From Actinomycetota bacterium (GTDB taxonomy: Bacteria > Actinomycetota > Actinomycetes > Actinomycetales > Microbacteriaceae), in assembly GCA_009923455.1 (NCBI GenBank), contig RFTL01000005.1, positions 1 through 46,590 of the forward strand: DNA of 46,590 nt, read 5' to 3'. Shown here piece by piece: positions 1 through 46,590 of this stretch. Under the pieces are notes generated by a model. The model was not told where the DNA came from, did not search any database, and was given only the letters and a program-made list of their open reading frames with translations. The number at the start of each line of letters is the position of its first letter. Position 1 is the first letter of the stretch. Position numbers and translations under genes: made by a program.

Positions 1-16
1 CGAAATTTGTAGAATC

Positions 17-49
17 TGCTAAGCTGTAGTTATCCAGCCAAAGAGCTGG
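17..49 (+). promoter_or_regulatory. cassette 1 promoter (extended -10 TGCTAAGCT) and leader hairpin CCAGC/GCTGG
   Basis: TGC-TAAGCT shared with other cassettes; CCAGC 34-38 / GCTGG 45-49. Confidence 0.6.
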
Positions 50-65
50 CAAAGGGAGGAACAAA

Positions 66-209
66 ATGTCACACTTCGTAACCATTTCTTCAGTCTGCGG
101 AGATAAGCAAACTGAAATTGACCTTTTTGATTTAGAGGAAAATCCGTTTGGAGCAGTCTGTTGCGAGCGTTGCCGAATGATGTTAGAAATCCTTGAAGGG
201 GGAAACTAA
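66..209 (+). CDS. 47-aa small protein with CxxC (CCERCRMM); first cassette, start-stop overlap (TAATG) with next ORF; absent from the ORF track because of its size
   Basis: ATG preceded by AAAGGGAGGAACAAA; open to TAA 207-209; downstream of cassette promoter 17-25. Confidence 0.65.
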   Translation: MSHFVTISSVCGDKQTEIDLFDLEENPFGAVCCERCRMMLEILEGGN

Positions 210-532
210 TGCGTATTGCGAACCACAAAATAGATTCAATGATTCGTGAGCTAGTGCCGTTCACTAACTACAACGCCACAATTACAGCGAGAATTGTTGA
301 TAGGGGTTCTTGGCAAGAGTATGAGATTATTCATTGGAGAACCAAGATTCTTAGTTACAAGCTGGACACTAACCAAATTTTGTCCCTAGAGGTTGGCTAC
401 ATTAGCCAGACCACTAGTTCTTTAGTTGGCAGGATTCTTCGTAACTTGCCAAGGCGTGCGGTGGAAGAATACTTGCCCTACATTGTTCGCAAAGATGACA
501 TGAGGCGAGTCCGCTCAATGCTGAGAATGTAA
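209..532 (+). CDS. hypothetical protein, 107 aa
   Basis: ORF overlaps the preceding stop by 1 nt; GAAGGGGG SD; terminator 550-571 follows. Confidence 0.7.
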   Translation: MRIANHKIDSMIRELVPFTNYNATITARIVDRGSWQEYEIIHWRTKILSYKLDTNQILSLEVGYISQTTSSLVGRILRNLPRRAVEEYLPYIVRKDDMRRVRSMLRM

Positions 533-549
533 GTTCCATAAAAAGTTAG

Positions 550-571
550 CCCTTCGGAAAATTCCGAGGGG
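550..571 (+). terminator. intrinsic terminator, cassette 1
   Basis: CCCTTCGGaaaattCCGAGGGG followed by TTTTCTTTTT. Confidence 0.7.
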
Positions 572-615
572 TTTTCTTTTTGTGCGGGTTCGTTCAAAAT
601 TTTGTTACCCGTGCC

Positions 616-637
616 TGTATTTATTTTTTGTGTAATC
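616..637 (+). repeat. 16-bp box copy 1 (TGTATTTATTTTTTGT, here extended to TGTATTTATTTTTTGTGTAATC)
   Basis: exact repeat; same 22-mer at 1219-1240 and 2530-2551. Confidence 0.9.
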
Positions 638-663
638 TCTAAAAACTTTTTTGCCGAATCAAC

Positions 664-716
664 TTGCGTAAAATTCAAAGTCTGCTAAGCTGGTGGAACC
701 AGCCCAAGGTGGGCTG
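664..716 (+). promoter_or_regulatory. cassette 2 promoter TTGCGT/TGCTAAGCT plus three-arm inverted-repeat leader
   Basis: TAAGCT 686-691; AGCTGGT 688-694 / ACCAGCC 698-704 / GGGCTG 711-716. Confidence 0.65.
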
Positions 717-735
717 AAAGTCCAAGGGGGACAAA

Positions 736-1140
736 ATGACCAAGGCAGTTACCACAGCAACAAAGGGCAACCAGATTTTCTCGACCCTAGGTTACGGCAA
801 GACTCACGCCGTCATCGAGGCTGTTCGTGTTGCCAAGGTTCGCGCTGAGGCAGAGCGCGACTTGGCTGCTATTGAGCGCCTTGAGCTTAGGCTTCAGGGT
901 GACTACTACCAAAATCTTCCAGCTCAGGACTTTTCTTTGGTCTATGCGGAACTTTCTGCGTCTGCTCACGACCAAATCAAGCGCGGGAAGAAACTGCTCG
1001 CATCTATCGAGGGTATGGCTGACACCGACCTATTCTGGAGCGTTGCTTCTTGGCACGGAAGCTTCGAGAACGCTGAGCGTAAAGCTCGCCAAATCGGGCT
1101 TGGTCGTTCCCCATTCGTTGAGATTATCGAAGTGGACTAA
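736..1140 (+). CDS. hypothetical protein, 134 aa
   Basis: ORF with AAGGGGGACAAA upstream and cassette promoter at 683-691. Confidence 0.75.
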   Translation: MTKAVTTATKGNQIFSTLGYGKTHAVIEAVRVAKVRAEAERDLAAIERLELRLQGDYYQNLPAQDFSLVYAELSASAHDQIKRGKKLLASIEGMADTDLFWSVASWHGSFENAERKARQIGLGRSPFVEIIEVD

Positions 1141-1218
1141 TCAGCTCAGCTCAGCTCAGCTCAGCTTGCCGAGCAACTTTTTGTGCGGTTTGATTCAAAA
1201 ATTTTTGTCGCCTATGTG

Positions 1219-1240
1219 TGTATTTATTTTTTGTGTAATC
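1219..1240 (+). repeat. 16-bp box copy 2 (22-bp extended form)
   Basis: exact repeat. Confidence 0.9.
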
Positions 1241-1261
1241 CCTAAAAACTTCTTGGTTATT

Positions 1262-1303
1262 TTGCTTTTTGTCTGTGAAGTCTGCTAAGCTGGTCTTACC
1301 AGC
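1262..1303 (+). promoter_or_regulatory. cassette 3 promoter TTGCTT-18-TAAGCT plus inverted repeat
   Basis: TAAGCT 1286-1291; GCTGGT/ACCAGC. Confidence 0.6.
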
Positions 1304-1334
1304 CGAAAGGTTAGGTTCACGAAAAGGGGCAGAA

Positions 1335-1679
1335 ATGTCAGTAGCAGTTCAGCAGACCACCGAGGTCGCTAAGGGTTCAAAGCTAGTTGTTGAGCAGGTT
1401 CGTCAGCTAGTCGAAGTTCGTGCGGAGATTGCCCGCCTAGAGAAGTTGAAGGTGGCACTTACCGAAGAAGTCGAAAAGGCTTTTGGAGTGGACAAGACTT
1501 CCAAGACCTCTAAGGCAACCACGCTAACCCACAATGGTATCGAGTTCGCTCGCTACGATTGGAGAAGCCGTAAAGGGATTGACGAGGACAAGCTCGCCAA
1601 AGACTTCCCAGAAGCCTACGAAGCTTGCTTCAAGGCAGACAAGACAATCTTCGGTGTGATTGTGTCGCTGTTCAAGTAA
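1335..1679 (+). CDS. hypothetical small phage protein (coiled-coil N-terminus); start moved to internal ATG
   Basis: ATG 1335 preceded by GAAAAGGGGCAGAA and downstream of promoter 1286-1291; the ORF-track start 1269 lies upstream of the promoter. Confidence 0.7.
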   Translation: MSVAVQQTTEVAKGSKLVVEQVRQLVEVRAEIARLEKLKVALTEEVEKAFGVDKTSKTSKATTLTHNGIEFARYDWRSRKGIDEDKLAKDFPEAYEACFKADKTIFGVIVSLFK

Positions 1680-1693
1680 GCGGAAGCGAGAAG

Positions 1694-1717
1694 CCCCTAG
1701 CCAGAAATGGTTAGGGG
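1694..1717 (+). terminator. intrinsic terminator, cassette 3
   Basis: CCCCTAGCCagaaatGGTTAGGGG + TTTTTT. Confidence 0.75.
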
Positions 1718-1781
1718 TTTTTTCGTTTCGTGAAAAGTTTTTGAAACCGGTTTTTTCGCCGGCTATTTTTTGTTTGTCGGC

Positions 1782-1797
1782 TGTATTTATTTTTTGT
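1782..1797 (+). repeat. 16-bp box copy 3
   Basis: exact TGTATTTATTTTTTGT. Confidence 0.9.
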
Positions 1798-1827
1798 TTA
1801 TCTTCCGAGAAAAGTTTGCCGTTGGTG

Positions 1828-1879
1828 TTGAAATTGTCAGAGGGTTTTGCTAAGCTGGAAGTGTCCAGCAGGGAGCTGG
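1828..1879 (+). promoter_or_regulatory. cassette 4 promoter TTGAAA-17-TAAGCT plus three-arm leader
   Basis: TAAGCT 1851-1856; GCTGGA/TCCAGC/GCTGG. Confidence 0.65.
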
Positions 1880-1895
1880 GGAAAAGGGGTTTCAA

Positions 1896-2090
1896 ATGTT
1901 AGATGTAGTAGTCATTCAAGAAGCTACTTGGTTCGGTAAGACCACCAAGCTTGAATCCAAGGTTAGCCTGAGTGCCGAGAGCTTGGCACGCCACATTGAG
2001 TTCCTAAAGCTTTCAGTAGATGCCAAAGAGCTGAACTGGTTCATCGTCAATGATGCCGAGGGCAACCTGATAGACGCTTACAGGAGCTAG
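1896..2090 (+). CDS. hypothetical protein, 64 aa
   Basis: ORF after cassette promoter/leader 1851-1879 with GGGGAAAAGGGG SD; terminator 2105-2122 follows. Confidence 0.7.
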   Translation: MLDVVVIQEATWFGKTTKLESKVSLSAESLARHIEFLKLSVDAKELNWFIVNDAEGNLIDAYRS

Positions 2091-2104
2091 GAGTCAAAGA
2101 ATTG

Positions 2105-2122
2105 CCCTCCCTTCGGGGAGGG
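2105..2122 (+). terminator. intrinsic terminator, cassette 4
   Basis: CCCTCCcttcggGGAGGG + TTTATTTTTTT. Confidence 0.7.
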
Positions 2123-2157
2123 TTTATTTTTTTCTGCCGATTATCTCGATGAATACC

Positions 2158-2173
2158 TGTATTTATTTTTTGT
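2158..2173 (+). repeat. 16-bp box copy 4
   Basis: exact TGTATTTATTTTTTGT. Confidence 0.9.
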
Positions 2174-2203
2174 CTATCTTGCCGACACGATTCGCAAAAA
2201 GAT

Positions 2204-2255
2204 TTCGCATTTGTCGGAGTTTCGTGCTAAGCTGATTACATCAGCAGAAAGCTGA
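2204..2255 (+). promoter_or_regulatory. cassette 5 promoter plus three-arm leader
   Basis: TAAGCT 2228-2233; GCTGA/TCAGC/GCTGA. Confidence 0.6.
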
Positions 2256-2281
2256 GTAACTAAGAAAAGGGAGAAAAGAAG

Positions 2282-2452
2282 ATGGCAACCATCAGCACCG
2301 TTGAGCAGTGGGAAGCACTAGTAGGACGCCAGAGCAGGGAAGAATACATCGCTGTCCTAGAAGAAGAGCTTGAGCTATTCAAGTCGCTAGGAATGGAAAA
2401 GTCAGTAGCAGTTATCAGTGCCGTGCTTGAGAAGGAAAGAGCTTCTAACTAA
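2282..2452 (+). CDS. 56-aa hypothetical acidic protein (MATISTVEQWEALVGRQSREEYIAVLEEEL...), below ORF-track cutoff
   Basis: ATG 2282 after AAAAGGGAGAAAAGA; stop TAA 2450-2452; terminator 2467-2485 follows; cassette promoter 2228-2233. Confidence 0.7.
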   Translation: MATISTVEQWEALVGRQSREEYIAVLEEELELFKSLGMEKSVAVISAVLEKERASN

Positions 2453-2466
2453 GACACCAAGAAAAG

Positions 2467-2485
2467 CCCCCGCCAAGTGCGGGGG
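2467..2485 (+). terminator. intrinsic terminator, cassette 5
   Basis: CCCCCGCcaagtGCGGGGG + TTTTTT. Confidence 0.8.
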
Positions 2486-2529
2486 TTTTTTGCTTTGCCG
2501 AATTAGGCACAGATTTTTTGATTTCTTTG

Positions 2530-2551
2530 TGTATTTATTTTTTGTGTAATC
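2530..2551 (+). repeat. 16-bp box copy 5 (22-bp extended form)
   Basis: exact repeat. Confidence 0.9.
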
Positions 2552-2575
2552 TCCAACTACGAATCTGTGGGCTAC

Positions 2576-2631
2576 TTGACACTTGCCGTAACTTCCTGCT
2601 AAGCTAACTTTAGTTAGCCAAGGGGGCTGAC
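2576..2631 (+). promoter_or_regulatory. cassette 6 promoter TTGACA-18-TAAGCT plus three-arm leader
   Basis: TAAGCT 2600-2605; GCTAAC/GTTAGC/GCTGAC. Confidence 0.7.
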
Positions 2632-2646
2632 AAGAAGGGGGTCGAA

Positions 2647-2838
2647 ATGACCGAGAGCACCACCGCTTGGGACTTGTCCCAGCTTTCCGAGGAAGAGCTT
2701 TCCTCACTCATGAGCAATGTATGGGCATCGCTCAATCCCCGCCCAGTGGAGCTACTAGGGCTAGTCATCCAAGAGCGTGTCCGTAGACACGCCCTAGAGT
2801 GCCAGAACCTAGACTGCGGATTCTCCCCGCTCTACTGA
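2647..2838 (+). CDS. hypothetical protein, 63 aa
   Basis: ORF after cassette promoter 2600-2605; AAGGGGGTCGAA SD; terminator 2852-2869. Confidence 0.7.
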   Translation: MTESTTAWDLSQLSEEELSSLMSNVWASLNPRPVELLGLVIQERVRRHALECQNLDCGFSPLY

Positions 2839-2851
2839 GCAACCAAGATTG

Positions 2852-2869
2852 CCCCCGCTTCGGCGGGGG
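2852..2869 (+). terminator. intrinsic terminator, cassette 6
   Basis: CCCCCGCttcgGCGGGGG + TTTTTC. Confidence 0.8.
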
Positions 2870-2912
2870 TTTTTCTTTGCCGACACGCCCAAAAAAAATG
2901 TTGCCGATTGAC

Positions 2913-2964
2913 TTGACAATTCTTTGGTGTCCATGCTAAGCTGATTACATCAGCAAAGAGCTGA
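2913..2964 (+). promoter_or_regulatory. cassette 7 promoter TTGACA-18-TAAGCT plus three-arm leader
   Basis: TAAGCT 2937-2942; GCTGA/TCAGC/GCTGA. Confidence 0.7.
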
Positions 2965-2981
2965 AGAAAGAAAAGGGAAAA

Positions 2982-3215
2982 ATGAACACTTACAAACTAA
3001 CTTATGTTGTCAATGGAATCTTTGAATCCGAGACTATGGAGCGTTGGTTCTCAAGCAAGAGAGACGCTTACGCTTGGGCTAGTGACTACCTAGTGAGCGG
3101 ATACTACCCAGCTTCGATTGAGAAGTTCAAGGGTGAAGGCAACTACACCAATGGCAAGAGCGTGAGCTTTCCGATGTTGGCAGTAAAGCACTTCTTCAAG
3201 GGCGGTATGTTCTAA
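2982..3215 (+). CDS. hypothetical protein, 77 aa
   Basis: ORF after promoter TTGACA(2913)-18-TAAGCT(2937); terminator 3232-3253. Confidence 0.7.
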   Translation: MNTYKLTYVVNGIFESETMERWFSSKRDAYAWASDYLVSGYYPASIEKFKGEGNYTNGKSVSFPMLAVKHFFKGGMF

Positions 3216-3231
3216 GCCACCACGCACTAAA

Positions 3232-3253
3232 CCCTTCGCAATTCTGCGGGGGG
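3232..3253 (+). terminator. intrinsic terminator, cassette 7
   Basis: CCCTTCGCAattcTGCGGGGGG + TTTTTTG. Confidence 0.7.
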
Positions 3254-3293
3254 TTTTTTGTTTTTGCCGGTGATAATTTTTTTTCGGTTTTGG

Positions 3294-3309
3294 TGTATTT
3301 ATTTTTTGT
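3294..3309 (+). repeat. 16-bp box copy 6
   Basis: exact TGTATTTATTTTTTGT. Confidence 0.9.
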
Positions 3310-3339
3310 GTCCCGCCTAACTACCAGACCAGGGGCGAT

Positions 3340-3391
3340 TTGCTTTTTGCGGGGAATCCTGCTAGACTACTTATGTAGTCATTCCGACTAC
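3340..3391 (+). promoter_or_regulatory. cassette 8 promoter TTGCTT-17-TAGACT plus three-arm leader
   Basis: TAGACT 3363-3368; GACTAC/GTAGTC/GACTAC. Confidence 0.65.
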
Positions 3392-3418
3392 GACTTGGTA
3401 ACTAAATAGGGGATTCTC

Positions 3419-3754
3419 ATGGAGAACACAAACATGGTCGTTCAGACTTATCTACACCACACCTTCACTATCGGTGACGGGGACTTTACTGATGTTGTTT
3501 GTCAGGATTGTGCGGAGAAGTTTGCGAAGGAGCGGGGACTTGAATGGCGGGGCGGACACGCTTACGATTCATTCACCGAACCACTTGAAGGTTCTGATGC
3601 TCACGCTCAGGACGAACCGACTTGGGCATTAGGGGAAAGTGACTACCCCTACTCATGTTGCGGATACTACCTTCAAACTAACTTCACCCGTGAAGGGGAG
3701 CAGAACTTGAAGTCTGAGTATCCGAAGTGGGTTCAGGAGCTTTACCGCTACTGA
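3419..3754 (+). CDS. hypothetical Cys/His-containing protein, 111 aa
   Basis: ORF after cassette promoter 3363-3368; perfect-stem terminator 3765-3790. Confidence 0.7.
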   Translation: MENTNMVVQTYLHHTFTIGDGDFTDVVCQDCAEKFAKERGLEWRGGHAYDSFTEPLEGSDAHAQDEPTWALGESDYPYSCCGYYLQTNFTREGEQNLKSEYPKWVQELYRY

Positions 3755-3764
3755 TTCAGGATTG

Positions 3765-3790
3765 AACCCTTGGGCTAACCCCCAAGGGTT
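3765..3790 (+). terminator. intrinsic terminator, cassette 8
   Basis: AACCCTTGGG/CCCAAGGGTT perfect 10-bp stem + TTTT. Confidence 0.8.
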
Positions 3791-3823
3791 TTTTCTTACC
3801 CGAAAGTTTTTTGTGCGACACGC

Positions 3824-3879
3824 TTGACAAACTTTGCGGGGGCGTGCTAAGCTAGCTTCAGCTAGCCAAGGGGGCTAGC
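3824..3879 (+). promoter_or_regulatory. cassette 9 promoter TTGACA-18-TAAGCT plus three-arm leader
   Basis: TAAGCT 3848-3853; GCTAGC x3. Confidence 0.7.
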
Positions 3880-3901
3880 AAAAGAACTAAAGGGGTTCAA
3901 A

Positions 3902-4099
3902 ATGTTCGATGTTACTTTCACCACCGCCGACCTAGCTCAGCTCACTATTCCTCAGCTGGACGCCGTGCTTGACTACTGCGACCAGCTTGAATGGGAGCTG
4001 GGCATTGACTTGCGAGAGACTATCGCTGAAGTCAAGCTGGCTAAGGAGAACATCATGGAGCTGGCATGGAGCGACACCAGCTCAAGAATCTGGGCATAA
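3902..4099 (+). CDS. hypothetical protein, 65 aa
   Basis: ORF after promoter TTGACA(3824)-18-TAAGCT(3848); terminator 4113-4137. Confidence 0.7.
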   Translation: MFDVTFTTADLAQLTIPQLDAVLDYCDQLEWELGIDLRETIAEVKLAKENIMELAWSDTSSRIWA

Positions 4100-4112
4100 C
4101 CCGAACCGAAGC

Positions 4113-4137
4113 AACCCCGCCCCAAGTGGGCGGGGTT
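4113..4137 (+). terminator. intrinsic terminator, cassette 9
   Basis: AACCCCGCCC/GGGCGGGGTT + CTTTTTTG. Confidence 0.8.
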
Positions 4138-4170
4138 CTTTTTTGTCTGCGGGTTTTGTTGGAAGACTAT

Positions 4171-4186
4171 ACAAAAAATAAATACA
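4171..4186 (-). repeat. 16-bp box copy 7, inverted (ACAAAAAATAAATACA)
   Basis: exact reverse complement. Confidence 0.9.
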
Positions 4187-4223
4187 GATACCGAAAGAAC
4201 AAACACGCCGACAACTTCACTTG

Positions 4224-4282
4224 TTGCTTTTTGTCGGGGGTGTCTGTTATGCTGGCATAGCCAGCTCCAAGGGGGGGCTGGC
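4224..4282 (+). promoter_or_regulatory. cassette 10 promoter TTGCTT-18-TATGCT plus three-arm leader
   Basis: TATGCT 4248-4253; GCTGGC/GCCAGC/GCTGGC. Confidence 0.65.
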
Positions 4283-4296
4283 AGAAGGGTTACAAA

Positions 4297-4749
4297 ATGT
4301 TCCAGCCAGCCACCGAGCGTCAGATTTCTTACATCACCGCTCTACAGACCCGTGCGGGTATTCCTGCGGGTGTTCCTACTTCGCTTACCACTAGCGAAGC
4401 TTCAGCTCTAATCCAAAAGCTCAAGGGTGAAGTCACCCCCGTTGCTTTTACTACTCCAGCTCCGCTAGTTGCCGAAGGTGTTTACCGCCGTTCTGCCGAT
4501 GGTGCGATGTTCCGTGTCCAGACTTCCCGTGATTCTGGCAACCGCTACGCCAAGCTATTGCTAGTAGGTGGTGGTTGGGGTTACGAGAAGGGGGCTATCT
4601 ACACCCTAAAAGCCGATGAGCGACTAAGTGTCGCCGAGCTATCCGCTTGGGGGCTTACTACGGGTGTTTGTGCTATCTGCGGTAAGTTGCTATCCACCGC
4701 CGAAAGTGTGGCTAGGGGCATTGGTCCTGTATGTGCTAGCCGTTACTAA
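4297..4749 (+). CDS. zinc-ribbon protein resembling DUF6011 (CAICGKLLSTAESVARGIGPVCASRY)
   Basis: C-terminal CxxC...GIGPxC motif; ORF after cassette promoter 4248-4253. Confidence 0.75.
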   Translation: MFQPATERQISYITALQTRAGIPAGVPTSLTTSEASALIQKLKGEVTPVAFTTPAPLVAEGVYRRSADGAMFRVQTSRDSGNRYAKLLLVGGGWGYEKGAIYTLKADERLSVAELSAWGLTTGVCAICGKLLSTAESVARGIGPVCASRY

Positions 4750-4764
4750 TACGGCTAGCTCTAG

Positions 4765-4788
4765 CCCCCTAGGTGTTTGCCTAGGGGG
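4765..4788 (+). terminator. intrinsic terminator, cassette 10
   Basis: CCCCCTAGGtgtttgCCTAGGGGG; downstream TTTACCTTTTTT. Confidence 0.7.
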
Positions 4789-4799
4789 TTTACCTTTTT

Positions 4800-5500
4800 T
4801 GCGGTTGCGGTATCGCCCGACACTGACACTTAGCCAATGCGGGTAATACAGACACGGGCAATAACCCGCCAGCTAATTTTCGCCTTAGCCAGCGGGTTAG
4901 GTTAGTTGTTGTTCTTGTCTGCCCTAGGTGCTAGGGGTTGCCCGCCAGCGGGTATCTCTGGCTAGGTATGCCCTAGCTGAATCTATGCGGTAAGCCCTAA
5001 AACGCCCTAGAATCCGTTTTGACGGGTTTTAGGGTATTGCCTAGGTGATTACACCTAGAAACTACTATCACCCCGCCAGAACCCCCGCTGAAGCTTAGCT
5101 AGCTATCACTAGACCACTAGATAATTAGCTAGACCTAGAACCTAGACCTAAACCTAGACCTAACACTTAGACCCCCCCTATAGACCCCCTAGCCAAAGTT
5201 TCTACTCTTGATTAGTGTTTTACAAAAAATAAATACATAGAAATTTAATACTAGAAAAAAATTTCATACTTTTTAGTAAAGCCCCTCTTGACTTAGGAAA
5301 CAAATTGGACACAGGTCTCACATAACCGCTGCCCTCTCACCCGTCAAAAGCAGTTGACGTTAAGGTACTAAATCCGCCTCTCCGTACACCCCCCCTCCTC
5401 TTTCCAAAATTCCCCCTACCCCCCTTCTTTTTTCGCCCCTAAAAATTTGGAAAAAATTTTTAAAAAAATATTCGTCCCACTCTTACCCGATTTCATGCCC
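4800..5500. other. noncoding junction: CTAG-rich, then polypyrimidine and AT-rich tracts; possible genome end, origin or packaging region
   Basis: no credible ORF; dense CTAG/CCTAGA; CCCCCCCTCC and CCCCCTACCCCCC runs; TTGGAAAAAATTTTTAAAAAAATATT. Confidence 0.4.
5222..5237 (-). repeat. 16-bp box copy 8, inverted, inside the noncoding region
   Basis: exact reverse complement. Confidence 0.9.
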
Positions 5501-5513
5501 TAAAATAGAACCC

Positions 5514-6005
5514 ATGTCTCGACGATCAGCACGTGGACAGCAGCTTCCTCCCCAAGAGGTTGAGCTACTGAACACCCTCCAGGGAGAACAGCTCTATGAG
5601 CGCATCGCTGCGCTATACAACGCAGGCTGGCCGCTTCAGGCCATGGGAGATGCGCTCTCACCAAAGCACCCAAGATCTACCATCCGCGTTTGGGTTCAAC
5701 GCGCCAAGGGCCTCAACACAATAGACGCCCCTATTCCAACACCTAAAGCAGCCACCGCGCTGTCAAAGAAAGTGAAATCGAATTCTCCAGGGATCCCTCA
5801 GGACACCCTTGAGATTATCCAGGAACTCGCGCCACTAGCGCGGAGGTTCCGGAGCCGTATGGCAACCACGGCAGCACAGGCTGTGGCCAATGACCGTCTC
5901 ACAGGGATCTGCATCACCCTTTACCAGAGTGGCGTCTCCATCAAGGAGCTAGCTGAGGCGGCGGGAGTTACCTATCGAGCTATGTATAAGAGGATCAAAC
6001 TCTAG
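5514..6005 (+). CDS. phage helix-turn-helix protein with two HTH-like segments (possible small terminase or regulator)
   Basis: C-terminal VSIKELAEAAGVTYRAMYKRIKL HTH; -10-like TAAAAT 5501-5506 immediately upstream. Confidence 0.7.
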   Translation: MSRRSARGQQLPPQEVELLNTLQGEQLYERIAALYNAGWPLQAMGDALSPKHPRSTIRVWVQRAKGLNTIDAPIPTPKAATALSKKVKSNSPGIPQDTLEIIQELAPLARRFRSRMATTAAQAVANDRLTGICITLYQSGVSIKELAEAAGVTYRAMYKRIKL

Positions 6006-6092
6006 TTCGATTTGACAAGTAATAGACGCCCCTATTAATCTGTCTCAAACAACTAAATAAGACCAAGTACTAACGCAAGGAAAGGTAGGTCG

Positions 6093-6737
6093 ATGTTAGC
6101 AAACACCAAACACACAAAAGATAGGATGGTTTTCTCCATCCTTTCTACGCTACTGTTCGTAAGCGCGTCCAGCGCAATTTACGACACATCCCCTGCAACT
6201 GCAGGGAACCGGATCCAGGAGACTCAAGTAGTCACCTACGCGGTCCCAGCAGCACCAACTAATCTGATTGATAACCTAGAAGTTTTCGAAAAGCTAAACA
6301 CGAAGATCGACAGCCTCAAGGAAACCATCACAGAGAAGAACCAAGCGCTCACTGATTTGAGAGAGACGTACGTTTCGATTGATCAGGCGCTCATCCACCT
6401 GAAGTCATACGTTGGGAAATCCCCATACGGCTTCGGAGAAACCCCCGCCCGATGGGATTGCTCGGGCCTAACCCTCTGGTTCTACGAGAAGTATAGAGGC
6501 ATCACACTCCCCCACTCGGCTACAGCCCAGATGCGCGGAGGAGAAATCGTAGACGCCCCTATTCCAGGAGACATCGTAGCCTTTAGCTACCCGAACTCCT
6601 CCGGAGCATTCCATGTGGGAATCTATGTTGGAAGCGACATGTTCATCCACTCCAAGAACCCTAGCGCCGACACAGTTCTAGAAACTGTCTCCGGTTTTGC
6701 TAAGAATAATATCAAGGTTGCATATATCCGCTACTAG
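6093..6737 (+). CDS. secreted NlpC/P60-family cell-wall hydrolase (probable endolysin)
   Basis: RWDCSGLTLWFYEKY (Cys), AFHVGIYVG (His), N-terminal hydrophobic segment, coiled coil. Confidence 0.85.
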   Translation: MLANTKHTKDRMVFSILSTLLFVSASSAIYDTSPATAGNRIQETQVVTYAVPAAPTNLIDNLEVFEKLNTKIDSLKETITEKNQALTDLRETYVSIDQALIHLKSYVGKSPYGFGETPARWDCSGLTLWFYEKYRGITLPHSATAQMRGGEIVDAPIPGDIVAFSYPNSSGAFHVGIYVGSDMFIHSKNPSADTVLETVSGFAKNNIKVAYIRY

Positions 6738-6752
6738 TGTTATGCTAGTGCC

Positions 6753-6950
6753 ATGGACATTCAAAACATTGTAACCCCAGCCGCGTGGATAGTGGTGGTC
6801 AGCGCTATTGTTGGCCCCACTATCTACCGGTTGATTAGACGGACTTACCGTCACTACAAAATCCGCCAACACAAGAAGAACCTACCCGGCCCTCTTCTCG
6901 GTGTTGTATACCCATTTCCATCTGACCCTAGAGAGGACACTGATCAGTAA
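6753..6950 (+). CDS. small membrane protein (holin candidate)
   Basis: TM segment AAWIVVVSAIVGPTIYRLI near N-terminus, basic tail, next to hydrolase. Confidence 0.5.
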   Translation: MDIQNIVTPAAWIVVVSAIVGPTIYRLIRRTYRHYKIRQHKKNLPGPLLGVVYPFPSDPREDTDQ

Positions 6951-7120
6951 TGAAGCTATACCTTTTTCTGCGTTCATTAGTATGGACGTCGATTTTTTCC
7001 GTTATTTCGGCACTAGCTACCCTAATTTCAGCCCTCGCCTCTGCTGATTTGACATTAGTAGTGGCGTTTGCTACGTTATCTGTAACTCTTGCAATTCTTA
7101 GCCCAAGAAAGGACTACTAG
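6950..7120 (+). CDS. 56-aa two-TM membrane protein (holin candidate), below ORF-track cutoff
   Basis: MKLYLFLRSLVWTSIFSVISALATLISALASADLTLVVAFATLSVTLAILSPRKDY; overlaps previous stop (TAATG). Confidence 0.55.
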   Translation: MKLYLFLRSLVWTSIFSVISALATLISALASADLTLVVAFATLSVTLAILSPRKDY

Positions 7121-7122
7121 CC

Positions 7123-7287
7123 ATGTCTGCAGAGATTATGGCTGTCTTTTTTGTGTTTTTTATTGTAATTGTTGTGATTGCGATTACTATTGCAGCTTTT
7201 GCGATGCTATTTGCATTCCTTGGGCCGTCTGATCTTCATGATATCGAGATTACGGGCGAACCAAAAACCACTAAGGAAGAAAGATAA
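7123..7287 (+). CDS. 54-aa one-TM membrane protein, below ORF-track cutoff
   Basis: MSAEIMAVFFVFFIVIVVIAITIAAFAMLFAFLG... coupled to upstream ORF. Confidence 0.5.
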   Translation: MSAEIMAVFFVFFIVIVVIAITIAAFAMLFAFLGPSDLHDIEITGEPKTTKEER

Positions 7288-7289
7288 AC

Positions 7290-7583
7290 GTGTTGACCCC
7301 CAAGAGAAACATAATTCTCGCAGATAACTACGATGAATTCAGAGATCTACTGCCAACAAGCGGTATTTTTGACTTCACAGACTGCTCGGTAGAGATCTGG
7401 TGCCCAGAATTTGCCCAGGCTGACGAAGTTCAGCGAATGGTTAACCTTCTGGAGTCCATGGTTCACCTAACTGACGCAAAAATTAGCTCAACTCCCGAGA
7501 CAATGTCTTCGGCGGGCTACAAAATCGTAGTTACTGAAGATTCAAACAGTATTGCTAAGAAAAAATTTATTGGAGAGAACTAA
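7290..7583 (+). CDS. hypothetical protein, 97 aa (GTG start)
   Basis: tightly packed ORF in + strand operon. Confidence 0.6.
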   Translation: MLTPKRNIILADNYDEFRDLLPTSGIFDFTDCSVEIWCPEFAQADEVQRMVNLLESMVHLTDAKISSTPETMSSAGYKIVVTEDSNSIAKKKFIGEN

Positions 7584-7584
7584 A

Positions 7585-8178
7585 ATGACAAAAACAAGCG
7601 ACGAAAAGAAGTACATCAAGAAAAATCAGAAGCTCCCGGACGAAGTTAAGATCCAATTTGAGCTTTTTTCTAGCAACACCGAGCGCGATGGGCTAATTAA
7701 GCTCCTAGTTGACGCAAATTGGACCTACGAGGCAGTCTCGAATGCCTCTGGCCTGACTAGGGAGCGCGTTCGACAGATCGCAAACTCTTCTGCGTCTGCT
7801 GCATTAGCTGCAGAGTTGAACGTTGAGGTTCCAGAGCCACCTATCAAGGAGGCAAAGCCGGGTCCAACATATGTTGAGCCACATCCAGACACCTTAAAAC
7901 GACTACTAGAGCTTCAGCCGTACGCCCAGCAGGTTCGCTCTAACGGTAAGAAGTATCGTGAAGAGGCTGAAGAGTACACACGCCTCCTTAACCACGCCCA
8001 CGAAGTTGAGGGAGTTACCCTTTACCGCCTCGCGAAGCGCTTGGGGGTCACGCACGGTGCTCTACGCTTCCGCCTTGTACGCTACGGCTACAAGAAGCCA
8101 GTTACCGCAACGAGCAAGGTTTACCAGCCGATTTCTGAGAAGAACAGGTTGACTAACCACTGGCCAGAGGAAGAGTAG
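7585..8178 (+). CDS. HTH protein (sigma-region-4-like GLTRERVRQIA and C-terminal HTH), start moved to ATG 7585
   Basis: LTRERVRQIANSS; GVTLYRLAKRLGVTHGALRFRLVRYGY; same architecture as 5514-6005. Confidence 0.65.
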   Translation: MTKTSDEKKYIKKNQKLPDEVKIQFELFSSNTERDGLIKLLVDANWTYEAVSNASGLTRERVRQIANSSASAALAAELNVEVPEPPIKEAKPGPTYVEPHPDTLKRLLELQPYAQQVRSNGKKYREEAEEYTRLLNHAHEVEGVTLYRLAKRLGVTHGALRFRLVRYGYKKPVTATSKVYQPISEKNRLTNHWPEEE

Positions 8179-8393
8179 TGCCAACCCTGGAAGAGCTATA
8201 CGACCAAGAGCTTAAGCAAGAACGTTTTGCTATGCTTGTTGCTGCACGGGTAAATGACATCCTTGCGGGTACGGCTAGAACTCTAGCTTTTACACCTGCA
8301 GGAGGAACATTTTACACTGAAGAGCAATTACACCTTATGTTCGCAGACAAGATTGCTCAGGCAGTCTGTGCCAATCTACATAGAGAGGACTAA
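8178..8393 (+). CDS. hypothetical protein, 71 aa (GTG start)
   Basis: overlaps stop of upstream ORF; ends 1 nt before the katG start. Confidence 0.55.
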
Positions 8394-8394
8394 A

Positions 8395-10581
8395 TTGGCA
8401 GACGAAGCAAAGTGCCCAGTTCCGCACGGGGCATCAAACTCAAATTCAACTGGTACAACTAACACCACAAGATGGTGGCCAGATCAGCTAACCACTGATG
8501 CACTAATTCACAACTCTCCGAAGTCTGACCCATACGGTCCTGACTTTGACTACGCCAAAGAGTTCCTATCCCTAGACCTAGACGAGGTTAAGGATGACAT
8601 CTCCGCGGTTCTAGTTGACTCTAAGAGCTGGTGGCCAGCAGACTACGGCCACTACGGTCCATTTATGGTTCGTATGGCATGGCACTCTGCCGGAACTTAC
8701 CGAGTCTCTGACGGACGCGGTGGCGGTGGCCAGGGTCTACAGCGTTTCGCGCCTCTCAACTCTTGGCCTGACAACGTAAACCTAGACAAGGCTCGCCGTC
8801 TACTTTGGCCAGTCAAGCAGAAGTACGGACGTAAGCTCAGCTGGGCTGACCTCATGATTCTTGCAGGTAACGTTGCTCTCGAGGACATGGGACTTAAGAC
8901 CTATGGTTTCGGCGGTGGACGTGCAGATGTTTGGGAGCCAGACAACACCTACTGGGGTTCAGAGACTGAGTGGTTGGCTAACGGCCGCTACGATGCATCC
9001 CGCGAGGCGGGCACACTAGAGAACCCACTTGCCGCTGTGCAGATGGGACTTATCTACGTAAACCCAGAGGGTCCAGATGGCAATCCAGACTTCAAGCTAG
9101 CTGCTGCAGACATCCGCGAGACATTCGGCCGTATGGCGATGAATGACGAGGAGACTGTTGCGCTGATTGCTGGAGGCCACGCCTTCGGTAAGACTCACGG
9201 TGCAGGTTCAGCTGATCAGGTTGGCGCTAACCCAGAAGGTGGCGACATTCACCAGGTTGGTCTTGGCTGGTCAAACTCACAAGGCAAGGGTCACTCAGAG
9301 GACACCATCTCCTCTGGCCTAGAGGTTACTTGGACTCCGAACCCGACCAAGTGGGACAACGACTACTTGAAGATTATCTACGAGTACGACAAGTGGGAGC
9401 TCGAAGAGTCTCCAGCTGGCGCTAAGCAGTGGCGTCCAGTTGCAGACGAGATTCACCTAGCGCCTCATGCCCACCTTGAGAACGAGCATGTTGAAATTCG
9501 TATGCTAACCACCGACCTAGCCCTGCGCTTCGGCGACGAGAAGTATGACGAGATTTGCAAGAGGTTCCTAGAAGACTTCGAGTACTTCTCCGAGGTATTT
9601 GCTAAGGCCTGGTACAAGCTGACTCACCGCGACCTAGGACCAAAGGTTCGCTACCTCGGTGCTGAAGTTCCAGAGCGTGAGCTACTTTGGCAGGATCCAA
9701 TTCCTCAGACCAACGCAGCTAAGTACATGCTCGACTCCGACCGTGAAGCCCTCAAGCAGCTAATCATCGAAACTGGTCTAACTCCGGCTCAACTGATTAA
9801 GACTGCATGGGCGTCTGCGTCAACCTACCGCGACACCGACAAGCGCGGTGGAGCTAACGGCGCTCGCATTACTTTGGAGCCGCAGATCTCTTGGGAGATC
9901 AACGAGCCAGAGGAACTGAAGGACGTTCTAGCTAAGCTCAAGCAGGTAAAGATCAAGCACAAGATGCCGATCACCATGGCAGACCTAATCGTCTTTGCTG
10001 GTGGCGTTGGTATCGAGCTATCGATTGAAGACAACGGTATTGACACTTACACCGTTCCATTCATCGGCGGTCGTGGCGACGCTACTCAGGAGCTGACGGA
10101 CGTAGAGTCCTTCGAGCACCTGCGTCCAGTTGCTGACGGATTCCGTAACTACGCTCCAGGCAACGAAGACATCGCAGAGCGTCTACTTCTAGAGAAGGCA
10201 GCCCTACTTGGCTTGACTCCTCCAGAGCTGACAGTTCTTGTTGGTGGTCTACGCGTCCTTGGTGTAAACCACGGTGGTTCAACTCACGGCGTTCTCACGG
10301 AAACTCCTGGCGTTCTAAACAACGCCTTCTTCCGCAACCTCCTTGACACCGAAATCGCTTGGGCACCTAAGGCTGACCTTAAGGGCGTCTACGGTTCTCA
10401 CGCGTATGCCGACGGCGAGCGCAAGTGGACCGCAACTCGTGCAGACCTAGTGTTTGCATCGAACTCTGTTCTACGCGCACTGGCAGAGGTTTACGCCTCT
10501 GACGATGCTGGCCGCAAGTTCATCCTCGATTTCATCGCGGCATGGACCAAGGTTATGAACGCCGACAGATTCGACATATAA
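8395..10581 (+). CDS. katG: catalase-peroxidase KatG
   Basis: TTG start at 8395 (in frame with ORF-track ORF, directly after upstream TAA); [56 protein letters not shown]-type C-terminal domain; ~728 aa, full length. Confidence 0.97.
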
Positions 10582-10629
10582 TTAAAAAGATAGAAGGGCA
10601 ATAGCCCACGCTGCAGGGAAACCTGTGAG

Positions 10630-10663
10630 CCCCCGTGGTGCTCCGGACGGTGCACGGCGGGGG
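10630..10663 (+). terminator. long-stem hairpin terminator after katG
   Basis: CCCCCGTGGTGC / GCACGGCGGGGG with one mismatch and one wobble. Confidence 0.65.
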
Positions 10664-10673
10664 TTCGTCTTTG

Positions 10674-10682
10674 TGTTAGAAT
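10674..10682 (+). promoter_or_regulatory. extended -10 promoter TGTTAGAAT upstream of heme oxygenase
   Basis: TGnTAGAAT 30 bp before ATG, immediately after terminator. Confidence 0.45.
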
Positions 10683-10711
10683 ATATACCCCTCAACCAGT
10701 AAGGATAACCT

Positions 10712-11308
10712 ATGCTCTCCCAGTTAGTGCGTGAAGCTTCTAAAGAAGTACACGTTGCCGCGGAGCGCAGTCCATTTATGGCTGCCCTCATGCAAGGTGA
10801 CCTACCATCAGAAGCTTATTTCGACTACATCGGCCAGCTTGCTCCGATTTATGAAGCTATTGAAAAATGGAACAGCACCGAGTTGCCATTCTTTGACAGA
10901 CGTCTTGATCGCTTCGAGCGAATCATTGCAGACCTTGAGTATGTCGGCACTCGTGTTGTTTGCGACGAAACCATCGAGTACGTAAAGCACATCAAGAAGA
11001 TCATTCGCCAGAAGGACGAGGTTCGCCTTCTCGCGCATCACTACACTCGTTACCTTGGCGATCTATCGGGTGGTCAGGCAATCGGCGCGCTTGTTGCACG
11101 CAATCTTTCGATTCCACCAAACTTCCTTTCTTTCTACGACTTCGATGACATCGGAGATCGCGTCCGCTACAAAGAGACTTATCGCGAGAACCTAGACACC
11201 GTTATTGATCCAAAGGACCACCAGAAGTTTATTGACGAAGTCATTCTTGCTTTCGAGTACAACAAAAAGATTTTTGATGCTCTTGGCAAGAAGTGGCTAA
11301 AGATCTGA
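10712..11308 (+). CDS. biliverdin-producing heme oxygenase (HO-1/HmuO family)
   Basis: EASKEVHVAAERSPFM (proximal His region) and HHYTRYLGDLSGGQAIGALVAR signature. Confidence 0.93.
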   Translation: MLSQLVREASKEVHVAAERSPFMAALMQGDLPSEAYFDYIGQLAPIYEAIEKWNSTELPFFDRRLDRFERIIADLEYVGTRVVCDETIEYVKHIKKIIRQKDEVRLLAHHYTRYLGDLSGGQAIGALVARNLSIPPNFLSFYDFDDIGDRVRYKETYRENLDTVIDPKDHQKFIDEVILAFEYNKKIFDALGKKWLKI

Positions 11309-11320
11309 TACAATAAATTC

Positions 11321-11470
11321 ACACGCCCCATCTCCGCGTAGTTGGGGTACGGATAACGAAACTTGTTATCCTGTTTAAACAGCAGATTCCTTCTGGAATG
11401 GGAGATCCCGCTTCACTACGAATCTGCTGGGAGCCAGATCTGCCGCGGCGGGTCTGGCTCTACTTTTTTT
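11321..11470 (+). ncRNA. candidate structured ncRNA or attenuated leader of ~150 nt
   Basis: extended -10 TGATACAAT (11306-11314); helices CCCCA/TGGGG, GGATAAC/GTTATCC, AGCAGATTC/GAATCTGCT; terminator GAGCCAGA/TCTGGCTC + TACTTTTTTT. Confidence 0.5.
11431..11470 (+). terminator. intrinsic terminator of the candidate ncRNA
   Basis: GAGCCAGAtctgccgcggcgggTCTGGCTC followed by TACTTTTTTT. Confidence 0.75.
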
Positions 11471-11472
11471 CT

Positions 11473-11480
11473 GGTAAAAT
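11473..11480 (+). promoter_or_regulatory. GGTAAAAT -10-like motif
   Basis: identical octamer at 31972, 38719 and 43440, each just before a structural gene. Confidence 0.45.
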
Positions 11481-11519
11481 ATCCCTGGGAGATTCGATTA
11501 TTTATTTTTAGGGCATGTC

Positions 11520-12977
11520 ATGGCATCCAACTCGAGCTCCGAATACAAAGTAGTAGCAGATAAGCTAGTCTCCCCCGATGAAGACATCATTGTTCAAGTT
11601 TCCGGGGCCATGTACAAGGACTCCATTGAAGAGCCAAACCGCTATGCAACTATGAGCGATCTTGGCGGTATGACCGCCGGCTCTACACTTAACTATGTAC
11701 AGGTAGAGTCAGCTCAGGTCAATGTCACCACTTCGCCGCAAGAAATTGTAGCCCTGACCATAACTACTTCTGGTTCTCCGGTTCAAATCTCCCTAACTGG
11801 TGAGGGCGCTAACGCTTCTGCTGGTTCGTGGGTAAAACTAGCTCTATATCGTGGCAACACCCTAATTGGTCAGACAATTCAAATTGAGTCAAGTGCCATC
11901 TCGGAAAACGTTCCATATGCATTGAACTTTATCGATGATGTTGCTGAGGGAACTTACGTCTATTCTGCAAGAATTGTAGGCAAGTCTTCCGGCAACTGGC
12001 AGTTCGGCGAAGTATCTGGTCCAGTACTTAATGCTGTTGAACTTACAGGCTTCAAGGGTGACACTGGCGCGACTGGTCCTACCGGTCCGACCGGTCCTGC
12101 CGGAACCAACGGTGCAGCCGGGGCAACCGGACCTACTGGTGCCACCGGAGCTGCTGGAAGTAATGGTGCAACAGGCCCAACCGGTGCAGCTGGTGCAACT
12201 GGTGCTACCGGACCCACTGGTGCAACTGGTCCAACTGGTGCTACGGGACCCGCGGGAGCTGACGGAGTTAGTGGAGAGGCCGCCCCAAAAACCTATACTG
12301 CCGACAACAACGAAAGGTATGGGACTTATCAAGCAAATGGCTTTGTACAGGTAACACCTAGCGCATCACAGAATTCAACCGCGCAAGTTTACTCGCTAGG
12401 TGGAGCTTCAAACGACACATCTACCACCTTGCTTCTAGGCGAAGAACAGAACACATTGCTTTCTGGAAGCCCCCACCTGAGGCGAATCACCATTGAAGAC
12501 GCCAATGGTAACGATAGAATCCTAAGATACCCGTACACTCAGGGGGCTACTGAAGGCGGGTATATATGGGTATTCGAATGTGACCCGATTCTAAGTCTTA
12601 ATGACGCTTCCAACTACCCCCTGAGCATTACACATGGCGGTGCCCCCGTTCTTTGGTGGGATGCGGATGACAACAACAACACAAATGAAGATTTTTCAAA
12701 CGGAAACTTCCGTGGAGCAAAGATCGAGTACCACGCTTATATAAGTGATGCTGGAACCATGATCGGGACTATCTATATAGCAAATGACTCTGGTGACTAC
12801 AACGTCACTCACATAGAGACCTCTAGCGGTGGAAGCGATACTGGAACTGCCGTTTTCTGGAACAGATCTGGCAATGAGAGGGAGCTTTACCTATACAGAA
12901 CTGACGGTGAAGCCCAGCTTCACAAAATACAGTGGACCGCCCAGATGTATTACGCAACAGAGTTCTACGACGACTAG
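11520..12977 (+). CDS. collagen-like repeat fibre/decoration protein
   Basis: [34 protein letters not shown]... Gly-X-Y run. Confidence 0.8.
12050..12265 (+). repeat. collagen-like Gly-X-Y coding repeat (mostly GGT GCN ACN / GGN CCN ACN)
   Basis: degenerate 9-nt period within the ORF. Confidence 0.85.
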
Positions 12978-12987
12978 GAAATAGGAA

Positions 12988-13908
12988 ATGGCAAGAATAA
13001 ATAAAATTGCAGTAAACCAGGTAGAGGGTAGAATAACCTCTGATGCTCGTGAGCCAAATACCTATGCCTATAATGATGACGGTATTCTCATTCGACACGA
13101 TAACGATCGTGTAGCTAAGCGCGTAGTAGGCCCGGGTGTTCTTTATGGTGCAAATAATGACAGCGGGGATCAAACTGGTCTTAACACAATCAAGCTCATT
13201 CCAAATGAAGACATTAACACAGACCAGTATCTAGTTGTTGATCCTACTAGCCCAAACCACATTCACCTTCGCGCTGGTGGAGCAATTGACGCTTCGAATT
13301 CGAATCTAATCCTTGGCGGAGAAAACACTCACGTTTACATCTCTGACGCCGACGATCAAGTCACCCTAAAGGGCTCTGGTGGCCAGTTCCTAAATGACCC
13401 GACTGACCCAGATAACCAGATTGCAACTATCGGAGACATCACTGGAGGTATCGGTGCGAAGCATTTCTTCTCTGGATACAGCACTGCTGACCAGACAGGA
13501 TCTGCTGATTCAATCCAGGCGTTTACTCTAACCAATCTGGACACAGTTAGAGGAATCTCTCTTGTAAGTAACTCTAGGATCACATTCTCTAGAACTGGAA
13601 CTTACAATATTGCATTCTCTGCTCAGTTCCACCAAACCAACGGTTCCGGTGTTGTCAACATCTGGCTAAACAAGAATGGCACTCCAGTAGCTAACACGAA
13701 CACAAAGCTTGCAATTACAGCAAACAACCCGTTCTCTGTTGCAGCTTGGAACTTCTTTGTTGATGCTGCTCCTAATGATTACTACGAGATAATCTGGTCA
13801 TCAGACAGCCAACACACTGTTGTTGAGTATGAGGCAGCTACTGGCTCTGGTGCAACCCTGCACCCGGCCGTTCCATCCATAATTATTACTGCTAACCAAG
13901 TTTCATAG
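12988..13908 (+). CDS. phage structural protein with C1q/TNF-like beta-sandwich C-terminus (fibre or appendage)
   Basis: ITFSRTGTYNIAFSAQFHQTNGSGVVNIWLNKNG... pattern typical of phage fibre tips. Confidence 0.65.
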   Translation: MARINKIAVNQVEGRITSDAREPNTYAYNDDGILIRHDNDRVAKRVVGPGVLYGANNDSGDQTGLNTIKLIPNEDINTDQYLVVDPTSPNHIHLRAGGAIDASNSNLILGGENTHVYISDADDQVTLKGSGGQFLNDPTDPDNQIATIGDITGGIGAKHFFSGYSTADQTGSADSIQAFTLTNLDTVRGISLVSNSRITFSRTGTYNIAFSAQFHQTNGSGVVNIWLNKNGTPVANTNTKLAITANNPFSVAAWNFFVDAAPNDYYEIIWSSDSQHTVVEYEAATGSGATLHPAVPSIIITANQVS

Positions 13909-13942
13909 CAAGTAATCTACTAATACTGTAGACTAATACCCT

Positions 13943-15367
13943 ATGGGTAAAAGTATTATGGAGTTGCTAGCAGCGCTACCTGAAGAGGAGCGTCTAGCTG
14001 CCATGCAAGGATTAGATCCTGAAGGTCTCGTCTGGGACTGGTCTGTTTGGGCGCGTCCAGAGCAGCTCCCGCCAAACGAAGACTGGAACGTTTGGCTTGT
14101 CCTTGCTGGTCGTGGTTTCGGTAAAACCCGTCTTGCCGCCGAGTGGGTTCGTGAACAAGCGAAGTACACCAATACTGGCCAACGCCGTTTCGCACTTGTT
14201 GCTCGTACCGCCGCCGACGTACGTGACGTTATCGTTGAAGGTGAGTCGGGAATCATGAACGTCTCCCCGCCTTCAGAGAAGCCACTCTACGAGCCTTCGA
14301 AACGTCGCCTAACTTGGCCCAATGGAAATACCGCAACACTCTTCACCGCCGACGAGCCGGACGGTTTGCGTGGTCCTCAGTTCACCCACGCCTGGGGCGA
14401 TGAGATTGCAGCTTGGCGTCAGACTCCTGACGCTGCTGGTATGACCGCCTTCGACAACCTCCGCGTTGGTACTCGTCTCGGTAGCAACCCTCAGATCCTT
14501 TGTACCACTACCCCGAAGCGCGTACCGCTTCTCTATAAACTTATCGAAGAGTCTCGCACTGACAAAGCTGGCGGATCCAAAGTTGTTGTTACTCGTGGTT
14601 CTACCCTAGACAACGCAGGTAACCTCTCCGGCGCATACCTTGACACCATTATGGGCGTTTACGAAGGTACGACCCTAGCTCGCCAGGAGCTTTATGGTGA
14701 AATGCTTGACGACGTCGAAGGAGCCCTCTGGAATGAAGAGATGGTTGAGGCAGCTAGAGAAGCGGTTTATCCTCACACTACTCCGCTACGTGTTATCGGC
14801 GTGGACCCTTCGGTTGCTGAGAATCCCCGCGACGAGTGTGGTATTGTTGTCTGCGCGGCTACTGCAGAGCCAGACCTCTACAAGCGCAATGCTTGGGTTC
14901 TTGAAGACGCTTCAATTCACGGTTCCCCAGACACCTGGGCACGTAGGGTTGTTGAGATGGCTCGTAAGTGGGGTTGCCCCGTTGTTGCCGAGGTTAATCA
15001 GGGAGGCGCGCTCGTTCGCAATGCCATCCTCTCTATTGACCCAACCATTAAAGTCCTAGAGGTTCACTCCAAGTATGGAAAAGCCCTCCGTGCCGAGCCT
15101 GTTGTTCTTGCCTACGAGCAGGGACGTGTCCACCACGTTGGCTATCACCAGGATCTAGAGTCTCAGATGTATTCTTGGATCCCAGAGAGCTCTTCCAAAT
15201 CCCCAGACCGCGTTGATGCACTAGTTCATGCTATGACTGCGCTCCTAATTAAGCCTCCTCCAGGGTTTTCTGGCGGAAAACTGCGTGCAAAAAGCTTCGC
15301 AGATCGAAAAATGGGTGTAGCAAGCCCAAATACCGGCCGAGTTGGTCGCGTTTTTAGGGTTAGATAG
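13943..15367 (+). CDS. terL: terminase large subunit
   Basis: Walker A LAGRGFGKTRLAAEW, Walker B HAWGDEIAAW, nuclease VIGVDPS. Confidence 0.95.
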   Translation: MGKSIMELLAALPEEERLAAMQGLDPEGLVWDWSVWARPEQLPPNEDWNVWLVLAGRGFGKTRLAAEWVREQAKYTNTGQRRFALVARTAADVRDVIVEGESGIMNVSPPSEKPLYEPSKRRLTWPNGNTATLFTADEPDGLRGPQFTHAWGDEIAAWRQTPDAAGMTAFDNLRVGTRLGSNPQILCTTTPKRVPLLYKLIEESRTDKAGGSKVVVTRGSTLDNAGNLSGAYLDTIMGVYEGTTLARQELYGEMLDDVEGALWNEEMVEAAREAVYPHTTPLRVIGVDPSVAENPRDECGIVVCAATAEPDLYKRNAWVLEDASIHGSPDTWARRVVEMARKWGCPVVAEVNQGGALVRNAILSIDPTIKVLEVHSKYGKALRAEPVVLAYEQGRVHHVGYHQDLESQMYSWIPESSSKSPDRVDALVHAMTALLIKPPPGFSGGKLRAKSFADRKMGVASPNTGRVGRVFRVR

Positions 15368-15726
15368 TGAAAATACTTTTAGATAGATTTCCTTGCCACT
15401 TAGCCGCTATTGGTCCGGGTAAAGTAGAGGATGTAACTACTATGAGAAGTTACGAACCCACTTCTGGATCAAATTATCTAGAGATAACCAGAGTTATTGT
15501 TACTGATGAAGTGATTTTAGTTGCCAAGGATGGCACTGATGGGCCAAAAATCGTTTTTCAGGAGAGATACGAGACATTTATACCCTCTGACCAGCCCACA
15601 AAGGACTCTTTTGTTGTCACAGAGAGCGGTAAGATGCTAGCATTTAAAAAAGACACCGGTTGCGGGTGTGGTTCACGCCTTCGCGGTTGGAATCCATACA
15701 AAACTTTGAATTCTAGTAAGGACTAA
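15367..15726 (+). CDS. conserved-looking hypothetical with C-terminal GCGCGSRLRGW
   Basis: ORF between terminase and portal. Confidence 0.65.
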   Translation: MKILLDRFPCHLAAIGPGKVEDVTTMRSYEPTSGSNYLEITRVIVTDEVILVAKDGTDGPKIVFQERYETFIPSDQPTKDSFVVTESGKMLAFKKDTGCGCGSRLRGWNPYKTLNSSKD

Positions 15727-15728
15727 AT

Positions 15729-16022
15729 ATGGAAATCACAGCAGTACAGTTCGTTATCTATGCTTTAGCGGCGTTTAGATTAACTCATTTGATCACTACT
15801 GATGCAATTTTGGACGGTTTTCGCTCCTGGATATGGAAAAGACAGCCAGTTAGCACAAAAATTGGCTATTTGATCACTTGCAACTGGTGCACAGGGTTCT
15901 GGGTATCACTAATTCTAGTTCTAGGTATCCTCATTTTACCGCAGGCAACGTTTGTGGTATCATTATTATTGGCTATTTCTGCGGCAATCGGGCTAATCTC
16001 AGCTTGGATTGAAAACAAATAG
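15729..16022 (+). CDS. DUF1360-like membrane protein
   Basis: FRLTHLITTDAILDGFRSWIW...GYLITCNWCTGFWVSL plus TM segments. Confidence 0.75.
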   Translation: MEITAVQFVIYALAAFRLTHLITTDAILDGFRSWIWKRQPVSTKIGYLITCNWCTGFWVSLILVLGILILPQATFVVSLLLAISAAIGLISAWIENK

Positions 16023-16036
16023 GTAGGAGCCCCGTT

Positions 16037-17809
16037 TTGGGTATTTTTAAGAAAGAAAGCGCGAAACCGAAAGACGTTCGGTCTAACGTTCGCGCTTCGG
16101 CTCCAAAGAACGCCACTCGCGTAGCTCCTGGCGTCTCTATTGACTCTTTTGGTATCGTCTACGCCGAGCCTCAGGTATTCAACACCCCTCGTCCACTAAC
16201 TGCAGCTGCTGCTCAGATTAATCTTCAGGATAAGGGCGAGGCAGAGCTACTTAAAGCCCGCAGACAGTCTGCATCGACCTCGTGGCAGTCCGAAGCTTGG
16301 GAATACTATGACTCAATTGGTGAAGTTAAGTATGCCTTTAACCTAGTTGCGTCTGTCGTGTCTCGAATTAGGCTTTATGCTGCTGCAATCAACAATCAGG
16401 ATGAAGCACCAGCTCCAATTGACGATGTTGACAAGGTGGACTCTAGGCTTGCAGCTGCAGCCCAGCGTGCCTTGGATCGACTAAGCTCTGCTTTCGGCGG
16501 TCAGGCAGGTCTTCTCAAGGATGCAGCCCTAAACTTGCAGGTTACCGGTGAGTGCTACTTGGTCCAGCTCCCAGAGCGTATTGGCTCAGGACTTCCAGAG
16601 TCATGGGATATCCGCTCTGTTGACGAGTTGCAGGTTGATGCTAAGGGTAACTACATCATCAACCCTCGACGCGATGTTGGCGGCGGAACCTCTTCCTTTA
16701 TGTCTCAAGGAAACAAGGATGCAGTTCTTCTTCCAAAGGGCTCCTTTGTTGGCCGAATTTGGCGAGCACACCCTCGCTACACCCAAGAGGCAGACTCATC
16801 TCTGCGCGGTCTACTAGATCTTTGTGCTGAGCTTCTACTTCTCAACCGCACATTCCGTGCAACAGCTCGTTCTCGCCTTAACGCTGGTGCACTTTATCTT
16901 CCAGACGGTCTTTCTGTCGCCGCTGCGCCAGATCCTGACTACCCTTACGACGAAGATGGCAACTACAACGAGCAATACAACCCAGAAGAAGCTGCCGACG
17001 ACTTCGAAGACCAGCTAATCGACGCGATGACCACTCCGATTAAAGACGAGGACTCTGCGAGCGCCGTTGTTCCGCTAATCATTCGTGGTCCAGCAGAGCT
17101 TGGCGACAAGATTAAGCAGTTCAAGTTCGAGCGTTCATTCGATCCTTCTCTTGCTCAGCGTGCTGACCGTGTACTAGAGCGCATCATGCAGGGTCTAGAC
17201 GTCCCCAAAGACGTTGTGACGGGACTTGCGAACGTTAAGTACTCCAACGCACTACAAATTGATGAAGCCCTCTACAAGGCTCACATCGAGCCTCTGATGC
17301 TTCTGATTGTTGACGCACTGACAGTCATGTACTTGCGTCCATACCTAGTTGCAAACGGCTACTCCCCTGAGGAAGTAAAGAACGTCTGCATTTGGTATGA
17401 CCCTAGCCTTGTTGCTACTCGCAATGACCGCGCAGCCGATGCTGACTCTGGTTTCGACAAGATGGCCGTCTCCTACGACACTTGGCGTCGTGCTCACGGG
17501 TTCTCCGAGGCAGATGCTCCAAGTCCGGAAGAGCTAGCACTACGTCTAATTGTTAGCAAGGGTATGGTTACTCCTGAGCTTACCGAAGCGCTACTTGGCG
17601 CTGTTGCGCCTAAGGTTATGGAAGCAGCACGTGGCGCTTCTCAGGCGGCTAACGTTGCTCAGATACCTCCAGAGGTAGACCAGATCCTACAAGAAGCTAC
17701 TGGCGCTCCAGCACCTGGCGCTCCAGCATCTGACACCGCCGCCCCAGCTCCAGCTCTCGCAGAACCAGTCTCGGAAGAGATCCCTCCACTAGCCGAACCA
17801 GAGGTATAA
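16037..17809 (+). CDS. portal protein (TTG start)
   Basis: position after terminase; FNLVASVVSRIRLYAAAI, Pro/Ala-rich tail; phage portal-like. Confidence 0.85.
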   Translation: MGIFKKESAKPKDVRSNVRASAPKNATRVAPGVSIDSFGIVYAEPQVFNTPRPLTAAAAQINLQDKGEAELLKARRQSASTSWQSEAWEYYDSIGEVKYAFNLVASVVSRIRLYAAAINNQDEAPAPIDDVDKVDSRLAAAAQRALDRLSSAFGGQAGLLKDAALNLQVTGECYLVQLPERIGSGLPESWDIRSVDELQVDAKGNYIINPRRDVGGGTSSFMSQGNKDAVLLPKGSFVGRIWRAHPRYTQEADSSLRGLLDLCAELLLLNRTFRATARSRLNAGALYLPDGLSVAAAPDPDYPYDEDGNYNEQYNPEEAADDFEDQLIDAMTTPIKDEDSASAVVPLIIRGPAELGDKIKQFKFERSFDPSLAQRADRVLERIMQGLDVPKDVVTGLANVKYSNALQIDEALYKAHIEPLMLLIVDALTVMYLRPYLVANGYSPEEVKNVCIWYDPSLVATRNDRAADADSGFDKMAVSYDTWRRAHGFSEADAPSPEELALRLIVSKGMVTPELTEALLGAVAPKVMEAARGASQAANVAQIPPEVDQILQEATGAPAPGAPASDTAAPAPALAEPVSEEIPPLAEPEV

Positions 17810-17810
17810 C

Positions 17811-18266
17811 ATGCACGATAGAAACTCCGTACTAGCAGCTAAGCTTGCAAAGCTATTGTCTGATACCGTTGTGGCTAAGTTTATTTATCAGGGCTACCAC
17901 TGGAACGTTTTAGGTCCAGACTTTGGCGAATACCACGAGTTCTTTGGCAAGCTATACGAAGATGCTGAATCGGCTATTGACCCTACCGCTGAGAACATCC
18001 TAAAGTCTGGATTCCCTGCGCCATACATGCTTACTGACTTCTGCGAAATGTCTTCAATTAAAGAAGAAAGACTAGACGGATCTTCTACTAAGTTCCTCCT
18101 AGACTCTGCTCTAAGGGTTAATGGTCAACTGTTGGCGTGCCACTTAGACGCATTTATGGTAGCGACTGAATGCAATGAGCAAGGGGTTGCTGACTTCTTG
18201 GCTCAGAGAATTGACACACTTAAGAAGTGGAATTGGCAAATTAAGGCATACTTAGGAGTTCGCTAG
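17811..18266 (+). CDS. Dps-like/ferritin-like miniferritin (DUF5856-type)
   Basis: HWNVLGPDFGEYHEFFGKLYEDAESAIDPTAE: H-x11-H-x14-D-x3-E spacing matches the Dps ferroxidase ligands (E. coli H51, H63, D78, E82). Confidence 0.8.
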   Translation: MHDRNSVLAAKLAKLLSDTVVAKFIYQGYHWNVLGPDFGEYHEFFGKLYEDAESAIDPTAENILKSGFPAPYMLTDFCEMSSIKEERLDGSSTKFLLDSALRVNGQLLACHLDAFMVATECNEQGVADFLAQRIDTLKKWNWQIKAYLGVR

Positions 18267-19694
18267 ATGTCGTACCTAGAGCAAATAATCAAGGCCTCTG
18301 GCGGACATTCTGCTCCCACTGAAGTCTTAGATGAAAAAGAAATTAGAGCTTCGCTAGAAGCTGCTGGCATGCTTGTCCCTGAAGAGCAGGACTTGGCTGA
18401 TGCTCTCCTCGAGATCGTGGCCAAGCACGGAAAGTTTAATGCTGACAATACTGGTGTCTGGGCTGGCTACGAGTCTGCAGAGGTAAACGCAGAAAATGCC
18501 GCTATCGGCGTTAAGTGCGGTAACTGCGTTTTCTGGGAAGCTCCTAACGGCTGCAAGGTGATTCAAGCTACAACTGAAGAGGGTGGTCTTTGCCGCTTTG
18601 CGATTCTTCCAGATGGTGCTGTAACTGCTGATGCTGATTACGGCGATAAGTGCCCTCCTGCAACTCAGGATATCGTTCTAAACATCGAGAATCGTCAGAT
18701 TGCAATTGACAAGGTTGGTTACGGTCCCCTCAACCCTAAGGAACCTAACGAAGAGTTTTGGCAAGATAAAGCAGACCGCTGGGGAATAGCTTCAGAAGAA
18801 GCAAAGAAGAGCGTTTGCGGTAACTGTGTCTTCTTCGATAGACGACCAAAAACTCTTGATTGCATTGAAACAGGAATTGCTCAGGGCGGCTCTGGAGACC
18901 AGAGCGCATGGGATGTTATTGACCAGGCTGAGCTAGGCTATTGCACTGCTCTAGATTTCAAGTGTGCTGCTTCAAGAACATGTAACGCATGGGCAGTTGG
19001 TGGACCGATTACTGAGGACACCGTCACTGCAACCGCAGGCTCAAAGCCAGCTGAACCTAGCGAAAGAATCAAGGGCTCTAGTAAGAACTCTAAAGGTTCT
19101 GCCTCTGGCGGTAAGAAAATTACCTTCAGCAAAAAAGTAGAAGACTCGCTGAAGAAAAAAGTTGAAGACCACAACAAGAAGCATGGCAATAGCTCCTCTA
19201 AGAAGACGAGCCTTAAGACTCTCAAGGCTGTCTACCGTCGTGGTGCTGGTGCTTTCTCTACGTCTCACCGCCCAGACCAGAACCGTAACTCCTGGGCTAT
19301 GGCTCGTGTAAATGCATTTTTACACCTGCTACGAACTGGTAGACCAAAGAATGCGAAGTACACCACTGACAACGACCTACTACCAGCAGCTCACGCGAAG
19401 TCCACTAAGAAGAATGCGGCATCGCTAACTGCTGCAGCGTTTTTAGTTCAGGATAATGTAAACTCGGCCAACATGGTGGAGATTCTAAGCTTTGAGGAAT
19501 ATGAGTCAGTGGAACATGCTATCTTCTCCTTAGCAGAATATTCTGACCTTAGCTATGATGCTATTCCTAGTATCAGGGCTGCTTGGATCCGTGGGCTTGA
19601 CTCGGGAGATGATCCATTTGAAAGAGCATCAAATCTAGCTATAAACTTGTACGAGAGCAAAGATTCTGATCTTCTACCGAAAAGAGATGCATAA
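18267..19694 (+). CDS. head-associated multidomain protein with two Cys-rich (HiPIP-like or Zn) modules and a 'WAMARVNAFLxLLRTGRP' domain
   Basis: KCGNCVFWEAPNGCKV...LCRF and SVCGNCVFFDRRPKTLDC...CTALDFKC. Confidence 0.65.
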   Translation: MSYLEQIIKASGGHSAPTEVLDEKEIRASLEAAGMLVPEEQDLADALLEIVAKHGKFNADNTGVWAGYESAEVNAENAAIGVKCGNCVFWEAPNGCKVIQATTEEGGLCRFAILPDGAVTADADYGDKCPPATQDIVLNIENRQIAIDKVGYGPLNPKEPNEEFWQDKADRWGIASEEAKKSVCGNCVFFDRRPKTLDCIETGIAQGGSGDQSAWDVIDQAELGYCTALDFKCAASRTCNAWAVGGPITEDTVTATAGSKPAEPSERIKGSSKNSKGSASGGKKITFSKKVEDSLKKKVEDHNKKHGNSSSKKTSLKTLKAVYRRGAGAFSTSHRPDQNRNSWAMARVNAFLHLLRTGRPKNAKYTTDNDLLPAAHAKSTKKNAASLTAAAFLVQDNVNSANMVEILSFEEYESVEHAIFSLAEYSDLSYDAIPSIRAAWIRGLDSGDDPFERASNLAINLYESKDSDLLPKRDA

Positions 19695-20197
19695 TGTCTA
19701 CCTGGGATTCATTGATTAACCCTATAGAAGTAGCAGAGACTGTTAACTACTTCAACGAGAAGGTGGGACCTTCTAGGTATGTAAGCTCGTCTACTGCAAT
19801 CTCAGTTATCACCCAGGCGTTTAATTATTACGACTACTTAGAGGGTGAAGAGAAGGCCGATGCTATTCGCTACGACCTTCAAAGCTTCTGTGACTACGCC
19901 ACCACAGCATTTAACCAAGATAATGGACTGGAATTTGCTGACAGATATAGAGCTCTTTTAGCTTCCGGACACCCTAGGTCTCTCAGACCAGAAAAGGCAG
20001 AAGTTGCGGAGTGGATTGCTGGAGCTCCAGAGCTAGACCACCGCAGTCAGGCTGCTATTGTTGCTGCCCTATCTCCTGAAGCTCACGCAGAAACTGTACG
20101 CCACGCCCACATTAGGTTGGCGCTTATGGCTCAGGAAGGTCTTCTTTCTTTCGAGACAATGTCTCTTCTAGAAGAAGCCCTCACGTCTTCTAACTAA
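19694..20197 (+). CDS. hypothetical protein, 167 aa
   Basis: overlaps previous stop. Confidence 0.65.
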   Translation: MSTWDSLINPIEVAETVNYFNEKVGPSRYVSSSTAISVITQAFNYYDYLEGEEKADAIRYDLQSFCDYATTAFNQDNGLEFADRYRALLASGHPRSLRPEKAEVAEWIAGAPELDHRSQAAIVAALSPEAHAETVRHAHIRLALMAQEGLLSFETMSLLEEALTSSN

Positions 20198-20255
20198 CAC
20201 TACACCGTATTAGGGTAGAATTGTATGAGCTTCTACCTTTATAGAGGAAAAATTC

Positions 20256-23200
20256 ATGAGTGATCTTATTGCCTTAGTAGCCGACGGAAATACATCAGCA
20301 GCCAGACGTGCTCGAGTAAGGCTTCAGCCTCGTGATGATAAGGGACGCTGGGTTATCACTGGTGCCGCGCTAAGCGCCGGCCTGAGAACTAACACTGGAG
20401 CCGAAGTACGAGTTACCGGTAAAGCTATTGGTGGAACTGCAACCGCTAAGGGTCAGAAGAATAACATCCGCATGCTTGCAGATGCAGGATTTGAAGAGTA
20501 TGGAATCACGCCTGGCACGGTGTTGACCGTTGATCCTAAAAATGCTACTCTAGAATCAAAAGTCAAGCTTAACAGAGACTTCCTAGAGAGCAAGGGTATT
20601 GACCCAGACTTACAACACACTCTACCTAAGACCTTAGACAGGCAACCCCAAACTCTGGCGGAGATGGACCCACAGCCAGCTGACGATCTAGACATCGAGC
20701 TAGCTAATGGTGGACTTACTGACGAAGAAGACAAGGACTTTAGAGCAGAGCGTGATGCAGAGCCTCTAGCTAAACTTCCGCCATCTGTAGCTGAGGGACT
20801 AGAGAAACTGTCTAAAGTAGACATTGCAAAGCTTTTTGAAGAGCAAACAAAAGAAAAGCCCGGGCTAGTTTCTAAGGTAAAAAACTATCTTAAAGATCTA
20901 AAGGCGTCTAAAATTAGTAAGCCTTCTCTTGTTGGCTACAGCAGAAGCAAGAGGGAAGTTTATGGTCAGGGCGATAATCCTATTGTAGTGCCAGCTAGTG
21001 ACTATGGAAATTTCGCATACATTGACGCCGACGGAAAACGTCAGAATGTCACTGTAAGTAAGAGCGAGACTGGTTTCATGGAGATTGACTTCCCATTTCA
21101 GGGAAAGACTACCAAGCTACAGGTTAAGCAAGACCGAGACACCAAAAAGTGGGGCGTGTATAGCAAGGCTGACGGGGATTCAGCCAAGCCAGGTGACCTA
21201 CTAGAGGAGTTTGACAGCTATCAGGATGCTAGAGAGGCAGCTTACTCTAGCGTTAATGATGCACTGGGCTTTGATCCAGACAATATGTTCAGCCTTGCCG
21301 AAGGCAAGAATGCCCTCAGGAGGAGAAACGAAAACCCTAGGACTAAGTATCAGAGAGACGCGATTGACCTAAAGCCATCCAAAGAGTACTCGGATACGAT
21401 ACAACAACAAGAAAACTCCACAGGAGACGTAGCCACTTCTGAAAAAGTAGCTTCAGACCTAATGGCTGATGTCCAATATGGCGGAGAAATAGACGCATCC
21501 CCAGAGGGTATCGACGCTCTTATCAACAGAGCTAAAGCACCTACCAAAGCTCCGGACCCAGATGAAGAGGAAGATGCAGATGCAGATCTTCCAGGTAGCC
21601 CGACACTCCCAACACCAAAAGCACCAGCCGGAACTGTACTAAAGTATGGTGACGAGTGGAAGCGCGGAGACAAGCTATTTAGCCCTTCTGGCAAAGAAGT
21701 TGGAACAGTTTTGGGTAACTCCAAGCCAGTCGTCTCTCCTGCTACTGGAAAGCCTGGATACGCTGTAAACATCCTAAACGCAGACGGAAATGTAGAAACA
21801 ATCCGAGTTGCAAAAGATTATGGTCTTTATGTACCTAAGGCTAAGGGCACTGCAACCAACCTACCTGCTGACCCAGGGTTTGGCACTGCTACGCCAGCCC
21901 CTGCTGCACCTGCCGCGAAAGCTCCTGCAGCTCCAGCAGCACCTGCCAGCAAGCCAGCACCTGCTGCCCCGGCTGCACCGGCTACTCCTGCCCCAAAGCC
22001 AGTCTCTCCGCCTAAGCCGAAGCCATCGACTACCACTACAAAGCCTCCAGCATCCACCCCTAAGCCACCTCCAGTAATTCCTGCTGGCCGTGAAGACAAG
22101 GGTCAGGATGTTCCTCCTAACCTGACCCCGCTTCGCGATATGCAGAAGGTTAAGGTTGCAAACCTAATTGACCCAACGACCGGGAAGCCAGTACCAGGTG
22201 CTACACGTGGCACATTTGTACAAGACCCTAATGCCATCTATAACGCCCTCCTAGAGAACAACCCTCAGGCGGTAGTAAATAAGAATGGCCACATCGTCGT
22301 TGAGCGTCAAAGCTTTACCGACAATGATGGCAGGGTTTGGAAGTACCAAATTACTGTTGAAAGAACTCATGGTAACAAGTACATGGAACGTTACACCTTT
22401 ACTGACGATAAAGGTAACGTTAAGGACTTCTATCACTATGACTACAAAGACTCTTTCGCAGCTATATATGGCGACAAGAATGGTGTTTATGTATTTAGGG
22501 ACCAGCTACTCGGTAGAAGTATTCCAGGTAAGCAGCCACCAACTAGAAACACACTCAACTATTTTGGCCCTAAAAAGACCCTAAACGACAGAATTAGGTT
22601 CTTTAGAGGCATGACTAGAGAAGGCTTCGAGCCAACGCTAGAGGACCTAAATAAGACAAGCTTTAAGCTACTTACACCTGAAGAAGTTGTCAACAAATAC
22701 TCTGTAGGCCGTGCTCAGAAAGAAAACAAGTCTGGACAAGCTAGAGGAACAGTGCTGCAGAGCTTCGTTCCTTCGATCTTTGAAGCAGTCGAGACTGATG
22801 ATCCAAACTTGTTTGAAGGCCGACTACTTCAACTACTTGGACACCTACCAGACGATGAAGACTCTCGCAACTTGCTAATTAACTCTCTGCGCAGCAGTCT
22901 CAAGCAGAAATTTAATGGCACCCCGCTAGGTAGAAAAGTAGCTCCGTTAGCCAACAACATTGAGAAAAAGATTCTCACCGAAGGATTTGACCTTAGAGAT
23001 ATCTCTAGACGTCCATATTCTTCTAGAGATGGGAAGACAATCGTTGAGCCAGGAGACAAGATTCGCTACTGGAACAACGTTGGCGACTGGTCTATTGGTG
23101 AGGTGATTTCCCAGCTTCCACCTGTACAGTCTAGTGGCGGAAAGAACAGCTACGATGACGTAGTGGCTGTCAAGTTCAAAGACGGCAAGATCCACTTACT

Positions 23201-23690
23201 TCGTTCAAACCGAATGGACATCCTAGGTGACGAGCTTGACCTTGACCTGAACCTTCACGATAAGGATTCGGAGCCTTCAGACTACAAGCCAAGCTTGCAG
23301 GGTAAGGCCCTAAGGGACGCTCGCGGCTACACATACACCTTCGGGGACAAAGAGCGTCGAGCAGATGATAACGATGGCGCAGAGCCAGATGATGTAGTTA
23401 ACACTGCAGATCTCGATGCCGCTGCTCCATATCTAGGAGAAGAGGGAGTCTCCGCTGAAGAAGCCGAAGCCGAGGGTGCAGAAGCACCATCAGAAGGCAA
23501 CATCGGTAACTTCGAGGCTGGAGATATCTGGCCAGACGAAGATGGTGACCGCATGGGAACTTTCGTTGAGGCTCAGAAGGTTTCCGACCCTGAGACTGGC
23601 GTTCAGGCCTGGGCAGTTATCTGGCTAGATGACGATGGCGACGAGCAGCTAGAGATTATCCCTATAGATTCGAGTCGCTCCCCAAAATAG
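20256..23690 (+). CDS. very large head-associated multidomain protein, 1144 aa; probable upstream part of a -1 frameshift fusion
   Basis: GAGGAAAAATTCATG; PRDDKGRWV near N-terminus; Ala/Pro linker; ends ...SRSPK* at CCCAAAATAG. Confidence 0.75.
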   Translation: MSDLIALVADGNTSAARRARVRLQPRDDKGRWVITGAALSAGLRTNTGAEVRVTGKAIGGTATAKGQKNNIRMLADAGFEEYGITPGTVLTVDPKNATLESKVKLNRDFLESKGIDPDLQHTLPKTLDRQPQTLAEMDPQPADDLDIELANGGLTDEEDKDFRAERDAEPLAKLPPSVAEGLEKLSKVDIAKLFEEQTKEKPGLVSKVKNYLKDLKASKISKPSLVGYSRSKREVYGQGDNPIVVPASDYGNFAYIDADGKRQNVTVSKSETGFMEIDFPFQGKTTKLQVKQDRDTKKWGVYSKADGDSAKPGDLLEEFDSYQDAREAAYSSVNDALGFDPDNMFSLAEGKNALRRRNENPRTKYQRDAIDLKPSKEYSDTIQQQENSTGDVATSEKVASDLMADVQYGGEIDASPEGIDALINRAKAPTKAPDPDEEEDADADLPGSPTLPTPKAPAGTVLKYGDEWKRGDKLFSPSGKEVGTVLGNSKPVVSPATGKPGYAVNILNADGNVETIRVAKDYGLYVPKAKGTATNLPADPGFGTATPAPAAPAAKAPAAPAAPASKPAPAAPAAPATPAPKPVSPPKPKPSTTTTKPPASTPKPPPVIPAGREDKGQDVPPNLTPLRDMQKVKVANLIDPTTGKPVPGATRGTFVQDPNAIYNALLENNPQAVVNKNGHIVVERQSFTDNDGRVWKYQITVERTHGNKYMERYTFTDDKGNVKDFYHYDYKDSFAAIYGDKNGVYVFRDQLLGRSIPGKQPPTRNTLNYFGPKKTLNDRIRFFRGMTREGFEPTLEDLNKTSFKLLTPEEVVNKYSVGRAQKENKSGQARGTVLQSFVPSIFEAVETDDPNLFEGRLLQLLGHLPDDEDSRNLLINSLRSSLKQKFNGTPLGRKVAPLANNIEKKILTEGFDLRDISRRPYSSRDGKTIVEPGDKIRYWNNVGDWSIGEVISQLPPVQSSGGKNSYDDVVAVKFKDGKIHLLRSNRMDILGDELDLDLNLHDKDSEPSDYKPSLQGKALRDARGYTYTFGDKERRADDNDGAEPDDVVNTADLDAAAPYLGEEGVSAEEAEAEGAEAPSEGNIGNFEAGDIWPDEDGDRMGTFVEAQKVSDPETGVQAWAVIWLDDDGDEQLEIIPIDSSRSPK

Positions 23691-23735
23691 ATAGGGCTGT
23701 CTCTGGCCCAGGATCTCAGGGTTCGGATTCAGCCC
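23681..23735 (+). promoter_or_regulatory. putative -1 programmed ribosomal frameshift signal
   Basis: C_CCA_AAA heptamer 23681-23687 directly before UAG; 6-nt spacer; GGGCTG 23694-23699 pairs with CAGCCC 23730-23735; -1 frame open from 23633 into the next ORF. Confidence 0.65.
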
Positions 23736-23797
23736 CTAAGGCTAAAATAGCTACGAATTTAGCGGGCAATAACTTCGACCTATCCAAGATTCGTTCG

Positions 23798-25813
23798 TTG
23801 AATAAGTCAGCGAAGCCGGGACCAGGAAGACCTCGCACTAGGCCGATTGACCCTAGCTGGAAGGGCTTGGCTCAAATCGAGACACGTGTCTTCAGCAGCG
23901 CTCCTGCAGACATTGATATAGATGCACTTAGTGAAAAACTAGATGCGGTTCGAGAAGCACGAAGCACCGAGGATGCCAAAGAATATGCAGCCGCTATAAA
24001 GGATCTGATTACGTTCCACTATGACAGCTTTAAAGCTGGCGAACGATACTCGACTCTAGAGTTTGACATAGCCTTCAAGAATGACGAGCTTCTTGCATCA
24101 GACCCTAGAGCCTTAGCACTTGTTCGAGGCGCTCTGCACAACAAAGAACGCACAGGGTCTGACGCCAGGTCACTGGCTGACGCGGTGGAAGCTGCAAAAT
24201 CTAACTTTAGGACAAATAGGGCAAATGTCAGCGCCCACCTCAATTCTCTCGGGGGGGACTGGACTACTAAGGGAGCAATAGAGCTAGCTGAGGAGCTAGA
24301 GGCGCAGTTTACTCAGGAGTTTGAGAGGCAAGGCGCTCACGCTGGAGAAGCTTCGTTTAGGGCAAAACGAAAAGTAATTCAAACCCTCAACGATATGAGT
24401 ACCGACCCTAAGAAGGCCTTCATACTTCTTACGTCCAAAGACCAAAATGCGTCTATAAAGCTATTCATGGATGGCGTCTCTGCCAAGATGACCCCCGTAA
24501 TTGACCCGTCAGAGCTAGTACTAATTCGAGACGGAATAAACGCGTCTAGGGCATATAGATTTAACAAAGAACCTATAACCGTGAATGTTATGTCCAATCA
24601 AACTGTTGGCGGTGTCCCTAACTCTGTAGCCGACGAACTTGAAGATGGCGACTTAGCATTTACATACTTTGGCGGTAATGGCGTCTACATTTATCCAGAG
24701 AAAGTAAAGAAGCTTTTGAAGGACGGTGTAGATGCTGACTGGTTCTCTACCGAAACCCTCGATGCTAGAGATCTATATAGGCACCTAATTGTTCACGAAA
24801 CTGCCCACTTGCAAATGTATCGACTCTGGGGTAATGACACAAACACCGGAACAAAGGCCTTAGAGCAGGACTTCATGACCTTTAAGGTTAAGAAGGATGG
24901 CACCAGCACTTATGGAAACGAAAGCGTTTCAGAAAGTTTTGCAGAGCAATACGCAAAATACCTCATTACTGGTAACGCTTCGCCAGAGTTCTTAGATCTT
25001 TTGTCGTCTAAGGGCCTCACAAAAGCTCAGTTGAATAAGAAGTGGAGAAGTGCATTCTCTAACCTACCAGACACTTTCTTTAAGTTCATTGATGGAATAT
25101 TCCAGGACGATCAGAATAACGTTACGCCAGAATTTAATGGCCCAGAGGCTAGCGAGTATAATCAAGGTAGAAAATACGGTGCAGCTCGAGTCCACAAACT
25201 AGGTAGAATTTTAGGATTTATTGGAAATAAGCCAGAGGCCGTACCGTCAGTTAAAAAAGACGAAAAAGTAGTTTATAGAGGTCTTAGGGGCGCTAGTGGT
25301 AAAACCTCTAGGCAGCTACATGGCGAGTTCGTGAACAGCGATATGCCATACGTAACTTATGGAATTTACGGCGACGGGGCTTACAGTTCAAAAATAAGAA
25401 GCGAAGCTGACGGATACGCAGACTGGTTCGGGCCAGTCACCATGCGCGTTAAGGATGACGCTAACATCTACATTGATCGCCCAGTCAGTGAATTTGGGTT
25501 TAATGTAGCTCAGAAGAATAAAAACTTTAACTTACGACAACTCCACAAGGATATGTTTAAAGCTGGTGGAATTTTAGAGGATATAGTCTTAAATGAAATT
25601 GATCCAGATGCCACCCCTAGTGAGCTAAGTACCGCAAAGAGGTTGTTAGCGCTAAAGCTAGGAATTACTGGAGATTACGAAAACGATAGAACAATCTTAG
25701 CTGGTATGTTAGGATTCCAAGGCGTGGAAGTTTCTGGCAACCAACAAGCCAGTTATGCTATTATTCTCGATAGGAGCATGATGCAAATAGAAGTTCCAGC
25801 AGGAGGATTTTAG
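23798..25813 (+). CDS. HExxH zinc metallopeptidase-like + ADP-ribosyltransferase-like protein; probably translated as frameshift extension of 20256-23690 (frame open from 23633)
   Basis: LIVHETAHLQMYRLWG...SESFAEQYAKYL; KVVYRGLRG...TYGIYGDGAYSSKIRSEADGYADWFG; listed start is TTG without convincing SD. Confidence 0.65.
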   Translation: MNKSAKPGPGRPRTRPIDPSWKGLAQIETRVFSSAPADIDIDALSEKLDAVREARSTEDAKEYAAAIKDLITFHYDSFKAGERYSTLEFDIAFKNDELLASDPRALALVRGALHNKERTGSDARSLADAVEAAKSNFRTNRANVSAHLNSLGGDWTTKGAIELAEELEAQFTQEFERQGAHAGEASFRAKRKVIQTLNDMSTDPKKAFILLTSKDQNASIKLFMDGVSAKMTPVIDPSELVLIRDGINASRAYRFNKEPITVNVMSNQTVGGVPNSVADELEDGDLAFTYFGGNGVYIYPEKVKKLLKDGVDADWFSTETLDARDLYRHLIVHETAHLQMYRLWGNDTNTGTKALEQDFMTFKVKKDGTSTYGNESVSESFAEQYAKYLITGNASPEFLDLLSSKGLTKAQLNKKWRSAFSNLPDTFFKFIDGIFQDDQNNVTPEFNGPEASEYNQGRKYGAARVHKLGRILGFIGNKPEAVPSVKKDEKVVYRGLRGASGKTSRQLHGEFVNSDMPYVTYGIYGDGAYSSKIRSEADGYADWFGPVTMRVKDDANIYIDRPVSEFGFNVAQKNKNFNLRQLHKDMFKAGGILEDIVLNEIDPDATPSELSTAKRLLALKLGITGDYENDRTILAGMLGFQGVEVSGNQQASYAIILDRSMMQIEVPAGGF

Positions 25814-25821
25814 AGGCGGCT

Positions 25822-26124
25822 ATGGAAATTAAAAACGGTAGAGACAAAGTAGCGTACTACTGCAGCTACTTCAATAACCTCCAAGGTGTAGCGGAAGAAG
25901 AAGATTACTACAGCTCTAATGGCACATCTTATGACCCTGAAGCTGTCAATGACTATGATTCATACCTACAATATAGGTCACTACTTTCTAAAGAAATGAT
26001 TGATATTGTTCGTTCGGGAGAAGACATTGTTGAGTCCAAATTTTCCAATGAACTCAAAGGCCTAATCCAGAGAGTTAGAGATAAAGCTCCAAAAGAGTTT
26101 CTAGAGGAGTTTCCAAATGGATAA
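25822..26124 (+). CDS. small acidic hypothetical protein
   Basis: ORF directly downstream of protease/ART gene. Confidence 0.6.
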   Translation: MEIKNGRDKVAYYCSYFNNLQGVAEEEDYYSSNGTSYDPEAVNDYDSYLQYRSLLSKEMIDIVRSGEDIVESKFSNELKGLIQRVRDKAPKEFLEEFPNG

Positions 26125-26305
26125 GCCAGAGCGCGATTTCAACACTAAAGTTGTATACTACTTAGAAGACTTTTCGGGCAAAAAACCGCCCAAAAAGGTA
26201 GAAGTTGATTTAACTAAACTCCCTGGTGAAGAGCTAGATCAGCTACTCTTCCACGTCCCAGAGGCTACCTCAGAAATCGTTTACCGTGAATTATACGGTG
26301 AATAG
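26117..26305 (+). CDS. small hypothetical protein, 62 aa
   Basis: overlaps upstream ORF by 8 nt. Confidence 0.6.
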   Translation: MDKPERDFNTKVVYYLEDFSGKKPPKKVEVDLTKLPGEELDQLLFHVPEATSEIVYRELYGE

Positions 26306-26382
26306 AATAACAACATAAGAAATCAGTGTAAAATAGACATTAGCCAATCGCTGGTCTATTATTCCCGGTTAGAGAGTTATAA

Positions 26383-26754
26383 ATGGCAAAAAGCAGCATC
26401 ATTGATGTCTGGTTCTACGTGAACCCGGAAACTGAAGCAATTGATCAAGTGATCTGCTGGTTCCCTCTAGGCATGTCCGTTCGTGAAGGCAGCGACTGGG
26501 TTATTTCAAGCAAAGAAGAAGCTCAGACTGACGAAAAAGCTACCACCCACGACGTCTATCAGCTCGACTGGGATACCGATCCTTTGACCATTGACGACGA
26601 CTTCGATTTTGACGACCCTGATAACGAGCACATCGCTATAAAGATGTTTGACAATGGCGAACTTACCTTGGAGAAACTGGAAGAGTACTCCGACAAAATT
26701 CTAAGTCCGGTAAAAGACAATCCGGAATACGCAGATCTAGAGGTCGAGGACTAA
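26383..26754 (+). CDS. acidic hypothetical protein, 123 aa
   Basis: ORF; TGTAAAAT motif at 26327. Confidence 0.65.
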   Translation: MAKSSIIDVWFYVNPETEAIDQVICWFPLGMSVREGSDWVISSKEEAQTDEKATTHDVYQLDWDTDPLTIDDDFDFDDPDNEHIAIKMFDNGELTLEKLEEYSDKILSPVKDNPEYADLEVED

Positions 26755-26755
26755 A

Positions 26756-28849
26756 GTGCTCAATTTTGTTGGGGCAAACGACGAGCTGGCATTCTTTGAG
26801 AAGAATGGCAAGCATGTTGCTGTTTATATTGAAACGAATCTAGTTGCAGATCTGAGCACCTATGACATGCTTAAGGCTCTTGAAACTCTTCCGGATCGCC
26901 CGACAAAGCAGGTATTCTCTAACGCAACAATAGACATTGCAAATGCTGCTTTAACTTCACTAGACCCGGTTGTGGCTTCAGCGGATCGAATGTATACCAT
27001 TCCAGATGGTGTCGTTGCCGAGGCAAAGAAGGCACTGGAATGGCGTAAAGAACATAAGCGTGGTGGCACCCCTGTTGGTCTCAACACTGCTAGAACCCTA
27101 GCAAAAGGTGGGCAAATTGGCATCCGCAAGGTTCGCCACATTGCTAAGTACTTCCCTCGTCACGAAGTTGACAAAAAGGGTAAGGGTTGGAAGCCAGGTG
27201 AAGATAAATTCCCATCTAACGGCCGTATCGCTTGGGCGCTCTGGGGTGGAGACGCAGCATGGCGTTGGTCACGTGCGATTGTTGAGCGAGAGGATAAAAA
27301 AGCTCGAACCGCTAGTGGTTACGCATTCTCAGGGTATGAAGATGACCTAGAGACCTATGGTTACGATGGCTATGATGCAGACATCAACCCATTCAAGCTT
27401 GCACACGAGCTAGACCTTAATGTTGGTCCAGAGTTTATGGCCCGTGTTCTTATGGACGGATCAGGCATTGATCGACTATACAAGATCGAAATCGATGGAA
27501 CTGTTTCAGTGTGGGACGACTGCGGATGGGATGACCTGGGAACAGTCGATGGAGACGTGTACTCGTACGACGAGGCCCTTGATGGCCCCAACAACATAGC
27601 TGCATACGACTACGTAATTATTGACCCATCTTCTGCAGTAATTATTTCTGCATTTTTGCAGGAGCGCCCATTCCAGCCAGTTCTACTAAGCGAAATTGAT
27701 CCTGAAGAGACTGCTCTGATGGCAGAAGGCTTAGTAGAAGAAGACTTCACACTTATCGACCGAGTATTGACTGCTGCTGGTCAGGTAGATGCTCCGAGTA
27801 ATCAGGATGGTAACTACACACCTGAGGAAAGATCTGCCCTGGCTCAGAATCAGGTTAGAGATGCGTCGGGTAAGTTCGCAAAGGCAGGCACCAGTGTTGT
27901 TATTGCTGGAGACTACTCGCGCGGTAAGGGCGAAATTGTCAAGGTTAACTCTAAGGATGGCACTGTAGACGTTCGTCTCTTGAATGGGGAGATGGTTACA
28001 GTTCCTGGAAACCAGACTGAAGCGTTAGATGGATCTCAGGAAGGTCAATACATCTCCGAAGGTACACCTTTCAGGGAGCCTTTGAATCTTTCCGGCATCC
28101 TGGGAGAACCTAGAACCCCTCACGACCAACCTAAGGCTATTCTGCCTGGCACGATGAAGCCGCTATCTAACCGCGAGCTAAAAAATATGATGAACTCTGG
28201 TTGGAACAGCTGGGTAGCTGAGCAGAGGAAGAGCTTCAATAAGTCTGGCGCAACTGTAACTGCAGCAGCTAAAGAGCCTATTCAGACTCCAAAAACTTCA
28301 GATATCAAGCCTAAGTATCTAGCAATTGTATCCCCTGATGATCCTGCAGCAGTAATGGATGTAGTTGCGCTAGTCCCGAAGAGCCCTACTACAACCACGC
28401 CTGTACTGTATGAGCGAAAAGAAGGCAAGTGGGCAAGAAACGACCAAATCCTTGCCGATCTAAAGTCATTTAGCCCTCCTCCAGTAGTGGAATTAGACGA
28501 CCAAGAGGTGCTTAACGACGTACTTAAGCAAACAGATCAAGCTTCTCCAAGCGTACAAGCTTCCGCATATGACTTCTCCATCCTCTGGGAAAAGCGAATT
28601 GAACCAATTCTTGCTGCAGGTGGCCTTGACCGCAACCGGGGTAATGCGGAGAAGTTACGCCGTTACTGGGTGCGTGGCGAAGGTGCCGCTAAAATCCGCT
28701 GGGGCCAGCCTGGCGACTGGAAGCGCTGCGTTAAGTATCTATCAAAGCACCTTGGTCCTCGTGCCAAGGGCTACTGCCAGCTTCGTCACAAGGAAGCCCT
28801 AGGCTACTACACCTCTACACATGCTAAGAAAGAGCGCGCTAATGGCTAA
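26756..28849 (+). CDS. head-associated multidomain protein (GTG start), contains PRHEVDKKGKGW...NGRIAWALWGGD domain and LDRNRGNAEKLRRYW domain
   Basis: shares domain with next gene; between portal and capsid. Confidence 0.7.
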   Translation: MLNFVGANDELAFFEKNGKHVAVYIETNLVADLSTYDMLKALETLPDRPTKQVFSNATIDIANAALTSLDPVVASADRMYTIPDGVVAEAKKALEWRKEHKRGGTPVGLNTARTLAKGGQIGIRKVRHIAKYFPRHEVDKKGKGWKPGEDKFPSNGRIAWALWGGDAAWRWSRAIVEREDKKARTASGYAFSGYEDDLETYGYDGYDADINPFKLAHELDLNVGPEFMARVLMDGSGIDRLYKIEIDGTVSVWDDCGWDDLGTVDGDVYSYDEALDGPNNIAAYDYVIIDPSSAVIISAFLQERPFQPVLLSEIDPEETALMAEGLVEEDFTLIDRVLTAAGQVDAPSNQDGNYTPEERSALAQNQVRDASGKFAKAGTSVVIAGDYSRGKGEIVKVNSKDGTVDVRLLNGEMVTVPGNQTEALDGSQEGQYISEGTPFREPLNLSGILGEPRTPHDQPKAILPGTMKPLSNRELKNMMNSGWNSWVAEQRKSFNKSGATVTAAAKEPIQTPKTSDIKPKYLAIVSPDDPAAVMDVVALVPKSPTTTTPVLYERKEGKWARNDQILADLKSFSPPPVVELDDQEVLNDVLKQTDQASPSVQASAYDFSILWEKRIEPILAAGGLDRNRGNAEKLRRYWVRGEGAAKIRWGQPGDWKRCVKYLSKHLGPRAKGYCQLRHKEALGYYTSTHAKKERANG

Positions 28850-31800
28850 TGAAGAGTTTCTAATGGAAGAAGTGTGGGGTGAGAACATTGGAGCCCCTAC
28901 AGAGGTTACTGATGAGGATATGCTCATGCCAATCGAGGATATCGTCTCAGAATCTGACGACATCTACGACGACGCTTTTGAAGTAGATAGCGAAATCGCT
29001 TATGCCCTAGAGGAACTAGCAGCATGCGACGATGACGAGTTTGCCGCACTAATTGCCGCTGGTGGCCTTGATCGTAACCGCGGAAATGCAGAAAAACTTC
29101 GCCGCTACTGGACTACAGGTAAGGGCGCAGCCAAGATCCGCTGGGGCACTCCTGGAGACTGGACTCGCTGTGTTCGTCAGCTATCAAAGTACATGGGACC
29201 TCGCGCAAAAGGCTACTGCCAGCTTCGCCACAAGGATGCTACTGGTATCTACACTGGAAGCAAGCTAAATCCTGGCAAAAAGAGGGGCAGGATTGCATCT
29301 GCTCCAATGTTTGCATCTGAGCAGGCTTTCAACGAATCCATCATCGAGAAGTCTAGATTAGCTGCCTTGGCTGCTGATGCCAGAGAAAAAGTAGGTCTAA
29401 TGGCTTCTGCTATGCCTAATCGTGTTGGATCTAAGTTCTTTATTCCTATGCTTGTTCCTGAAGAAGTAGAGTCTGGAGACGGTAGAAAGTTTAAGGCTGG
29501 CGCAATTAGCATCAGAGATCTACCGGTTCCACTGCTATGGCAGATTAAGACTGGTTCTGGCCACGACGGTTCTGTTGTAGTTGGCCGCATTGACTACATC
29601 GAGCGTATCGAAGGCGGCATGGGCAATGCTTATGGCGTATTTGACAGCGGACCCTACGGCCGTGAGGCTGAGCGTCTAGTTAAAAACGGCTTCCTGCGTG
29701 GAGTTTCTGTTGATCTCGACCAGTTTGAAGCCAAGGAAGAGAAAAAGCCAAAAGAAGAAATGTCTGAGGGTGATGGCGACTCTATCGGTAAGGATAAGTT
29801 GACCATCAATAAGGCTCGCATTATGGCTGCTACAATTGTAGCTAAGCCTGCATTCCAAGAATGCTCTATCGAACTGTCAAATGAAGGGGACCAGGAGGAA
29901 GCCATGAACTATGAAGATGGCGTCTATGAAGAGTCCATGCAGGACTTTGTCGATCTCGAACCACTAGCGGCTTCTGGCTTCTTGAAGTCTGACATCCCTA
30001 TGACTCCGCCTGCTGACTGGTTTAAAGACCCAGGGCTGACTAAGCCAACACCACTAACCGTGGACGACAATGGTCGCATCTATGGCCACATTGCTGCGTG
30101 GCACGTAAACCACATCGGGTTACCGCGCGCAACCAAGCCACCTCGCTCTCGTAGCAAGTATGCCTATTTCCACACTGGCGTTCTACGCACAGATGCAGGT
30201 ACCGATGTGCCTGTAGGTCAGCTAACTCTTGCTGGTGGCCACGCTCCTCTAAATGCTGACGCTGCTTCTGCTGCTAAGCACTACGATGACACCGCTTCTG
30301 CTGTTGCAGACATCCACGTTGGTGAAGATCAGTATGGCATCTGGTGCGCTGGATCGCTACGTCCAAACCTAGACGAGATGCAGATCCGTGCACTACGCGC
30401 TTCTGCCCCTTCAGGTGACTGGCGTCCAATCAATGGCTCTCTCGAGCTAGTTGCTATCTGCCAGGTAAATGTTCCTGGATTCCCAACTGCCCGTGCAATG
30501 ATTGCATCTGGCAAGGTTTTGGCTCTAGTTGCTGCTGGAGCAAGCTACATGGCTGCTATGAAGTGCTCTGGTGCAGCGTGTTCTTTGAATACAAAGGCCG
30601 AACTGCTCGGTCAGCTTGCTGCTAGTGCTCCAGACCTAAAGAAGCGTGTCAGGGAAGCAAAGAAAGTTCTAAGAGCATCTAACCTTCAGGCTCTAACTGC
30701 TAGTGCAGCAGACATGAGAGAGAAGGCACTAACTGCTGCTGCTGTTGCAGAGCTAGCTAAGATCTCCGAGAAAGAGCGTATGAAGCTAGCTGATGAGGGC
30801 AAGGCGCTACCAGATGGTGCATACCCTATCCGCAACGTTGAGGACCTAAAGAATGCCATTCAGGCATACGGAAGGGCCAAGTCCTCCGAGCGTCGTATGG
30901 TACGCAAGCACATCATCAAGCGTGCTCGCCAACTCAACCAGGCTGACCTAATTCCTCAACACTGGCTACATGCTGACTCTATGGAAGCGGCTGAAAAAGT
31001 TGCAGCAATGCGTGCCGCTGTAACTGCTGCCGCCACTGGTGAATTCAGAGACTATTCGGAAGAAACTCGCGCTAAGTATGCCAAAGAAGGTATTGCTCTT
31101 CCAGATGGATCTTTCCCGATTGAGAATGAGGAAGACCTAAAGCGTGCAATTAAGGCTCACGGTCGTGCAAAAGACATTGAAGCTGCTAAGAAGCACATCA
31201 TCAAACGAGCAAATGCACTTGGCAGAAAAGACATGATTCCAACAGAGTGGTCAGCAGAGACTGCAGCTGCCTATGTTGACGAGGCGGTGGTGGCTGCTAG
31301 CCCAAAAGAAGAAGAGATCTCTGATTCCGAGCTAAAGAAGCTCAGGGATGCTAAGGCAGAAGCTGACAAGCAAACCGAAGAAGAGATCAAAGCAGCTGAA
31401 GAAGTAAAGGCTAACCGAGGAGACCTACCAGAACGCGACGAAGAAGGTCGCATGAAGTATGTTTCTGGCGTGAACCAGCCTCGTGACGCAAAGGGCAAGT
31501 ACCGCAAGGTTCTAGCTCGCCTAAAGCAAGATCTCGGAGTTGCTGGTCTATCTCGCGCACTGCAGAAGGTCGAAGAGGCTGAGAACCTAGACTTTGCTGG
31601 CGACTACGCTGCCTCTGCTGGGGCCAGCTCTGAGCTATTAGACATGATTGACCGACTAGACTCTGGCGCTCTTAATGCTAGAGCACTAGAAAACGTCCGC
31701 ACAACCGCGGCCGAACTAGGCAAGACAATTGCCAACCTTCCACTGCCATTCGGCAAGGAAGCTCAGAAAGTTAGATTTAGCGATCTACCTGCTGGACTCA

Positions 31801-31964
31801 AGGATCTCATTGAAGCAATGATTACTCGAGTCGAGTCAAAGATCGGTAAAAAGGACGCGGATGTTGCTACGCAAGACCTGCGCTCCTATATGGCTGGAGC
31901 AGATGTCTACTCTCAGGGTGAAGTTCAGTCCCAGATGAGTAAGCTCCTCCGACTCCTTACCTAA
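28842..31964 (+). CDS. prohead (capsid maturation) protease in a large polyprotein with duplicated C-terminal domains; start moved to ATG 28842
   Basis: MANEEFLMEE at overlapping ATG; protease-like region VVGRIDYIER...AERLVKNGFLRGVSVDLDQFE...ARIMAATIVAKPAFQECSIEL. Confidence 0.75.
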   Translation: MANEEFLMEEVWGENIGAPTEVTDEDMLMPIEDIVSESDDIYDDAFEVDSEIAYALEELAACDDDEFAALIAAGGLDRNRGNAEKLRRYWTTGKGAAKIRWGTPGDWTRCVRQLSKYMGPRAKGYCQLRHKDATGIYTGSKLNPGKKRGRIASAPMFASEQAFNESIIEKSRLAALAADAREKVGLMASAMPNRVGSKFFIPMLVPEEVESGDGRKFKAGAISIRDLPVPLLWQIKTGSGHDGSVVVGRIDYIERIEGGMGNAYGVFDSGPYGREAERLVKNGFLRGVSVDLDQFEAKEEKKPKEEMSEGDGDSIGKDKLTINKARIMAATIVAKPAFQECSIELSNEGDQEEAMNYEDGVYEESMQDFVDLEPLAASGFLKSDIPMTPPADWFKDPGLTKPTPLTVDDNGRIYGHIAAWHVNHIGLPRATKPPRSRSKYAYFHTGVLRTDAGTDVPVGQLTLAGGHAPLNADAASAAKHYDDTASAVADIHVGEDQYGIWCAGSLRPNLDEMQIRALRASAPSGDWRPINGSLELVAICQVNVPGFPTARAMIASGKVLALVAAGASYMAAMKCSGAACSLNTKAELLGQLAASAPDLKKRVREAKKVLRASNLQALTASAADMREKALTAAAVAELAKISEKERMKLADEGKALPDGAYPIRNVEDLKNAIQAYGRAKSSERRMVRKHIIKRARQLNQADLIPQHWLHADSMEAAEKVAAMRAAVTAAATGEFRDYSEETRAKYAKEGIALPDGSFPIENEEDLKRAIKAHGRAKDIEAAKKHIIKRANALGRKDMIPTEWSAETAAAYVDEAVVAASPKEEEISDSELKKLRDAKAEADKQTEEEIKAAEEVKANRGDLPERDEEGRMKYVSGVNQPRDAKGKYRKVLARLKQDLGVAGLSRALQKVEEAENLDFAGDYAASAGASSELLDMIDRLDSGALNARALENVRTTAAELGKTIANLPLPFGKEAQKVRFSDLPAGLKDLIEAMITRVESKIGKKDADVATQDLRSYMAGADVYSQGEVQSQMSKLLRLLT

Positions 31965-31971
31965 AAAGTAA

Positions 31972-31979
31972 GGTAAAAT
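31972..31979 (+). promoter_or_regulatory. GGTAAAAT -10-like motif upstream of capsid gene
   Basis: octamer identical to those at 11473, 38719 and 43440. Confidence 0.45.
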
Positions 31980-32081
31980 TATCCGTAGGTGGAGCGCCTC
32001 ACGTTTTTATGCGGTGAGTCCCTCAACCTTGACTGTAAATATAGGACAAATTGTCCAATACTAACTGGCCTAGGAGGTACA

Positions 32082-34166
32082 GTGAACGACCAGATCAAGA
32101 CTCAGCTTGATGTTATCTCGGAGTTAAGCGACGAACAGCTCGCAGAACTTCAAGCAGATATCATCAGCCAGTTTGAAATGGTTGAGGGTGAAGACCCAAC
32201 TCCTGAGACAGTTGATGCTATGACGTCGCTAGCCGACTCTCTTGACATCGTTCGTGGTGAACTATCAAACCGCGAGGTTATGGCAGCTGAACTAGCTGCT
32301 AAGGCCGCAGAAGCAACTGCCCGTGTTAAGGGACAGGTTGCCGATGAGGGAGAAGAGATGGCTATGACCGAAGATGAGCCGATGGGCGAAGAGATCACCG
32401 AGGAAGTTGCACCTGTAGAGGAAGCACCAGCCGAAGAGATTTCTGAGACCGAAGAGGTAGAAACAGAAGTTAAGACCGAAGAAGAAGACAAGAAGGAAGA
32501 GGAGATGGCTATTCAGGCATCTGCATCTGACGAAGAGCTTTCTGCTGAGGCAACTGAAGAAGTTTCAACCCCTGAAGCAGAACTTTCTACCGAAGAGGTA
32601 GAGGTCCCTGCTGAGGTCGTCACTGAGTCGCCAGTCGAGGCTGAGGCCGCAGTTGAAGAAACTGTTGTCGAGGCTGTCGAGGCTACCGAAGCATCAACCG
32701 ATCAGGAAGATGGATCTGAACTATCAACCACAACCGAAGAGGTAACAGAGCTCTCGACAGAAGAGACTGCAGAAGCAGTTGCTGAAGTTGAGGAAGCCGC
32801 TGAGCTTTCTTCAGAAGAAACTATTGAAACATCAACAGCTCTTGTAGAAGAGCAGAAGGAGCAGGCAGTGACCGCTGCAGCCGAACAGCCTTTCGAGGCC
32901 CCAGCTGACCGTCAGCCTGTAGTTCAGGTAACAGAGGCTCCAGTGGCAATCACCGCTGGTGCTGACATCCCTGGTTACAGCGCGGGAAGCCCAATCGCAT
33001 CACTATCCGAGGTGTCTACTCTTATGGAGAAGCGCCTTCACTCACTACGTCGTGTAAACGGTGGCGACGGAGAGCAGCACATTGTTGCTTCTTTCTCGAC
33101 CCAGTACCCAGAAGAGCGCTTCTTGGGCACCGACGCAGAGGCAAACTCCGCAAAGATCGAGTCAGTTGTAGGTCAGCAGGCACTTGTTGCTTCTGGTGGC
33201 CACGCAGCTCCAGTAGAGGTCAAGTATGACATCTTCGGTATTGGCTCGACCACTGTTCGCCCAGTTCGTGACTCCTTGCCACGTTTCCAGGCTGACCGCG
33301 GTGGCGTTCGCTTCGTAACCCCTCCAAGCTTTGCAGCTGGCTCCTACGCTAACGCAGTTGGCGTTTGGACCGCAGCTAACGACTCAGCTGAGACTCCTAG
33401 CCCATCGACTAAGACCTCTCTGACCGTATCTGCAGCTCAGGAGAACACTGCTGTAACTGACGCTGTAACCCTACAGCTACAGTTCGGTAACCTCATGACC
33501 CGCGCTTACCCAGAGTTGATCGCTCGCCACAACGAGCTAGCTCTAGTACAGCACGCACGCGAGGCAGAGCAGAACCTAATCAGCAAGATCGACGCTGGCT
33601 CGACCGCTGTTACCTCCGGTACCCTAATCGGTTTCGGTCGTGACTTCCTAGTCACCGTTCGTAAGGCTGCCGTAGCTTACCGCTCACGTCACCGCATTGC
33701 TCAGACCACTCAGCTAAAGGCTATCATTCCTGACTGGGTATACGACGCAATGGCAGCTGACCTAGCTATCGCAATGCCTGGCGACAACACTCTTGCTGTT
33801 GGTCGCTCGGAGATCGAGGGCTACCTAGCTCAGCTAAACGTAACTCTAGTTGCATCTCCTGACATGACCGTATTCGGTTCTCAGGGTGCTGCTGCTCTTC
33901 TAGAGTTCCCAGACACCTTTGACTGGTACCTATTCGCAGAGGGCACCTTCCTATTCTTGGATGGCGGCACTCTAGACCTAGGTATCATCCGCGACTCCTC
34001 TCTAGTCGGCACCAACGACTACAAGATGTTCATTGAGACATTTGAGGGCGTTGCCAAGGTCGGTATCGAGTCTCTACGCATTCGTCAGACCGTTAACGTT
34101 AACGGTGTGGCTGCTGCTCTACGCGACACCACTGGTGGCGCAACCGCAGCTGCAATCGAGCTCTAA
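32082..34166 (+). CDS. major capsid protein (HK97-like) with long Glu-rich N-terminal scaffold-like domain; GTG start
   Basis: CTAGGAGGTACAGTG SD/start; acidic ~230-aa N-terminus, then capsid-like C-terminus. Confidence 0.8.
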   Translation: MNDQIKTQLDVISELSDEQLAELQADIISQFEMVEGEDPTPETVDAMTSLADSLDIVRGELSNREVMAAELAAKAAEATARVKGQVADEGEEMAMTEDEPMGEEITEEVAPVEEAPAEEISETEEVETEVKTEEEDKKEEEMAIQASASDEELSAEATEEVSTPEAELSTEEVEVPAEVVTESPVEAEAAVEETVVEAVEATEASTDQEDGSELSTTTEEVTELSTEETAEAVAEVEEAAELSSEETIETSTALVEEQKEQAVTAAAEQPFEAPADRQPVVQVTEAPVAITAGADIPGYSAGSPIASLSEVSTLMEKRLHSLRRVNGGDGEQHIVASFSTQYPEERFLGTDAEANSAKIESVVGQQALVASGGHAAPVEVKYDIFGIGSTTVRPVRDSLPRFQADRGGVRFVTPPSFAAGSYANAVGVWTAANDSAETPSPSTKTSLTVSAAQENTAVTDAVTLQLQFGNLMTRAYPELIARHNELALVQHAREAEQNLISKIDAGSTAVTSGTLIGFGRDFLVTVRKAAVAYRSRHRIAQTTQLKAIIPDWVYDAMAADLAIAMPGDNTLAVGRSEIEGYLAQLNVTLVASPDMTVFGSQGAAALLEFPDTFDWYLFAEGTFLFLDGGTLDLGIIRDSSLVGTNDYKMFIETFEGVAKVGIESLRIRQTVNVNGVAAALRDTTGGATAAAIEL

Positions 34167-34180
34167 ACCAAAACTAAATA

Positions 34181-34219
34181 GGGTGGCTCCCCGGTCTTCG
34201 GGCCGGGGGGCTCCCACCC
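34181..34219 (+). terminator. strong hairpin after capsid gene
   Basis: GGGTGG...CCCACCC and CCCCGGtcttcgggCCGGGG, no long U tract. Confidence 0.5.
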
Positions 34220-34246
34220 CCTAAAACTTTTAAGTAAGGATTTTAA

Positions 34247-35122
34247 ATGGCTTTCCCAAATAATGGCGTAGTAGAGGCACCTCAGATTGTGCCCTCCGCT
34301 TTTGGTCTACTTGCTGTAGTCAAGCCAGAAAACTCGGCGGAAGAAGACCGCTGGATTAGAGGATTCTCCCAGGAATGGGAAACAGAGGTAAGCAACCTCG
34401 TAAACTGGGACGACACCGACACTACTGTAGACGTATACGCTGAGCGGGTCAACCCAGTCCGTCACGTAAAGATTAAGCCATTCTTCATCGAAGCAACCGA
34501 AGACATCTCTACCTTTGGATTCCTAGGTTTGGATAGAATTGCTCGAATTACCCGTCAGATTGAAGCTGGCTCTCAGAAGGCCATCGAGCGCGAACTTTGG
34601 GATGGCGTAGTTCGTAAGGGTGAGTCTCACGAGAACGCGGCTCTTTCTAGCGCAACTGTAACCATTCTTGGCGGTGGAACTGCTTATTCTGCTAAGCGCG
34701 CTCTAGCTCTACTCGAGCAGGGTATTGCAGAAGCCTCTCAGTTTGGCGAGCAGGGCCTAATCCACATGACTCGTGATGTAGCTGCCTTGTTATCTAGCAA
34801 CAGCCAGATGCTTTTCCACAATAAGGTCAAGGACCACTTACAGACTATGGGCGGAACCCCAGTTGTTGTCGGAAACGGCTACTCTGGTAATGGCCCAGAC
34901 GGTGACACTCACGCGGAAGCGTCAGCCACCAACAAATGGATGTACGCCACCGGCACTGTCAGGGTATACCTTGGCGATGTCGATGTCGTAAACGACAACC
35001 TAGCCCAGGGCTACGATGTGTCGGGCAACGCAAATGACATGAGACTCAAAGCAATCCGCCCAGCTGCGGTTTACTTTGACACATCCATCCACCTAGCTGT
35101 TCGAGTAGATCTAACAGCTTAA
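34247..35122 (+). CDS. head protein (possible second capsid/pentamer or minor capsid protein)
   Basis: position between MCP and tail protein; abundant-protein-like ORF of 291 aa. Confidence 0.5.
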   Translation: MAFPNNGVVEAPQIVPSAFGLLAVVKPENSAEEDRWIRGFSQEWETEVSNLVNWDDTDTTVDVYAERVNPVRHVKIKPFFIEATEDISTFGFLGLDRIARITRQIEAGSQKAIERELWDGVVRKGESHENAALSSATVTILGGGTAYSAKRALALLEQGIAEASQFGEQGLIHMTRDVAALLSSNSQMLFHNKVKDHLQTMGGTPVVVGNGYSGNGPDGDTHAEASATNKWMYATGTVRVYLGDVDVVNDNLAQGYDVSGNANDMRLKAIRPAAVYFDTSIHLAVRVDLTA

Positions 35123-35147
35123 ATCAAGAAATAAGGAGAATAGCTAA

Positions 35148-36269
35148 ATGGCTACTCAAGAATATGCAGCCAGCATTCAGGGTGTGTCGATCCGTGTCAC
35201 CCGCCTAGATGCTGCTGGTAACCTAATGGGCGGTGCTGGTGACTCGTACACCACATCCGCTTTCATGCGTGTATCTTTCACCCCTGAGTACGAAGAGGGC
35301 GACGAGATCACCGAAAAGGGTGCAAACGGTGTTGTATGTGTAACATACAAGGCCCCAGACACTCTAAAGCGTATCACCATGGAGCTTGCTATCTGTGAGC
35401 CAGACCCAGAGCTATCTGCTTTGATTTCCGGTGGTCTGCTTCTTCGTAAGAACCTAGGAACCGCTAACGACCCTAACCACAAGTCTGTCGGTTGGGCAGC
35501 TCCTGGTGTTGGTGACGACCCTGCTGGTAACGGTGTTGCTATCGAGGTATGGTCCCACGCTGTTAAGGACGGCAAGAAGGCTGGCGTATTGCCATACTTC
35601 CACTGGGTATTCCCATTCGTCAAGATGCGCCAGTCAGGTGACCGCGTTATTGAGAACGGCCTAATGGCTAACACCTTCGAAGGTTACGGTCTTGGAAACG
35701 CTAACTTCAAGTCAGGTCTTGACGGCCGCTGGGAGTTCCCAGTTGCTGCAGAGCGTCCATACGCTTACGCACGTGCCGACTGGGCTCCAACTGGTCTAAA
35801 CGGCTTCTACACCTGGACCGATGGCTCTGGCCAGACCGTATTCACCTCTAACACTGCAGTTAACGCAAGCACTGTAACTGTAAACAGCTACTCGGCTACC
35901 CAGTCTGGTACTCTAGGTACTTTGGTATTCAGCGCTGCCCCTGCACTTGCAGTTGGCGATGTGATTACGGTTCAGAACGTATCTGCGTCACTCAATGGTG
36001 ACCAGACCGTATCTGCGATCAACTCTAACACTAACGCTGTTAGCTTCGTAAGCGATGCCATCACCACAGACATCAGCTCGACTAACGTTGGCCGTGGTGC
36101 ACGTGTTATCGTAACCAACTCGGCAACCGAGACCTATCCTGCTCCTACCCCAGTTACATCTAGCCAGCTGGGCACCGGAGGATCCACATACAACGTTCCT
36201 GGAAACATGGGATACAACGCTGACGTTGCAATTGACAACATCATTGCATCAAACGAAAACCCTAGCTAA
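35148..36269 (+). CDS. major tail protein
   Basis: position, EEGDEITEKGANGVVCVTYKAPDTLKRITMELAICEPDPEL, C-terminal Ig-like extension. Confidence 0.8.
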   Translation: MATQEYAASIQGVSIRVTRLDAAGNLMGGAGDSYTTSAFMRVSFTPEYEEGDEITEKGANGVVCVTYKAPDTLKRITMELAICEPDPELSALISGGLLLRKNLGTANDPNHKSVGWAAPGVGDDPAGNGVAIEVWSHAVKDGKKAGVLPYFHWVFPFVKMRQSGDRVIENGLMANTFEGYGLGNANFKSGLDGRWEFPVAAERPYAYARADWAPTGLNGFYTWTDGSGQTVFTSNTAVNASTVTVNSYSATQSGTLGTLVFSAAPALAVGDVITVQNVSASLNGDQTVSAINSNTNAVSFVSDAITTDISSTNVGRGARVIVTNSATETYPAPTPVTSSQLGTGGSTYNVPGNMGYNADVAIDNIIASNENPS

Positions 36270-36280
36270 TAACTAGAAAT

Positions 36281-36323
36281 AACGGGTGGTGGCTTGAGCA
36301 ATTAGCTTAGGCTACCACCCGTT
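36281..36323 (+). terminator. strong hairpin after major tail gene
   Basis: AACGGGTGGT/ACCACCCGTT perfect 10-bp stem, no U tract. Confidence 0.45.
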
Positions 36324-36345
36324 AAACTTATAAAGAGGTAAAAAC

Positions 36346-37458
36346 ATGCCAAGCAATTTATGGATTCTCCCAGAAGAGATGGGCGACTATGCCTACACTG
36401 AGTACACCCTAGAGGCTGCTCAGGTTGCGTCAAACCTACTCTGGGCCATGTCTGGCAGAAAATATACGGGAGAAACAATTGTCACCGAGCGTTACACCTG
36501 CACTCTTCGAAACAATCGAATGGGCCCTTCCGATCGTACTAACAGTCCTGTACTATTCGGTGGTGATGTATACAATATTCCGTCCGGAGACTATGACGAA
36601 TATTCAGAGCTTACTTCTGACGGGCTATCGCCAGAATCCAGAATCAGACTCAGAGGGCGGCCAGTAACGCGGATTATTACAATCCGCAATAAAAACGGTA
36701 AAGTTCTAGATCCAAGTAGCTATTATCTTGTCGACCACTCGACTATTCAAATTAAAGCCGGTACCCCCTGGACTCCGTGTAACGTGGAGATTACATATGC
36801 ATACGGGGTTTCTGTGCCTACCGCTGGAAAGATGGCTGCTCGTAAGTTGGCAATTGAGTTTGCTCGCCTCTGGGCTGGTGACGAGATGTGCGAACTTCCT
36901 CAGCGTGTGACTTCCGTATCACGTCAGGGTGTTTCTTACACTATTCTTGACAACCAGGAGTTCATCGATGAGCTTCGCACTGGTCTTTACGAGATTGACC
37001 TTTTCCTCAAGGTTGTAAACCCAGATAACGCTCGCCGTAAGTCTAAGGTTTTCTCTGTTGACACTCCTCGTGCTCGTAGGTACAATCCAAAGCCGCCTAG
37101 GTTAGTTGCAGATGATGACTTTGATCTAACTCTTTCTACTCTTGTTGGCTCTATTAGCTGGACTTCTACTGGTAGCGGTGCTGATCTAAGTAACTTCTTT
37201 CCTCAGAACTCTACCTACACCCCTAAGGTGGTTCTACGAAACTACGGAGAAACCACGTCTGTAACTCTGGAATCTTCTTCTATAGTCCTGGACTACGAAG
37301 ATGACAAACTGGATTTCACTATCCCCTATGAAAAGGCTCAGGCTGCTCTTGGGATGGTAGATCCGGGAACTTGGACTCTATATGCCTCCTCCTTCGAGGA
37401 TGAAGTAGAGAGCCTAGTTGAACTAGCATCTGGAAACCTCCAGATCAAGATGTACTAA
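36346..37458 (+). CDS. head-tail connector/neck protein
   Basis: position; ITYAYGVSVPTAGKMAARKLAIEFARLWAGDE typical of phage connectors. Confidence 0.65.
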   Translation: MPSNLWILPEEMGDYAYTEYTLEAAQVASNLLWAMSGRKYTGETIVTERYTCTLRNNRMGPSDRTNSPVLFGGDVYNIPSGDYDEYSELTSDGLSPESRIRLRGRPVTRIITIRNKNGKVLDPSSYYLVDHSTIQIKAGTPWTPCNVEITYAYGVSVPTAGKMAARKLAIEFARLWAGDEMCELPQRVTSVSRQGVSYTILDNQEFIDELRTGLYEIDLFLKVVNPDNARRKSKVFSVDTPRARRYNPKPPRLVADDDFDLTLSTLVGSISWTSTGSGADLSNFFPQNSTYTPKVVLRNYGETTSVTLESSSIVLDYEDDKLDFTIPYEKAQAALGMVDPGTWTLYASSFEDEVESLVELASGNLQIKMY

Positions 37459-37471
37459 GAAAGAAGAGAAT

Positions 37472-37648
37472 ATGTCAATTCAGACTAACTTCCGCGCCCA
37501 GGACATGCTGGGTGTTGCAAAGCCTGCCCCTAAGAAGGCTGCTGCCCCAAAGTATGTTGCTCCTGCCAAGAAGGTAGAGCCAGTTGTAGTGGAGCCAGTT
37601 GCAGTTGTTGAAGAGGTAGTAGCTGAAGACGTCTCCACCGAGGAGTAG
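37472..37648 (+). CDS. 58-aa Ala/Pro/Lys/Val-rich small protein, below ORF-track cutoff
   Basis: MSIQTNFRAQDMLGVAKPAPKKAAAPKYVAPAKKVEPVVVEPVAVVEEVVAEDVSTEE; AAGAAGAGAAT SD. Confidence 0.6.
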   Translation: MSIQTNFRAQDMLGVAKPAPKKAAAPKYVAPAKKVEPVVVEPVAVVEEVVAEDVSTEE

Positions 37649-37651
37649 TCC

Positions 37652-38161
37652 ATGCCAAGCCAAGAACTAGACCTAACTGGAGTCTCCGAGGATGCGGTAA
37701 ACCTCAGAGACATGATGGAGGGCGTACTCGGGAGAGTTCAGAACGTATTCCAGTCATATAACGTTGAGCTACCTGCGCGTCAGTATTGGACTATGGGAGC
37801 CCCAGCGGTAGATTGCGAGCAGTTGGTTGTCTATTTTCAACAGCTATATTTAGGCCCTCCAGGAGCGCAGGTTGGCGAACCGCAACGTTGCCACGTACCT
37901 AGGAGTGCCACTTTAACTATTTCAATTGCTCGAGCTACTCCAATTGTGAGTCAGAATGGCCGCCCACCCGCACCTGAAAAAATTGAAGCGGCCTCCGAGG
38001 TCTTAGCTATTGACGCTTGGGTCTTGATGGAATCTGTGAACCAACTAGATCAATGGGACGAGACTGGTTATGGTGTTGGAGTTATTGCTACCCTAGAGGT
38101 TAATCCTCCAGAAGGCGGCTTTCAGACCACCGATATGGTCCTCACGATGGCGGTTCCATAG
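37652..38161 (+). CDS. neck/tail terminator-like protein
   Basis: position within connector block. Confidence 0.6.
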   Translation: MPSQELDLTGVSEDAVNLRDMMEGVLGRVQNVFQSYNVELPARQYWTMGAPAVDCEQLVVYFQQLYLGPPGAQVGEPQRCHVPRSATLTISIARATPIVSQNGRPPAPEKIEAASEVLAIDAWVLMESVNQLDQWDETGYGVGVIATLEVNPPEGGFQTTDMVLTMAVP

Positions 38162-38162
38162 A

Positions 38163-38711
38163 ATGCCAGCATATGGCCTCATCCCCGATAGTCCGCTAAT
38201 CACCGGAGCTAGTAAGCTCTATAAAAATGCTGCAAAAAAATTAAGGGGTAAGGGTCTTAACTTAAAGCCTAGAAACATGAAAGTTTCTATGCAATTTGGC
38301 AGGCTAGTTGTTTACAAGCCGATTCTTGACTTTGAGTTAAACCACAGATATGGAACTGTAGGTAGGCATCTACATAGGACTGCCAACCAGATATCTCAAT
38401 TGGCTAAGCTCCAAGTAGGCAAGAAAACTGGTCGTCTAAGGAACAGTATTAGATTTCAACACTTACCTAAGAATGGCATGGGACCTGGAATTAAGGTTGG
38501 TGCATATACTCACTATGCTCGGCTTCACCATGATGGTACTAGACCTCATCTAATTGTTCCGAACAAGCCTGGTGGCACTTTGGTGTTCACAAAAGGTGCG
38601 CGTGTAATTCAAACCAAAGTTGTTAGACATCCTGGCACTAGGCCCAATAGATATCTGACGGACCCCATGAGAACTGTAATTAGAGGGCAGCGTCGCTCAC
38701 TCAGGGGCTAG
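38163..38711 (+). CDS. HK97 gp10-like neck/tail completion protein
   Basis: KKTGRLRNSIRFQHLP...YTHYARLHHDGTRPHLIVP. Confidence 0.75.
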   Translation: MPAYGLIPDSPLITGASKLYKNAAKKLRGKGLNLKPRNMKVSMQFGRLVVYKPILDFELNHRYGTVGRHLHRTANQISQLAKLQVGKKTGRLRNSIRFQHLPKNGMGPGIKVGAYTHYARLHHDGTRPHLIVPNKPGGTLVFTKGARVIQTKVVRHPGTRPNRYLTDPMRTVIRGQRRSLRG

Positions 38712-38718
38712 ATCTTAC

Positions 38719-38751
38719 GGTAAAATTATTAAGTAGTCCACATATAGGACT
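38719..38751 (+). promoter_or_regulatory. GGTAAAAT motif followed by inverted repeat AGTCC-acatata-GGACT
   Basis: third copy of octamer; IR 38735-38751. Confidence 0.4.
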
Positions 38752-38782
38752 GCAACCACTAAGAGACATAGGAATAATTGAC

Positions 38783-39115
38783 ATGGCAAAATTTAGAGAC
38801 TTCGGTGCTCCTGCGCTAGAGGGAGCTGACCCGATTTCGTTCAAGCTATTTGATGAAGAGTTCAACTGCGTACCAGCACTTCCTGGAAAAGTTCTACTAG
38901 ACATCGTAGCTAAGTCCGCATCTGCTGACGTAGTAGAGCAGGCATCAATGATTACAGAGTTCTTTGGCAGCGTACTAACTGCAGAGAGCCTAATCAGATT
39001 CAACACTTTGATCGTTGACAAAGACAGGATTGTTACGACAGATACCCTGGGAGAGATTACCGGATGGCTGATTGAGCAGTACGCAGACCGCCCGGAAGCG
39101 CAGCCAGAGGTTTAA
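38783..39115 (+). CDS. tail assembly chaperone (G-like)
   Basis: small acidic ORF before the tape measure; -1 frame continuation. Confidence 0.75.
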   Translation: MAKFRDFGAPALEGADPISFKLFDEEFNCVPALPGKVLLDIVAKSASADVVEQASMITEFFGSVLTAESLIRFNTLIVDKDRIVTTDTLGEITGWLIEQYADRPEAQPEV

Positions 39116-39186
39116 CAGAGTGGGCCGTAGACCTCTGGCCATACATTAACGGAAAAGCGCTAACCCTAGGCCTTAGGTTAGCAGAC

Positions 39187-39477
39187 ATGGAGTTACGGGA
39201 CATGCTTGATGTTTTGCATTTCTTGTTTGAAGAAGACTCTAGGTTTGCAACAGCTGAAGAGGCAGAATCAGTTAGTGCTGGCAGAACTGCTTTATATAGA
39301 GATCTATACAATGTAGACTACAAATATAAAATAAAGTCGCAGGGCAAGAAGCAGGGAAATTCTGGAGAATTCTCCTACAGCGATCCTGACGAAGTGAAGC
39401 CTTACATCCCTCCAACAGAATTTGACCCGGATTCTTTCAATCCGTTTGGCCAAGTTCTAGATGCTCCGATCGGATAA
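39187..39477 (+). CDS. tail assembly chaperone, second part (T-like); likely a -1 frameshift extension (frame open from 39076)
   Basis: upstream in-frame reading EWAVDLWPYINGKALTLGLRLADMELRDML; classic siphovirus arrangement. Confidence 0.7.
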   Translation: MELRDMLDVLHFLFEEDSRFATAEEAESVSAGRTALYRDLYNVDYKYKIKSQGKKQGNSGEFSYSDPDEVKPYIPPTEFDPDSFNPFGQVLDAPIG

Positions 39478-39480
39478 CAC

Positions 39481-42432
39481 ATGGCAGTAATCGGACATGC
39501 AGAAATCGTTGTTAGGGCAATAACTAACAACTTTGAGAAAGAGCTGAAGAGCACTCTTAGTAATATCTCTAAGAGTGTCTCTGTCGGCGCTGGTCGCCAA
39601 ATCGGTGATGGCTTTGCGGATGGGTTTAATCGCAGCAATGCATCAACCGTATTTGGAAAGGTGTCAGATGGCCTTAGGAGCATGGTACCTGAAGCTGAAG
39701 CTGCCCGAGAACGATTTCAAAGCTTAGTCAGAACTGGATTTGTACTTCAAGGCGCTCTTGGTCTTGTTGCTGGAGCAATCTCCTCTGTTGTAGTTTCTAT
39801 TGGCCCGCTAATTGGATCACTTTTAGCGGCTGCTCCTGCTGCAGTGGTTTTGGCTAATGGTCTGGTTGCAATACAGCTGGCATCCAGGGTCGGTAAGGCC
39901 GCCTTTGGTGACATAGCTGGAGCAGTAAGCAATGCTACTAAGTCGCAGGGTGGCTACAATAGGTCCTTGGAAGACGCGGTAGAGAAGCTTAGACAACTTA
40001 AGTTCGAAGCCGAAGAGGCCGCATTATCTCAAGATAGGGCTGCACTAAATCTAGAAAAAGCTAGAGAAAACTTAATTCGTTCTCAGGAGATGCCAGCTAA
40101 CTCCCGGGAGCGCCGGGAAGCTGAGCTTGAGTTTAGAGAAGCTGAGCTTGCATACAGGCGGGCTAAGGATAGAAATAATCAGACAAAGAAAGAGATAGCT
40201 AAGGGCGTTAAAGGGCAGATGTCTGCCACTGGTGCTGGAGCTGACCCATTTGCTGGACTTAACTCAGCGCAGAGGGCGTTTGCGCAATACCTAGTCAAAC
40301 TGCAGCCTAGATTTGCCAGACTAGAACTAGCCCTCTCTAAGGCGTTCCTGAGACCGCTCAGGAAAGCTACTGATCTTTTGATGGACGAGCTTATGCCAGT
40401 CCTCGAGGATCAACTTCCTGGAATTGCAAAAACTACTGGCGAGGCTCTTAAGGGGATTGCAGTAGAGGCGTCTACGCCAGAAAATGCTGCAAGACTGGCA
40501 ACAATCTTTAAAAACTCTAATCCGATTATCAAAAAAGTCGGAGATATTCTAGAAAACTTACTAACTTCTGTCTTAACCATCCTAGAAGCTTCTGATGGCG
40601 TAGCTACACAATTCTTTACTTGGTTAGATACTTTGACCGGCGGCTGGGCCGACTCCCTTGAGGTGATGGGACAAAACGGTTCTCTCAAAAAGTTCTTTGA
40701 TGACGCAGGAGTAGAAGCCGCCAAGTGGGGCACCATCATTGGAAACATTTTTGATGGCTTTATCAACCTAATGGAGCTCACCACTGGCCCTGGTAGTGCC
40801 GGCGAGTACATGCTTGATTGGTTTACTGAAGCATCTGAAGGCTTCAAAAATATGTTTGCAGATGATCCTGAAGCAGGCAAGAAGTTTTTCAAAGATGCAA
40901 TGATCAATGCACGATCTGTTCTTTCTTCAATTGGTGCTCTAGTTAAAGAAGTTCTTGGGGTAGCAGACAACCCAAACATTGCAGTTGCTTTTGACAAACT
41001 AAAAGAGGGCGCGCCAAGCATTGGGACCATGCTAGATCAGATGATCGACGCTGCACCTAGTTTTGCTGGATTGATTGTCACAATCACAAAAATTATGGAA
41101 GCCTTTACTGATGATGGTCAGCTAAAGGGCTTCTTTGACACTCTTAATGTTGCTGCAGGAAAGCTTTTAGAGTTTGTTCAATCTCCCGAGTTTAAAACTT
41201 TGTTAGACAATATCGGACCATTGCTCGGTGTACTATCTGCCGTAGGTGTTGTAATGGATGCAATTCAGTTTGCATTTAGTGTACTTATTGGCTACTTGGC
41301 ATTTATGGCTGTTGGAGCTGAAAAGTTCCTAGCGCCGATCACAAAAGCTAAAGACAACATAAAAACACTCGTCAAGACCAAGCCACTTGGAGCGGGTGTA
41401 TCCGGGCCAATGACTGCTGCCCAGGCTAAGCAAGCTGACATGTTTAAAAACATAGGTAAAGGACTTAAAGCCGGTGGAATTCTTGGAATTGTACTTCTTC
41501 TTGTAGAAAAAGCCATCGAATTTTATAATAAATTCTTTGACTTTAGGCAAATGGTTGATAGAACCTTTGGAGATTTAGGCAAAAAAGTTGAGGAACTCTT
41601 TGCAGAAATTGGAAAACTATTCGATGTCTTATTCGGGGGCGACGGTATAGGTGGCATCTTTGACGCCTTGGACCCGATAATTAAGTTCCTATTAGAAATC
41701 TTAATTCCAGTGATTGGGTTTGCATTCGGTGGTCTAATTGATGGTGCCAAACTAGTAGTAAGTGTAATTACTAACGTTGTAAAAGCTATCTTGACCCCTA
41801 TTAAAACAATTATTCAGGGTCTTATGTTGCTGTTTGATGACCCTATTTTGGCTCTCCAGGTGATGATAGGTGGAGTTGTTCAGGCCCTAGTGGGAATCAT
41901 TGACGTTGGAGTTAACAGCATTATTGACTTCTTGAACTTCGTGCTAGATAGAGTTGAATCTACAATTAGAACGATCGGTAACACCCCTCTAGGTGATCTA
42001 GCAAGAGATCTTTTTGGCCTCGACTTGAAGAGCTTCTCTATAGAGAGAATTCAAAAAATCGACATAGCAGGTGCCATCGGAAAAAATATCCAGGCTGGCT
42101 TAGACCGCAAGAAAAACGAAGACATTAAGAAAAACTTTAGTACTGGCACTCGTGACAGTAAGATACCTAAACTTGCAAGCGGTGGAGTAGCCTATCCAAG
42201 CCTTGGAGGTACTCTAGTTACCGTTGCAGAAGCTGGACGTCCAGAACGCATCGAACCATTGGACCCTAATGGACTCTCTAACAGAGATAAAGCCATGATT
42301 CAGGAACTGTCTGGTGGCTCCATGTCGGGAGTAAATGTCAATGTTTACGCGACACCGGGAATGGATGTCAATGAACTTACGCAGGCTATCTCTAGAAAGC
42401 TTGCAATGGAGATAAAGAGAGGCTCGATCTAA
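39481..42432 (+). CDS. tape measure protein
   Basis: 983 aa, coiled-coil and hydrophobic segments, position after chaperones. Confidence 0.92.
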   Translation: MAVIGHAEIVVRAITNNFEKELKSTLSNISKSVSVGAGRQIGDGFADGFNRSNASTVFGKVSDGLRSMVPEAEAARERFQSLVRTGFVLQGALGLVAGAISSVVVSIGPLIGSLLAAAPAAVVLANGLVAIQLASRVGKAAFGDIAGAVSNATKSQGGYNRSLEDAVEKLRQLKFEAEEAALSQDRAALNLEKARENLIRSQEMPANSRERREAELEFREAELAYRRAKDRNNQTKKEIAKGVKGQMSATGAGADPFAGLNSAQRAFAQYLVKLQPRFARLELALSKAFLRPLRKATDLLMDELMPVLEDQLPGIAKTTGEALKGIAVEASTPENAARLATIFKNSNPIIKKVGDILENLLTSVLTILEASDGVATQFFTWLDTLTGGWADSLEVMGQNGSLKKFFDDAGVEAAKWGTIIGNIFDGFINLMELTTGPGSAGEYMLDWFTEASEGFKNMFADDPEAGKKFFKDAMINARSVLSSIGALVKEVLGVADNPNIAVAFDKLKEGAPSIGTMLDQMIDAAPSFAGLIVTITKIMEAFTDDGQLKGFFDTLNVAAGKLLEFVQSPEFKTLLDNIGPLLGVLSAVGVVMDAIQFAFSVLIGYLAFMAVGAEKFLAPITKAKDNIKTLVKTKPLGAGVSGPMTAAQAKQADMFKNIGKGLKAGGILGIVLLLVEKAIEFYNKFFDFRQMVDRTFGDLGKKVEELFAEIGKLFDVLFGGDGIGGIFDALDPIIKFLLEILIPVIGFAFGGLIDGAKLVVSVITNVVKAILTPIKTIIQGLMLLFDDPILALQVMIGGVVQALVGIIDVGVNSIIDFLNFVLDRVESTIRTIGNTPLGDLARDLFGLDLKSFSIERIQKIDIAGAIGKNIQAGLDRKKNEDIKKNFSTGTRDSKIPKLASGGVAYPSLGGTLVTVAEAGRPERIEPLDPNGLSNRDKAMIQELSGGSMSGVNVNVYATPGMDVNELTQAISRKLAMEIKRGSI

Positions 42433-43439
42433 TGAGCGAATATTACGATCCAGCAACTGACTTATCTCAGGTTGCTCAGGATGCCGAAAATAAACTAGTA
42501 AATAAGGCTTTATCCGCGCTTCCTGTTCCTCACATATCTGGTCTAAAACTACAAGGCGATATCTCCATCGGAGACTTAGTACTCAACACCATCGACACAA
42601 CCGGGGATACCGCTGGAGTTATTTGGGTGTGTTCCGAACTTGACGGATGGTGGAATATTCCGGATCCAGAATTCCCTGAACTAAACCGAGGATGGGGCGA
42701 TGGAGCATATGATGCCAATGGTAGATACTCTGCTCGATTGCTCACTTTGTCCGGATCGTTTCTGACTCAGACCCCTGAGCAGGTAGAACCAGCCCGTAAG
42801 AAGCTGATAGAAGCCATCGATCTAGTTTACCGAGGTGCCAACATAAAGGTAAATGAGGTTGAAAGAACTAGAAACTTAGACGGCACCTATACAGCATCTA
42901 GCAGCCCGAAGGTAGCGTTTGTTCGACTATCTGGTCGTCCAGAGATTATTTCTAGCAAGGCTCGCGGCCGCCATGACTTTGCTATCGGACTCAAGGCACC
43001 AGACCACGTTAAATATGAATACCTAGAGGACACGTATAGGACTGCAACACTTTCTAGAGGCAACAACACCACTATAACTAATACTGGCAACACTAGAACC
43101 CCGTTTATTTTTGAAATTACTGGTACCACTGCTTCTGGTGAAAAACTTACAATCCAGAACGAATACCAAAAAGATGGAGTAGCTGTAACTGAGAGAATCA
43201 CCGGCATTGTGAAAACTGGCTCTGGGTATACAACCGAGATTGATACATATAATAGAAATGTCATTCGAGTAACTAGGACTGGTGACGTGGTCACTAGCAC
43301 AGTTAGCGCTAGGGGAGACATCGACTCCTACGTCGATTGGCTGCAACTATACCCGGGCAACAATAAGATTACTTTCACCAGCACAGGCTCGTCCACTGTA
43401 TCTTGCAAGATTAACTACCGATCAGGTTGGATCGGATAA
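42432..43439 (+). CDS. distal tail/minor tail protein
   Basis: position after TMP; GYGDGAYDANGRYSARLLTLSGSF-like Dit pattern. Confidence 0.75.
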   Translation: MSEYYDPATDLSQVAQDAENKLVNKALSALPVPHISGLKLQGDISIGDLVLNTIDTTGDTAGVIWVCSELDGWWNIPDPEFPELNRGWGDGAYDANGRYSARLLTLSGSFLTQTPEQVEPARKKLIEAIDLVYRGANIKVNEVERTRNLDGTYTASSSPKVAFVRLSGRPEIISSKARGRHDFAIGLKAPDHVKYEYLEDTYRTATLSRGNNTTITNTGNTRTPFIFEITGTTASGEKLTIQNEYQKDGVAVTERITGIVKTGSGYTTEIDTYNRNVIRVTRTGDVVTSTVSARGDIDSYVDWLQLYPGNNKITFTSTGSSTVSCKINYRSGWIG

Positions 43440-43447
43440 GGTAAAAT
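43440..43447 (+). promoter_or_regulatory. GGTAAAAT -10-like motif
   Basis: fourth copy, before minor tail gene. Confidence 0.4.
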
Positions 43448-43473
43448 TTTACTAACGACGAATAGAAACTAAC

Positions 43474-45681
43474 ATGACGCTTCCAGTATCGACAGCTAGT
43501 ACTAAGGCACCTGCCGCAGACTACCGCTACATTATCACGGACACACTGACTGACTCAGTTGTGGCCGAACTCCCGTTCGTGGATGTTTCGTTTGAAAACA
43601 GGCTCAACGAGGCTGGTCAATTTCAGGGATCTTTTCCAATAACTGAAGGCTCGTCTGTTTTAGACATCTATAATTCCACCCTTCCAGGTAAGAACTCGAT
43701 CTATGTTCTGAGAGATGGAGAATGCGTGTGGGGCGGAATCATCTCCAGCAGGTCCTACAACATCAAAGAAAAAATTCTAGACATCTCTGCAGATGAGTTT
43801 GTTAGCTACTTGGACCGTCGCGCTGTTTGGAAGACTTGGTCTACAGAATTTCCTTGTGACATCTTAATCTTTAACGCTGATCAAGAAATGCCTGATGAGC
43901 CTGATGCCCCTAGGATGGGTCAAGTTACCATCATAGGAGATATTGAATTTACAGAATTTAACATTGTTCCTGGTAGCAGATTCCGACTTTGGTTTGGTTC
44001 TAAGACAGAGAGCGATGCAGAAAAGAATAAACAGTACTACGACGGATATTACACAGTTACTGATGATCCAAACTTCCCCGTGGATGCAGAGAATAAAACT
44101 TTTTATTTCTCTCCTTTCTACAGACCAGAGGGGCAAAAAAACTTTAGACCAATTGCCCTTGGCAACTATTCATCGGAGATTGGCTGCTCGGTAAAACTAA
44201 GACAGCAGACCGATGACTATCTAACAACTCTTCTTAATGCTCATTTTGCTGATGACCTTTTAGATCTTGGTTTTGCAAAGAGGGATAACATTCCTGGTAG
44301 ATTGCAGATGCTGGAGATAGAGTCCTTTTCTAGGACCAATAATATTGTTACGGTAAAAACTGTGGCAGATAACTTTTTTGTCCCTGGCCAAATTATTGCA
44401 ATTAAAGACTTACCTGGATTTAGAACCAATAGAACTAAGGTAATTTCCGTAATTGACTCAAAAACGTTTACTTATGCATTCACCGGAGCAGACGTACCTC
44501 AGACGTTAGCTAGCAACGTGAATCTTGTAACTCAAATCGCAAGATTTCAAAGAGTTTTAGATACTGCTACTTTTTACACAGAGGACCCTCATGGGCTTGC
44601 TGTTGGAGATATTGTTCGACTAAGCGGAGTCGACAGTCAAATAGACTCGAAAGACCTGCACGAAGTCACTAGAATTGGCACTAGTGCTGGATTTAACGAC
44701 TCTATCTTTCAAATTGAAAGTAGAGGTCGAAAGATTAACATAAGTAATGCTGCCCCCAGCGCAGCTGCGACTAGGATTGCTGTTGTTGAATCTACTACTG
44801 CTGGGTCCTATATCAATAACTCTGACATCGGGATTACTTTTGAACGCGATCCGCTGCTGAGTACCACTATGGTGGAGCAAGAGCCAATCCTCGGGTCTGA
44901 GCTTTTCACTTTTAAGGAAATTATTGATAAATATTCAAACGACCTGATTGGCTTTGATTATAGGATCGATTGCACATTTGATAGAGAAGATAACACCTTC
45001 TCTAAAGCATTTAAGTTTTTACCTCTAGTTCCGGTGACTCTACAAAATTATGTAAGTGGTCCGGGCGGAACTCTGCCAGAAAATAAGTTAGTAGACCTAC
45101 AATACTTTAGCGTTGAAGGTAAAAATGCTAATAGTGTTGCATTTGAATTCCCTGGAAACATTGAGACAGTCAACTTCACTGAGAGTTTGGAGGAGGGCGC
45201 TACTAGAGTCTTTGCGCAAGGTCAAAAATCAACAGGAGCTTTTTCTGCATATGGTGCAGCGACTGACTATTCGGCATTGACCGATGGTTGGCCTTTATTC
45301 GATAAAATCATTAAAAAGGACAAGCTTAACTATAGAGAAGACCTCTACAAGATTTCTAAAAACGTAGTTGCTCAGGCGCAGTTGCCTGTTGCCACATTCT
45401 CCATAACGGTAAATGGTAGCTTAGATCCACAGGTGGGCAGCTACAAGCCAGGAGATTGGTGCATTGTTAGAATTGATGATCCTTTCATCTCCCAGCGTTT
45501 GGGTAGTTATTACGAGAATAAGGGCGACTCGGACAGAAGAGTGTTTTTGCGAAAAATTTCGTCAGTTGCGGTTCAACTATCTGCTAACCCAACCCTCCCC
45601 GAGATTGTCACGTTGCAGCTCGTGACAGAGCCGGGTGTAGATATAACTGGAGCAGAGCGAGCATGGCGCGACGACGCCTAA
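43474..45681 (+). CDS. minor tail protein (baseplate/tail tip)
   Basis: LPFVDVSFENRLNEAGQFQGSFPI...; position. Confidence 0.8.
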   Translation: MTLPVSTASTKAPAADYRYIITDTLTDSVVAELPFVDVSFENRLNEAGQFQGSFPITEGSSVLDIYNSTLPGKNSIYVLRDGECVWGGIISSRSYNIKEKILDISADEFVSYLDRRAVWKTWSTEFPCDILIFNADQEMPDEPDAPRMGQVTIIGDIEFTEFNIVPGSRFRLWFGSKTESDAEKNKQYYDGYYTVTDDPNFPVDAENKTFYFSPFYRPEGQKNFRPIALGNYSSEIGCSVKLRQQTDDYLTTLLNAHFADDLLDLGFAKRDNIPGRLQMLEIESFSRTNNIVTVKTVADNFFVPGQIIAIKDLPGFRTNRTKVISVIDSKTFTYAFTGADVPQTLASNVNLVTQIARFQRVLDTATFYTEDPHGLAVGDIVRLSGVDSQIDSKDLHEVTRIGTSAGFNDSIFQIESRGRKINISNAAPSAAATRIAVVESTTAGSYINNSDIGITFERDPLLSTTMVEQEPILGSELFTFKEIIDKYSNDLIGFDYRIDCTFDREDNTFSKAFKFLPLVPVTLQNYVSGPGGTLPENKLVDLQYFSVEGKNANSVAFEFPGNIETVNFTESLEEGATRVFAQGQKSTGAFSAYGAATDYSALTDGWPLFDKIIKKDKLNYREDLYKISKNVVAQAQLPVATFSITVNGSLDPQVGSYKPGDWCIVRIDDPFISQRLGSYYENKGDSDRRVFLRKISSVAVQLSANPTLPEIVTLQLVTEPGVDITGAERAWRDDA

Positions 45682-45700
45682 GAAATAACAGGAGCTAATT

Positions 45701-46590
45701 ATGGCAGTAAAAAGAACTACTGGAATTTCACCCGTTGTCTCCGGAATTGATAGGAGACTAAGGGCCGTCGAGGGTAGCGAGCCAGCTCTAGATGCTAGCA
45801 TCTCGAATGCTCCTACGGTTGTGTTGGCTGATGATGATGATCCGAATCTAGATGTGGTGTTGCCACCTAGCGTAGACAAAAAGTACGAATACAAGAGGGT
45901 GCTTAAAGCCTATATTTATGGCAATAAAGTAACTGGATTCGGCTCTAGGTGCGAACTATACTTCGGAGAAGACCCTGAAATTGAAGCCGCTGACCCTGTG
46001 GATGTGCAGGGTATTCATGGCACCAGTACCGATGATTTTAATATTTCACCTAAGCAATTTAAAGTTTTTGAGACGGACACCCCTCCTTGGACTGGCAGAA
46101 AGTCTTGGAGAAATACGCCAACCACAGGGAACAACGGTGACACTATTACCAACACTGTTTGGTTTAATCCAGTTGTCGAAGTGCCATCCAGCTATCCGAG
46201 CACCAGTGGTAGGGAGCTAATCACCACTAGGCGTATCGATACAGCAGAGGTTGATGGATCTACTGTAACCGTAAATTTAAACGCTACCCACAAGTTTGAG
46301 GTTGGCGACATTATTTCCGTAGATCTCCCCGAGCCTGCTTTTGGTATTGACGGACTCTTTAGGATTACCGATGTTCCCGACACCAGCACAATTGTCTACC
46401 AGTTAGATTTCCCTGCAACATCTCCTGTTACTTTAGATTCTTCTGACTTTACTGGCGGCGAAGCGTATGTCTATCCGGTTGCTAGAAGAGTAGTCAAAGA
46501 CGGTACAGTGTGGATTGACACAAGCGTTGAGCCAAACCGCGTTTGGGTTTGGAACGTTCTTCGTTGGTATGACACGGCTGAACCTATTGG
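45701..46590 (+). CDS. minor tail protein, truncated at window end
   Basis: ACAGGAGCTAATT ATG; open to end of window (MAVKRTTGISPVVSGIDRRLRAVEG...). Confidence 0.7.
   Translation, partial: MAVKRTTGISPVVSGIDRRLRAVEGSEPALDASISNAPTVVLADDDDPNLDVVLPPSVDKKYEYKRVLKAYIYGNKVTGFGSRCELYFGEDPEIEAADPVDVQGIHGTSTDDFNISPKQFKVFETDTPPWTGRKSWRNTPTTGNNGDTITNTVWFNPVVEVPSSYPSTSGRELITTRRIDTAEVDGSTVTVNLNATHKFEVGDIISVDLPEPAFGIDGLFRITDVPDTSTIVYQLDFPATSPVTLDSSDFTGGEAYVYPVARRVVKDGTVWIDTSVEPNRVWVWNVLRWYDTAEPI

What the first reader, a model, noticed from the sequence alone, without database searches (positions are those of the whole stretch)
616..5237. A 16-bp box (TGTATTTATTTTTTGT) at near-fixed distance upstream of cassette promoters
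Eight exact copies, all intergenic. For units 2, 3, 4, 5, 6 and 8 the gap from box end to -10 start is 54, 51, 53, 54, 54 and 53 nt, i.e. about five helical turns. The units with consensus TTGACA -35 but no box are 7 and 9; boxed units mostly have poor -35s (TTGCGT, TTGCTT, TTGAAA, TTCGCA), with unit 6 having both. This suggests an activator site that compensates for weak -35 elements. Two copies (4171, 5222) are inverted.
Basis: partly seen in the sequence, partly recalled or inferred. Interest (0 to 1): 0.82.

Follow-up and report, generated by a model that had tools for sequence, protein, structure and literature searches.

The report
Phase-locked activator box of a phage
A freshwater actinobacterial phage and its relatives carry one exact 16-letter DNA word in front of nearly every small-gene promoter, placed four, five or six DNA turns upstream, which fits a docking site for an activator protein that switches on the whole gene array.

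Summary
In detail: eight exact 16-bp boxes lie in the window (0.41 expected by chance, even allowing 3 mismatches), all intergenic, at the stated distances. The box is conserved in at least 12 related phage contigs (7-38 copies where the array is mostly covered), with genome-specific concerted variants (…TTTTTTCT, GTATCCACTTTTTTA, GTATCCACTTTTTGA, RTAGTTATTTTTTCT). Across 90 boxed promoters in 7 phages the box-to--10 distance is quantised at about 42, 53 and 63 nt, i.e. steps of one helical turn. A second set of 76 promoters from 5 further phages repeats this more noisily. Box-less promoters in the same arrays have TTGAC -35s in 11 of 12 cases, boxed ones in 23 of 90. Box centres (about -62, -73, -83) match the spacing series of E. 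coli class I activators. A better lead is a 78-87-residue MerR/Xis/BldC-like wHTH gene about 4-8 kb upstream of the array in all eight boxed phages where that region is covered (one box-less phage also has it). No expression data exist; terminal inverted boxes remain unexplained.

The parts
616..631 (+). box, unit 2
   Evidence: exact 16-mer; gap 54 nt to -10
664..691 (+). unit 2 promoter TTGCGT-16-TAAGCT
1219..1234 (+). box, unit 3
   Evidence: gap 51
1262..1291 (+). unit 3 promoter TTGCTT-18-TAAGCT
1782..1797 (+). box, unit 4
   Evidence: gap 53
1828..1856 (+). unit 4 promoter TTGAAA-17-TAAGCT
2158..2173 (+). box, unit 5
   Evidence: gap 54
2204..2233 (+). unit 5 promoter TTCGCA-18-TAAGCT
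2530..2545 (+). box, unit 6
   Evidence: gap 54
2576..2605 (+). unit 6 promoter TTGACA-18-TAAGCT (box and consensus -35)
2913..2942 (+). unit 7 promoter TTGACA-18-TAAGCT, no box
3294..3309 (+). box, unit 8
   Evidence: gap 53
3340..3368 (+). unit 8 promoter TTGCTT-17-TAGACT
3824..3853 (+). unit 9 promoter TTGACA-18-TAAGCT, no box
4171..4186 (-). inverted box upstream of unit 10 (61 nt to -10)
4224..4253 (+). unit 10 promoter TTGCTT-18-TATGCT
5222..5237 (-). terminal inverted box in the noncoding stretch between array and late genes; no convincing promoter on either side

Best explanation
The box is the binding site of a sequence-specific, phage-linked transcription activator of the small-gene array. 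Bound at about -62, -73 or -83 (four, five or six turns upstream of the -10), it recruits host RNA polymerase from the same face of the helix in the manner of a class I activator, most simply through the alpha C-terminal domain, so promoters with a poor -35 are used. SHOWN from sequence: exact conservation, upstream position, helical phasing, association with non-consensus -35s, concerted change of the box per genome, no such box-plus-promoter in host-family genomes. INFERRED: that the effect is activation, that alpha-CTD is the contact, that the activator is phage-encoded (lead candidate: the 78-87-residue wHTH encoded about 4-8 kb upstream of the array in relatives; that region is missing from this contig), and that the array is early genes.
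For: 8 exact copies versus 0.41 expected. Same box in G001, G005, G048, G049; one-base variant in all copies of the G021 array; further variants in G022, G043, G016/G059, G051, G054, G055, G058. Gap clusters 41-44/51-54/61-64: dedup set where two callers agree, n=69, R(10.5)=0.74, p=6e-17; off-centre gaps in phase 17/21, p=5e-8; shuffled null at most 0.41 in phase. Second set n=76: R=0.54, off-centre 16/31 in phase, p=6e-4 (EM caller); 12/31, p=0.04 (generic caller). TTGAC -35 in 23/90 boxed versus 11/12 box-less, p=1.5e-5, while -10 scores do not differ (p=0.11). Three internal inverted boxes also sit before weak -35s. Class I CRP shows the same 10.5-bp periodicity with active positions near -61.5, -71.5 and -82.5 (PMC6301791). 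199 genomes from the host's genus, family and order have no box-plus-promoter apart from this contig. wHTH present in all 8 boxed phages with the upstream region covered; it folds as a wHTH with RacA, phage Xis and BldC among the neighbours, all E > 0.04.
Against: No expression or binding data. In-phase windows were set after seeing the first data set; the second set is noisier and the generic caller gives only p=0.04 there. -10 sites are predictions. Boxed promoters with TTGACA exist, including unit 6, and the -35 association drops to p=0.026 without G022. Terminal inverted boxes lack a promoter. The wHTH also occurs in a box-less phage (G052/G047/G053), and other small proteins (G001_65041, G001_66390) also track the box. 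Phages are related, so counts are not independent.
Confidence: 0.6

Rival explanations
1. The box is an operator for a repressor or silencer that acts from a distance (looping or cooperative binding along the array), keeping the small genes off, for example after early infection.
For: Repeated asymmetric sites are known as repressor sites in phages (cluster A stoperators; PMC9283540). Looping also requires helical phasing. The terminal inverted box could be a loop anchor.
Against: Sites lie well upstream of the -35 (more than 10 bp in the 42 class, about 30 bp in the main class), not over the promoter. Association with weak -35s is expected for activation, not for repression. Most units have only one site each.
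Confidence: 0.15
2. The box is an UP element: the alpha-CTD of host RNA polymerase binds the A/T-rich word directly, with no dedicated regulator.
For: A/T-rich word resembling a distal UP subsite (own knowledge); alpha-CTD contacts are phased to the helix; would also help weak -35s.
Against: Near-invariant 16 bp including G and TGT ends in over 70 copies; variants with conserved C residues (GTATCCACTTTTT) kept within each genome; centre mostly at about -73 rather than -40 to -60. UP elements are not normally letter-exact.
Confidence: 0.12
3. The box is primarily a DNA-structural, replication, packaging or recombination site (cassette boundary) that happens to sit between units.
For: Cassettes appear to move with their own box: G054 carries one B-type box on a cassette closely matching one of G022 among E-type boxes. 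Terminal inverted copies lie in noncoding DNA next to the late genes.
Against: Fixed helical phase to the downstream -10 is not needed for such roles, and the link to -35 strength is unexplained.
Confidence: 0.08
4. The box acts in RNA as a 3'-processing or terminator-associated element of the upstream gene.
For: It follows the upstream terminator closely, with a T-run about 10 nt before it.
Against: Inverted copies; phasing to the downstream promoter; in the window the terminator U-tract is often separate from the T-run.
Confidence: 0.03

Closest known systems
Class I activator sites (E. coli CRP at lac-type promoters)
   Same: Single site upstream of -35; centres near -62, -73, -83; 10.5-bp periodicity; helps weak promoters (PMC6301791).
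   Different: 16-bp asymmetric site, not a 22-bp CRP site; actinobacterial phage; binder and contact unknown.
Cluster A mycobacteriophage stoperators (L5, TipsytheTRex)
   Same: Short asymmetric word repeated many times, mostly one orientation relative to transcription (PMC9283540).
   Different: 13 bp and across the genome, bound by the immunity repressor to halt initiation and elongation. Here confined to one array, upstream of promoters, phased to -10, linked to weak -35s.
Microbacterium cluster EC 18-bp repeat and EF/cluster K start-associated sequences
   Same: Repeated asymmetric intergenic motifs in actinobacteriophages, function unknown (PMC7302621; PMC3203893).
   Different: Those lie at or 21-30 bp upstream of the start codon, at or just before the ribosome-binding site; the present box lies over 50 nt upstream of the -10.
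Cluster O 17-bp repeat (Corndog)
   Same: Over 30 near-exact copies per genome (PMC4351075).
   Different: Dyad-symmetric, genome-wide, a third well inside genes; no promoter phasing described in the passages read.
BldC/Xis-type small wHTH regulators (as candidate binder)
   Same: Candidate is a single wHTH of 78-87 residues; BldC binds asymmetric AT-containing direct repeats head to tail (PMC5859096).
   Different: Binding of the candidate to the box is untested; sequence and fold matches to BldC, Xis and RacA are weak; no AATT-type direct repeat seen in the box by eye.

Membership tests
Class I activator site | Site upstream of -35, not overlapping it | tested here: met
   Gap to -10 of 41-64 nt in most promoters
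Class I activator site | Function depends on helical phase (10.5-bp series) | tested here: inconclusive
   Phasing met as evolutionary spacing; dependence of function on it not tested
Class I activator site | Raises transcription through alpha-CTD contact | not testable with these tools
   Needs experiment
Class I activator site | Target promoters have suboptimal core elements | tested here: met
   TTGAC 23/90 boxed versus 11/12 box-less
Stoperator | Short asymmetric site, mostly co-oriented with transcription | tested here: met
   72 forward, 8 inverted in six phages
Stoperator | Distributed across the genome, within operons as well as at the repressed promoter | tested here: not met
   Essentially confined to the array
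Stoperator | Bound by a two-domain immunity repressor | not tested
   No repressor identified in the window; genome incomplete
Start-associated sequence / cluster EC motif | Located at or within about 30 bp of the start codon | tested here: not met
   Box lies more than 90 nt upstream of the starts in the window
UP element | A/T-rich, at about -40 to -60, sequence tolerant | tested here: not met
   Centred mostly near -73 and near-invariant in sequence
Host regulon site | Occurs before host genes | tested here: not met
   199 genomes of genus, family and order: only this contig; own genome, 2 mismatches: one other site
BldC/Xis-like wHTH (candidate binder) | wHTH fold | tested here: met
   AlphaFold pLDDT 87; Foldseek hits include RacA, Xis, BldC at E > 0.04; Pfam HTH hits below cutoff
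BldC/Xis-like wHTH (candidate binder) | Binds the box | not testable with these tools
   Only genomic linkage: 8/8 boxed phages with the region covered, but also 1 box-less phage

The most novel reading that the evidence does not exclude
A phage-encoded small wHTH activator and its box form a co-evolving pair that drives large arrays of single-gene modules in a lineage of actinobacterial phages; the box changes in concert within each genome, and spacing evolves only in whole helical turns, making the array a natural spacing series for class I activation.
Probability: 0.3. Interest if true: 0.75.

Novelty: new variant of a known kind. Interest (0 to 1): 0.57.

Why it matters
It would give a compact regulatory code for dozens of uncharacterised small phage genes: any gene behind the box belongs to one regulon. 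The 42/53/63-nt series is a natural experiment on how far upstream an activator can sit and still work, and the per-genome box variants give a direct route to the binder and to how its specificity changes. A short repeated word with a phased downstream promoter is also a practical way to spot promoters in metagenomic actinobacterial phages, whose regulation is largely unstudied.

Tried and rejected
Binders at 5514 and 7585: universal dual-HTH paralogues, also in box-less relatives. ClgR-like XRE protein of the array: also in box-less relatives, recognition helix does not track the box. Tandem-HTH G001_57935: no homologue in boxed G022. Host regulon: none. Rfam and tRNA: nothing. BLASTN of the first 8 kb against cultured phages: no match. 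Repeated box in DSL-LC01, Pumpernickel, G031, G036, G038, G041: none comparable; DSL-LC01 instead repeats a promoter word CTAAAGATGTTAT at its -10. Common second word between box and -35 (ACTTYNNAYGA, ACACGCC): present but not positioned. Promoters beside terminal inverted boxes: none convincing. Early use of G043, G009 and G047 as box-less controls was dropped: G043 carries a fourth box variant, and the other two contigs end before the array.
Full report
WHAT THE WINDOW IS. The window is a whole 46,590-base contig of a 1.64-Mb metagenome-assembled genome. It carries phage structural genes: terminase, portal, capsid, tail and tape measure. The closest deposited capsid is that of the uncultured Actinomycetia phage DSL-LC01 (68.5% identity), then Microbacterium phages such as Pumpernickel. 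The contig ends inside a gene, so the phage is incomplete. The first 4.7 kb are an array of small-gene units, most with their own promoter and terminator.

OBSERVATION. Chance expectation is 0.41 matches with up to three mismatches.

CONSERVATION. The pattern box-plus-promoter was found repeatedly in other viral contigs: G001 (154 kb, 16 exact copies), G005 (152 kb, 14 exact plus variants), G048, G049. In G021 every copy in the array ends in CT instead of GT. De novo word counting gave GTATCCACTTTTTTAC in G022 and GTATCCACTTTTTGA in G043. Later searches added G016/G059 (GTATCCACTTTTTGA or AC), G051 (RTAGTTATTTTTTCT, 19 copies), G054 (GTATTCATTTTTTCT), G055 and G058 (about 38 copies). All are versions of one frame, roughly RTA[TG][TC][TC]A[TC]TTTTT. 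Copies in one genome mostly change together, which is what a co-evolving binder would cause. More distant relatives (DSL-LC01, G031, G036, G038, G041, Pumpernickel) show no comparable box, and the G052 group, which keeps part of the array gene set, has none either.

HELICAL PHASING. -10 elements were called with a position-weight matrix that had no distance term, and separately with a generic sigma-70 model. In 90 promoters from seven phages the gaps fall mainly at 41-44, 51-54 and 61-64 nt. After removing near-duplicates, with both callers in agreement (n=69), the vector strength at 10.5 bp is 0.74 (p=6e-17), and 17 of 21 gaps outside the central peak fall in phase (p=5e-8); shuffled sequences never exceeded 0.41 in phase. 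The windows were chosen after seeing these data. A second set of 76 promoters from five other phages gave R=0.54 (p=3e-10) with 16 of 31 off-centre gaps in phase (p=6e-4) by the EM caller, and 12 of 31 (p=0.04) by the generic caller. If the -10 hexamer spans -12 to -7, box centres lie near -62.5, -73.5 and -83.5, within about 2 bp of the active class I CRP positions and with the same periodicity (PMC6301791).

LINK TO -35 STRENGTH. Box-less promoters in the arrays have TTGAC at -35 in 11 of 12 cases, boxed promoters in 23 of 90 (p=1.5e-5). -10 quality does not differ (p=0.11). Without G022, which supplies most box-less units, p is 0.026. Related phages are not independent samples. In the second set 13 of 76 boxed promoters have TTGAC. 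A further spacer word [AT]TGTC just after the -35 occurs in 31 of 58 weak--35 boxed promoters and in 1 of 32 TTGAC promoters.

MECHANISM. The data fit an activator that must sit on the same face as RNA polymerase. They do not prove activation: a looping repressor would also be phased. The weak -35s tip the balance. An UP element fits the A/T content but not the letter-exact, lineage-specific sequence or the position. RNA-level roles fit poorly with inverted copies and phasing to the downstream promoter.

THE BINDER. No host regulon was seen: 199 genomes of the genus, family and order have no box-plus-promoter except this contig. A 78-87-residue wHTH (G001 53,907-54,170) was found in the three long boxed genomes and not in DSL-LC01, G031, G038, G036 or the held part of G041. 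Used as a query it fetched four new phages; three (G051, G054, G055) carry a box array about 5-6 kb downstream, one (G052, with near-identical G047 and G053) does not. Two boxed phages found without it (G016, G058) also have it. It models as a wHTH (pLDDT 87) with RacA, phage Xis and BldC among its weak neighbours. This is linkage, possibly just synteny; small proteins like G001_66390 (Cys-rich) and G001_65041 track the box as well or better. The region where the gene would lie is missing from the window contig.

UNEXPLAINED. In W (the window), G001, G005, G049 and G021 the last box is inverted and lies in noncoding DNA with no convincing promoter on either side. In G048 the last inverted box precedes a promoter, as does the internal one in W (4171).

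VERDICT. A real, conserved, phase-locked regulatory element; most likely the site of a class I-like activator. The kind (activator box, repeated phage motif) is known; this instance, its spacing series and its concerted variants were not found in the papers searched, but those searches were narrow.

Noticed in passing
window 20-60, 686-710, 1286-1310, 1851-1880, 2228-2250, 2600-2625, 2937-2960, 3363-3385, 3848-3870, 4248-4270: Inverted repeat starting inside the -10 and running into the start region (e.g. TAAGCTGGTGGAACCAGC); arms differ between units but stay complementary. At least 6-bp perfect arms in 31 of 92 cassette promoters versus 1.8 expected with swapped arms. A third complementary copy often follows in the leader.
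   Followed up: partly
boxed promoters, start of the -35/-10 spacer (window units 3, 4, 5 and relatives): Spacer word [AT]TGTC (often ATGTCAGAGG) in 31/58 weak--35 boxed promoters and 1/32 TTGAC promoters.
   Followed up: partly
window about 11-17 nt upstream of each forward box: A T-run at a nearly fixed position before the box in W, G001, G005, G048, G049; not obviously the terminator tail in the window.
   Followed up: partly
window 5222-5237 and G001, G005, G049, G021 array ends: Terminal inverted box without a promoter, followed by noncoding DNA.
   Followed up: partly
window 4750-5513; G043 near the same place: Noncoding stretch shared with G043, including CCCTCTCACCCGTCAAAAGCAGT, just before the dual-HTH gene; possible packaging or terminus region.
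   Followed up: no
G001, G005, G022, promoter of the about 610-aa array gene (G001 near 62.3 kb, in L237): Box-less promoter whose -35 lies in one arm of an inverted repeat; both arms differ together in G005.
   Followed up: no
DSL-LC01 (L236) 24,793-43,303: Sixteen copies of CTAAAGATGTTAT running into the -10 of small-gene promoters: a different promoter code in a relative.
   Followed up: no
window 5514-6005 and 7585-8178: Two paralogous dual-HTH proteins conserved throughout the phage group.
   Followed up: partly
G054 (L515) 11,094: One B-type box among E-type boxes, on a cassette closely matching one in G022: a cassette that seems to have moved with its own box.
   Followed up: no
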